A DNA stretch of 42,386 nucleotides, from positions 1-42,386 of the forward strand of contig CAIWVL010000086.1 of assembly GCA_903916085.1 (NCBI GenBank), given 5' to 3'. The stretch is from an uncultured Spartobacteria bacterium. GTDB lineage: Bacteria; Verrucomicrobiota; Verrucomicrobiia; Chthoniobacterales; Chthoniobacteraceae. Both the position numbers and the translations under genes were made by a program. Of this stretch, positions 1 to 42,386 are shown piece after piece. How positions within the stretch are numbered: the stretch's first letter is position 1; each line of letters starts with the position of its first letter. The notes beneath the pieces were generated by a model, which was not told where the DNA came from, searched no databases, and saw only the letters and a program-made list of their open reading frames with translations.

Positions 1-2
1 AC

Positions 3-395
3 CAGCTCAGTCGCGAACGCGAAGCACTTCTCAACGAGAAAGTGACATTGCTCGCCCTCTTGGAGGAAACCCGCGAAAGCCTACGCGCACGCACCGAAGA
101 CTTTGCCCGTCAAATCGAAGGTGTGGTCCGGCAGCGGGACGAATTCCGCAACACCGCAGAAGCCGCTCGTGCAGCTGCCCGCGAACAGGCGTTCTCGCTG
201 GAACGCGAACGTAACGACCTCGTGCGAGGTGACACTGAACAACGCGAACGGGCGGAACGTGAGTTGGCGCGCCTGCGTCGGGAACGCGATAATGCGGTGC
301 GCCAACGGGACAGCCTCCGCGAACGGGCAGACGTGCTCCTGGAACGCCAACAGCACTTGCTCGAAGACATTTCACGTACAGCGCCTCTGGCGTAA
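3..395 (+). CDS. Coiled-coil protein, C-terminal part (cut by window edge)
   Basis: The open frame runs in from the left edge without a stop and ends with TAA at 393-395, so only the C-terminal 130 residues or so are visible. The product is almost wholly charged (Glu, Arg, Gln, Ala in heptad-like spacing) with no hydrophobic segment, which predicts one long continuous coiled coil. A GTG at position 42 could be read as a start, but the same charged composition continues upstream of it, so a start before the window is more likely. No catalytic motif is present. Possible roles are structural, for example a scaffold or an SMC-like or polarity factor, but function cannot be assigned. It is followed at once by a strong terminator. 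Confidence 0.6.
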   Translation, partial: QLSREREALLNEKVTLLALLEETRESLRARTEDFARQIEGVVRQRDEFRNTAEAARAAAREQAFSLERERNDLVRGDTEQRERAERELARLRRERDNAVRQRDSLRERADVLLERQQHLLEDISRTAPLA

Positions 396-404
396 GCGTA
401 CAAA

Positions 405-436
405 GGGCGCAGTCCGCTGAGGGCTGCGCCTTTTTT
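405..436 (+). terminator. Rho-independent terminator of the coiled-coil gene
   Basis: A GGCGCAG/CTGCGCC stem at 406-412 and 424-430, extended by three more pairs over a GCTGA loop, is followed directly by six T residues. It lies 10 bases after the stop codon of the coiled-coil gene and isolates it from the next gene. Confidence 0.9.
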
Positions 437-528
437 GTGTCGAAAGAGTGGTATTTTCAAAGAAACGCTTGAGAGTCGCGCAAGGAAAATGTGATTGAGC
501 TCTGCGAGAGCCTGTTAAGCTACGCGAA

Positions 529-1794
529 ATGAAAGCGTCCCCCGCCCTGCTCTTCGCCCTAAGTCTCTCCACAGGCACACTTCTCGCATCCGACTGGCCC
601 CAATGGCGCGGCCCCGCACGCGATGGAACCGTCCAAGACTCTGGCCATCCGTTGAACGCTCTTCCTCTAGAGCCCAAGGTGCTCTGGGAAGTTGCTGCGG
701 GTCCAGGGCAATCCTCACCCGTCATCGCAAAAGGTCGGTTGGTATTCATGGATGGCGTCGAAGGCCAAGAGGTCGCGCATTGTCTAGACGCCGCGAGCGG
801 CAAGGAACTCTGGCGCGTCAATGTGGGCCCGATGGTGGAGTTCCAAAACGCTTATGGTGAAGGACCTCGCTGCACTCCACTCATCGATGGCGACCGCGTT
901 TATGTGCAATCTTGCGGCGGCGAATTTCGCTGCCTGTCACTCGCTGATGGCAAGCAGCTCTGGAATGTGAGCTTCAGTGAACAATACGGCGCCACTTGGT
1001 TTGGCAACAAAAGCCCGGACCCCGAGTCGAAAGAGACCGCCTCCCGACGGCATGGGAACAACGGCTCAGCCGTGGTGGATGGTGACCGCATTTTTGTCCC
1101 GGTAGGCAGTCCCGCCAAGGGGACTTTGGTGGCGTTCGACAAGCTCACGGGCAAAGAACTGTGGGCGGCGGGCCACGACAATACGGCCTATTCCAGCGTC
1201 GTGGTGGCAACCCTGGCGGGCGTCCGACAAGCCGTGCACCTCACCGCTGACGCTCTCATGGGAGTGGATGCCGCAACTGGGAAACTTCTTTGGCGCGAGC
1301 CGCTTAAGACGGGCGCAAAACGGCACGTCGCCACCCCAGTGATCGACGGCGACACGGTGACAGTCACCTCTACGAGCATCGGTACGATCCGCTTCAAGAT
1401 CGCTCAAGCGGACGGCACTTTTAGTGCACAACGCGCCTGGGAAAATCCACAGATGAAGGTCGTCATCAGCTCACAGGTGCAGCTAGGCGACAACCTCTTT
1501 ACCCCAGGGCCAGGCAGCCGCTGCGAACTCGTGTGCCTCAACGCCACAACCGGCGAAGAACGCTGGAAAGAAGCAGGCCTGGGCGACTACGCCAGTATCA
1601 CGGCCGTGAACGACTCCCTGCTGGTACTGGACTCCACAGGTGAACTCCGGCTCATTCGAGCTACGGGCGACGGGTACAAGGAACTGGGTCGCGCCCAGTT
1701 TGTGGGAAAAACGTGGGCCTCACCCGCCTATGCCGACGGGCGCCTGTACGCAAAGGATGGGACGAAACTGATCGCGGTGGCTCTGGCGAAATAG
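529..1794 (+). CDS. Exported PQQ-like beta-propeller repeat protein
   Basis: A 421-residue protein with a clear signal peptide (Met-Lys start, hydrophobic core, cleavage probably after LLAS near residue 21), then WPQWRGPARDG, the opening typical of PQQ-like propeller proteins in Verrucomicrobia and Planctomycetes. Repeated blades carry tryptophan-docking motifs of the type D-A-x-T/S-G-K-x-x-W (for example AASGKELW, LTGKELW, AATGKLLW, TTGEERW), as in BamB and quinoprotein dehydrogenases. No catalytic calcium or PQQ ligand set is obvious, so it is probably a structural or binding propeller in the periplasm rather than an active dehydrogenase. It has its own terminator upstream and a palindromic repeat downstream, so it looks monocistronic. 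No Shine-Dalgarno precedes the ATG. Confidence 0.9.
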   Translation: MKASPALLFALSLSTGTLLASDWPQWRGPARDGTVQDSGHPLNALPLEPKVLWEVAAGPGQSSPVIAKGRLVFMDGVEGQEVAHCLDAASGKELWRVNVGPMVEFQNAYGEGPRCTPLIDGDRVYVQSCGGEFRCLSLADGKQLWNVSFSEQYGATWFGNKSPDPESKETASRRHGNNGSAVVDGDRIFVPVGSPAKGTLVAFDKLTGKELWAAGHDNTAYSSVVVATLAGVRQAVHLTADALMGVDAATGKLLWREPLKTGAKRHVATPVIDGDTVTVTSTSIGTIRFKIAQADGTFSAQRAWENPQMKVVISSQVQLGDNLFTPGPGSRCELVCLNATTGEERWKEAGLGDYASITAVNDSLLVLDSTGELRLIRATGDGYKELGRAQFVGKTWASPAYADGRLYAKDGTKLIAVALAK

Positions 1795-1801
1795 CGAACC
1801 C

Positions 1802-2052
1802 AAAGAGCCGGAGGCTTTTAAGAAATTAGCCGGTGGTGATAGGAGCGCAGCGACTGGAACCACCGGTAACGTCGAAACAAATGGATTGCGCGCCGGAGGT
1901 GCGCGAGAAAGCCAACCCTATTCCGTGACACCGTTAATTTCGTCACGTTTCTTGCGCACCTCCGGAGCGCAATCTGTCGGGTCGGTGTACCGGTGGTTCC
2001 GCTCGTTCCGAGCATCACCACCGGCTAATCTCTTAAGAGCCTCCGGCTCTTT
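1802..2052. repeat. Nested palindromic element (REP/BIME-like)
   Basis: About 250 bp that fold back almost completely on themselves. The outer arms begin with AAAGAGCCGGAGGC at 1802-1815 and end with its complement at 2039-2052; the match runs for roughly 66 bases with a short divergent stretch. Within each arm lies a smaller REP-type palindrome (CCGGTGGT facing ACCACCGG). Inner arms at 1885-1910 and 1948-1973 match at about 24 of 26 positions. The centre is a CGTGAC/GTCACG hairpin at 1924-1947. No transposase is encoded and no credible gene is present. A second element of the same design lies at 39281-39535. It may act as a terminator and as a non-autonomous mobile repeat. Confidence 0.85.
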
Positions 2053-2164
2053 TATTTAAATTGCACGCAGGATACAATCGATCCTTCCGGGTCAGAAAAT
2101 GGTCCGACATTCCCGACTACACAGTCCCCCCCCCCTGAATGCACCCGGGCGTCGCCAAGGGACC

Positions 2165-2617
2165 TCACCGTCCAGCCAGAACCGACGCCGCCGCGAGAAC
2201 GGCCGCCTTCTCCGCGTCCGTCCAGTCGTGAGCTTCGGGCTTAGCGATCCCGAGCACCCCACGCAGAGTTCCGTCGGCGTCCAGAGCGGGCACGGCGAGG
2301 GATCCTTCCATCCCGGTAGCACGCGCCGCTGGGCGAGCCTGACCGGAGGTGTCTGTTTGGAGATTGCACAAGGATACGGGCTCTAGTCGTTCCGCTGCCA
2401 AACCAGCAATCCCTTTGCCTACGGGAACTTCTTGAATCAACGCCAACACGGGCGGCGGAATGTGGCGCGCCGCTGCCAAATGGAGCGCACCTTCCTTTAA
2501 GACGTGCCAAGTGCCCGCCTGGCACTCGAAATGACTAAGGACAGCCTGCAATGCGTCTTCAAACGACTCAGAACGAAGTGTTTGCTGGAGAGATTCGGGA
2601 AGAGTTTCGGAGGTCAT
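2165..2617 (-). CDS. Small GAF-domain protein
   Basis: A 150-residue protein that is essentially one GAF domain: a helical start (ESLQQTLRSESFEDALQAVL), a beta sheet core with the VPVGKGIAGLAAE segment near residues 75-88, and the closing GVLGIAKPEAHDWTDAE motif found where free-standing GAF proteins recognise small ligands. There is no output domain, so it may sense a small molecule or redox state and act through a partner. It resembles the fRMsr/YebR-like single-GAF group in size, but the conserved redox cysteines of that enzyme family are not evident. It starts 9 bases after the stop of the gamma-carbonic anhydrase gene and is surely co-transcribed with it. Confidence 0.85.
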   Translation of the reverse strand: MTSETLPESLQQTLRSESFEDALQAVLSHFECQAGTWHVLKEGALHLAAARHIPPPVLALIQEVPVGKGIAGLAAERLEPVSLCNLQTDTSGQARPAARATGMEGSLAVPALDADGTLRGVLGIAKPEAHDWTDAEKAAVLAAASVLAGR

Positions 2618-2626
2618 CGGAAAGGA

Positions 2627-3193
2627 TTATTCAGTTGGGATGGAAGCGAGTGGAGGCAAAACGATTTTGGGAAGGCCTTCGCGGTATGCTTTCGAGAGAA
2701 TCACATAGCGGTCGGCCCACTCCGCAATTTTTTCCTGTTCCTGTTCCGAAAGCGCCCGAACGACCTTCCCTGGCGAACCCAGGAAAAGCGACCCCGCCGG
2801 AATACGCGTCCCAGCAGTGACTAGCGCGTTTGCGCCAATAATGGACCGTGCACCGATTTCCACGCCATCGAGCACAACGGCGTTCATACCAATGAGAACC
2901 TCATCCGCGATCGTACAGGCGTGCAAAATCGCCCCGTGCCCAACGGTCACGCGCTCACCGACAACCGTGCCGTGATCGTCGGCAACGTGGACCACAGCGC
3001 CATCCTGCACATTGGAGCGGGCACCGATACGGATGGAATTCAAGTCGGCTCGGAGCACCGCCTGAAACCAGACACTTGCCTGCTCCCCCAGAAGGACGTT
3101 GCCCACAAGTGCAGCGCCCGGAGCCACGTAAGCATCCTCCGCCACTACCGGAGCGACCCCCGCAAAATAATGAATACGGTCCTGAATTTCCAT
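2627..3193 (-). CDS. Gamma-class carbonic anhydrase family protein
   Basis: A 188-residue left-handed beta-helix built from hexapeptide repeats (VAEDAYVAPGAALVG, VLLGEQASVWF and so on), the YrdA/PaaY/CaiE group of gamma-carbonic anhydrases. The three zinc-ligand histidines are in place at residues 69 (VVHVADDH), 86 (VTVGHGAI) and 91 (ILHAC). The R-A-D motif near residue 48 and the Asn-Val-Gln-Asp segment near 61-64 also match. The expected product is a zinc- or iron-dependent trimer in the cytosol, but many members show no carbonic anhydrase activity, so the true substrate is uncertain. It is one of the few genes here with a good ribosome binding site (GGAGG, 11 bases before the ATG). It leads an operon with the downstream GAF gene. 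Confidence 0.92.
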   Translation of the reverse strand: MEIQDRIHYFAGVAPVVAEDAYVAPGAALVGNVLLGEQASVWFQAVLRADLNSIRIGARSNVQDGAVVHVADDHGTVVGERVTVGHGAILHACTIADEVLIGMNAVVLDGVEIGARSIIGANALVTAGTRIPAGSLFLGSPGKVVRALSEQEQEKIAEWADRYVILSKAYREGLPKIVLPPLASIPTE

Positions 3194-3459
3194 GTGTCGT
3201 TTGTCCTCCCAGTTGGAGGCGCACTTGGACTTGCCGCAATCGAAAACTTAGAAAACCGTGAGGCTTCAGCAGCAACGACATCATGAATGCAGCGCAAGGC
3301 ATTTACACACAGAACACGCAAACCGGGCGGTTCCGTATTTTTCCCATTGACGCTTACCGCACTGAATGGCAAACCGCAAAAGTTCGCCGGGGCTTTTCCG
3401 GCTTAGCCGGGAAGTCTCCTGCGGATTTCCAAATCAGATACCCCCCACCCCCCCGTTAA

Positions 3460-3738
3460 ATGAACAAAGCAGAATTGGTGTTGGCCGTGCAGGCCTCGCT
3501 AGGCAAAGACGCGTCCAAAGCCGAATCGGAGAGAGCGGTCCATGCGGTCATAGAAGGTATCAAGACGGGCCTCAAGAAGGACAAAGCGGTCCAGCTTGTG
3601 GGCTTCGGTTCCTTCAAAGTGGCTGTGCGCAAAGCCCGGACTGGCATCAACCCTTCCACAAAGGAGAAGATGAAAATCAAGGCCTCAAAGGTCGTCCGAT
3701 TCTCCGCAGGAAAAGACCTTAAAGCTAAGGTCAAGTAA
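3460..3738 (+). CDS. hup: HU-family DNA-binding protein
   Basis: A 92-residue histone-like protein of normal HU length. It begins MNKAELV, has the helical body with VHAVIEGIKTGLKK, the family signature VQLVGFGSFKVAVRKARTG near residues 45-63 and the beta-arm proline in GINPSTKEKM that intercalates into DNA. It bends and compacts chromosomal DNA as a dimer. It is monocistronic with a strong terminator immediately downstream. A C-rich run precedes the ATG and no Shine-Dalgarno is visible. Assignment to HU rather than IHF follows from general sequence features and the single gene, and is not certain. Confidence 0.95.
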   Translation: MNKAELVLAVQASLGKDASKAESERAVHAVIEGIKTGLKKDKAVQLVGFGSFKVAVRKARTGINPSTKEKMKIKASKVVRFSAGKDLKAKVK

Positions 3739-3764
3739 GACTTGTAGGATTCTGTCCTGTCCAG

Positions 3765-3804
3765 CCTCCCGCATTGCTCACAAGCCGTGCGGGAGGTTTT
3801 TTTT
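3765..3804 (+). terminator. Rho-independent terminator of hup
   Basis: A perfect 9-bp stem, CCTCCCGCA at 3765-3773 and TGCGGGAGG at 3788-3796, closes a 14-base loop and is followed by eight T residues. It lies 26 bases after the hup stop codon. Confidence 0.95.
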
Positions 3805-4004
3805 GCCCGCACAGTCCCACCTCCACGCACAGCGTCTGGAACGCTCCTCGGGATCGGCCACTTCAGGATGGGCTTACTTCTGCTTCTGCGTTTGCCCGTG
3901 CCAACGGCATGGCGGCGCAGAGATTGCCTTGGGACAAGCGATTGACTTTTCATTAATTTACACGATAAGCAATCGCCTGGCCTTCCTCTCTCCCTCTCAA
4001 CCAC

Positions 4005-7000
4005 ATGGGAACCTCTCCCTTTCAACGCGCTCTCACCGGCCCCCTCATCCTCGCCGCCGCCGCCGCTGCGTGGTGGCAGTGGACTCAACTCCCCTCGGTG
4101 CCCGCCGCGCTTGAACGCTTCGTGCAAGAAACGTTCCCAGAAAAAGTCACGCCTCCCGTCGTTCTCCCCGACGCAATCCACTCCACCCTCCATCAAATCA
4201 GAACAGCCGCCCTCAGCGAAGCCGCCCTCGCCGCTGCGCTCGGACTCATCGCATTGCAGGCCGGCAAGCGTTCCCGCCGCACCGCCGCAGAGTTCGCCAC
4301 GGCGGAACTACTCCAAGGCACCATTTTGGAGCACAGTGCGGAGTGCATCGTTTTGCTGGGAGAAAATGCCCGCGTCGAGTTTGTCAGCGACCGCGGACGC
4401 CGTGCCATGGGTGCTGTGGATCGACAGGATTTAGCACAGGAAAGCTGGCAGTCCTGGTGGTTACCGCAATGGCAAGAAATGGCGGCCGAGGCCCTGAGAC
4501 GCGCTCGCCGGGGTAAAACTGTGACCGTAGATCTCGCGATGGAATCGCGCACCAAAGGACTACAATGGTGGGAGGTGGTACTGGCCACAGTGCCAAGCGA
4601 GGAGGATGGCGGCGAACGCATCCTAGCGGTCATGCAGAACACGACAGAACGCAGGCGAGCGCAGCAGGAGTTAAGGGAAAGCGAAGAGCGCTTCTCCGCG
4701 TTTGTGGAACATTCCCCGGCCATCATGTTCATCAAGGGAGACGAGGGGCGCTACCTACTCTCAAACCGGATTTACGAGGAACTCCGCCATGTAGAACCGG
4801 GCGGGTTGGAGGGACAAAATGACAGGCAATTGCTGGGGCTTCCTCACGCCGGCGAAGTGGAACAACTCGAACTGGACGTACTTCAAAGCGGAGTCCCTCG
4901 CCGTGTTGTAGAGGAATTTCAGCTGGAAGACGGCAGCAAGGTGCACTGGCGCGTCCTGCGCTTTCCCCTACAGCTTTCCTCGGGAAAGGTCCTGCTGGGG
5001 GCGATCGGCGTGGATGTCACTCGCACCGTGACAGCAGAAGCCGAGCTGGAAGTGGCACGCGACACAGCCCTGCAATCGGCCAAGCTCAAAAGCGAGTTCC
5101 TAGCCAACATGAGCCACGAAATCCGCACCCCGATGAATGGCATCATCGGGATGGCCGGACTACTCCTGGACACTAGGCTCACTTCCCGGCAGCGCGATTT
5201 TGTGCAAACCATCTCCAGTAGCGCCGACGCCTTGCTCACCATTCTAAACGACGTTTTGGATTTCTCCAAAATCGAGGCAGGCATGCTTTCCTTCGAGGAG
5301 ATCGACTTCGACCTCAACTCCGTCGTCCACGGCGCAGCGGATCTACTCGCAGAACGGGCTGCCAACAAACAGTTGGAACTCGCCTTGGTCCTGCACCCTT
5401 CCGTGCCACGGCGGCTCCGGGGAGACCCGGGAAGACTGCGTCAAATCCTGATGAACCTGCTCGGCAACGCCCTCAAGTTCACCAATACCGGCGAGGTCGT
5501 TTTGGAATGCCATCTGGACAATTCCGCAGAGACTCCACCGGAACAAACCCGCATCCTATTCCGCATCCGCGACACGGGCATCGGCATTTCCGGGGACGCA
5601 CAAAAGCTTTTGTTCAAGGCATTCAGCCAGGCCGACGGCTCCACCACCAGGCGCTATGGCGGCACGGGCCTCGGGCTCGCCATCAGCCTCGAACTGGTCC
5701 ACCGAATGCGCGGGGACATCGGAGTGGAAAGCGTCCCCGGACAGGGTTCGGTGTTCTGGTTTACTGCGCAATTCCCAGTTTCGCAGGCAGCCCTCCAAGA
5801 GAACACGGGCAACCATTTGAGCGGCTGCCGACTCATTCTCGCAGACCCCAACGCATCCGCCCGGACGGGAATTGCCCTCGCCATGCAAGCCGCCGGAGCC
5901 CTGGTAGAGGAGGCACCAGATCCAGCCTCCTTTCTGGCACTGTGCGCCCCCCGCGACAAAGAGGATGGCGCACGCACTTTCGTGCTTTTGGAAGAAGGCA
6001 TCTGCGCGGCGGTGCACTCGTCCAAGGAACTAAAACAGCTACTCGCCACCGGTGCCCACTGCGCACTCGTGGCACCCTTCAACCGCGTCGCCCTCACCGA
6101 GGCGGAAACCACTGCGGGTTGCTCGCTTTTATTCACCAAACCGCTGCGCTCGGACGCCCTCATGGACTGGATTGCGGAAGCACCCACGAACCTCACCACG
6201 CAGGAGGAGCGCTTTCGAGCAGACCCGCCCCCCGTCGAGGCACCACCAGACGGACTAAAGCTCCTCGTAGCCGAGGACAACAAGGTCAACCAGTTAGTAA
6301 TCCGCCATCAACTCAGCAAGTTCGGGCACGAGGTCATTCTCATGGCCGAAACCGGCACCCAAGTAGTCGCCGCCCTCCAACAGCTCCAGGTCGACGCCGT
6401 CCTCATGGATTGCCAAATGCCGGAAATGGACGGCTACGAGGCCACGAGCGAAATCCGGCGCCTAGAAAGCAGCGAGAACAATCCTTGGGCGGGCCGGAAA
6501 CTGTGGATCATCGCGATGACGGCCAACACGATGGAAGGCGACCGTGAGAAGTGCCTAGCGGCGGGCATGGACGATTACATGAGCAAACCGCTCAAAGAGA
6601 ATGAGCTGCGCGAAGTGCTCAAACGTGTCCCTCCCGGACGGCGGAGCGCGCCGGCAACGCCCTCCACACCCCCTGCTTTGGCAGTTGAACCCGCTGCCCT
6701 CGCGCAACTCCGGGAGCTGGGTGGCGAGCAGGGCGAAGTTCTCCTGGCGAGTTTGGCCGAACAATTCATCGACTCCGGCCAACTCCTCATTGCCGATCTC
6801 AAAGCCGCCATCGAAGCGGGCGACGCAAAGCTCACCAAACGGATCGCGCACACCCTCAAAGGCAGCGCCGCCAATTTTGGCGCACACGCACTTGTCGCCG
6901 AATGCGGTCGCGTCGAGATGGCCGTGGACGCCCGCGATTTACCCACGGCAGCAGTGGCCGCGGCAAAAATTTCACCCGAGTTTGAAGCAGTCCGAGCGGC

Positions 7001-7028
7001 CCTATTGGAGGCCTGCCTGAGAGCCTAG
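4005..7028 (+). CDS. Hybrid sensor histidine kinase with receiver and Hpt domains
   Basis: A 1007-residue phosphorelay protein. In order: a hydrophobic N-terminal segment (residues 8-28) and a second near residues 72-88 enclosing a small, presumably periplasmic, loop; two PAS domains (about 105-215 and 230-345); a HisKA dimerisation domain with the phosphate-accepting His371 in FLANMSHEIRTPMNG; a HATPase domain with the N box near 485 and GTGLGLAIS near 552; a degenerate receiver (about 605-735) that keeps the KPL lysine but shows no acceptor aspartate; a full receiver (about 753-880) with Asp802 in MDCQMPEMDG; and an Hpt domain with His949 in AHTLKGSAANFG. The architecture is of the BarA/EvgS type. 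The signal is unknown. The response regulator encoded 9 bases downstream is the natural partner. Confidence 0.95.
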   Translation: MGTSPFQRALTGPLILAAAAAAWWQWTQLPSVPAALERFVQETFPEKVTPPVVLPDAIHSTLHQIRTAALSEAALAAALGLIALQAGKRSRRTAAEFATAELLQGTILEHSAECIVLLGENARVEFVSDRGRRAMGAVDRQDLAQESWQSWWLPQWQEMAAEALRRARRGKTVTVDLAMESRTKGLQWWEVVLATVPSEEDGGERILAVMQNTTERRRAQQELRESEERFSAFVEHSPAIMFIKGDEGRYLLSNRIYEELRHVEPGGLEGQNDRQLLGLPHAGEVEQLELDVLQSGVPRRVVEEFQLEDGSKVHWRVLRFPLQLSSGKVLLGAIGVDVTRTVTAEAELEVARDTALQSAKLKSEFLANMSHEIRTPMNGIIGMAGLLLDTRLTSRQRDFVQTISSSADALLTILNDVLDFSKIEAGMLSFEEIDFDLNSVVHGAADLLAERAANKQLELALVLHPSVPRRLRGDPGRLRQILMNLLGNALKFTNTGEVVLECHLDNSAETPPEQTRILFRIRDTGIGISGDAQKLLFKAFSQADGSTTRRYGGTGLGLAISLELVHRMRGDIGVESVPGQGSVFWFTAQFPVSQAALQENTGNHLSGCRLILADPNASARTGIALAMQAAGALVEEAPDPASFLALCAPRDKEDGARTFVLLEEGICAAVHSSKELKQLLATGAHCALVAPFNRVALTEAETTAGCSLLFTKPLRSDALMDWIAEAPTNLTTQEERFRADPPPVEAPPDGLKLLVAEDNKVNQLVIRHQLSKFGHEVILMAETGTQVVAALQQLQVDAVLMDCQMPEMDGYEATSEIRRLESSENNPWAGRKLWIIAMTANTMEGDREKCLAAGMDDYMSKPLKENELREVLKRVPPGRRSAPATPSTPPALAVEPAALAQLRELGGEQGEVLLASLAEQFIDSGQLLIADLKAAIEAGDAKLTKRIAHTLKGSAANFGAHALVAECGRVEMAVDARDLPTAAVAAAKISPEFEAVRAALLEACLRA

Positions 7029-7037
7029 AAATTGCAC

Positions 7038-7628
7038 ATGAAAATTCTGATCGCTGAGGATGATTTCGTTTCAGTCAAAGTACTCCAGCTCACCCTGGAA
7101 CATGTCGGCCACGAAGTAGTCGTTGCCGCAAACGGAGAAGAAGCCTGGGCCCGCTTCGATGCCGACCCCGTGCGCGTCATCGTGAGCGACTGGATGATGC
7201 CCGGCATGGACGGCCTCGAACTCTGCCAGCGCGTGCGCAACCGCCCAAAAACCGACTACACTTATTTCATCCTCCTCACAGCCATCAACACGGGCCGAGA
7301 AAACCTCCGAAGCGCCATGGACGCCGGCGTCGACGACTTCCTCTCCAAACCCCTCGACCGCGAAGTCATCTCCATGCGCCTACGCGTGGCCGATCGCATC
7401 CTCGAATACGCCCGACAAATCCGTATCCTTAAGGATCTGTTACCTATCTGCATGTATTGTAAACGTATCCGCGACGATGGCGACTACTGGCAGCAGGTGG
7501 AGAGCTACATCCACGCGCACACCGGAAGCAACTTCAGCCACGGCATTTGCCCAGACTGTTTCACGCGCGAATTCGGCAGCCCGCCCCCTTCCCGCTCGGA
7601 GTTGCGCATTTCCGCGTACCCCGAATAA
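7038..7628 (+). CDS. Response regulator with cysteine-rich C-terminal domain
   Basis: A 196-residue protein. Residues 1-120 are a CheY-like receiver (KILIAEDDF acidic pair, acceptor Asp51 in VSDWMMPGMDG, Thr in LLTA, Lys104 in LSKPL). The C-terminal 75 residues have the pattern LLPICMYCKRIRDD...W...HGICPDC, a four-cysteine domain found at the end of many receiver and PAS proteins and probably zinc-binding; it is not a recognised DNA-binding domain. The output may therefore be protein contact rather than transcription. ATG at 7038 is chosen because it gives the canonical receiver start; a TTG at 7032 is an alternative. The gene follows the hybrid kinase by 9 bases and is co-transcribed with it. 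Confidence 0.92.
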   Translation: MKILIAEDDFVSVKVLQLTLEHVGHEVVVAANGEEAWARFDADPVRVIVSDWMMPGMDGLELCQRVRNRPKTDYTYFILLTAINTGRENLRSAMDAGVDDFLSKPLDREVISMRLRVADRILEYARQIRILKDLLPICMYCKRIRDDGDYWQQVESYIHAHTGSNFSHGICPDCFTREFGSPPPSRSELRISAYPE

Positions 7629-7686
7629 ACGCCACATTTGCAGGCAGGTATTGTGAAGGGCGAAGAAGACCGCTACACGAAGGCCT

Positions 7687-8505
7687 ATGATTCACCCCAC
7701 AGCGGTTGTAGCGGCGGATGCCCAGTTGGGCAGAGATGTCCACATTGGACCGTACGCGGTGGTGGAGGCGGGCGCTGTGATCGGCGACAAGTGCGTCATT
7801 AGCGCGCATGCAGTGGTAAGCGGTTGCGTGCGTATGGGGGCGGGAAACACGATCGGCGTCGGCGCGTTTATCGGCGGCGACCCGCAGGATTTGCGCTTTG
7901 ACCCGGCCACCGAAAGCTTCGTGCGTATTGGCGCAAATAACCGGATCCGAGAGCATTGCACGCTCCACCGAGGATCTTCGCCCGGGGCAGAGACGGTAGT
8001 CGGTAATGACAATTTTCTAATGGTCGGCGCGCACCTCGGCCACGACTCAAAAATTGGCGACCGCATCATCTTCGCCAACGGCGTAGCGCTTGGCGGCCAT
8101 GTGGTGGTGGAGGACGGCGTCTTTTTGGGCGGCGGCACCTTCGTGCATCAGTTCGTAAAGATTGGCAAAATGGCGATTACGCAGGGCCACTCAAGTATCA
8201 GCAAAAACGTGCCCCCCTTCCTCATGGCGGCAGGGCTGAACACAGTGGTCGGATTGAACTCGGTGGGACTCAAGCGCGCCGGCTTTTCCCCCGAACAGCG
8301 CGCTGAAATTAAGGAGGCCTTCAGCTGGGTGTACCGGCGCGGCCTCAACCTCGCCCAAGCGCTCGAAAACGCTCAGGCCCGGAAATGGGGCTTGGAGGCC
8401 GAGTGGTTCTGGCGCTTTGTCGGGTCCGCCGGAAAACGAGGCATCTGCGGCTGGCGCGGTCGTCGTCAGAGCAAAGCTGAGCGCGATGCCGGGGCGCGGG
8501 AGTGA
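7687..8505 (+). CDS. lpxA: Acyl-ACP--UDP-N-acetylglucosamine O-acyltransferase
   Basis: A 272-residue left-handed beta-helix acyltransferase for the first step of lipid A synthesis: transfer of a 3-hydroxyacyl chain from ACP to UDP-GlcNAc in the cytosol. It opens with IHPTAVVAADAQLGRDVHIGPYAVV and carries GDPQDLRFD, NRIREHCTLHRG and the catalytic histidine segment NFLMVGAHLGHDSKIGD (matching E. coli His125). GGGTFVHQFVKIGKMA and the helical C-terminus (LKRAGFSPEQRAEIKEAF) also fit LpxA. It is slightly longer than the 262-residue E. coli enzyme because of a basic tail. It is not beside lpxD, fabZ or lpxB here, although several lineages group them. It implies a lipid A-bearing outer membrane. 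Confidence 0.95.
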   Translation: MIHPTAVVAADAQLGRDVHIGPYAVVEAGAVIGDKCVISAHAVVSGCVRMGAGNTIGVGAFIGGDPQDLRFDPATESFVRIGANNRIREHCTLHRGSSPGAETVVGNDNFLMVGAHLGHDSKIGDRIIFANGVALGGHVVVEDGVFLGGGTFVHQFVKIGKMAITQGHSSISKNVPPFLMAAGLNTVVGLNSVGLKRAGFSPEQRAEIKEAFSWVYRRGLNLAQALENAQARKWGLEAEWFWRFVGSAGKRGICGWRGRRQSKAERDAGARE

Positions 8506-8567
8506 TGCTGCATTTTTTACGCGCCAAGCTCCTTCAGCTTTACCCCGCTTTCGGTTAGATAACGTTC

Positions 8568-9005
8568 ATGTCAAAATCCAAAGAAGTGAAGCATCCCGAG
8601 GACCTCAAACTCCTTGGCAAGGCTGGGGCAGGTTTTCCCGAAACCGTCTCTCCAGACATTCTAGAGACCTTTGAGAACCGTTATCCACACCGGGATTACG
8701 TCATCCACTTCACATGTGAGGACTTCACCTCCCTTTGTCCGGTAACCGGCCAGCCTGATTTCGCCGCGCTCCATATTGAGTATGTGGCTGGGAAACGGTG
8801 CATTGAGACAAAGTCACTCAAGTTCTATCTAGCGAGTTACCGCAACTGCGCCGCCTTCAACGAGGAAGTGGCCAACCGGGTATTGGAAGACCTAGCGCAA
8901 GCTTGCTCGCCCCGGCGTATGAAGGTCACCGGAAAGTTCGCCTCGCGCGGCGGGATCAGCGTCACCGTGGAGGCTGAGCTGACAGGCAAGGGAGCTCGCA
9001 AGTGA
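8568..9005 (+). CDS. queF: NADPH-dependent 7-cyano-7-deazaguanine reductase (preQ1 synthase)
   Basis: A 145-residue single-domain (type I) QueF that reduces the nitrile of preQ0 to the aminomethyl group of preQ1 in queuosine tRNA modification. The catalytic Cys57 lies in FTSLCPVTGQPDF and the assisting Asp is residue 64. The QueF signature with the substrate-binding Glu80 is CIETKSLKFYLASYRN. It leads a queF-queC-queE operon, and its TGA overlaps the GTG of queC by four bases, so translation is probably coupled. No preQ1 riboswitch was seen in the 62 bases before it. Confidence 0.97.
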   Translation: MSKSKEVKHPEDLKLLGKAGAGFPETVSPDILETFENRYPHRDYVIHFTCEDFTSLCPVTGQPDFAALHIEYVAGKRCIETKSLKFYLASYRNCAAFNEEVANRVLEDLAQACSPRRMKVTGKFASRGGISVTVEAELTGKGARK

Positions 9006-9712
9006 GCTCATCCGGTAGTGGAAACGACCGCGCAGTGGTCCTGCTGAGCGGCGGCATGGATTCCGTCACTGCGCTGTATCACACTGCGGCACAGCAGCCT
9101 GTGGCAGCGGCGTTATCTTTTGATTACGGCGCAAAACACAACGCCCGCGAACTCCCCGAAGCTGCCTGGCACGCCGCCCATTTAGGAATCCGCCACGTCG
9201 TCCTCCCGCTCCAATTCATGGCGGAACACTTTGCCTCCGCGCTTCTTACGGGTGGCAGTGAAATCCCAAAGGGCCATTACGAAGAGGAGTCGATGCGTCA
9301 AACGGTCGTTCCCTTTCGCAACGGGATCATGCTAGCAATCGCCGCCGGATTCGCGGAAAGCATCGAGGCCGAGGCACTTGTCATTGCGGCACATGCCGGA
9401 GATCACGCCATCTATCCGGATTGCCGCGAGACATTCATGGCTGCGATGGCGGAGGCTATCCGCGAGGGAACCTATGCTGGGGTGCGCGTTTTACGGCCGT
9501 TCGTTGCCCTCAACAAAGCTGCCATTGCGGCACGCGGCGCGGCGTTGGGATTGGATTTTTCACACACGTGGTCCTGCTACGTAGGCGGTCCGATCCACTG
9601 CGGAGAATGCGGCACCTGCGTAGAACGACGCGAAGCCTTCCTAGACGCCGCCGTTCCCGACCCTACCGTGTACCTGCACGAGGGACCGCTCCCCCCCAAA
9701 CCTCACCAGTAA
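9002..9712 (+). CDS. queC: 7-cyano-7-deazaguanine synthase (preQ0 synthase)
   Basis: A 236-residue enzyme that converts 7-carboxy-7-deazaguanine to preQ0 with ATP and ammonia. The PP-loop SGGMDS is at residues 16-21. SFDYGAKHNARE, FRNGIMLAIAAGFAE and a C-terminal cluster of zinc cysteines (CYVGGPIHCGECGTC followed by RREAF) are typical. The GTG start at 9002 overlaps the queF stop in a GTGA junction, which supports this start over internal codons. The queE start follows 5 bases after its stop. Confidence 0.97.
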   Translation: MSSSGSGNDRAVVLLSGGMDSVTALYHTAAQQPVAAALSFDYGAKHNARELPEAAWHAAHLGIRHVVLPLQFMAEHFASALLTGGSEIPKGHYEEESMRQTVVPFRNGIMLAIAAGFAESIEAEALVIAAHAGDHAIYPDCRETFMAAMAEAIREGTYAGVRVLRPFVALNKAAIAARGAALGLDFSHTWSCYVGGPIHCGECGTCVERREAFLDAAVPDPTVYLHEGPLPPKPHQ

Positions 9713-9717
9713 ACCTG

Positions 9718-10416
9718 ATGCGCATCGCGGAAATCTTCTATTCCATCCAAGGCGAAGGCGAACTCACGGGCGTCCCCTCTGTTTTCGTGCGTACCTCGGG
9801 GTGCAACCTACGTTGCCGCTGGTGCGACACTCCCTACGCTTCGTGGACCCCCGAGGGCCGCACTTTGAGTGTGGACGAAGTTTTCGCCGAAGTGACGCGC
9901 TTTCAAGGCGCGAAGCACGTGGTTTTCACAGGGGGCGAACCCATGCTGGCACAGGATCTTCCCGAACTGGGAAGGCGTTTGCGTGCAGTCGGCTGGCACA
10001 TCACCGTTGAGACGGCCGGCACAATCCCCCCGGGAGAGGCGGTATACGACTTGGCATCATTGAGCCCCAAACTTGCCGATTCCACCCCAACGGAAGCCCA
10101 GGCAGGAGCTGCATGGGTGGCCCGACACGAGGCGACGCGCTTACAACCGGCGGTGCTAGGCGAATGGCTGAGAGCGGGAGCGTACCAGCTAAAGTTTGTG
10201 GTGAACGGCCGCGCGAGTTTGACTGAGATAGCGGACCTACTGAGCCGCGTGGGAGTGGAGGTACCTGCGCACAAAGTGCTATTGATGCCAGAAGGCGTGG
10301 AGACCGTGGGTTTGCGCGAGCGCAGTCTTGAAGTGGCGGAGTGGTGCAAGGAAACGGGGTATCGCTTCTGCGATCGACTGCACGTGCATCTGTACGGCCA
10401 CACGCGAGGGACTTGA
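9718..10416 (+). CDS. queE: 7-carboxy-7-deazaguanine synthase (radical SAM)
   Basis: A 232-residue radical SAM enzyme that contracts 6-carboxy-tetrahydropterin to 7-carboxy-7-deazaguanine. It starts MRIAEIFYSIQGEGELTG, the QueE hallmark, and binds its 4Fe-4S cluster through Cys29, Cys33 and Cys36 (CNLRCRWC, a CX3CX2C arrangement). GGEPML and the later VETAGT and LSPKLA motifs complete the core. The frame stays open far upstream of 9718, but the canonical N-terminus and the position just after the queC stop fix the ATG at 9718. The queD gene needed for the preceding step is not in the window. Confidence 0.97.
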   Translation: MRIAEIFYSIQGEGELTGVPSVFVRTSGCNLRCRWCDTPYASWTPEGRTLSVDEVFAEVTRFQGAKHVVFTGGEPMLAQDLPELGRRLRAVGWHITVETAGTIPPGEAVYDLASLSPKLADSTPTEAQAGAAWVARHEATRLQPAVLGEWLRAGAYQLKFVVNGRASLTEIADLLSRVGVEVPAHKVLLMPEGVETVGLRERSLEVAEWCKETGYRFCDRLHVHLYGHTRGT

Positions 10417-10463
10417 GGAAGGTGGCGAGGGAGCAGCCAGAGGGCGCAGATAGCACCAGACGC

Positions 10464-10500
10464 ATCCCATTGAGTCCCATTGAGTCCCATCGAGTCCCAT
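10464..10500. repeat. 10-bp tandem repeat between convergent genes
   Basis: Unit TGAGTCCCAT occurs twice, then as CGAGTCCCAT, with a partial unit (CATCCCAT) in front, in the gap between the ends of queE and the minus-strand ATPase gene. Short periodic repeats of this type can vary in copy number between strains. No coding role is seen and no clear terminator hairpin accompanies it. Confidence 0.75.
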
Positions 10501-10539
10501 CTTATTTGGAATCTCCACCCTCAATGTAGATGTGCGTGC

Positions 10540-11730
10540 TCACCAGCGAGTCCCTCCTATCTCACCCTTTGTCCAAAGCTGCCCCAGACGATACCTTTCC
10601 AACCATTGCCTAAGTGCATCAGGATCCAGTCTTTCCATCGTAGTCTGCCCCTCAACTTTGGCACAGACAACCACGCATTCCGGGGTCTCAGTCATCGTGT
10701 CGACTAAGATATCCGAATGGGTTGTGATTATGAGTTGGGTGCGCGTAGCAGCCTCCCTCATCAAATCAGCGACCTTCGGAAGAATGTCTGGATGCAGACC
10801 AAGTTCTGGCTCTTCGATGCAAATCAGAGGTGGTGGCTCAGGGTCGCACAGAATCGCTAACAGACAAAGATAGCGCAAAGTTCCGTCCGAGAGCCTTGTG
10901 GCAGGAATAACAAAATCTCCTTCAGTGAAGAAAACCTGCACGGTGCCACCTTCAATAAGGACATCAAAATCGCTGATTCCTTCGCAAAGATCGCTCAAAC
11001 CCGCCAGTATCGCCTTTTTAGCAGCGGGAAACCGAGTTTTCAACCGGTTCAGAAAGAGACCCAGATTAGCAAAGTCTTCTTCAAGTATGTCGTTCCTTAG
11101 ATCCGCCCTTTGGGGCTCTCTAAAAACGGTCCTCCGCCCGAAACACCAGTCACGGTAAATTCGAACTTTCTCGTAATTTTGGGCTAACCACGCCAATTCA
11201 GGATAAGCTTCGGGGTCTCTCCTTTGCGCTAAAATCGAGCGATCAGACTCAATACTATCTTTCGCCAATTTGCGCTGCCCTTCCTTGACGGTATTGATAA
11301 CAGCCTGGCCGTTATGGAATCGGTAATAAAAATAAACTCCAGACTCGTCATCATAGCGTGGCGAACTTTCTTCCACTCGCTCATCGACCAACGAAAACGC
11401 CTGCGCCACAGCACGAAAAGCGATGGTATGCCGAAGTGGCTTCCTCCCATTCGGATAGTCAACGATCCACTCCACGGATGCCGCTATGTCAGTGCCTCCC
11501 TTCCACAGCCATTCATACACACCGCCCCCCTTGCGTGTCACGTCTTGCAGCTCTTTCGACGCTGCGCGCATTAGACTGACAGACTCAATCAGATTAGACT
11601 TACCGCTCCCATTCGGACCAATAAACAGATTTAACGATTGAAGATCGATGCCAGCATTGTTTGGTCCGAAGGAAAGAAAGTTCTTCGGTGCCAAATGGCG
11701 GATCAGAACCGGCTTGGGGGCGTCAGACAT
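10540..11730 (-). CDS. AAA family ATPase (RecF/OLD-like, AAA_21)
   Basis: A 396-residue ABC-type ATPase of the RecF/SMC/OLD superfamily. Walker A is GPNGSGKS at residues 38-45, the Walker B and signature region contains LICIEEPELGLHPD near residue 300, and the H-loop histidine is in IITTHSDILVDT. The insert between them is helical. There is no fused TOPRIM nuclease domain. The C-terminus (LGQLWTKGEIGG) is the ending seen in AAA_21 proteins that are usually encoded beside a DUF4276 (TOPRIM-like) partner, but no such gene lies on either side here. Such ATPases are often linked to defence or DNA repair; the function is not established. It is a single gene on the minus strand. Confidence 0.85.
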   Translation of the reverse strand: MSDAPKPVLIRHLAPKNFLSFGPNNAGIDLQSLNLFIGPNGSGKSNLIESVSLMRAASKELQDVTRKGGGVYEWLWKGGTDIAASVEWIVDYPNGRKPLRHTIAFRAVAQAFSLVDERVEESSPRYDDESGVYFYYRFHNGQAVINTVKEGQRKLAKDSIESDRSILAQRRDPEAYPELAWLAQNYEKVRIYRDWCFGRRTVFREPQRADLRNDILEEDFANLGLFLNRLKTRFPAAKKAILAGLSDLCEGISDFDVLIEGGTVQVFFTEGDFVIPATRLSDGTLRYLCLLAILCDPEPPPLICIEEPELGLHPDILPKVADLMREAATRTQLIITTHSDILVDTMTETPECVVVCAKVEGQTTMERLDPDALRQWLERYRLGQLWTKGEIGGTRW

Positions 11731-11908
11731 AACTCAAGACTCTTAAAAATCAGCTTCTTTCAGGATCTCCGATTCCCAGCGATCACGAGCGCGTGAGCAG
11801 CATCCGCAGCCACATCCCATAGGTCAGCGGACGCATCCCAATACACTACCATGCCCAGCGCGAGAGCAGAAGTCCAGTATCCGATATTTAAGCGGCCACA
11901 AGGAGCCT

Positions 11909-12868
11909 CTACCCCTGCGCGTTCTTGATTCCTCGCAACACGCTTAGCATCCCCTCTCGCAGACTGGTTGCGCGAAAGCCGTCAGGCACTATCGATTGGC
12001 TGTAGGTGTTGTGAAGCGCGTTTTGTGGAGCCCACTGATAGGACACATACAGCTTGCGCCCAAGTAACTCTTCGGCCAATCGGCTGATCTCCAAAATAGA
12101 CGACGGCTTTCCCGAGACCAGGAACCGTGTGCACCGTTCGCCCTCCAAACCCGTCGCCAATATTTCCGATCCGATCCAGTGCCCTACGTCCAAGTTGAAA
12201 ACGTAATCCCGGAGAGTAGTCGGGTCGCCGGAGATGGTACTCACCCCTCTCCTCATCCCATTCAAGAGCAGAGCCGAAATCAACCCGACTCGCCCCTTGA
12301 GCGCATGCCCGTAAATCGTGCTGGGCCGGTAGACGAAGGCGGACTGAAGCGCACTTGCCTCCCCCAGCGCTGTCTCCTGCAGCGCCTTGAATTCTCCATA
12401 CGGCCGCAACGGGCAAGGTCGGCTCTCCAGTCCAACATTGCGCTGCCCCTCGAACAGACCGCCCGCGGAGCTAACCATAAAAAAGCGCGTCGCCCAGAGC
12501 GGCGCAACCTGAGCAAGTCGTTCTCCCAATGAGAGTACGCATTTGAAATGTTCCAACTCTCGCGCATGCTCAGCCACCGGGGACTGAAAGCCTGCCCCGC
12601 CCGCAGACCAAACCACCGACAATCTAGGACACACGCTATCGTCTCCGCGACTAACAGGATGCCTTTGAACCGCCCCACAAACCTGCCGAACCGCCCCCTC
12701 CACGCCCAACGGTTCGCGCCAGTTTATCGGCACCTCCGAAACAACGGAGGCTCCAGCGCGCCTTAACTCTCCGCAAATGGCCCCACCCACCAATCCGACA
12801 CCAAACACCGCCACAAGATGCTCTCCCAAAGGAGGACCCGTAATCTGCCCGGCAGATAGAATTTTCAC
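11909..12868 (-). CDS. NAD(P)-dependent epimerase/dehydratase (extended SDR)
   Basis: A 319-residue extended short-chain dehydrogenase. The nucleotide-binding segment VAVFGVGLVGG sits at about residues 19-29, after an unusual lead of some 18 residues, and the catalytic pair is Tyr157/Lys161 (RPYGEFKAL), with Ser133-Ser134 upstream. A C-terminal substrate domain contains RPSTIYGHALKG and RDYVFNLDVGHWI. Such enzymes epimerise, dehydrate or reduce nucleotide sugars; the exact reaction cannot be read from the sequence. The GTG start overlaps the stop of the upstream glycosyltransferase by four bases (GTGA), so it is the last gene of a minus-strand glycan operon. Confidence 0.85.
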   Translation of the reverse strand: MKILSAGQITGPPLGEHLVAVFGVGLVGGAICGELRRAGASVVSEVPINWREPLGVEGAVRQVCGAVQRHPVSRGDDSVCPRLSVVWSAGGAGFQSPVAEHARELEHFKCVLSLGERLAQVAPLWATRFFMVSSAGGLFEGQRNVGLESRPCPLRPYGEFKALQETALGEASALQSAFVYRPSTIYGHALKGRVGLISALLLNGMRRGVSTISGDPTTLRDYVFNLDVGHWIGSEILATGLEGERCTRFLVSGKPSSILEISRLAEELLGRKLYVSYQWAPQNALHNTYSQSIVPDGFRATSLREGMLSVLRGIKNAQG

Positions 12869-13872
12869 AGATTACGTTGCGTAAAAAACCTAGCAACAGC
12901 CGCGTCGCTTCTCCGGTCGATGATAAAAAACGTAGGTTTGCCCTGAATGTGTAAAACCACTCCCGTCAGATACTCCAGAATGACACTCAGCATGGAAATC
13001 GACAGTCCGCCAAAAAACAGGGAGGCGAGAAACAGAGAGGCCCAGCCTCGGGGAACTGTAGACTCTTTTTGAATAAGGTTTTGCGCCAGAATCCAAACCC
13101 CAAAAACCAGATCCGCAACCATGACACCGAACCCAACCAAGGCACCCATGCGCAGGATTTTGGTTTGAGAAGAAATGATCATGCGCCTGGCATGGCCAAG
13201 AAGCCTCCCAAGAGAATAGCCGCTAGAGCCGCTTTGAATGAAGCGCGCGTCCTTCATCGGCATCGTGAGCGAGTCGATGCGGTTGGTGAACCACGTCAGG
13301 GCGATATCGTAGTACGTTTCATGCGAACAGACGCTCGCCGCACTTCTTGCAACGCTACCGCGAAGTAGCCGAAAGCTATTGAAGTGGCGAATACTTTTGT
13401 TGCCCGTCAAAAGCACTAGCGCCCGTTTCAGACAAACCGATCCCATGTCGCGCCACCGGGACTGGTGCACAGCAGACTCTGGGCGGGCATAGACAATGTC
13501 GAGTTCACCGCACACTGCGGCCTCCAGCATCTGCGCCATGTTGCGCGGGTCGTGCTGCAAATCCTCGTCCAAGGTCACGATCCAGTCGCCGGAAGAATGC
13601 AAAATGCCCGCAATGGTGGCCGGATGCTGGCCGAAATTCCGAGAGTTGGTAATCACCCGAACCCATGGATGCACTTCACACAGTGTATCCAAAACAGCGG
13701 CAGAGCTGTCGATGGCGTTGTCATTCACAAAAATACTCTCCTCCAGCTGAAACGGAGACGCCTGCTGTGCCCACTGCGCTCGCACTTCGGCAAGAGCGGC
13801 GACCAGCTGACTCAGATAATCTGCACCAGCGTAGACAGGGGTGACCGTGGTGATCTTCAGCGACGGATTCAT
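12865..13872 (-). CDS. GT2 glycosyltransferase with C-terminal membrane segments
   Basis: A 335-residue enzyme with a GT-A domain of the DPM1/GtrB/ArnC type: KITTVTPVYAGADYLSQLV at the N-terminus, a divergent nucleotide-binding loop VNDNAIDSS, and the metal-binding TLDEDLQHDPRNM. Two hydrophobic segments near the C-terminus (ALVGFGVMVADLVFGVWIL and ASLFLASLFFGGLSISMLSV) would anchor it in the inner membrane. This layout suits transfer of a sugar to undecaprenyl phosphate, giving a lipid-linked donor. ATG 13872 is preferred to an upstream TTG at 13884. It lies between the GatZ-like gene and the SDR in the minus-strand operon. The GT-C-like proteins encoded further along could use such a lipid-linked donor. 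Confidence 0.9.
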   Translation of the reverse strand: MNPSLKITTVTPVYAGADYLSQLVAALAEVRAQWAQQASPFQLEESIFVNDNAIDSSAAVLDTLCEVHPWVRVITNSRNFGQHPATIAGILHSSGDWIVTLDEDLQHDPRNMAQMLEAAVCGELDIVYARPESAVHQSRWRDMGSVCLKRALVLLTGNKSIRHFNSFRLLRGSVARSAASVCSHETYYDIALTWFTNRIDSLTMPMKDARFIQSGSSGYSLGRLLGHARRMIISSQTKILRMGALVGFGVMVADLVFGVWILAQNLIQKESTVPRGWASLFLASLFFGGLSISMLSVILEYLTGVVLHIQGKPTFFIIDRRSDAAVARFFTQRNL

Positions 13873-13968
13873 TTGGTTCGGCAACGCACAACAGTCTCAG
13901 AGGATTAAATGCAGAGCGTACCTAGTGAGATTCAGGCGCGCCCTAAACCGGCGAATTAAAGCAAACCC

Positions 13969-15126
13969 CTAAACAAGTCGAAACGCCTTAAGGTAGAGCT
14001 CAATCGAAGCCTCAACGGCATTGACTAGAACGGTATCCAGATCAATGTTCTTTTTCTCAAGACAAACCATCGCCTCCCTTTTGGCATCTTCCACCTCTGG
14101 ATGACTAAATACGTAATGCGCCGAAATAACCGCACGATCCAAGTCGGGGGCAGTAGTTCCGGGGGTCATCCATTTCTCCCACTTGCGAGATTCAAACGCT
14201 TCTTTGAGGAGAGTTTCCTCCAAATGAACGAGATGATGCTCCCGACACAGCTTCAAAAGCGCACGAGTTTCCACCACACCGAACTCTGGGGCTACGTTGG
14301 CTGCGTGAATTCCCAACCGCGGGTGCAAATCCAGAATGGTGGCAGGCAAATAATCCGTGTTGTGTTGTTTAACCCAGAAACCATGCCTAGCCGTTGTCTC
14401 TAAAAGATCGAGGATCTGAGCTTGCATCGGCTCACTCCCAGGCTCAAACCAAGATTGCAAGACACCGACATTGCGTGTTTCTACAACTCTTGTGCCGGTT
14501 TGCACTACGATGAAAGACAGGGACTGAAGCCCGCTTTTCGCACAGAAGTCCTTTAATCGACCCGCGAAATAGTTCAATTCTTCAATAGAATTCGCATGTG
14601 CTTTTTGTTCCTCCGCCCCGACCTCGATAATAATTTCTTTCCCCAGCCGATTTGCGGTTTCACAGCAAAACTCGTATAGCTCAAAGATTCGCTCCAGCAC
14701 CTGATCCACCTCAGGGGCAGTCCCCAGAGCGAGGCTCGGATCAATGTGAATCACGCTAAATCCGTTTTCAATGTCGCGCAGGTACGACAGCTTGGCGGAT
14801 TCCATGGCGGCAGCGAGATCCAAGCCGCGGTCCACTTCCAAAGGATTCTGCCAAGGCCCACCATGATCCCGTGAGAGGATGATGTTCCGACGTTTGTCAC
14901 GCTGAGCAACGTATCCAGCTAAAGATGCAGTGTTCCAACGATTCACGTAACCGCCTCCAAATTCCTCGGCATCCACCTGGCGCCGGGAGGCAATCAACAT
15001 CAGGGGGACATCATGGCGATTCGCCAGATTCAACGTCGCATCGACGCAGTTTTTGCTCATCGGCCCCACGCCAAGAAGCGTGCACTTTCCTGAACCAAGA
15101 ATTCGGGCCAGTCGCTCGCGAATCAT
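13969..15126 (-). CDS. GatZ/KbaZ-like protein (tagatose-bisphosphate aldolase, non-catalytic subunit family)
   Basis: About 385 residues resembling the GatZ/KbaZ family: a TIM-barrel protein with N-terminal TLLGVGPMSKNCVDATLNLA, IILSRDHGGPW, VIHIDPSLAL and a C-terminal HYVFSHPEV segment. Classical GatZ supports the GatY aldolase in galactitol catabolism, but no GatY, PTS or kinase partner is here. Instead the gene is coupled to a KdsC-like phosphatase and sits in a glycan operon, so it may itself make or cleave a carbon-carbon bond in a sugar precursor; that is inference. ATG 15126 gives an ATGA overlap with the phosphatase stop; ATG 15135 is an in-frame alternative. Confidence 0.8.
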   Translation of the reverse strand: MIRERLARILGSGKCTLLGVGPMSKNCVDATLNLANRHDVPLMLIASRRQVDAEEFGGGYVNRWNTASLAGYVAQRDKRRNIILSRDHGGPWQNPLEVDRGLDLAAAMESAKLSYLRDIENGFSVIHIDPSLALGTAPEVDQVLERIFELYEFCCETANRLGKEIIIEVGAEEQKAHANSIEELNYFAGRLKDFCAKSGLQSLSFIVVQTGTRVVETRNVGVLQSWFEPGSEPMQAQILDLLETTARHGFWVKQHNTDYLPATILDLHPRLGIHAANVAPEFGVVETRALLKLCREHHLVHLEETLLKEAFESRKWEKWMTPGTTAPDLDRAVISAHYVFSHPEVEDAKREAMVCLEKKNIDLDTVLVNAVEASIELYLKAFRLV

Positions 15127-15671
15127 ACTGTCCATTCCCCCGACATTTTATGCTGACTACCGGGCAGTTGCAGCGGGTTGTAAGGCTCAAAAAAACGTTC
15201 AAGCAGATGCAGGCAGGCCTCTGCCACAGCCCGATCTCCACCACTTCGCTGAGTCACATAGTGCGCTGCCTGCTTTGCTAAGGGATCTCCATTCACTGGC
15301 GCAATGGCGTAGGCAACTTCACGCATCACGTAGTGGTCAAAAATACCGTCCCCCATGTAAACAACGGATCTCAGCGGGTACTTTTCTGAAATCCAGTCTA
15401 CGCGACGAATAGTGCTCACAAGATCCAGTTCGAAACCCATGTCATCCACAATCCGCCTCTTGGAAATGGCGAACCCCTTTTTATCACCGGTCACAAACCT
15501 AATTTTCATGTGAGGGCGCAGTAGGGAAAGTGCATCGTGATCGTCGGCACCAAAAACCTTCATGACCTTCCCCTCGGAACTGTAGAGGAAAGTGCCGGAA
15601 GTCATGACGCCGTCTACATCAAGAATGAAGACGGAGGGCACTGCGGGCTGGGCGGTGTCTTGGGGGGGCAT
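15123..15671 (-). CDS. KdsC-like HAD phosphatase
   Basis: A 182-residue C0-type HAD hydrolase without cap domain, the fold of KDO-8-phosphate phosphatase. The nucleophile and acid/base aspartates are Asp18 and Asp20 in FILDVDGVMTSG. Motif II is the Thr in FVTGDKKG, followed by SKRRI. The acidic motif IV is MGDGIFDH, in place of the usual GDxxxD with Asn. A C-terminal AAHYVTQRSGGDRAVAEA matches the KdsC tail. It probably removes phosphate from a sugar or ulosonic acid phosphate in the cytosol. It is first in the minus-strand operon and overlaps the GatZ-like gene, suggesting they act in consecutive steps. No KDO synthase or CMP-KDO synthetase is adjacent, so the substrate need not be KDO. Confidence 0.85.
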   Translation of the reverse strand: MPPQDTAQPAVPSVFILDVDGVMTSGTFLYSSEGKVMKVFGADDHDALSLLRPHMKIRFVTGDKKGFAISKRRIVDDMGFELDLVSTIRRVDWISEKYPLRSVVYMGDGIFDHYVMREVAYAIAPVNGDPLAKQAAHYVTQRSGGDRAVAEACLHLLERFFEPYNPLQLPGSQHKMSGEWTV

Positions 15672-16137
15672 GGGTTACAGTGCAGGGAAATACGCTGTCG
15701 TTTAGTCATTACTAACTCGCAAGAATGTTAGCCATCCCTCCGCCAAGGGAAAGCGGATTCATGCTTTGCCAGAACACCTATCTCAGCAATCGGCTACCGC
15801 AAGGGGTTGGCTAGGTCCTAGCACACGAACGCCTTCGCAGAGCAAAGAACAAATGAACCAGTGAAGCTGCCGACCACAGCCCCAATGAGTTCGTCCCGAA
15901 AATTTGAAACACTGTCGTTCCACCTCTCCCTCTGCTCGTTCCGCATGCCCCCAAACTTAACGAGCTTAATCGCAGCAACTCGAACGGATTCGCTGGACGG
16001 CTGTGCCGCATTTTATGAAGCTCAGGCGTCTGCTTTCGAATCTAAAAAATGCGTGCATCGATAGAGCGCTGCCGAAATTTTCGCGCTCCATTCGCCTGCC
16101 GAGATGTCGGATCAGTTCAAGCCAAACATCCCAATCT
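15672..16137. promoter_or_regulatory. Divergent intergenic region between the two glycan operons
   Basis: 466 bases separating the minus-strand operon that starts with the phosphatase and the plus-strand operon that starts with the cupin gene. Promoters for both must lie here, but I could not pick convincing -35/-10 pairs. An open frame reaches back from the cupin gene to about 16003, but its composition (many Arg, Ser, Leu) does not look coding. Nothing else was recognised. Confidence 0.5.
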
Positions 16138-16899
16138 ATGAGTGATACATACGGAGGCAACCTAGTGGCGCATCACAACCTAGAGGCAGCTCAAACGACC
16201 CCCTTCGCCTCTGCCTCGATCCCTTACTCATACCGCCACCTCGCATTGCAAGACGGCTCTGCCGTTTCCTTAGAAACGACTACCGGCGCATACAGTGTTT
16301 TCGTCCTCTCCTTGAGCCAAGGAGCCCAACTGCACTTCAGCTCACTAGGGGACGCCGTATTGGAAGGTGAAGCCGTTCAGATTGAGCACCTTAGTGTCAG
16401 TGTCCGAGTCCAAGGAGGCACTGCCCGTTTGCTCTTGGCAGGCTCTCCCGACGCCAGACACATCGCACCCCGAATCGAGCGCCATTCGGCCGACGCGATC
16501 AAAAAAGTGACCAAGCCCTGGGGGCACGAACTCTGGATTCACGCAAACCACCCAGACTACGCATTCAAAGAAATCTTCATCAAGGCAGGCACCAAAACCA
16601 GCCTCCAGTACCATAGGTTCAAACAGGAGACGAATGTCCTGTTTAAGGGCCATGCAGTGCTTCACTACAAAGCCGACGAATCTGCACCACTGGACCATCC
16701 CAGTACGGACCAAATGGGAACCCTTGAACTGCAACCTGTCTCGTCCATCGACGTCACTCCGCTTGTGCTGCACCGCATTGAGGCCTGCACCGACATCCTG
16801 TTATACGAGGTCTCCACGCCTTTCTTGGACGACGTGATCCGGGTAAGCGACGACAGCAACAGACCCGACGGCCACATCGCAACGGAACATTCAGCCTGA
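16138..16899 (+). CDS. Cupin-domain protein related to type II phosphomannose isomerase
   Basis: A 253-residue protein. The second half has the signature of the cupin domain at the end of mannose-1-P guanylyltransferase/PMI enzymes: KPWGHELWI, then FKEIFIKAGTKTSLQYHRFKQE and NVLFKGHAVLHY, with His and Glu in metal-ligand positions. The first half is less conserved and may be a second cupin. A role as sugar-phosphate or keto-sugar isomerase is likely; the substrate is unknown. The ATG at 16138 is chosen because upstream codons read as non-coding sequence. The next gene begins within a few bases of its stop, so it leads a three-gene operon with the nucleotidyltransferase-kinase and the dehydrogenase. 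Confidence 0.8.
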   Translation: MSDTYGGNLVAHHNLEAAQTTPFASASIPYSYRHLALQDGSAVSLETTTGAYSVFVLSLSQGAQLHFSSLGDAVLEGEAVQIEHLSVSVRVQGGTARLLLAGSPDARHIAPRIERHSADAIKKVTKPWGHELWIHANHPDYAFKEIFIKAGTKTSLQYHRFKQETNVLFKGHAVLHYKADESAPLDHPSTDQMGTLELQPVSSIDVTPLVLHRIEACTDILLYEVSTPFLDDVIRVSDDSNRPDGHIATEHSA

Positions 16900-16903
16900 G
16901 GTG

Positions 16904-18487
16904 ATGAGTACTCCCACTGTCTGCATACCGACGGCCGGTAAGGGCACCCGCATGGAGGGCCTAGGCGCGGATCTCAACAAGGCACTGCTACCGCTGGGAC
17001 TCCAAGGGGTCATTTCCCACATCATCGCCCGATTCCCCAAGGAAACCCGCTTCGTGATTGCTCTCGGCTATAAGGGCAACCAAGTCCGAGATTATCTCGC
17101 AGCCGCCCATCCCCTGATCGACTTCCAGTTTGTTGAAGTGGACCGCTTTGAGGGCCCAGGTTCTGGTCCCGGATATTCGCTCTCCAAATGCGAGGCGCAC
17201 TTGCAAACGCCATTCTTCTTTGTTTCCTGCGACACGCTTTGGGACGGAGAAATTCCCTTTGAATCAGAACACAACTGGTTTGGAACGGCCCCCGTCCCTC
17301 GCGAGGAAGCTCCGCACTACTGCAATTTTACGCTCACTAGCGGGGAACCCGTTATCTCAGGGATTTTTGACAAAACACAGGCGCCCGAGAACACCCGCGC
17401 CGAGGCGTTTATCGGCCTGTGTTACATCCGGAATTGCGACCTGTTCTGGCCTTCGCTCAAGCAGGACGTCTTGGTCGGTGGCGAGCACCAGATTTCCAAC
17501 GGCATTCGGGCCCTCGTCGACAGCGGCAAGGCCGTCGCACGGACTCTGGATTGGACGGATCTAGGAACTGCGGAGCGGTTCTTGCGTGCAGCAGCAAAGC
17601 ACCAAGATTACGACTTCAGCAAAGTAGGCGAATTTCTGTACATCCTGAATGGCCGGGTAGTTAAATTCTTTGAAAACCAGTCCATCGTTGAAAAACGAGT
17701 CGCTCGCGCCCGCCTCAACCCCGCCGTATTTCCTCCAATAACCACCTGCGCCGGACAGTTTTATTCCTACGACTTTGTCCCTGGAAAAACCTTGTATCAG
17801 GAAAATTCACCGGCCATCTTCCGCAAGCTACTAGCTTGGCTGAAGCAAAATCTTTGGAGGCACGACGCAGTGTCACCCATAGATTTTGAGGCAAAATGCG
17901 ATACGTTTTACAAAGTTAAGACACTCGAAAGGCTGGCTGCCTATCACCTCAAGTACCCAGGATCCGATGTTGCATCGACGGTCAACGGCATCCGCGTTCC
18001 CTCAGCGTCTGAACTCCTGGGGCAGGTTCCTTGGGAAAAACTACTCAAGGGCTCGCCCGCTTTCTTCCACGGCGACCTGCAATTCGACAACATCCTGTAC
18101 GCAAGCGAACTAGACTCATTTACGCTGCTCGACTGGCGTCAGGATTTCGGCGGAGACGTAGCCGCAGGCGACCAGTATTACGACCTAGCCAAACTCAATG
18201 GCGGTATTCTCCTAGCCTACGACTTCATTAAAAAGGGATTGTTCGCCTACGCCCAGTCTGAGGATTCCATCACCCTGGATTTCGCAAGCCGTTATCTCTC
18301 GCAGGAGTACCAGGCGATTCTTGCCGAGTTCGTTCGCGCAGAAGGTTTAGACTGGGACCACATCCGCCTGATGACAGCGATCATCTTCCTGAACATGGCA
18401 CCGCTACACCACTTTCCGTTCGACAAGCTTCTGTACGCGCTCGGCCGTCAGCACTTGCATAACGCGCTGAATGGACCAGCTCATTAA
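16904..18487 (+). CDS. Nucleotidyltransferase-kinase fusion
   Basis: A 527-residue two-domain enzyme. Residues 1-230 are a sugar-nucleotidyltransferase fold (CIPTAGKGTRM, DLNKALLPLG, SCDTLWDG). Residues 240-527 are an aminoglycoside/choline-kinase-like phosphotransferase with the Brenner motif HGDLQFDNIL and metal-binding LLDWRQDFGG. The fusion should phosphorylate a small molecule and then activate it with an NTP, as in salvage of a free sugar. LicC-LicA-like fusions, which make CDP-choline by the same domain order, are an alternative, but no LicD transferase is seen. GTG 16901 or ATG 16904 could be the start. It overlaps the following dehydrogenase gene by 17 bases, a strong sign of a shared pathway. 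Confidence 0.85.
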   Translation: MSTPTVCIPTAGKGTRMEGLGADLNKALLPLGLQGVISHIIARFPKETRFVIALGYKGNQVRDYLAAAHPLIDFQFVEVDRFEGPGSGPGYSLSKCEAHLQTPFFFVSCDTLWDGEIPFESEHNWFGTAPVPREEAPHYCNFTLTSGEPVISGIFDKTQAPENTRAEAFIGLCYIRNCDLFWPSLKQDVLVGGEHQISNGIRALVDSGKAVARTLDWTDLGTAERFLRAAAKHQDYDFSKVGEFLYILNGRVVKFFENQSIVEKRVARARLNPAVFPPITTCAGQFYSYDFVPGKTLYQENSPAIFRKLLAWLKQNLWRHDAVSPIDFEAKCDTFYKVKTLERLAAYHLKYPGSDVASTVNGIRVPSASELLGQVPWEKLLKGSPAFFHGDLQFDNILYASELDSFTLLDWRQDFGGDVAAGDQYYDLAKLNGGILLAYDFIKKGLFAYAQSEDSITLDFASRYLSQEYQAILAEFVRAEGLDWDHIRLMTAIIFLNMAPLHHFPFDKLLYALGRQHLHNALNGPAH

Positions 18488-19280
18488 CAACCAGACCCGT
18501 GTCTTCCTCTCGGTAGCCGCTCAGCCGGGTAACTTTGGCGCTACGGTTTTCAATGCCCTGTTCGTTCACTACGGAATCAACGCCGTCTACATCCCGAGAA
18601 CGGCACCGTGTCCGGAACACTTGACGAGCGCGCTCAGAGCTCTGGCTATCGCCGGTTGTTCGGTGAGCATGCCCCTCAAGAGCACAGTCATCCCACATCT
18701 GGACGATCTCTCCGAGGAGGCAAGACGCATTGGATCGGTGAATACCATCATCAACGAAGAGGGTGTCCTGACCGGGCATAACACGGACTTCTCTGGTTGC
18801 CTCCAAGTTCTATGCGCACACACCGTGCGTTCTCTAATCGTGTATGGAAGCGGTTCAGTTGTAAACTCGATCGTGTTCGCGGCAAAGCGGGCGGGTATTT
18901 CAAAAATCCGATTATGCGGCAGGAACGCTTCGCAAGTAAGCGCGAAAGCTAGCGAACTAGGTGTGCAGGCTGGAACGGAGCCAAACGCCCAATACGACCT
19001 GATGGTAAACGCCACTCCTGCTGGAGACGCTCCGGAGGACGACATCCGCGCTTTGCTGCCAACGTGCAGGGGCCTTTTTGACTTACGGGTGCGCCCCCAA
19101 GCCTCCGCATTAGAACTCGCCGCCCATAAGCTCGGTCTTTGGACCGTGCCCGGAATTGAAATGGCAAAATTCCAACTACAAAAGCAGTTTGAGTTGTACG
19201 TCGGAGTTCTGCCTCCGATGGAACTCATCGACGCCTGCATTCAGCACCGTTTTCTGGAGAAAAAACTCACTGAAGGCTAA
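18471..19280 (+). CDS. Shikimate-dehydrogenase-like oxidoreductase
   Basis: A 269-residue protein with the AroE fold. The catalytic-type residues are kept: Lys70 in SMPLK, Asn91 in SVNTI and Asp106 in HNTDFSG. A Rossmann segment (LIVYGSGSVVNSIVFAA) follows, with MVNATPAG and the C-terminal GIEMAKFQLQKQFELYVG. However, the N-terminal SxS motif that grips the shikimate carboxylate in true AroE is replaced by QPGNFGATVFN, so shikimate is probably not the substrate. Placed after a kinase-nucleotidyltransferase in a glycan operon, it may oxidise or reduce a cyclic polyol or sugar acid. Its stop overlaps the convergent glycosyltransferase gene by four bases. Confidence 0.85.
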   Translation: MDQLINNQTRVFLSVAAQPGNFGATVFNALFVHYGINAVYIPRTAPCPEHLTSALRALAIAGCSVSMPLKSTVIPHLDDLSEEARRIGSVNTIINEEGVLTGHNTDFSGCLQVLCAHTVRSLIVYGSGSVVNSIVFAAKRAGISKIRLCGRNASQVSAKASELGVQAGTEPNAQYDLMVNATPAGDAPEDDIRALLPTCRGLFDLRVRPQASALELAAHKLGLWTVPGIEMAKFQLQKQFELYVGVLPPMELIDACIQHRFLEKKLTEG

Positions 19281-20101
19281 TTAAGCTCTTTCGGGCTGTG
19301 AGAATACACCACATTTGCCTCGTAACTTTCCAAGTTCAAGCCGTTGTGATCCTTCTTAAAAATCCAATTCCGATCGAAAACATACTTGGTGAGCATAGCT
19401 AACATTTCCCGAATTTGACGTAGCGCCCGCACATTGGAAACTTGGTCAGTTTCGCGCCAAGTGATTGGAAAGAAAACACAATTCCAGCGCCATTCGGCAT
19501 AGGCCAGAGTTAAGAAGTAGTTGAATGTCAGGTTATTTCTAAAGCCCATCCAGTCAGTTTTAGCTAACGCCTTGACCGAATAGACATTCAGGCCGGAACC
19601 CAAATCTGAAATCCATCGGAGCGTGACTGCCGAGAATAGCGCGTTGAATACGATGTTACCAAGGGTGCGAATGGAAGAGTACCCAGTTCGCTGGGACCCG
19701 CTCATGAACCTTGAGCCAAGCCAGCAATCAATCGCAGAGTCTTTCTTGATACTAGCCAACAACGGGAGAACGTCCCGCACATCCGCCTGATCATCTCCAT
19801 GCAAAATGACAAGTAGATCAAAGTTATTTTTCATCGCGTACTTGAACGCAACTTTGTGCGATCCGCCCAGATTAAGGTTCTGAAGATTTCTCACGATGGT
19901 GAGCTTTGTGCCCAATGATGCCGCTGAATCCTGAGCCGCTGCAAGCGTGTGATCGGGGCTGCCATTATCAACAACCAGCACTTCGTGAAAGCTTCGGGCC
20001 GACTCTGCCACACGGCGCAACACACGCCGTAATTGCGGCGCACAGTTGTACGCTGGAATGAACAAGAGAACTCTCGGGCACTGGGTAATGTCGGGATTCA
20101 T
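19277..20101 (-). CDS. GT2 glycosyltransferase, DPM1-like without membrane anchor
   Basis: A 274-residue GT-A enzyme: VLLFIPAYNCAPQLRRVL, VLVVDNGSPDHT and the metal-binding LVILHGDDQADVRDVLP, then LGSRFMSG and the catalytic helix ISDLGSGLNVYS. No C-terminal transmembrane pair is evident, unlike the GT2 at 12865-13872. It resembles polyprenyl-phosphate or UDP-glucose/GDP-mannose dolichol-type transferases. ATG 20101 gives the standard start; the longer open frame beyond it has no GT2 similarity. It runs opposite to its neighbours and overlaps the end of the dehydrogenase gene. Confidence 0.88.
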   Translation of the reverse strand: MNPDITQCPRVLLFIPAYNCAPQLRRVLRRVAESARSFHEVLVVDNGSPDHTLAAAQDSAASLGTKLTIVRNLQNLNLGGSHKVAFKYAMKNNFDLLVILHGDDQADVRDVLPLLASIKKDSAIDCWLGSRFMSGSQRTGYSSIRTLGNIVFNALFSAVTLRWISDLGSGLNVYSVKALAKTDWMGFRNNLTFNYFLTLAYAEWRWNCVFFPITWRETDQVSNVRALRQIREMLAMLTKYVFDRNWIFKKDHNGLNLESYEANVVYSHSPKELN

Positions 20102-20248
20102 AACAAATTCCAAAAACTGTGCTGCCGAGCCTGCCTGGCCAATGTTTTTGTGCTGATGATCGGCTGCTTTTGGCGCAATCCAAGGAGTCCTCGTCAGAAT
20201 GAACTGACGCTGAGGCCTTGATCTGATTAAAGTACGGCACCCTGTGTC

Positions 20249-22213
20249 ATGAAAATCTCCATGCCCTCCTCCCGCGCCCACTGGAGCGCGCTTCTTTTCT
20301 TGCTGCTTGCAGCCGCATGGATCTTTGCCGGTTGGCAGCCCGAACCAGGTTACTACAAAAGCTGGCCCGGAGTGCAGCCCATCTGGTCCGACCCAATCCA
20401 CGGGCTGCCACGCATTTGGGCAGGAGAATCCACTCTGGGAGCCTATCTACTCGACCTAGGGTATTTTAGTGGTTGCTGCATTCTCGGCTGGCGCGTTTTC
20501 CTGCGTCCCGTCCTCCTCGGTAGCGTTGGAGGACTACGGATGGTTCCCGTGATGGCTGGATTCATTCCCGGCTACCTGCTACTCGCTCCGTTCAACCGTA
20601 TCCTCACCCTCCTGATCCCAAACCGCCCTGCCGCATTTTTGGAACTGGGCTGTGTGGCAGGGTTCGCGGCGTGGACAATTTACCTCGCCCTCCAGGGACG
20701 CTACACCAACCCCAAACCCGAGCGCAAGAACCGCTCCCTCGGCATCCAGGTTCTGGGACAAATCTGGCCACTACTAGCCCTTCTCATAGTGCTGGTGTGG
20801 GGTATTTGCCACGTCACGGGTGATGCAACAGGCTTCACTTTTCAGGCTATCTTTAATAACGCAAAACAGTTTCCAGCCCCGAATTCTCATCTTCCTTTTT
20901 TCGGTCAGCACTACGACGAAATCGCCTTCCTACACCCAGTCTTATTTTCAGGACTTTTGACGGCCGACAGCGACCTGCTGGCTCCATACTGGTTGATGAC
21001 GGGCTTTGCACGGATGTCGGTCTTATTCATCTGTTATTTCTGCGTCCGCAGACTTGGATTGCAAAAATTGGAAGCGGTCGGCGTCGCTTTGTTTCTATTT
21101 TTAAGCAGCATTGAAATCAACCCACTTGGAGATTGGGAGTTTGTGGATAGCAGTCATTCGCTAGTTTACACAGCACATCCTGCACGTCTTGTTGGTGGGA
21201 TAGCTCCCTTGGTTTTTGCTGTTGGATACATCAAATTTCTGCGTGGAGCCCGACTGCGCTCTTTGAGCCGGAGCCTATGGATTGCAGTTGCCCTCGGGTT
21301 GGGAATCACAAGCCTGTCTTTCCACGTCTTCGCGACACTCCTGCTCATGGGTGGACTTTGCCTGGCTCTTTTGCCCCCTACATGCCAGCTCAAAAGGACG
21401 GTCGCTTGGACGGCAGTACCGTGGTCGCTCATGCTCCTAATTTTGCCACCGATCGCCTACGAACGGCGCTTTGATTTCCACGGACAACACCTCGTTTTCT
21501 TCGCGTTCTGCATGGGTGCGGCCATCTATGCACTGTACCGCAGAGGTGGGTTTGGCTACCTAAAGGCGTGGATTCAGGCACCAAACTGGTCTGGCAAACT
21601 GCTGCGAACGGCGGCATGGCTTGGAGGTGCCCTGTTCGGATTTGTGTTTCTAGGAAATCTATTCGCGCCGAAGTTGGGCCTGTACAAACTCCTTGGCCTC
21701 GAGCTGCTTACTCGGGGCGTGTCCCCCGGAGCATTTGCCCCTGGCCTGATCAACACTTCTCTGCCTGCCATTGCCAATGTCCTATGGAGCGCCTCCTCGC
21801 CTTCGCACTTCATCGCCGCGTTTGGCTTACCTCTCCTGCTATGCGCCTCGGTGTTTTTCACCTATGGCACAATGCGCCCAAGCTCTCGCCGGGCAAACCT
21901 GCTCCTTTGCCTAGTTGAGTGCATGCTGCTAGGCTACTTAGGTGCCCTAGTGCTGTTCCACTTCATGGGTAAAGGAGTGACTTTCTGGCTCGAGCTCTGG
22001 GTTCGCAGTCGCTTCACCGAAGGTTGGCTGTACGGCCTAAGCGCGGCTTCACTCTGCGCACTTTTCAAAATTTCACAGCGCCGCTACCGGCATCTAATCC
22101 TAGGTTTGGTACTTTTTTGGGCGCTTCTGCCCTGGATAGGCAACTTTAAGGGCGTTCTTGCCGGGCAGATCGTCTCGAATCTGCGCTGGATGCTCAACCA
22201 ACTCCATGGCTGA
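20249..22213 (+). CDS. Large multi-pass membrane protein of the glycan locus
   Basis: A 654-residue integral membrane protein with roughly a dozen hydrophobic segments, the first at residues 12-28, and a short positively charged N-terminus. Loops contain DWEFVDSSHSLVYTAHPARLVGG and an extended LIPNRPAAF region. I do not recognise a family motif with certainty. The length, topology and neighbourhood fit a GT-C-type glycosyltransferase or an O-antigen ligase/polymerase acting on the outer face of the inner membrane. It is followed after 118 bases by a second large membrane protein in the same direction. ATG 20249 is the first start; an ATG at 20261 would also serve. Confidence 0.75.
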   Translation: MKISMPSSRAHWSALLFLLLAAAWIFAGWQPEPGYYKSWPGVQPIWSDPIHGLPRIWAGESTLGAYLLDLGYFSGCCILGWRVFLRPVLLGSVGGLRMVPVMAGFIPGYLLLAPFNRILTLLIPNRPAAFLELGCVAGFAAWTIYLALQGRYTNPKPERKNRSLGIQVLGQIWPLLALLIVLVWGICHVTGDATGFTFQAIFNNAKQFPAPNSHLPFFGQHYDEIAFLHPVLFSGLLTADSDLLAPYWLMTGFARMSVLFICYFCVRRLGLQKLEAVGVALFLFLSSIEINPLGDWEFVDSSHSLVYTAHPARLVGGIAPLVFAVGYIKFLRGARLRSLSRSLWIAVALGLGITSLSFHVFATLLLMGGLCLALLPPTCQLKRTVAWTAVPWSLMLLILPPIAYERRFDFHGQHLVFFAFCMGAAIYALYRRGGFGYLKAWIQAPNWSGKLLRTAAWLGGALFGFVFLGNLFAPKLGLYKLLGLELLTRGVSPGAFAPGLINTSLPAIANVLWSASSPSHFIAAFGLPLLLCASVFFTYGTMRPSSRRANLLLCLVECMLLGYLGALVLFHFMGKGVTFWLELWVRSRFTEGWLYGLSAASLCALFKISQRRYRHLILGLVLFWALLPWIGNFKGVLAGQIVSNLRWMLNQLHG

Positions 22214-22331
22214 GCTCCGCTGCACCTGTAATGCATTAGTGAGGTCTCAGCCTGTGTCACTGAAGCTCTCGCTTTCTTCACGCTTAGGGTTCAATGGAGT
22301 AATCTAGCCTTAGTTCATTTTTCAACACCCC

Positions 22332-24032
22332 ATGGATTACCGTCTCTTAATCGCATCACTGCTTTGGGGTTCCCTCGTTGCCATTGCCCTCCGCGCAGCC
22401 TTGATACGGACTTCCGACAACCAACTTCAATGGAAAGTATGCCTCCTTACATTTGGCATCGTCCTAGCCGCAGCCCTTCCTGTGTGGCGTTTGAAGAGCC
22501 TTCTTTACGATGGAGAAATCAATGTTGACGAAAGCCAACTGCTCTCGCAGGCCATGCGCTATGCGATTGACCCGCTCCCGTGGCGCTCAGTGGACGGCGG
22601 TTCCAGCGGTCCACTGAACACCTGGGTGGTTCTGTGGGCGCCCCTATTCGGGTTGAAGTTCAATTATCTAGCGGCACGCATTACCAGTATCTTGTGTCTA
22701 TGGAGCATGTTCATGGGCTTGGCGCTCGCCCTAGCAGAACTCGCGGGCCGCAGGCTCGCCCTGCTGTTGTTACTCCCTGCGCTCACATTCGTACTCACTA
22801 CAACCAACCTCGACTTCGCCTTTCTCTCAAGCGAGCAACTCCCATCAGCCATCAGCGCATGGGTGATTTACCTAATCGCTCGCCAGCTCCGCGCCCCAAG
22901 CAGATGGGCTGCCTACGGGATCGGACTACTTACTGGGGCGCTCCCCTTCTGTAAAATTCAAATCGGCCCGGCTGCCGTGCTCCTTTTTCTAGCGGCAGCC
23001 GTGGTTTTATGGACGCGATTTGGCGCGTCGCGAAACCTGCTACGCTGGCTGCTCGTCCAATCCGCAGGAGGCTTGAGTGTTCCTGCACTTATCCTCATTC
23101 CAGTGGCCCTAGGCGGCGCTTGGAATGAGTTTTTCCAATTTTACATTCACTCAGCTCTTTCCTACAAAAACACTGGGGCAGCGATGCCAGCCATGGATGT
23201 AAGTGCGCTATTTTTCTCAGTGCGAGAATTTGGCTTTCTGAGCGTTCTCAGCGGTTTACTTACGATTTTTGCACTGAGCGCAGCCTGGCTTAACCGCCGC
23301 GCTTTCCTCCGCCAAAAGAGTTATCTTTGGACCTTCTTGCTCTCATTCATTTATCTAATCCTCGTTGCAGGAAGTATCTTAAAAACAGGTTATCCGTTTC
23401 CGCACTACCTAATGTTTTTGATCGTTCCGAGCGTCACCCTGTTGGGCGTGAGCTTTATTCCACTTCACCGGGTGCAACAGGTTCACGAGGAGACCGCTCC
23501 TAAATTCAATCGACTTTCCATCGCGGGCCTTTGCGTTGTGTTGACCGCTATCTTCGTGCAAGCCTCGGCGACCGTCGGTGACCTCGTTCGCAACCCCGTG
23601 CTCCGGGGAAATTGGGGATCTGGCCTACATCCCATTGGTGAGGTCATTCGGAAGCTAGTGAACCCTGGGGACTCTATCGCCATCTGGGGCTGGGCACCCA
23701 AGTTCTGTGTCATGTCCCAAACGCCCCCCGCCTTCAGATTTAGTCAAAGCCTGTTTTTCTTAGATGAATCTCCGGCCTTCCAAGAAGTACGCGGCTTCTA
23801 CTTGGACCGGTTCTTAAACGATCTCGAAAAGAGTCGCCCCAAACTTTTCATCGACGCTCCCGATGAGTTCATGTGGCCAGGATATCCCCACGGAATAATG
23901 GCGCGACACTGGGCGCTACCTGTGTTGAGCGAGTTTGTGCGCAAAAACTATTCGCTGTTAGGCTCAATCGAGTCCCCCCCCGGCAAGACGGCAATCATGA
24001 TCTATCGGCGAAAAGAGGACGGCCCAAATTAA
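22332..24032 (+). CDS. GT-C-type membrane glycosyltransferase (GT39/ArnT-like)
   Basis: A 566-residue membrane protein with about ten to twelve hydrophobic segments. After the first two segments comes an extracytoplasmic loop with paired acidic residues (GEINVDESQLLSQAMRY) followed by WRSVDGGSSGPLNTW, the loop arrangement of PMT/ArnT enzymes that take sugars from lipid-phosphate donors. A soluble C-terminal domain (residues 430-566) contains NPGDSIAIWGWAPKFCV. It likely transfers a sugar in the periplasm, with the acceptor unknown. The TM-anchored GT2 at 12865-13872 could make its lipid-linked donor. Confidence 0.75.
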   Translation: MDYRLLIASLLWGSLVAIALRAALIRTSDNQLQWKVCLLTFGIVLAAALPVWRLKSLLYDGEINVDESQLLSQAMRYAIDPLPWRSVDGGSSGPLNTWVVLWAPLFGLKFNYLAARITSILCLWSMFMGLALALAELAGRRLALLLLLPALTFVLTTTNLDFAFLSSEQLPSAISAWVIYLIARQLRAPSRWAAYGIGLLTGALPFCKIQIGPAAVLLFLAAAVVLWTRFGASRNLLRWLLVQSAGGLSVPALILIPVALGGAWNEFFQFYIHSALSYKNTGAAMPAMDVSALFFSVREFGFLSVLSGLLTIFALSAAWLNRRAFLRQKSYLWTFLLSFIYLILVAGSILKTGYPFPHYLMFLIVPSVTLLGVSFIPLHRVQQVHEETAPKFNRLSIAGLCVVLTAIFVQASATVGDLVRNPVLRGNWGSGLHPIGEVIRKLVNPGDSIAIWGWAPKFCVMSQTPPAFRFSQSLFFLDESPAFQEVRGFYLDRFLNDLEKSRPKLFIDAPDEFMWPGYPHGIMARHWALPVLSEFVRKNYSLLGSIESPPGKTAIMIYRRKEDGPN

Positions 24033-24144
24033 CATTCGCGGTTGCCATACTCGGTAACGGGAGAGATCCGCATCTCCTCTGGTTCCCAGCGTTAATGCCG
24101 ATCAGAGAACCAAAGACCGCTTTGTACAGGTCCCTCAGACAGCA

Positions 24145-25356
24145 TCATCTCCAGCGGAAACGCACCGTCGTACTCTCCTCACCAATCAGGATCTCGGGTT
24201 CGGGGAGATTGGCATCCCTCATGGTGGCGAACATCTTCCGAGGAATCCCCATCCCCATGTGCTCCATGTAACCATAGTCTCTCATCGTATCCTTGATGAG
24301 CTGATTTCGTGCAGCGCGACAACCCACTCGCATGCGCTCGGCCGTGATTCCATTCGGAGGGCGGCCAGGTGAGATGATCTCCATGCGATCTACATAGATC
24401 GAAAGTTCAATATTGGTCGCCGTAAGCAGATAGTCACGATGGACCAGTGCGTTTACGATCGCTTCGCGAACCGCCTCCAACGGGATCAAATAGTGCGCCT
24501 CTCTCCGTGTATTTTCATGAAGCTCTTCGCTCTTCAACAAATGGCGCCGAGAAAAGCCCATTACGGATTCTACAATTCCCGATGCGTTTGAATCGCCGAC
24601 CAAAGCGGTCATTGGACCATTGAAAGAGGCACGCTCCCTAGCATTGTAATCTTTTTCGTTTGAAGAATAAGCAACAGCATCAAATCCGTGATGAGGCAGA
24701 TAACGCGCGGGATTTCTGGAGAAAAGGACGACCCCAGCCAGAGTCCCTACCGCTTTACCATCCTGCCCCTCAATCATCAGTTCGGTATTTTTGAGTAACT
24801 GAGACCATCCTTCTTCATCTTTAATGTCGGGAGCAACTTGTCCCCTGATACGATTAAAATAATCCACGATTCGCTGAAGATCGAAGGAGTCGATACTTGC
24901 CGAGTTAATCGGACGCAATTCGGCACGCAGATTTCCCCTTCGCTGGAAGAGCCTTTCAAGCTCCTCAGTGCTCGGTTCCCGTGTCTGATCATTGACCCTG
25001 ATAAAGTAATCCCGACTGTTCTTATGCCATAGACAATGCACGGTATAGCCGGGTTCAACACTGACCACTGCAACATCTTTTCCCGGTTCAACCTCTCGAA
25101 TAATTTCTATGCGTGGAATGATCTCGGGCCTAATCTTGTCACGACACAGATTTGTCACCCATTCCCCGATGTCAGCACGGCTCACACCAGACGCGCTTCC
25201 GTCATCCTCGATTCCAAGTAAAAGGGTACCGCCAAAGGAATTCAGGAACCCCACAAGTTCCCGAGCTACACGATGCGTTTCGACCGCATCGTTCTTGAAC
25301 TCCACGACTGAGTTCTCACCATTTGTGATAACTTCAATAAGTTCAGCTTTGGTCAT
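24145..25356 (-). CDS. AlbA_2/Schlafen-type ATP-binding protein (putative regulator)
   Basis: A 403-residue protein with an N-terminal AlbA_2 (Schlafen-like) domain: ENSVVEFKNDAV, LVGFLNSFGGTLLLGIEDDG and VSVEPG...YFIRVNDQTREPS. The C-terminal half is the HATPase_c_4-like region typical of these proteins: IPLEAVREAIVNALVHRDYL, NIELSIYVDRMEIISPGRPPNG and YGYMEHMGMGIPRKM. They are commonly annotated as ATP-binding transcriptional regulators; some Schlafen-like relatives act in nucleic-acid cleavage or defence. It stands alone on the minus strand, inside a glycan locus, flanked by 112 and 536 bases of non-coding DNA, which suggests later insertion. Confidence 0.88.
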   Translation of the reverse strand: MTKAELIEVITNGENSVVEFKNDAVETHRVARELVGFLNSFGGTLLLGIEDDGSASGVSRADIGEWVTNLCRDKIRPEIIPRIEIIREVEPGKDVAVVSVEPGYTVHCLWHKNSRDYFIRVNDQTREPSTEELERLFQRRGNLRAELRPINSASIDSFDLQRIVDYFNRIRGQVAPDIKDEEGWSQLLKNTELMIEGQDGKAVGTLAGVVLFSRNPARYLPHHGFDAVAYSSNEKDYNARERASFNGPMTALVGDSNASGIVESVMGFSRRHLLKSEELHENTRREAHYLIPLEAVREAIVNALVHRDYLLTATNIELSIYVDRMEIISPGRPPNGITAERMRVGCRAARNQLIKDTMRDYGYMEHMGMGIPRKMFATMRDANLPEPEILIGEESTTVRFRWR

Positions 25357-25892
25357 ATTTCTTTGAAAAAATAAATCTTAGCAACGGTCGTTTTTTCGCC
25401 GCGCATCAAACACTAAATGGCTAACGTTCACAAGTCTCTCAACAAGCAACTTCACTTCCGCAGTACCGATGGCACCCATGTTACCACGATTCAATTGCCC
25501 ATCGCCTCCAGCAGCCTCGCAGCTGGCGCTGAGGACTGCAATGAGTTCCGCATCACCAAGGACCGGGATGCGCACGCTTTCGGTCGTAAAAGCCGTTGAT
25601 CCAGCCGCATCTTAGGCCATCCGGTCTCGCCCGAGTCAATCGCGCGTCCTTGATCGGAGTCCTCCAGGTCGGGACGCTCAAAAATTGCCCGAAACTCTGC
25701 TTCCTCCTGTAAAAATCCGTATCCGCTTATCCCCCAGATAGGGTGAGAGGCGGTATTAGAGAAATCAGAGGTCTTAGGCATCTCATTACGATCCGTACAA
25801 TCTCGCTGTACGCTCCACCAACGCCCCATCAAGAAAAAACATTGGCCACCGCCGCTCTCTACATCTAGCGTTTAGCAAGGCCGCCTCGTTTT
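25357..25892. other. Gene-poor stretch beside the AlbA_2 gene
   Basis: 536 bases without a convincing gene. Short open frames exist on both strands (25417-25599 plus, 25491-25832 minus), but none has a recognisable motif, and the overlapping frames on the minus strand look like they could be remnants of a decayed gene that arrived with the AlbA_2 gene. The promoter of the SDR operon starting at 25893 must lie near its right end. Confidence 0.4.
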
Positions 25893-26924
25893 ATGAAAAT
25901 TTTAGTTACTGGCAACTTAGGCTACATAGGATCCGTACTCACCCCAGCGCTCGAGAATCTAGGGCACGAAGTGACGGGGCTAGATACCGGTTACTTTGAC
26001 GAATGCCTGTTCATGGAGCCCCAAAGGCCCCGAACACAGGTGTACAAAGACATCCGCGATGTTGAAGCGACAGACTTCGAGGGATTCGAGGGCGTGGTGC
26101 ATCTAGCCGGCCTGTCTAACGATCCACTAGGCGAACTTAACCCGGGTCTCACCGAAGAGATCAACTTTAAGGGCAGCATCCGCGCAGCACAGAAAGCGAG
26201 GGAGGCAGGAGTGCGCCGCTTTGTGTTCGCCTCCTCTCAAAGCATGTACGGAGTCTCCACGACTGACGCCGAACTTGACGAGGACCTGAGCGCCAAAGCC
26301 CCCGTCACAGCCTACGCTCGCACGAAGTGGGAGGCTGAACTGGCGCTTAAAACGTTCTCATCTGACGAATTCAGCGTCACCTCGTTCCGCCCCTCGACCG
26401 TGTTCGGAGCGAGTCCTAGGCTGCGCTGCGACATCGTTTTTAACAACCTCGTGGCATGTGCATTCACAAAGGGTCGAATTGAAATCAAAAGCGACGGCAC
26501 GCCTTGGCGTCCGGTCGTCCATGTAAAGGACGTTTGCCAAGCCTTCATCGCCGGGCTGACGGCCCCCCTGGAGCTTGTCCAGGGCCGCTCCTTCAATGTG
26601 GGCATTCCAAACGGCAACTTCAGCGTAGCCGACCTCGCCGAAGCAGCACGGCAAAGTGTCCCAGGAGTTGAACTCACCTATACAGGGGAGCACGGCAAAG
26701 ATTCGCGCAGCTACCGCGTATCTTTCGCTAGAATCCTGAGCGAACTCAAAGAGCATTTCTTGCCGGAATGGGGACTGGAACGAGGCGGTCGCGAGTTGGT
26801 TTCGTTCTTCAAGGAAACTGGATTTACCGAACGCGATTTCGGGGGCGAAAAGTCCATCCGCCTCCAGAAACTGAAAGAGCTTCTGGCGCAAAACCGCCTT
26901 ACTAAAGACCTTCGCTGGACCTAG
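25893..26924 (+). CDS. Nucleotide-sugar epimerase/dehydratase (extended SDR)
   Basis: A 343-residue extended SDR. It has the intact TGNLGYIG dinucleotide motif at residues 6-13, VVHLAGLSNDPL, the serine pair in FASSQSMYG, and the catalytic Tyr141/Lys145 in TAYARTKWE. The substrate domain contains FRPSTVFGASPRLR and PWRPVVHVKDVCQAF. It probably modifies a nucleotide sugar; close relatives are found in 6-deoxyheptose and related pathways, which would suit the heptose genes downstream, but that is inference. It is the first gene after the AlbA_2 insertion and likely begins the plus-strand operon. Confidence 0.9.
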   Translation: MKILVTGNLGYIGSVLTPALENLGHEVTGLDTGYFDECLFMEPQRPRTQVYKDIRDVEATDFEGFEGVVHLAGLSNDPLGELNPGLTEEINFKGSIRAAQKAREAGVRRFVFASSQSMYGVSTTDAELDEDLSAKAPVTAYARTKWEAELALKTFSSDEFSVTSFRPSTVFGASPRLRCDIVFNNLVACAFTKGRIEIKSDGTPWRPVVHVKDVCQAFIAGLTAPLELVQGRSFNVGIPNGNFSVADLAEAARQSVPGVELTYTGEHGKDSRSYRVSFARILSELKEHFLPEWGLERGGRELVSFFKETGFTERDFGGEKSIRLQKLKELLAQNRLTKDLRWT

Positions 26925-26997
26925 TCCTTCACCGCACCATCCCATCAAATGGTCCGATTCACATTGCCACAGTGACCCTAGCGAAGATCTCTAGAGT

Positions 26998-27891
26998 ATG
27001 AGAGTAGTTCTCACAGGTGGATCAGGTTTTCTGGGGAGGCCTTGTCTGGAACTCCTCCTTCAAGGCGGACATGAAGTCCTCGCCATTTCTCGGGGCATTC
27101 CCGGTGAGCCCGCACCCGGAGGACTCCACTGGCATTCCGCAGACCTCAACCTGCCCTCTTCGTACGCTGCCGCACTAGAGGAGTTTCAGCCGCAAGCCGC
27201 CCTACATCTGGCTTGGGAAGGTATTCCTGACTACTCCCTCGCCAATAGCCTGAGGAACCTGCAGACGGGATCAATGTTCACAGAAGCCCTTCTGAAAGTT
27301 GGATGCAAACACGTCGTAGCAAGCGGCTCTTGCTGGGAATACGGCAAGCTTTCAGGGGCTCTGAGCGAAAACATGGAACCTGCCGCACCCGGCGTCTTCG
27401 GTGCCAGCAAAACCGCCCAACGCATACTCCTGCGCTCGCTGACTCAAGCAGCAGGCGCCACGCTTGCTTGGGCCCGCGTATTTTATCCATTTGGTCCCCG
27501 ACAGAAGGCTAAGTCACTCGTTCCGACTATCTGCCAGTCTATCCTGTCAGGACACAGTCCCGACATCAAAACCCCGTGGGCGGCGAACGACTTTCTGTAT
27601 TTAGATGACACAGCCGACGCTCTCGTCTTCCTAATCGAGAAAGGTGCAGATGGCGTTTTCAACGTGGGTTCAGGAGCAACTACTGCAGTCGGCAAAATTG
27701 CAGACATGCTTCTCCAGCTTGCCGGACGAGAGCCCCATTTCTCGACGCTTGGCGAGTCCACCTCGGGGACATCCGGCTTTTTTGCCGACATTGCAGCCAT
27801 GAACGCAATAGGCTGGCGGGTAAAAACTTCTCTGGAAGAGGGCTTGCGCCGGACGTTTGTTGAATACACGGAACGTCCAACGACATGCTGA
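26998..27891 (+). CDS. SDR-fold nucleotide-sugar enzyme lacking the catalytic tyrosine
   Basis: A 297-residue extended SDR with TGGSGFLGR at the start and the expected serine region (VASGSCWEYG, residues 107-116). The Y-x-x-x-K motif is altered: Phe134 stands where tyrosine is expected in VFGASKTAQ, while Lys138 is kept. The rest of the fold (YPFGPRQKAKS, NDFLYLDDTADAL, GVFNVGSG) is normal and the frame is intact, so this is not simple decay. The enzyme may use another base, or bind without redox chemistry. It overlaps the next gene by 7 bases and sits in the heptose part of the operon. Confidence 0.88.
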   Translation: MRVVLTGGSGFLGRPCLELLLQGGHEVLAISRGIPGEPAPGGLHWHSADLNLPSSYAAALEEFQPQAALHLAWEGIPDYSLANSLRNLQTGSMFTEALLKVGCKHVVASGSCWEYGKLSGALSENMEPAAPGVFGASKTAQRILLRSLTQAAGATLAWARVFYPFGPRQKAKSLVPTICQSILSGHSPDIKTPWAANDFLYLDDTADALVFLIEKGADGVFNVGSGATTAVGKIADMLLQLAGREPHFSTLGESTSGTSGFFADIAAMNAIGWRVKTSLEEGLRRTFVEYTERPTTC

Positions 27892-29105
27892 CGCAACAAG
27901 CAGTTATTCTTTGCGGAGGTAGAGGATCCCGCCTACGCCCACTGACGGACACCCTTCCCAAGCCCCTTGCGCCGGTTGCAGGGAAACCTTTCCTGTTCCA
28001 CTTGCTCAGCCAACTCAAACGGAACGGCTACACTGAGGTCGTCCTTCTTACCGGCTATTTGGGACATTTGATCGCTGAAGAATTTGGCGATGGCTCCACC
28101 CTAGGCCTGAGCATCACCTATCACCACGGGCCTGAAGAATGGGAAACAGCCTTCCGCCTCGCCCAGGCTAGACCATTGTTGAAGGAGCATTTTCTTCTGC
28201 TGTACGGTGACAATTACGCAATGTTCCAACAGGAACGGCTTGAGCAAAAATTCGTCCATTTCGGCAGAATCGGATGTCTTACAGTTTATCCGAGGAAAGC
28301 CCGAGCCAATGTCGCCTATACAGTTGAAGGAGATGTAACCACCTACGATGGCACGCGTGCAGCACCGGGCCTCAATGGGGTGGAAATAGGCTACGCTCTA
28401 TTTTCCCGCGAGGTTTTCTCGCATTTCACCGGCGAAAACGAAAGCTTCAGCAAAGTATTGTCACGCTTGGGCGAGGCCCGCCAATTGTGCGCATACTCGC
28501 TTGCGGGAGAGTATCACAGCGCATCGGATCTGGAGCGGCTTAAAATCACCGACGCTTATTTGAGGCCAAAAAAAATTCTGCTGATCGACAGGGACGGAAC
28601 GATCAACCGCAAAATGCCAGAGGCTCAATACGTCACGACATGGGATCAGTTTGAGTTTATCCCAGAAAGTGTAGAAGGCATGCGACGACTAGCCGAATCC
28701 GGCTGGACGTTTGCCGTGGTGTCCAACCAGGCGGGAGTTGCCCGAGGGATGTTGACTGAAGCAGAGGTCTGGGATCTAGATCGCAGGATGGTCGGAGCGC
28801 TTCGCGAAGAGGGCATCCAAGTGATCAAGAGCTACTACTGCTTTCACCACTGGGATGATAAATGTAGTTGCCGAAAGCCGGAACCGGGCATGTTACTTCA
28901 AGCGTCTCGGGAACTCATGCTTGCGCTAGAAAACACTTGGTACATTGGAGATGACTTGCGAGATTGCACCGCCGCATGGAGAGCAGGCTGCCGCTCCGCA
29001 CTCGTCGGACACTCAGAAAACTGGCAACAACTCCCCCCCGAAGAACGCCCACAGATCTGCTGCGATACCGTCAGCGAGTTCGCTTCGATCCTCCTATCGC
29101 AATGA
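27885..29105 (+). CDS. hddC-gmhB: Fused heptose-1-phosphate guanylyltransferase and heptose-1,7-bisphosphate phosphatase
   Basis: A 406-residue fusion. Residues 1-225 are a nucleotidyltransferase (AVILCGGRGSRLRPLTDTLPK, then LLYGDNYAMF) of the HddC/RmlA-like group. Residues 230-406 are a GmhB-type HAD phosphatase (LLIDRDGTINRK, VVSNQAGVARG, the zinc-loop ligands in CFHHWDDKCSCRKPEPGM, and YIGDDLRDC). In the GDP-D-glycero-alpha-D-manno-heptose pathway these are the last two steps: removal of the 7-phosphate and transfer of GMP. The fusion order is nucleotidyltransferase first. It overlaps the preceding SDR by 7 bases and the following kinase by 4 (ATGA), so coupling is tight. GDP as the nucleotide is inferred from the adjoining hddA. 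Confidence 0.9.
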   Translation: MLTQQAVILCGGRGSRLRPLTDTLPKPLAPVAGKPFLFHLLSQLKRNGYTEVVLLTGYLGHLIAEEFGDGSTLGLSITYHHGPEEWETAFRLAQARPLLKEHFLLLYGDNYAMFQQERLEQKFVHFGRIGCLTVYPRKARANVAYTVEGDVTTYDGTRAAPGLNGVEIGYALFSREVFSHFTGENESFSKVLSRLGEARQLCAYSLAGEYHSASDLERLKITDAYLRPKKILLIDRDGTINRKMPEAQYVTTWDQFEFIPESVEGMRRLAESGWTFAVVSNQAGVARGMLTEAEVWDLDRRMVGALREEGIQVIKSYYCFHHWDDKCSCRKPEPGMLLQASRELMLALENTWYIGDDLRDCTAAWRAGCRSALVGHSENWQQLPPEERPQICCDTVSEFASILLSQ

Positions 29106-30091
29106 TCATTTCACGCACCCCATTCCGCGTTAGTTTTGTCGGCGGTGGAACAGATTTGGAGAGTTATTACTCACAAAAGGACGGACGCGTCTTGAGTACA
29201 TCGATCGACAAATACATTTATGTTTGCATCAAGAAGCCATTACACGAGATCGTTGGGGCCAAATATCGCATCGCTTGGAGCAAGCTGGAGTACAAAGATA
29301 ACATTGATGACATTGAACATCCAATTGTCCGCGAGGCGTTGAAGATGTTTAAAATCGACCATCCTTTGGAGGTCGTTACATTCGCCGATGTACCCGCACA
29401 CACTGGGCTTGGATCTTCCAGTTCCTTCGCCGTAGGCCTGCTCAACGCACTCTATGCCCTTAAGGGGGAAACGGTATCCAAACACCGCCTCGCCACTGAA
29501 GCCGCCGCGATTGAAATCGAGCGGCTCACCCGCCCAGTTGGAAAACAGGACCACTTCGCAGCATCATACGGAAACATTAACGTTTTCTCGTTTCACAAAA
29601 CCGGATTTGTTTCAGTCGATCCAGTCTGTTACTGCCCAAAAAAAAGGAAGGCGATTGAAGAACGTCTGATGCTATTTTATACGGGCATGCAGCGTGATGC
29701 GAGCACCGTCCTACAAAAACAACAAGCCGTCGCGACGGAAAAAGCAGAAACACTCACTGCAATGGCGGACTTAGTGGACCCGTTGAGGGAATTATTTGTA
29801 TCAGGTGGAAAACACGATGGGTTCGGGAAGATTCTGCACCAAAACTGGGAATTAAAACGTTCCATCACACCGGTTATTTCCTCCTCAGAAATAGACCACT
29901 GGTACGCAACGGCCCTTGAGGCGGGTGCCACTGGCGGCAAGCTCCTTGGAGCTGGAGGAGGAGGATTCTTATTGCTGGATGTCCCCACTGAGCGCCAGGA
30001 GAGTGTCCGCGCCGCCTTGAAAAATCTTCTCGAACTACCCTTCCGCTTTGATGATGGAGGCTCCAGAATCTCTTTTTATGATGAACGCTAG
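29102..30091 (+). CDS. hddA: D-glycero-alpha-D-manno-heptose-7-phosphate kinase
   Basis: A 329-residue GHMP kinase. It has MIISRTPFRVSFVGGGTDL at the N-terminus, the ATP-binding loop PAHTGLGSSSSFAVGLLNAL, PVGKQDHFAASYGN and the C-terminal GATGGKLLGAGGGGFLLL, all typical of HddA. It phosphorylates C1 of heptose 7-phosphate to give the 1,7-bisphosphate for the fused GmhB domain encoded just upstream. The frame is open further upstream, but ATG 29102 gives the family N-terminus and an ATGA overlap with the fusion gene. The first pathway enzyme, GmhA (sedoheptulose-7-phosphate isomerase), is absent from the window. Confidence 0.92.
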   Translation: MIISRTPFRVSFVGGGTDLESYYSQKDGRVLSTSIDKYIYVCIKKPLHEIVGAKYRIAWSKLEYKDNIDDIEHPIVREALKMFKIDHPLEVVTFADVPAHTGLGSSSSFAVGLLNALYALKGETVSKHRLATEAAAIEIERLTRPVGKQDHFAASYGNINVFSFHKTGFVSVDPVCYCPKKRKAIEERLMLFYTGMQRDASTVLQKQQAVATEKAETLTAMADLVDPLRELFVSGGKHDGFGKILHQNWELKRSITPVISSSEIDHWYATALEAGATGGKLLGAGGGGFLLLDVPTERQESVRAALKNLLELPFRFDDGGSRISFYDER

Positions 30092-30106
30092 TTCCCCCCT
30101 TTCTTT

Positions 30107-30991
30107 ATGAAAATCTTCATCACTGGATCCGAAAGTTTCATCGGTGGCTTCTTGTGGAAGACGCTCTCGGCCGCGGGTCACGAACTCTTCGGAGTAGATC
30201 TCGCACCGCCCACTCGCGTGGGCGGAGTCCAAATGGATCTCCAGAATCCCGCCTTGGCCGACCAGATCCCCCAAAGTGCCGCGGTAATTCATCTCGCAGC
30301 CGTATCGACCGATCCGCTGTGTAAGTCTGATCCTTTGGCCGCATTCGCCGCCAACATTTCAGGCACCATCAACGTTGCCCAAGCGGCCGTAGCACGCGGG
30401 GCTTCGCAATTCATCTTTGCGTCCACCGAATGGGTGTATGGTGATGTTGGGAACGGCGGAACCCAGCCAGAGGAATTGCCCATCGACATCACCAAGATGC
30501 AGGGCCCGTACGCAGCCAGCAAAATCATGGGCGAAACAGTCCTGCGCTTATCAGGAATCTCCAATGTGACGATTCTTCGTTTTGGGATTGTTTACGGCCC
30601 TCGGCTCAAAAACTGGTCGGCAGTGGAAAGCTTGGTGGACAAGGTGTACCGCGACGAACCCATTACAGTAGGCAGCGCAAGAACCTCCCGGAAGTTTATC
30701 AATGTGGGTGACTTGTGTTCTGGCATTTTGGCATCGATTGGGCGCTCTGGCTTTGAAATTTTCAACCTGACAGGAGACTCCAACGTCTGCCTTTCCGACG
30801 TAGTGCAAGCTGCAGGACGCGTCCTACACAAGGAGCCGAACTTCGCCGAAACTTCACCCAACAATCCGAGCGTGCGCAATCCGCCGAATGACAAAGCACG
30901 TCGATCGTTAGGATGGGCACCAGTGATTTCATTGGAAGATGGAATTCAAAAAATCGTGAGTTTCTGGGCAAACAAAGAAAACGTCCGCTAG
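30107..30991 (+). CDS. Nucleotide-sugar epimerase/dehydratase (extended SDR)
   Basis: A 294-residue extended SDR. Catalytic Tyr135/Lys139 lie in GPYAASKIMGE, with FASTEWVYG upstream. The dinucleotide motif reads TGSESFIGG, with Ser10 where the middle glycine of TGxxGxxG is normally found; cofactor binding may still be possible. ILRFGIVYGPRLKNW and SRKFINVGDLCSGI belong to the substrate domain. It starts 15 bases after hddA and probably acts on the GDP-heptose made by the upstream enzymes, but the reaction is not defined by sequence. Confidence 0.88.
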   Translation: MKIFITGSESFIGGFLWKTLSAAGHELFGVDLAPPTRVGGVQMDLQNPALADQIPQSAAVIHLAAVSTDPLCKSDPLAAFAANISGTINVAQAAVARGASQFIFASTEWVYGDVGNGGTQPEELPIDITKMQGPYAASKIMGETVLRLSGISNVTILRFGIVYGPRLKNWSAVESLVDKVYRDEPITVGSARTSRKFINVGDLCSGILASIGRSGFEIFNLTGDSNVCLSDVVQAAGRVLHKEPNFAETSPNNPSVRNPPNDKARRSLGWAPVISLEDGIQKIVSFWANKENVR

Positions 30992-31004
30992 CCTGCGTAC
31001 AAAC

Positions 31005-31931
31005 ATGAACATTACATCCATCCTAGCTGGTGACTTACAGCGCTTGGAGCCCAAAAAGTTCGGCCCAGCTGGGCGTATGGTTCAACTAAGGCTGTGGCAA
31101 CACTTGGTCAACGAACTCCTAAAGCAGAAATCCTTTCAGGTGCCCGTGCATCTCGGGTTTGGGACGGAAGCTTTGGTCACGGCGATTGACGAAGCTCTAA
31201 CCACCGATGACGAGCTAGTGCTTACTCACAGAAACGCTGTCTTCAACATGGCTAGGGCAGAGTCTCTCCACCCTATCTTAAACGAATACAGGATGCTGGA
31301 ATCGGGGCATGGCGCGGGCAAGTTAGGCTCCATGAACCTCTCAAACCCAGCAGGTGGGGTCACCTACAGCTCCAGCATTCTGGGAAACAATCTGTCAGTA
31401 GCCTGCGGACTGGCCTTCGCACGGGCAATCCGCCCCAGCCCTGGTATCGTGTGCGCTGTAACAGGCGACGGCGCGATGGAGGAAGGTGCCTTTTATGAGT
31501 CGCTCGTCTTTGCGCGTTCTCATGGCCTTCGCGTGCTTTTCGTCGTGGATAACAATGACCACTCCATGGTCTCCAAAATCCACGAACGACGCTGTAACAT
31601 CCACATCGCATCCCTTTGCGAGGCCGTTGACATACCATTCCAACTCCTGGAAGGCGACGACTTGGAGACCTACATCGCCACCACTAAGAAGCTGCGAAAA
31701 GCGGTGGCAGAAAACAATTCTCCGGCGTGCATCGAGTTCCGAACCTGCCTTCTCAACCAACACGCGGGACCTACCCCGGGCTGGCCGACTGACCCCCTGC
31801 GCATCGATTTGAATGACGGACTCCTAATTGGAGATGCCTCAAAAGACCCGATTGCCAAACTACAAGCGACATTGGGAAGTACCTCATTCGAAACGATCAC
31901 CTGCCACTTGGGAGTCGCCCCTCTCTGCTAA
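31005..31931 (+). CDS. Thiamine-diphosphate E1-alpha-like subunit
   Basis: A 308-residue protein resembling the alpha subunit of 2-oxoacid dehydrogenase E1. GFGTEALVTAIDEAL, LVLTHRNAVFNMARAE and the thiamine diphosphate motif GDG at residues 154-156 ending with NN at 183-184 (GDGAMEEGAF ... VVDNNDHSM) are all present. HGAGKLGSMNLSNP corresponds to the G-R-G-G-S-M-H segment. It pairs with the beta-like gene 3 bases downstream. No E2 (lipoyl) or E3 gene is nearby, so it should not feed coenzyme A chemistry; carbon-chain transfer in sugar biosynthesis is a better guess. Confidence 0.88.
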   Translation: MNITSILAGDLQRLEPKKFGPAGRMVQLRLWQHLVNELLKQKSFQVPVHLGFGTEALVTAIDEALTTDDELVLTHRNAVFNMARAESLHPILNEYRMLESGHGAGKLGSMNLSNPAGGVTYSSSILGNNLSVACGLAFARAIRPSPGIVCAVTGDGAMEEGAFYESLVFARSHGLRVLFVVDNNDHSMVSKIHERRCNIHIASLCEAVDIPFQLLEGDDLETYIATTKKLRKAVAENNSPACIEFRTCLLNQHAGPTPGWPTDPLRIDLNDGLLIGDASKDPIAKLQATLGSTSFETITCHLGVAPLC

Positions 31932-31934
31932 CCC

Positions 31935-32891
31935 ATGAGCCGTTATCTAACCGAAATCAACTCAATCATCGCCGGGCACGTCAACAGCCTAGAGAACGCC
32001 CTTGTTTATGGCGAAAATCTGGATCGCGGTTCCTACCTGTCGGGGCTGAGCCGAAATCTAACCGCTTCAGAGACGCGTAGAATTGTGAACGTCGGCAACT
32101 GCGAATACACGCATTGCGGCGTTGGATTTGGCGCAATGATGGGGGGCGTGAACGCAGTGCTCTTCGTCAAACAGCTCGACTTTATGCTGCTTGGCATGGA
32201 TCACTTTGTTTCCACCTACCACTCAATTAGGGCGTCGAAAATCGAGAACCTCGGAAGTTTCACCATCGTGGCAGCGGTCTACGACCAGGGATTTCAAGGG
32301 CCGCAATCCAGTTTTAACGCCCTCCAGGACATCTGTTCCATGGCTCGCATCTCTGGATTCACGTTGACCAATTCAGCGGATGCAGAGGCCGTTGCAGCCC
32401 GCGAAATTTCAGCACCTGGGTTTCGCATCTTGGCATTGAGTCAGCGTTGTGCGGGCGACTCTATCTTCACTCCCAACACACTCGAGCAATCCTCCGACTG
32501 CTCCACATTTCGCTATCAGACTGGGACCGATTTAAGCATTGTCTGCGCAAATTTCAGCCTGCCTTACGGTCTCGAGTTGGCAAAGGCCATGGGCCAACAC
32601 GGTTTGTCCGCAAGCCTGTTGAGCGTAAACCCAGTAAACGCCCCGGACTGGTCGCTTCTTCTGGAAGACGCAGCTAAAACGGGTCGCGTTCTCGTGTTGG
32701 ATGACGCAAAAGGATTCAATGGATTGGGCACGGCGGTTGCACAAATAGTGCAGCAGGCCCGAACCGAAACGCGCGTACATCTATGCAAACGATCTGCAAG
32801 GATTGATTTTGGCGTTTCTCTGGATGCGTTCGACGCTCCTTCCATCGATGTAGTCCTGCGGACATTCGGCCTTACCGGAGCTCTCTTGTAA
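31935..32891 (+). CDS. Thiamine-diphosphate E1-beta-like / transketolase C-terminal-like subunit
   Basis: A 318-residue protein matching the E1-beta or transketolase pyrimidine and C-terminal domains: ENALVYGENLDRGSYLSGLSR, then NVGNCEYTHCGVGFGAMMGG, in which Glu57 is in the position of the glutamate that activates thiamine diphosphate. LFVKQLDFMLLGMDHFV follows. The second half is the transketolase C-terminal-type domain (GTDLSIVCANFSLPYGLELAKAM, VLVLDDAKGFNGLG). With the alpha-like partner it should form an alpha2beta2 enzyme. Both subunits keep cofactor residues, so the enzyme is probably active. It begins 3 bases after the partner stop. Confidence 0.88.
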   Translation: MSRYLTEINSIIAGHVNSLENALVYGENLDRGSYLSGLSRNLTASETRRIVNVGNCEYTHCGVGFGAMMGGVNAVLFVKQLDFMLLGMDHFVSTYHSIRASKIENLGSFTIVAAVYDQGFQGPQSSFNALQDICSMARISGFTLTNSADAEAVAAREISAPGFRILALSQRCAGDSIFTPNTLEQSSDCSTFRYQTGTDLSIVCANFSLPYGLELAKAMGQHGLSASLLSVNPVNAPDWSLLLEDAAKTGRVLVLDDAKGFNGLGTAVAQIVQQARTETRVHLCKRSARIDFGVSLDAFDAPSIDVVLRTFGLTGALL

Positions 32892-32980
32892 TCCCTCGAC
32901 GGCCCCATCCCTAAATAGATTCTCTCTGAAACCGACGTAAACGCACCAGCCAAAGCCTGCCCGGAAGCGGCACCACCCCT

Positions 32981-33871
32981 ATGTTGCCATTTTTACTCTC
33001 TAAAATTGAGTCGCTCGAGAGCCGTGACCTAGTGAAGCGTGTCGCGGAGGCTTGCTTTTCTTTGGCTCACCTCTTCCTAAAACGCGTGCCTTTTGGGAAA
33101 AAATGTCCAGTGTGCGCCGCAAAGCTCTTAGTGATCTCGCGCCCCGTAATGGGAGAGAAACTCGCAGAACAGTGGGGCTTAAATACCGAGTGGGTTGACT
33201 TTTTTAACCATCGGGAAGGGGAAATCTGCATTTCCTGCGGCGCTTCCCTGCGAGTCAGACAACTGGCGACGGTTCTCCTCGACTGGGCGCATCAGCGCGG
33301 TTCTGACATCGGAAATCGTCCAAGTTCAGTTCCTGCCTGCAAGACTATAAACCACCTCAAAATTGCCGAGATAAACTCATGCGGCGCGCTGCACAAATTC
33401 TTAGCTGATATGCCTGGTTTGGCATACTCCGAATACCTGCCAGCAGACGCTCATACCCCCCACGAGGACCTTCTTTCTTTGAGTTATGCAGATAACACTT
33501 TCGATGTTGTGTTGCACTCCGATACCATTGAACATGTCCCAGACATTACCCGTGCCCTAGAAGAGATTTGGCGCATCCTGAAGCCGGGCGGCGTTACAAT
33601 TTTTAGCATTCCGTGGGTTAGAGATGGACGCAAAACATTGATGCGAGCTCGCCTCAACGGGGAGGAAATCGAGCATCTCGCTCTGCCGTCTTACCACGGT
33701 GGGTCTTACCAAACGACCATGCAGTACCTTGTCTTCTACGAATTTGGCGCAGATTTTTTGACTTATCTCAACCAAACGGGCTTTCAGACAACTTTAACCG
33801 AAATTCCTGGCAACCCTACTGCCGTTACTTTAACGGCACAAAAGCCTCTCCAAAAATGCAATTTTCCCTGA
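32981..33871 (+). CDS. Class I SAM-dependent methyltransferase with zinc-ribbon-like N-terminus
   Basis: A 296-residue protein. The N-terminal 100 residues contain two Cys-x-x-Cys pairs (CPVCAAKLL near 43 and CISCGASLR near 85), likely one zinc site. The C-terminal domain has methyltransferase features: a weak motif I region (KIAEINSCGALHKFL), LSYADNTFDVVLHSDTIEHVPD and EIWRILKPGGVTIFSIPW, as in Methyltransf_11. It likely methylates a sugar or a glycan end. It lies at the end of the plus-strand operon, 89 bases after the E1-beta-like gene. Confidence 0.82.
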   Translation: MLPFLLSKIESLESRDLVKRVAEACFSLAHLFLKRVPFGKKCPVCAAKLLVISRPVMGEKLAEQWGLNTEWVDFFNHREGEICISCGASLRVRQLATVLLDWAHQRGSDIGNRPSSVPACKTINHLKIAEINSCGALHKFLADMPGLAYSEYLPADAHTPHEDLLSLSYADNTFDVVLHSDTIEHVPDITRALEEIWRILKPGGVTIFSIPWVRDGRKTLMRARLNGEEIEHLALPSYHGGSYQTTMQYLVFYEFGADFLTYLNQTGFQTTLTEIPGNPTAVTLTAQKPLQKCNFP

Positions 33872-33929
33872 TAGTGCTTTGGAGGAAAACTTTTAGTCCA
33901 AGATCGAAATTTTATACTGATTGCTTTTA

Positions 33930-34754
33930 ATGAGCGTAAAAGTCTCCATTATCATCCCCGCATACAATGGAGCACATTTCATTGAGCAAACAGTCCGAGC
34001 CGCGCTCCGTCAAACGTACCAAAATTGGGAATTGCTCGTCATCAACAACGCTTCAAAAGATAAAACTGGCAGCATCTTGGCAAACCTCCACCAGGAGTTC
34101 AATGATCCTCGGTTTCGGATTATCACAAATCCATTAACATTGCCGCCGTGCGAAAATTGGAACTCCGCCCTACGACAAGCACAGGGGGAATTCATCAAAT
34201 TAATTTGTGCGGACGACATTCCTACAGACGATTGCGTAGAAAGGCAGGTCAAGGTGTTAATAGAGAACCCGACCGTTGTCCTCACTACGGGCGCACGCAC
34301 GATTATTAATGAAGAGGGCAAGGTGTTGTTCACTCGCCGAGGTATTCGCAGATCAGGATTCTACACAGGACGGGACCTAGTTCGGTTGTGTCTCACCTCA
34401 GGAACCAACATCATTGGAGATCCCGTTCACGTGATGTGGCGTAGGTCAGCAATGGATAAAGTCGGCCTTTTTGATCCAGAAACCCTCTATGCCAGTGATG
34501 CTGAATTTTGGCTTCGCTTGCTAACAGTCGGAGACGGATACTGCGATTCGAATGCCGTAGGTTTTTATCGAATCCATGGAAACGCAGATTCCGCCGGTCA
34601 ATGGCGGGCCACGGCCCGGTCATTTCTGCAGATTGCTCAACGACAAGTTGACCGTGGGCATGTAAAACTGAGTGGCCTAGAAATGCGCATCATAGCAACA
34701 AAAGCTTACCTCCAAGGAATTGCGAGGCAGCTTATTTATCATTTCTTGGGTTGA
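33930..34754 (+). CDS. GT2 glycosyltransferase
   Basis: A 274-residue GT-A enzyme: VSIIIPAYNGAHFIEQTVRAALRQ, LLVINNASKDKT for nucleotide binding and FIKLICADDIPTDDCVE with the metal-binding DD pair. The C-terminal part contains LFDPETLYASDAEFWLRL and a histidine in FYRIHGN, as in WcaA/RfbF-like transferases. No membrane segment. ATG 33930 gives the normal GT2 start (a TTG at 33921 is possible). It is the last plus-strand gene of the locus; the epimerase and methyltransferase genes converge on it from the right. Confidence 0.92.
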   Translation: MSVKVSIIIPAYNGAHFIEQTVRAALRQTYQNWELLVINNASKDKTGSILANLHQEFNDPRFRIITNPLTLPPCENWNSALRQAQGEFIKLICADDIPTDDCVERQVKVLIENPTVVLTTGARTIINEEGKVLFTRRGIRRSGFYTGRDLVRLCLTSGTNIIGDPVHVMWRRSAMDKVGLFDPETLYASDAEFWLRLLTVGDGYCDSNAVGFYRIHGNADSAGQWRATARSFLQIAQRQVDRGHVKLSGLEMRIIATKAYLQGIARQLIYHFLG

Positions 34755-34845
34755 AATCTCGGGGCACCGTCCATAAACACCGTGCATTTCTAATTTTGCC
34801 CCCCATACCCCACTCTAGGACAAATCCAGAGTAAATTAAAAACGA

Positions 34846-35388
34846 TCATCCTATTTCATCGGCACTAAAAGCACCGTAGGAAAGATCTTTTTGAGAAATT
34901 AAGTGTGGAGAAAACGGCCAAGGGATTTTAAAAGCTGGATCATCGTATCGGAAACCACGGGCAGCCCCAGGCACATACCGCTCGCTCATGTAATAGTGAA
35001 TGATCGTGTTTTCTGAAGTGGTCAAGTAAGCGTTTGCGCACCCCTTGGGTACATGGATGCTTTTACACTCCACGTCATCCAACTCAAGAGTCTCCCATTT
35101 GAGAAAAGTGGGAGAATTCGGGCGCAAGTCCAACACTACGTTGAAAATTGAACCAGTAACACAAGTAAGCGTCTTGGCCTCTTCGTTAGGCGCAGACTGA
35201 AAATGGAAGCCCCGGAGCGTACCGTACGTCGGATTAACAGAAATATTCCCCTGCGGTGCCTCCGGATCAAGGCCGTGCTGCTGGAATTCGTCTCGGCAGA
35301 AAGAGCGTCTGAAAAAGCCACGCTCGTCCCCCACAAGAACGGGCGTGAGAATCCAGACGCCTGGAATTGAAAGTTGCTGGAAGTCCAC
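34846..35388 (-). CDS. RmlC-like sugar 3,5-epimerase
   Basis: A 180-residue cupin of the dTDP-4-dehydrorhamnose 3,5-epimerase family. The catalytic base His62 is in TLRGFHFQ, Lys72 in EEAKTL, and the aromatic Tyr132/Tyr138 region is IIHYYMSERYVP followed by RGFRYDDPAFKIPWP. The usual G-x-A-H-G-F segment reads GCANAY, so its second histidine is replaced by Asn119. No rmlA, rmlB or rmlD genes are here; instead the locus has GDP-heptose genes. RmlC homologues such as MlghB and DdahB of Campylobacter jejuni epimerise GDP-4-keto-heptoses, which may be the better model. GTG start overlaps the preceding methyltransferase stop by one base. Confidence 0.87.
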   Translation of the reverse strand: MDFQQLSIPGVWILTPVLVGDERGFFRRSFCRDEFQQHGLDPEAPQGNISVNPTYGTLRGFHFQSAPNEEAKTLTCVTGSIFNVVLDLRPNSPTFLKWETLELDDVECKSIHVPKGCANAYLTTSENTIIHYYMSERYVPGAARGFRYDDPAFKIPWPFSPHLISQKDLSYGAFSADEIG

Positions 35389-36629
35389 TAGATTTCACGC
35401 AGCTGAGGCTCGCCAGGCAACGGGATAAGCACCGTTCCCGCCCATCCATGCACCGCTTTAATCTCTTGAATAATTTCCTCAGAGAAATTCCAAGCGAGTA
35501 GGAGAATCACATCAGGGTGCGATTCAAAAGCATCGCGGCTGCTCACGATGGGAATGTTAGTGCCCGGAGTTAGAAGACCACATTTTAAAGGATTGTTGTC
35601 TGCAATGCAGGAAATGATTTGGGCATTTAATCCAGTGAAATTAAGCAGTGTTGAACTGCGCGCGGAGGCACCAAATCCAACTATCTTTTTTCCGTCTGTC
35701 ACAAAACTATCCACCATTTTCCGGAGAGAATCTCTGTGACTCAGACACTTCTGGGCAAAAAGATGCCAAGCGGCAGCCGTTTGAATGCCGAGATGCGCTT
35801 CATGTGCACGGGCAAGTATTAGCTCTGGGGTCGCCTCGTGTTGTGTGAGTAAAAAGTACGCCACATAGGAGCCACCACTAATCGGGCTAGTGGTCACATC
35901 AAAGACATGGAGACCATGAGGTTTGGTAAGCAGCTCAATCGAGGCAAGGGAATGGTAGAAGAGATGCTCGTGGTAGATAGAGTCGTAATGCAGATCCTCC
36001 AAAATGATATCCGCTCGATGAAATTCGATGGCTAGCAGTCCGCCCGGAGCAAGCGCACTCACCATTCCGGCAAGAACGTCGTTCGCGTCCTTAACATGAG
36101 GCAAAACGTTACGCGCAAACACCACATCAAACTTCCCGTGCTGAGCCGTTACCGCTGCAGCAGCTTTAACACCGAAAAACTCGGGATAGGTCAGGATTCC
36201 AGATGCGTTGGCCGTTTGAACAATGTTGGCAGCCGGATCCACCCCCACAACCTCGTGACCGAGTGCAAGAAAAGGCCTGAGAAAAGTGCCATCATTGCTG
36301 GCAACCTCAAGCACTTTGAGGAGCCCCTGTCCCACATGAGATAGAACGTTTTTCGCAAAAGTTTGCGAATACCCGTGCGCAGCGACAGAAGTCCCGGTCA
36401 CCCAAACGTAATGAGAAAATAAATACTCAGGATCAACAGTTTCCGTAAGCTGAAGCGTGCCACAGGAGGCGCACCGGCATAAAATCAACGGCACGGAACC
36501 GGGCAGCGGATCGTTCGGCTTTCTCAAACTGTTCGCCGGAGGCTGAGACGTCGCATCCAAGATGTGGTCTAGGACACGGTGTCCACACAGCCTACAGGCT
36601 AGGACCTTCTCTGACAGTGAATTCCGCAT
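35388..36629 (-). CDS. Sugar C-methyltransferase family protein (NovU/TylC3-like)
   Basis: A 413-residue protein with the three-part layout of sugar C-methyltransferases: an N-terminal zinc-binding region (CRLCGHRVLDHIL ... CRCASCGTLQL, four cysteines), a SAM-binding middle domain (LEVASNDGTFLRPFLALGHEVVGVDP, FDVVFARNVLPHV, then the YHEHLFYHS segment of the active site) and a Rossmann-like C-terminal domain (KKIVGFGASARSSTLLNF, IADNNPLKCG, WNFSEEII). Known members methylate C3 or C5 of 4-keto-6-deoxy nucleotide sugars. The gene is co-transcribed with the RmlC-like epimerase, so a branched keto-sugar intermediate is plausible. Confidence 0.9.
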   Translation of the reverse strand: MRNSLSEKVLACRLCGHRVLDHILDATSQPPANSLRKPNDPLPGSVPLILCRCASCGTLQLTETVDPEYLFSHYVWVTGTSVAAHGYSQTFAKNVLSHVGQGLLKVLEVASNDGTFLRPFLALGHEVVGVDPAANIVQTANASGILTYPEFFGVKAAAAVTAQHGKFDVVFARNVLPHVKDANDVLAGMVSALAPGGLLAIEFHRADIILEDLHYDSIYHEHLFYHSLASIELLTKPHGLHVFDVTTSPISGGSYVAYFLLTQHEATPELILARAHEAHLGIQTAAAWHLFAQKCLSHRDSLRKMVDSFVTDGKKIVGFGASARSSTLLNFTGLNAQIISCIADNNPLKCGLLTPGTNIPIVSSRDAFESHPDVILLLAWNFSEEIIQEIKAVHGWAGTVLIPLPGEPQLREI

Positions 36630-37350
36630 AGTTTGAAAATGTACGCTTCGGATAAATTAAAGCTGAGCAAGTTTAGCTCAAAACTGGTCCGACAAGCAAT
36701 CGAATCTAAAACCCACACACTCAAGGTGACGCAAATTATTTTCTGTAATAGTGTCCAGCGTTAGACGGAAATAATCAAAGGATGCCGATTTACTTCGGTG
36801 AATTTTGCAGGCTGGCCGGCGATAGGTTTCAGCAATCTCCAACTCCTGGAGAATTTCTATAAGCAAGCCGATCAACGAACACATAAATAAAGGCTCTCGG
36901 GGAAAGAGGCGTAAGACCCAGATGCAACAGATCACCTGAAAATAACCCCGCCCGGGCCTTGCGGCGTGTCGGACGGGGAGCAAGTAGGTGTTCAAAATAC
37001 ACTACCGGCCCTCCGTCAAGGGGAAAGTATCTACCTTCCCGCACCCAAGGTCTATTCACAAAGGTGGCCCTAGCGATGGACAGCCTCATTTGACAACAGA
37101 GGGGAGAGGCTAGACAACAAGGAAGTGCCTCCGATTAGCCGCTCCTCAATGCCTTGATTAGGCAGGTCCGCCCGATTGCCCTCTAGGTGCGAGCCAACGT
37201 ACATGGGACCGAGCCCCTCGCCTAGGCGGTAAATGTAAGGCTCGCCGAAGGAACCGCGATCCCCTAAACTTCACCGAAGACTTCCAGTGCGATTGACAGG
37301 ATCGAATCAGTCGGCCGCCAGTTGGGGATCGGCGTTGCTGGTGGCGCTAC
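36630..37350. other. Gene-poor stretch at the right border of the glycan locus
   Basis: 721 bases without a recognisable gene on either strand; the open frames here (up to about 105 codons) have no motif and odd composition. Near 37292-37348 one frame reads like the beginning of a HipA-type kinase (IESVGRQLGIGVAGGAT) but ends in a stop just before the frame of the HipA-like gene that follows, suggesting a damaged 5' end. The promoter of the methyltransferase/epimerase pair must lie near 36630-36700. Confidence 0.45.
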
Positions 37351-38055
37351 GTGTATTTGAGTGCGGTGGCAAAACAGAACAGCCCTGAGGCTGCTCCCTA
37401 CTGCATCCCAAACGAATGGATTTGTGGCGAACTAGGGCGATTTCTCCGGCTACCCATTCCGCCGGTGAGCATTGTTTCAGAGACCAGCGGCGGTCCGTTT
37501 TTTGCTTCGTTAGATTTCAATCTTGCAGGGGATTCGTTGCCACCGGTGAACGTCGCAAAATGTGAGCAGGCCCTCCCCCACTTGTCCGCTGGTTTGCTCA
37601 TCTTCGACATTTGGGTGGCGAACTGCGATAGGCATGCGGAGAACTTCTCTGTGGATTTTCTTGGCGCACCGCCCCGAATGAACATATTTGATCACAGCCA
37701 TGCTCTCTTTGGCTATTCTGCTGAACATGGTGAGGCCCGACTAATCGCATTGCGCGACCGGTTAGGGATTTCGTGGACAACAAACAATGCAGTGGATTCG
37801 GGACAACACCGGCATTGCTTGCTTGATGCCGTGAACGTAGATACGCACTTCAGTTTTTGGCTAAACCGGATTTCTGCTACGCCCGACTTCTACATTGAAG
37901 AAATTTGCAAGGACGCTCGACCGTACGGACTGACTCCACAAGAAACAGCCGCAGTCGTGGGCTTTTTGAAACACCGCCGGGATAATTTAAGAGAGATAAT
38001 CAACAATCATCGTGACGAGTTTTCGGCCATTACGACGTGGAGCCTGCCATCATGA
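37351..38055 (+). CDS. HipA-like kinase, probably N-terminally truncated
   Basis: A 234-residue protein of the small HipA-like kinase group that pairs with DUF3037. The motif PNEWICGELGRFLRLPIPPVSIV corresponds to the family segment after the ATP-binding lysine. The catalytic loop is DIWVANCDRHAENF and the metal-binding aspartate is in MNIFDHSHALFG. The N-terminal beta strands before YLSAVAK appear to be missing, and a similar-looking peptide is found in another frame just upstream, so a small deletion with frameshift is likely. GTG 37351 is the only start near. It ends in an ATGA overlap with the DUF3037-like gene, so the pair is an operon. Function may be toxin-like or regulatory. Confidence 0.7.
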   Translation: MYLSAVAKQNSPEAAPYCIPNEWICGELGRFLRLPIPPVSIVSETSGGPFFASLDFNLAGDSLPPVNVAKCEQALPHLSAGLLIFDIWVANCDRHAENFSVDFLGAPPRMNIFDHSHALFGYSAEHGEARLIALRDRLGISWTTNNAVDSGQHRHCLLDAVNVDTHFSFWLNRISATPDFYIEEICKDARPYGLTPQETAAVVGFLKHRRDNLREIINNHRDEFSAITTWSLPS

Positions 38056-38918
38056 GAAATACAAAATATTTACTGGCCAAATACATTCCGGATTTGTACC
38101 GATTCGAGCCGCGAAACATCGGCGTCATTGTGTGGTCTCCGCTAGGTGTTGAAGCTCGATTTCTTGCGGAATTTCCCAACCGGCCGGGGGAAGTAGACGG
38201 GCGATTCATTCCTAACTTCGTAGCTTCCGCGAATGCCTACAAACAGTGGATTCGCTACTGGCGGGATGCCATCACGGGAGCGTTCCTCCGGCCCTTAGGA
38301 GGAGGCGAAGTAGTATCCTCAAGTTCGCCCCGCTTCATCGAGACGTTGCAACAGACGGCGCGTGGAAACTTCGTTGTAGTTGATGCGGGCTCGGTACTGG
38401 ATGAGATCAGCGAAGAAGAATTGCCAACGATAGCGAATCAACTTTTCGCACAGCTCATTGAAATTAACACCGTAGAGGATCCACGCGACATTGGGTTCGA
38501 GGAATTGTGCGATTCACTGATGCTCCAATCTGAACTCAAGCAGCATCGCAACTTTCATAATCGATATCCTGTGACATGTACCGTTCGGGGTGTTGATGAA
38601 GAATTTTTTTTAAGCTACGCGATTTCCAATGGAACACTTGAGCGAGCCTACCAACTCTTTCAGATTCCCAAGGGAAGGGCTCAGCTCCAGAAGAACCGGG
38701 ACGCCACGGCCTGGATGTTTGACAGCTTATTGAACACCAAGTTAATCACGCCCGACAACACCGTGCTGTTGGTGAATGCGACGCCGGAACAGCTTTCCCA
38801 AACTGAAGTGGACAAATCAATCCGATTGCTTGGTTCAATGGCGCGGGTGGTGAACCTCCAGAACGAGGCTGAGGCACTGTCAGAGTTTAGTGCTGCGGCG
38901 AGATTGCCCGCCCACTGA
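38052..38918 (+). CDS. DUF3037-like partner of the HipA-like kinase
   Basis: A 288-residue protein whose N-terminus (YLLAKYIPDLYRFEPRNIGVIVWSP, then ARFLAEFPNRPG) resembles DUF3037, a family of unknown function usually encoded immediately after HipA-like kinases. No catalytic motif or membrane segment is visible. ATG 38052 forms an ATGA overlap with the kinase stop and is preferred over the GTG at 38037. The last 30 codons lie inside a 325-bp direct repeat whose second copy begins at 41562; there the corresponding residues are repeated with conservative changes. Confidence 0.75.
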   Translation: MRNTKYLLAKYIPDLYRFEPRNIGVIVWSPLGVEARFLAEFPNRPGEVDGRFIPNFVASANAYKQWIRYWRDAITGAFLRPLGGGEVVSSSSPRFIETLQQTARGNFVVVDAGSVLDEISEEELPTIANQLFAQLIEINTVEDPRDIGFEELCDSLMLQSELKQHRNFHNRYPVTCTVRGVDEEFFLSYAISNGTLERAYQLFQIPKGRAQLQKNRDATAWMFDSLLNTKLITPDNTVLLVNATPEQLSQTEVDKSIRLLGSMARVVNLQNEAEALSEFSAAARLPAH

Positions 38919-39153
38919 GACTGGTAGGGTGAGTTACTCGCCGGGCGGGTGAATTGGCGACAGCGGCCGATTTGATGCCGGCGACGCTATCTTGATGGCA
39001 CCTTGGGGCCATTGAGGGAAACCTATCCAGTTGACCGGGGAGTTTACGCGTATGCGCGACGGAAGTCGAAAAGGCCCAGTGAGTTACCTCCCCGAGAGGC
39101 CATGCCACAAAAGTACGCACATCGCAAAGAGGTCCACCGCATCCGGGTGGGTA
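38829..39153 (+). repeat. Direct repeat, copy 1 (3' end of DUF3037 gene and beyond)
   Basis: About 325 bp nearly identical (roughly 90% by eye, no net length change) to 41562-41886, at a constant offset of 2733 bases. It contains the last 30 codons of the DUF3037-like gene, the intergenic gap of about 165 bases, and the last 23 or so codons of a HEPN-like gene on the minus strand. Similarity ends abruptly near 39153. Confidence 0.9.
39084..39152 (-). pseudogene. 3' remnant of a HEPN-like gene (copy 1)
   Basis: Read on the minus strand this encodes HPDAVDLFAMCVLLWHGLSGR and a stop, identical to the end of the larger HEPN-like pseudogene at 41817-42386. Upstream of residue H the similarity to that gene stops, so only the tail is present. 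It marks the right edge of repeat copy 1. Confidence 0.75.
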
Positions 39154-39280
39154 GTGCCGTAAATCAGGTAAATGTTCGGTATGATTGAAGATACCTTAGT
39201 TCTATTCCAACAGAATGACAGGCGAAACTCCGAAGAGGAGCGCAGCGCAGGTTGTCCCTAAAGTGGCATCTGTTCGCCTT

Positions 39281-39535
39281 GATGCGTGGCTGGCACCCCT
39301 GCCGGGGTGCGTTGGTGTATACGCCTTAATCCGGTGGTATCGCTTACGCTCAACCACCGGCTGGTAACCCTATGGGTTACTTGGAGATTGGTATTAGAAG
39401 GCAAAATTGCAGAAGCTCTTCTGATGAACCCGAAGGGATCAAGGCAGGTGGTCGGTGGTTGAGCGCAAGCGGTACCACCGGTAGGCACGCTATTAAACAG
39501 ACGCACCCCAGCAGGGGTGCAAGCGCAGCCATCAA
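39281..39535. repeat. Second nested palindromic element (REP/BIME-like)
   Basis: About 255 bp of imperfect palindrome. Each arm holds a CACCCC...GGGGTG hairpin (39294-39309 and 39504-39519) and a REP-type hairpin with CCGGTGGT facing ACCACCGG (39331-39360 and 39453-39481); the arms are inverted copies over about 85 bases. A GTAACCC-TAT-GGGTTAC palindrome is at 39364-39380. It shares the CCGGTGGT core and nested design with the element at 1802-2052, though the outer hairpins differ. No RAYT transposase is in the window. Confidence 0.8.
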
Positions 39536-39840
39536 CGGACCAATTAGGACTGTTGCCCAAGGAACCACCCGAAAAAAAACTGATTTGAGGCACGAGGAGG
39601 CTAATTCATCGGGTGTGTCCCGTGGCCCTGACGGGAACAGGCGTCCCAACTTTGTTTCACGCTCGTGCGGCGCTGGGGATCTTCGGCAGAAGTCCACCGA
39701 GTGCTGCGGCAATCTCTCCTTTTCAGACGGACAAAATAGGGCATCTCGGTCCTTTATGGCAGGCGAAATTGATTCTATCCGATTCCTTCAATGGGGCGAG
39801 TTTTAAAATGTGCTATGAAATTTCGTAAATACACGACTAA
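39536..39840. other. Non-coding stretch between palindrome and ImmA gene
   Basis: About 305 bases with no recognisable gene; short open frames on both strands have no motif. It lies downstream of the convergent minus-strand XRE/ImmA operon. No clear poly-T terminator was found. Confidence 0.4.
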
Positions 39841-40479
39841 TCAGAGATTTAACGACAAGGGCCATATCCTTTCACGAACCAGCCTACGTTCAATTAATTC
39901 TTCAGAAACGGCAAACATCTTAGCTAGAGGGACACAAAGATAGGACAAGTGAGCATAACTGAGTTTATTCCGCAACATTCCATTTTGTTCCACTTCAGCA
40001 AGAACTTTCTCGAATGCTTCTTTCAATACATCAAATGGAACCAAAAGACGCCCCGCAAATTCGTTCGCGTGAAATTCCAGAAAGCCATACTCCTGATCAG
40101 GCATCAGTTGGATGAAAGAGATCCACTCTTCGGGCGTTTCTAGTGGAACAGCATGAAATGTTTTCTGATGCAATACATAGTGCCCGATTTCGTGGGCGAT
40201 ACTGAATCGGAGACGATTAAAGTGCCGATCATCAAGATACTGCTTCTGATCCACTATAATCGTCTTGCAGTTAGCCAGTAAAAGGGCGTCTACGTCTGCT
40301 TCCTCTTTGAGGCCTGTTATGGTTCTTATTTCTAGATTAAGATCAAACTCGGCTATTGCCAATACATCCACTGGAATTTCACAAGATGGCCAGAAACGTT
40401 CTCTAAATGCATCAGCTTCGTCCCAGCACATTTGCTGGTCGATGTAAGGGGCTTTGAAGCTACGCGGGCCCAATGCCAT
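39841..40479 (-). CDS. ImmA/IrrE-type zinc metallopeptidase
   Basis: A 212-residue protein with the zinc-peptidase motif HEIGH at residues 96-100 inside RLRFSIAHEIGHYVLHQ, and the third ligand region FLEFHANEFAGRLLVP. ImmA-like proteases cleave or destabilise a partner repressor, as in ICEBs1 and phage-type switches. The gene follows the XRE regulator by a few bases, so the two form a repressor/anti-repressor pair. A strong AAGGAG lies 8 bases before ATG 40479 and 5 before a GTG at 40482; the ATG is preferred. Such clear Shine-Dalgarno sequences are rare in this window and may reflect foreign origin. Confidence 0.9.
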   Translation of the reverse strand: MALGPRSFKAPYIDQQMCWDEADAFRERFWPSCEIPVDVLAIAEFDLNLEIRTITGLKEEADVDALLLANCKTIIVDQKQYLDDRHFNRLRFSIAHEIGHYVLHQKTFHAVPLETPEEWISFIQLMPDQEYGFLEFHANEFAGRLLVPFDVLKEAFEKVLAEVEQNGMLRNKLSYAHLSYLCVPLAKMFAVSEELIERRLVRERIWPLSLNL

Positions 40480-40483
40480 CACT

Positions 40484-40861
40484 TTAGCTCCTTCTGATCT
40501 TTTCTAAAACCTTTCTCATTTCGGTTTCAGTTGGTTTTAAACCGCGGAGCGTTCTAAAAAATGCAGGCAACTCTTTCACCAACTGCTCATCCTTCATGAT
40601 GTCTTGCGGAATGATGCCTCGATCGGCAGCGGCAAGATCAAAGAAAAGATACCATTCGTCACTGCCCTCCATCAAATTGAGCGCTTTGGCGTACCGGGAG
40701 AGGATTTCCCGATCCTGTGGAGGAGGGATGGCTCCGCGTTCCAAGCGACTGAGATTACCAGGATCGGCCTGAGCAACCTCGCAGAAAGCACGCAATGTGA
40801 TGCGCTGGCTTTTTCGCAACTGTTGAAAAAACGATGCGAAGTTTTGAGATGTTGTTTTCAT
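40484..40861 (-). CDS. XRE-family helix-turn-helix regulator
   Basis: A 125-residue protein: ASFFQQLRKSQRITLRAFCEVAQADPGNLSRLERGAIPPP is a Cro/C1-type helix-turn-helix near residues 8-50, with the recognition helix around PGNLSRLERG. The C-terminal half (DIMKDEQLVKELPAFFRTLRGLKP) is the segment common in XRE proteins encoded beside ImmA proteases and may be the cleavage or contact region. ATG 40861 is preferred over an upstream start at 40912, whose extra residues read like the operator region. It probably represses its own operon, given the palindromes directly upstream. Confidence 0.88.
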   Translation of the reverse strand: MKTTSQNFASFFQQLRKSQRITLRAFCEVAQADPGNLSRLERGAIPPPQDREILSRYAKALNLMEGSDEWYLFFDLAAADRGIIPQDIMKDEQLVKELPAFFRTLRGLKPTETEMRKVLEKIRRS

Positions 40862-40869
40862 GCTCTGAT

Positions 40870-40914
40870 TTGTTGCACTTCTAGTACAACATTTGTTGTG
40901 TGCGCGCCACAACT
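40870..40914 (-). promoter_or_regulatory. Candidate operator region of the XRE/ImmA operon
   Basis: Within 55 bases upstream of the XRE start lie ACAACA-TT-TGTTGT at 40886-40899 and GTTGTG/CACAAC at 40895-40900 and 40908-40913, plus a TGTTG at 40871-40875 facing CAACA at 40887-40891. Overlapping inverted repeats of one TTGT/ACAA half-site at the promoter suggest cooperative binding and autorepression by the XRE protein. The core promoter was not resolved. Confidence 0.6.
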
Positions 40915-40985
40915 TTTCGGCTCGAGGCTAAGACCTAACGCGTTCCTGCTGACGCATTCGGACTACTAAAATACCCCACGTCCCC

Positions 40986-41408
40986 TCACGGCGACGGCTT
41001 CTCGAAACTCACCTGCTGCGTCTCCACCGGTTCCTGCACTACGGACGCCGGTCCTTCTACCGCTACTGACGGCTTGCGGTTCATCGCGGGCGAGTTCGGG
41101 GCCCCTTGCTCCAGAGCGGGCGCTCCGCTGGAGGGGCGCAGCAGGAAAATCGCGCCCGCGCCTATCGCAAACACCGCCGCTAACCCTAGCGCGTACGCAG
41201 GGGTACTCAAGCTGTGCTCGCCAAGAAACGTGTTCAAATGGTCACTCGCGATCCGCCATAGCGAGCCGCTCAAAAGTGATCTTTGCTTTATTTTCTCACC
41301 CAAAGATTGGAGTAAGCTTTGCTGATACTTCGTCCATAATTGCCGTTGGCACCTGTTCCAATTTGCGGTCCTTGTGGGAGCCCAAATCGAGGGCGCGAGG
41401 CTGGTCAC
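40986..41408 (-). pseudogene. Decayed fragment of a single-pass membrane protein (possibly anti-sigma-like)
   Basis: The minus strand encodes a plausible C-terminus: a helical stretch (LLQSLGEKIKQRSLLSG), one clear transmembrane segment (YALGLAAVFAIGAGAIFLLRP) and a Pro/Val/Glu-rich tail. The first 25 residues of the frame look non-coding, whereas another frame just upstream (41296-41508) reads LEQVPTAIMDEVSAKL, as expected for the preceding part. A frameshift near 41310-41330 would join them. The layout resembles the membrane half of an anti-sigma factor, but no zinc-finger or sigma factor gene is present, so identity is uncertain. Confidence 0.4.
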
Positions 41409-41552
41409 ATCGGACTACTCCATTCGTCTTTGTTCCTGCTGCCGCCAACGAAACCGCAAAACCAGCAGTGCGGGCGAAGTTACCTCCAGTTTCCCTGACA
41501 GATGGCACCTTGCGTGAACGTCAGCTTTCTCAAAACCCTGGTTGATAAATGA

Positions 41553-41651
41553 ATCTGCTTGCTCGGTTCACTGGCGCGGGTGGTGAACATCCAGAACGAG
41601 GCGGAGGCGCTGTCAGGGTTTAGAGCTGCGGCGAGATTGCCCGCCCACTGA
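41553..41651 (+). pseudogene. 3' fragment of a second DUF3037-like gene
   Basis: Encodes CLLGSLARVVNIQNEAE, then ALSGFRAAARLPAH and TGA, aligning to the last 30 or so residues of the DUF3037-like gene at 38052-38918 with five conservative or single-residue differences. A stop codon precedes it, so it is a remnant. It marks the left edge of repeat copy 2. The differences look like those between homologous proteins, not random decay. Confidence 0.8.
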
Positions 41652-41886
41652 GACTGGTAGGGTGAGTTACTCGACGGGCGGGTGAATTGGCGACATCGGC
41701 CGATTTGATGCCGGCGACGCTATCTTGATGGCGCCTTGGGTCCATTGAGGAAGACCGATGCAGTTGACCGGATAGTTTACGAGTATGTGCGACGGAGATC
41801 GGAAAGACCCAGTGAGTTACCTCCCCGAGAGGCCATGCCACAAAAGTACGCACATCGCAAAAAGGTCCACCGCATCCGGGTGGCTA
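41562..41886 (+). repeat. Direct repeat, copy 2
   Basis: Second copy of the 38829-39153 repeat, offset by 2733 bases. It contains the DUF3037-like gene tail, the gap, and the tail of the HEPN-like pseudogene, whose body continues to the right. The segment between copies (39154-41561) holds the palindrome, the XRE/ImmA operon and the decayed membrane-protein fragment. Confidence 0.9.
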
Positions 41887-42386
41887 GTCTTGAGCTTATT
41901 CCAGGCGTCCATCGCCTCTGCGGCTGTGTCGCAGGCATCAAGTGCTTCGGAGCGGGTGACAGTCACGGAGAAGGCATAATCCGCCCTGTGCCTCAAAACC
42001 TGCAGGGTTATTAGGTTGTCGCACACGGTTGCTAGATCGTTGTTATCTTTGATTCCGGCGCGTACCCAATAAGGCTTAGAGCGCCTAAAAAAAGGCAACC
42101 TCACGCGGAGATGCTGAGAACGCGGAGCTTTTATAGGACCTGATTTCGAAGGTTATTCCGTAATTTCTCTGCGCTCTCTGCGTGACCCCTCTTTTTTGAT
42201 TTAAGTTAGGCGTTCTTAAGCAGATCACGAGGTATCGCCTTCTAGAACTCAACACAAACGTCCTTCAAACGGGCGTGGGCAATCGTCCGGCGGGCCAGAT
42301 CGCGGCGCATCCGGTCCTGTGATCCCGCACCCACAAACAGCCTCACTGCCTCTTCGCTGAGGAAATGAAACAACGCATAGTATGCA
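41817..42386 (-). pseudogene. HEPN-like gene interrupted by a stop codon and an inserted repeat
   Basis: Two blocks on the minus strand. The N-terminal block (42386 to 42245, entering from the window edge) reads AYYALFHFLSEEAVRLF, then ARRTIAHARLKDVCVEF, and meets TAG at 42242-42244, after which KAIPRDLLKN continues in frame. The C-terminal block (about 42073 to 41817), in another frame, reads ATVCDNLITLQVLRHRADYAF and VTRSEALDACDTAAEAMDAW to the stop. Together they match a family of HEPN-type proteins (YYALFH near the start, RHRADYD and a helical end). A 148-bp palindromic insertion separates them. HEPN proteins are often toxin or RNase components; this copy is not functional as read. Confidence 0.7.
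42074..42221. repeat. MITE-like insertion with terminal inverted repeats
   Basis: About 148 bp bounded by GCTTAGAGCGCCTAA at 42074-42088 and its imperfect complement TTAGGCGTTCTTAAGC at 42206-42221. Subterminal inverted matches (TCACGCGGAG with GAACGCGGAG on the left; CTCTGCG with CTCTGCGTGA on the right) continue inward. It carries no gene and interrupts the HEPN-like sequence. No clear target duplication was identified. Confidence 0.65.

Follow-up and report, generated by a model that had tools for sequence, protein, structure and literature searches.

The window analysed here, 42,386 nucleotides of contig CAIWVL010000086.1 from an uncultured Spartobacteria bacterium, contains two divergent sets of coupled genes, together referred to as the cassette (Table 1). 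A check of the open reading frames bore out the genes, the strands and the two overlaps described in the first-pass annotation. On the reverse strand, the stop codon TGA of the HAD gene (15125-15123) overlaps an ATG internal to the called GatZ frame (15126-15124) as ATGA. Since GatZ homologues begin at the Met of this ATG, the gene probably starts there. On the forward strand, the fusion and the AroE-like gene share 17 bases (18471-18487). The cupin was taken to start at ATG 16138 (MSDTYGGN...) and not at GTG 16003, because its homologues in two genomes of the same genus (L008 and L009) read MNQNYGGN.... The catalytic motifs examined look intact.

Table 1. Predicted genes of the cassette, its neighbours and the separate heptose region.
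Feature	Coordinates	Strand	Remarks
KdsC-like HAD phosphatase	15123..15671	-	Conserved C-terminal tail with SGEWT at its end
GatZ/KbaZ-like metal-dependent TIM barrel	13969..15126	-	ORF call opens at 15135; AF2 model and kept metal site
Two-domain cupin	16138..16899	+	Start set from homologues
NTase-kinase fusion	16901..18487	+	N-terminal sugar-1-phosphate nucleotidyltransferase (GalU/RmlA/MurU/LicC fold); predicted C-terminal APH-type kinase
AroE-like oxidoreductase, SDH-L/HI0607 group	18471..19280	+	Putative accessory step
GtrB/ArnC-like membrane glycosyltransferase	12865..13884	-	Local neighbour, downstream of GatZ
SDR-type protein, epimerase/dehydratase-like	11909..12868	-	Local neighbour; unmatched in other loci
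GT2 glycosyltransferase	19277..20101	-	67% identical to a gene adjoining GatZ in same-genus locus L009; start borrowed from that homologue
MurU/HddC-like NTase fused to GmhB-like 7-phosphatase	27885-29105
HddA-like kinase	28964-30091
SDRs of the heptose region	starts 25893, 26998, 30107

The cassette proteins give genuine family matches, but these are weak and in most cases fall short of the curated cut-offs, and the set therefore carries no standard annotation; the Pfam and NCBIfam scores nevertheless uphold the family assignments made from the sequence at first reading. PADLOC returned no match. Of the flanking genes, the SDR-like and GtrB-like pair showed no recurrence with the cassette. 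The region 20249-24032 encodes two large proteins without a Pfam match, whose homologues (47% and 41%) lie beside the cassette in L009. A canonical set of the NDP-heptose type was also found at 25893-30991, 9 kb from the cassette; the earlier statement that textbook nucleotide-sugar enzymes are lacking thus holds for the adjacent genes but not for the window.

Recurrence of the gene set

When 84,980 species genomes were scanned with an alignment of the GatZ clade, 48 loci came up. The HAD, GatZ-like, cupin and fusion genes were all present in 36 of the 49 loci compared, a count that includes ORFs overlooked by the clustering and added back manually on the basis of the tblastn table. Co-localisation across genomes had been proposed as the check on a shared pathway, and this result supports the proposal: the coupled genes form a real, recurrent and unannotated set that fits activated-sugar synthesis. 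The same gene order was seen in more than a dozen phyla, and the carriers include Chlorobium, Legionella, Polynucleobacter, Pelagibacter, Prochlorococcus and candidate phyla. On the same strand, HAD is followed by GatZ in 30 loci and the cupin by the fusion in 28, usually at 25 bases or less or with an overlap. The HAD family is represented in 36 loci, in 30 of which it precedes GatZ, and the fusion recurs in 38. Among the gene families around the loci, the usual order is HAD, GatZ, a 274-aa glycosyltransferase-like protein, cupin, fusion and methyltransferase.

Two of these usual partners deserve mention. The 274-aa protein after GatZ has the look of a glycosyltransferase and no Pfam or NCBIfam match (L064 10167-10988; relatives in 28 loci), and the methyltransferase that often ends the operon bears a C-terminal C-methyltransferase-like domain (L064 12914-14044; relatives in 26 loci). 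Neither the glycosyltransferase (F4) nor the methyltransferase (F5) was found in the window's genome, in a search run without a positive control.

Closer relatives vary the arrangement. L008 and L009 encode all five enzymes in a gene order different from that of the window, with identities of 52-54% for GatZ, 84-86% for HAD, 71% for the fusion, 63% for AroE and 55% for the cupin. A genome of another family of the phylum has an overlapping HAD-GatZ pair, then a glycosyltransferase, the cupin and the fusion, and AroE is absent. The large scan took GatZ as its anchor, so a second search started from the fusion and covered 388 genomes from the phylum and 398 from the Polynucleobacter family. Leaving self-matches aside, just two strong hits came up, G144 and G814; both adjoin GatZ, a glycosyltransferase and the cupin, and G144 was also part of the scan alignment. 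More distant fusions of the phylum (G139, G101 and G166; about 24-26%) were left out of account; the loci inspected around them contain no GatZ. Plasmid searches with the fusion gave only partial matches of 21-29% to general NTase and kinase proteins, with no GatZ where checked.

Divergence between the families, uncorrected for relatedness, correlated at 0.91 for GatZ and the glycosyltransferase, 0.84 for cupin and fusion, 0.62 for GatZ and HAD, and 0.36 for GatZ and fusion. Since the GatZ-fusion value is so much lower than the 0.91 and 0.84 inside the halves, these data fit a cassette made of two partly exchangeable modules. The layout of the window, in which HAD-GatZ diverges from cupin-fusion-AroE, matches this division. 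In the fusion tree, the rows with AroE or an SDR all sit within a single set of 16 supported at 99/99; the window's own branch carries AroE only.

Neither a named pathway nor a paper on the cassette was found in open-access full text, which was searched for the GatZ family and for polysaccharide loci carrying the set; as far as that literature goes, the gene set is undescribed. The earlier remark that it fits no textbook nucleotide-sugar route stands, none having matched.

Relationships and active sites of the enzymes

The AF2 model of the GatZ-like protein (pLDDT 90.9) superimposes on 2fiq with a Z score of 37.4 and on 3txv with 34.0 (rmsd 2.8), both labelled 'tagatose 6-phosphate kinase', and thus has the GatZ/KbaZ fold. 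The next-best structures were UxaE (Z 27.7) and tagatose 4-epimerase (27.5), above the class II aldolases, at about 25 or lower. This ranking speaks against the first-pass view that the protein forms a carbon-carbon bond. The curated models scored below their cut-offs (Pfam GatZ_KbaZ-like, PF08013, 23.8 of 26.7 bits; TIGR02810, 22.9 of 568.8 bits). When single sequences of GatZ, the fusion and the cupin were compared with solved structures, no useful match was obtained; profiles did better.

The GatZ and KbaZ enzymes of E. coli were reported in 2025 to convert fructose-6-phosphate to tagatose-6-phosphate and are thus C4-epimerases (PMC11907403). Their proposed zinc site comprises His88, Glu171 and His257, with Asp87 as base, and the same paper sets this His/Glu/His arrangement against the three-His one found in class II aldolases (PMC11907403). 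In our alignment D90, H91, E175 and H258 of the window protein correspond to Asp87, His88, Glu171 and His257 of E. coli GatZ. The two proteins are 24% identical; E. coli K279 is replaced by N280, and the position of E175 is Asp in six relatives. Because the published mechanism is computational, this match backs the chemistry and not the substrate. Fold and Asp-His, Glu and His metal/base residues are thus shared with GatZ/KbaZ, but those enzymes serve galactitol or GalNAc catabolism, while the relative in the window belongs to polysaccharide loci. We predict a ketose-phosphate C4-epimerase acting by retro-aldol/aldol chemistry; it counts against this assignment that the clade holds no characterised enzyme.

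The HAD protein scored 64.6 of 106.95 bits with the KdsC subfamily model and 56.6 of 208 with PRK09484, short of both cut-offs. It contains the DxDG and GDG motifs (ILDVDGVMT, YMGDG), and DxDG was present in all 37 HAD-family ORFs checked. The KdsC-like enzyme is predicted to remove a terminal phosphate. The cupin passes the Pfam MannoseP_isomer cut-off (25.8 against 23.6 bits), and its C-terminal domain resembles the PMI domain of GDP-mannose pyrophosphorylases and aligns to E. coli CpsB. Three ligands, H159, E164 and H212, are kept. The HxH metal motif of CpsB has lost its second His here, so the default reading of the cupin as a ketose/aldose isomerase is uncertain.

The fusion matched Pfam NTP_transf_3 (30.7) and APH (22.0), and was modelled with a pLDDT of 93.5. 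Its nucleotidyltransferase domain superimposes on GalU (Z 27.5), LicC (24.8) and MurU (24.0). GalU/RmlA come first by Z score and MurU first in Foldseek, LicC was second in the profile search, and the NCBIfam model of MurU gave 19 of 250 bits. The HddC model weakly matched 11 of 33 members of the fusion family. The C-terminal domain, for which APH is above the Pfam cut-off in the L064 fusion, appears to be an APH-type kinase and putatively phosphorylates a sugar at the anomeric position.

The AroE-like protein is present in nine loci and an SDR takes its slot in two or three (L047, L084); most loci have neither. The enzyme given the redox step at first reading is thus not part of the core and would act as an accessory. 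Shikimate_dh_N, the N-terminal domain of AroE, scored above the Pfam cut-off (54.4 bits); the curated aroE model (107.5 of 200.2 bits) and PRK12550 (157.7 of 306) stayed below theirs. The catalytic Lys and Asp (K70 and D106) are invariant in ten AroE-like proteins. AroE itself has a Ser-x-Ser carboxylate site. These serines are not kept: the aligned residues against 1nvt are N21-F-G23, and N-F-G is likewise found in HI0607 (1npy), the best solved relative (E 6e-37), which is annotated as hypothetical. The 5-ketofructose reductase 7cok follows (E 2e-15), a likeness at the family level only. The related enzyme of T. morbirosei reduces 5-ketofructose and neither tagatose nor fructose, and no activity was seen with a homologue from Clostridium (PMC7954740); this kinship hints at a class of substrate and no further. 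A match to chorismate synthase was found in five of nine genomes searched. A duty in the shikimate pathway was rejected, as four AroE-bearing genomes yielded none, some of these being MAGs that may be incomplete. A Klebsiella relative (L033 5779-7813; 34%), an SDH-L gene that bears the annotation shikimate 5-dehydrogenase, lies in a PTS operon of the sorbose type, where it overlaps sorE.

A possible route to an activated sugar and its rivals

We interpret the cassette as encoding the de novo synthesis of a rare sugar in nucleotide-activated form, which the nearby glycosyltransferases would use, likely for a surface polysaccharide, and give this reading a probability of about one half. The genes, their recurrence and coupling, the folds of GatZ and of the nucleotidyltransferase domain and the kept catalytic residues were observed; the order of the steps, the substrate, the nucleotide, what the cupin does and the target of AroE are our reading of them. 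The GatZ-like enzyme would epimerise C4 of a ketose phosphate by metal-dependent retro-aldol/aldol cleavage and rejoining, with fructose-6-phosphate to tagatose-6-phosphate as precedent and heptulose-7-phosphate as a possible substrate. The PMI-like cupin may turn the ketose into an aldose, and the KdsC-like HAD would take off the terminal phosphate. The kinase domain of the fusion would then phosphorylate the reducing-end hydroxyl and the nucleotidyltransferase domain add the nucleotide to give an NDP-sugar; in one branch, the AroE-like or SDR enzyme might supply a redox step. With somewhat less assurance, we propose a widespread and hitherto undescribed de novo NDP-sugar pathway with C4 epimerisation of a ketose phosphate by the GatZ clade as its entry and the fused kinase-nucleotidyltransferase as its exit, which would yield a talose-, tagatose- or heptose-type sugar not now credited to the carrier phyla.

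The proposed order follows the logic of MupP-AmgK-MurU or GmhA-HddA-GmhB-HddC with other parts. Phosphatase, 1-kinase and nucleotidyltransferase are known in this succession from MurNAc recycling (PMC5371407) and in another order from heptose synthesis (PMC10680097). As in MupP-AmgK-MurU, a HAD 6-phosphatase, an anomeric kinase and a nucleotidyltransferase, closest by Foldseek to MurU, would act in turn; here, however, kinase and nucleotidyltransferase are fused, the HAD protein is KdsC-like and not of the MupP type, an epimerase and a cupin precede, and there is no muramate context. The heptose route (GmhA-HddA-GmhB-HddC or HldE) similarly combines a ketose-7-phosphate isomerase, a 1-kinase, a 7-phosphatase and a nucleotidyltransferase, but the cassette draws all its parts from other families. 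Choline activation by LicC-LicA pairs a nucleotidyltransferase with an APH-type kinase, whereas the cassette fusion is accompanied by sugar-phosphate enzymes and no choline pathway gene was seen.

Because the recurrent cassette has no family name, the predicted surface sugar escapes current tools in many environmental bacteria, such as relatives of Pelagibacter and Prochlorococcus. If the reading is true, the GatZ/KbaZ fold also serves anabolism, and a testable sugar context opens for the AroE-like (SDH-L) proteins.

An alternative that we hold unlikely makes the GatZ-like protein a true aldolase. It would condense a ketone donor with an aldehyde phosphate to give a ketose phosphate that is longer or unusual and that would next lose its phosphate and be activated. 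The epimerase, too, would work by a retro-aldol mechanism, class II aldolases have the same fold (Z about 23-25), and a GatZ relative of 37% identity adjoins fructose-6-phosphate aldolase in Enterococcus; yet GatZ/KbaZ and 4-epimerase structures align better than all aldolases, and the metal site is of the GatZ type (PMC11907403). A shade less probable still is a CDP- or other NDP-alditol, for which the HAD enzyme would free the ketose, AroE or the SDR reduce it to an alditol, and a LicA/LicC-like fusion phosphorylate and activate a primary hydroxyl. The LicC matches, the ketohexose reductase within the AroE family and the SDR replacing AroE in L047 and L084 agree with such a product, but the majority of loci with this fusion lack both AroE and SDR, GalU, RmlA and MurU match at equal or higher Z, and the T. 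morbirosei enzyme left fructose and tagatose unreduced (PMC7954740).

We regard as very unlikely the activated cyclitol entertained in the first-pass annotation, or a shikimate-like ring. Cyclic polyhydroxy acids are the classical substrates of AroE-family enzymes, and the AroE N-terminal domain is recognised above its cut-off. No positive evidence for a ring emerged, however: the protein aligns best to HI0607 and its family has the ketohexose reducer 7cok, AroE can be dispensed with, Asn21 and Gly23 stand where the shikimate-carboxylate serines would be, and family clustering recognised no cyclase of the inositol-phosphate, 3-dehydroquinate or 2-epi-5-epi-valiolone synthase type in the recurrent set. 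That genes of unrelated function were gathered in a polysaccharide island is hardly credible. Glycosyltransferases and SDRs abound in the region, such islands shuffle, and gene order differs in the two same-genus loci, but order and overlaps recur in many phyla, which contradicts a chance assembly.

Relatives of the GatZ-like protein also occur in other contexts. Those of L005 and L006 (34-37% by tblastn) lie in PTS operons that contain either fructose-6-phosphate aldolase or transaldolase plus transketolase, which suggests that one branch of the clade serves sugar-phosphate catabolism. On the conjugative plasmid pSS05631a of Sinorhizobium (L004 8016-11492), a GatZ relative (41%) is found with a cupin, a PseC-like DegT aminotransferase and a HAD-IA phosphatase, and a type III effector gene is nearby. 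An Actinomycetota contig (L074) combines GatZ, a cupin and a DegT-type gene. Since GatZ and cupin occur with DegT in both Sinorhizobium and Actinomycetota, the two may be a common entry to several products.
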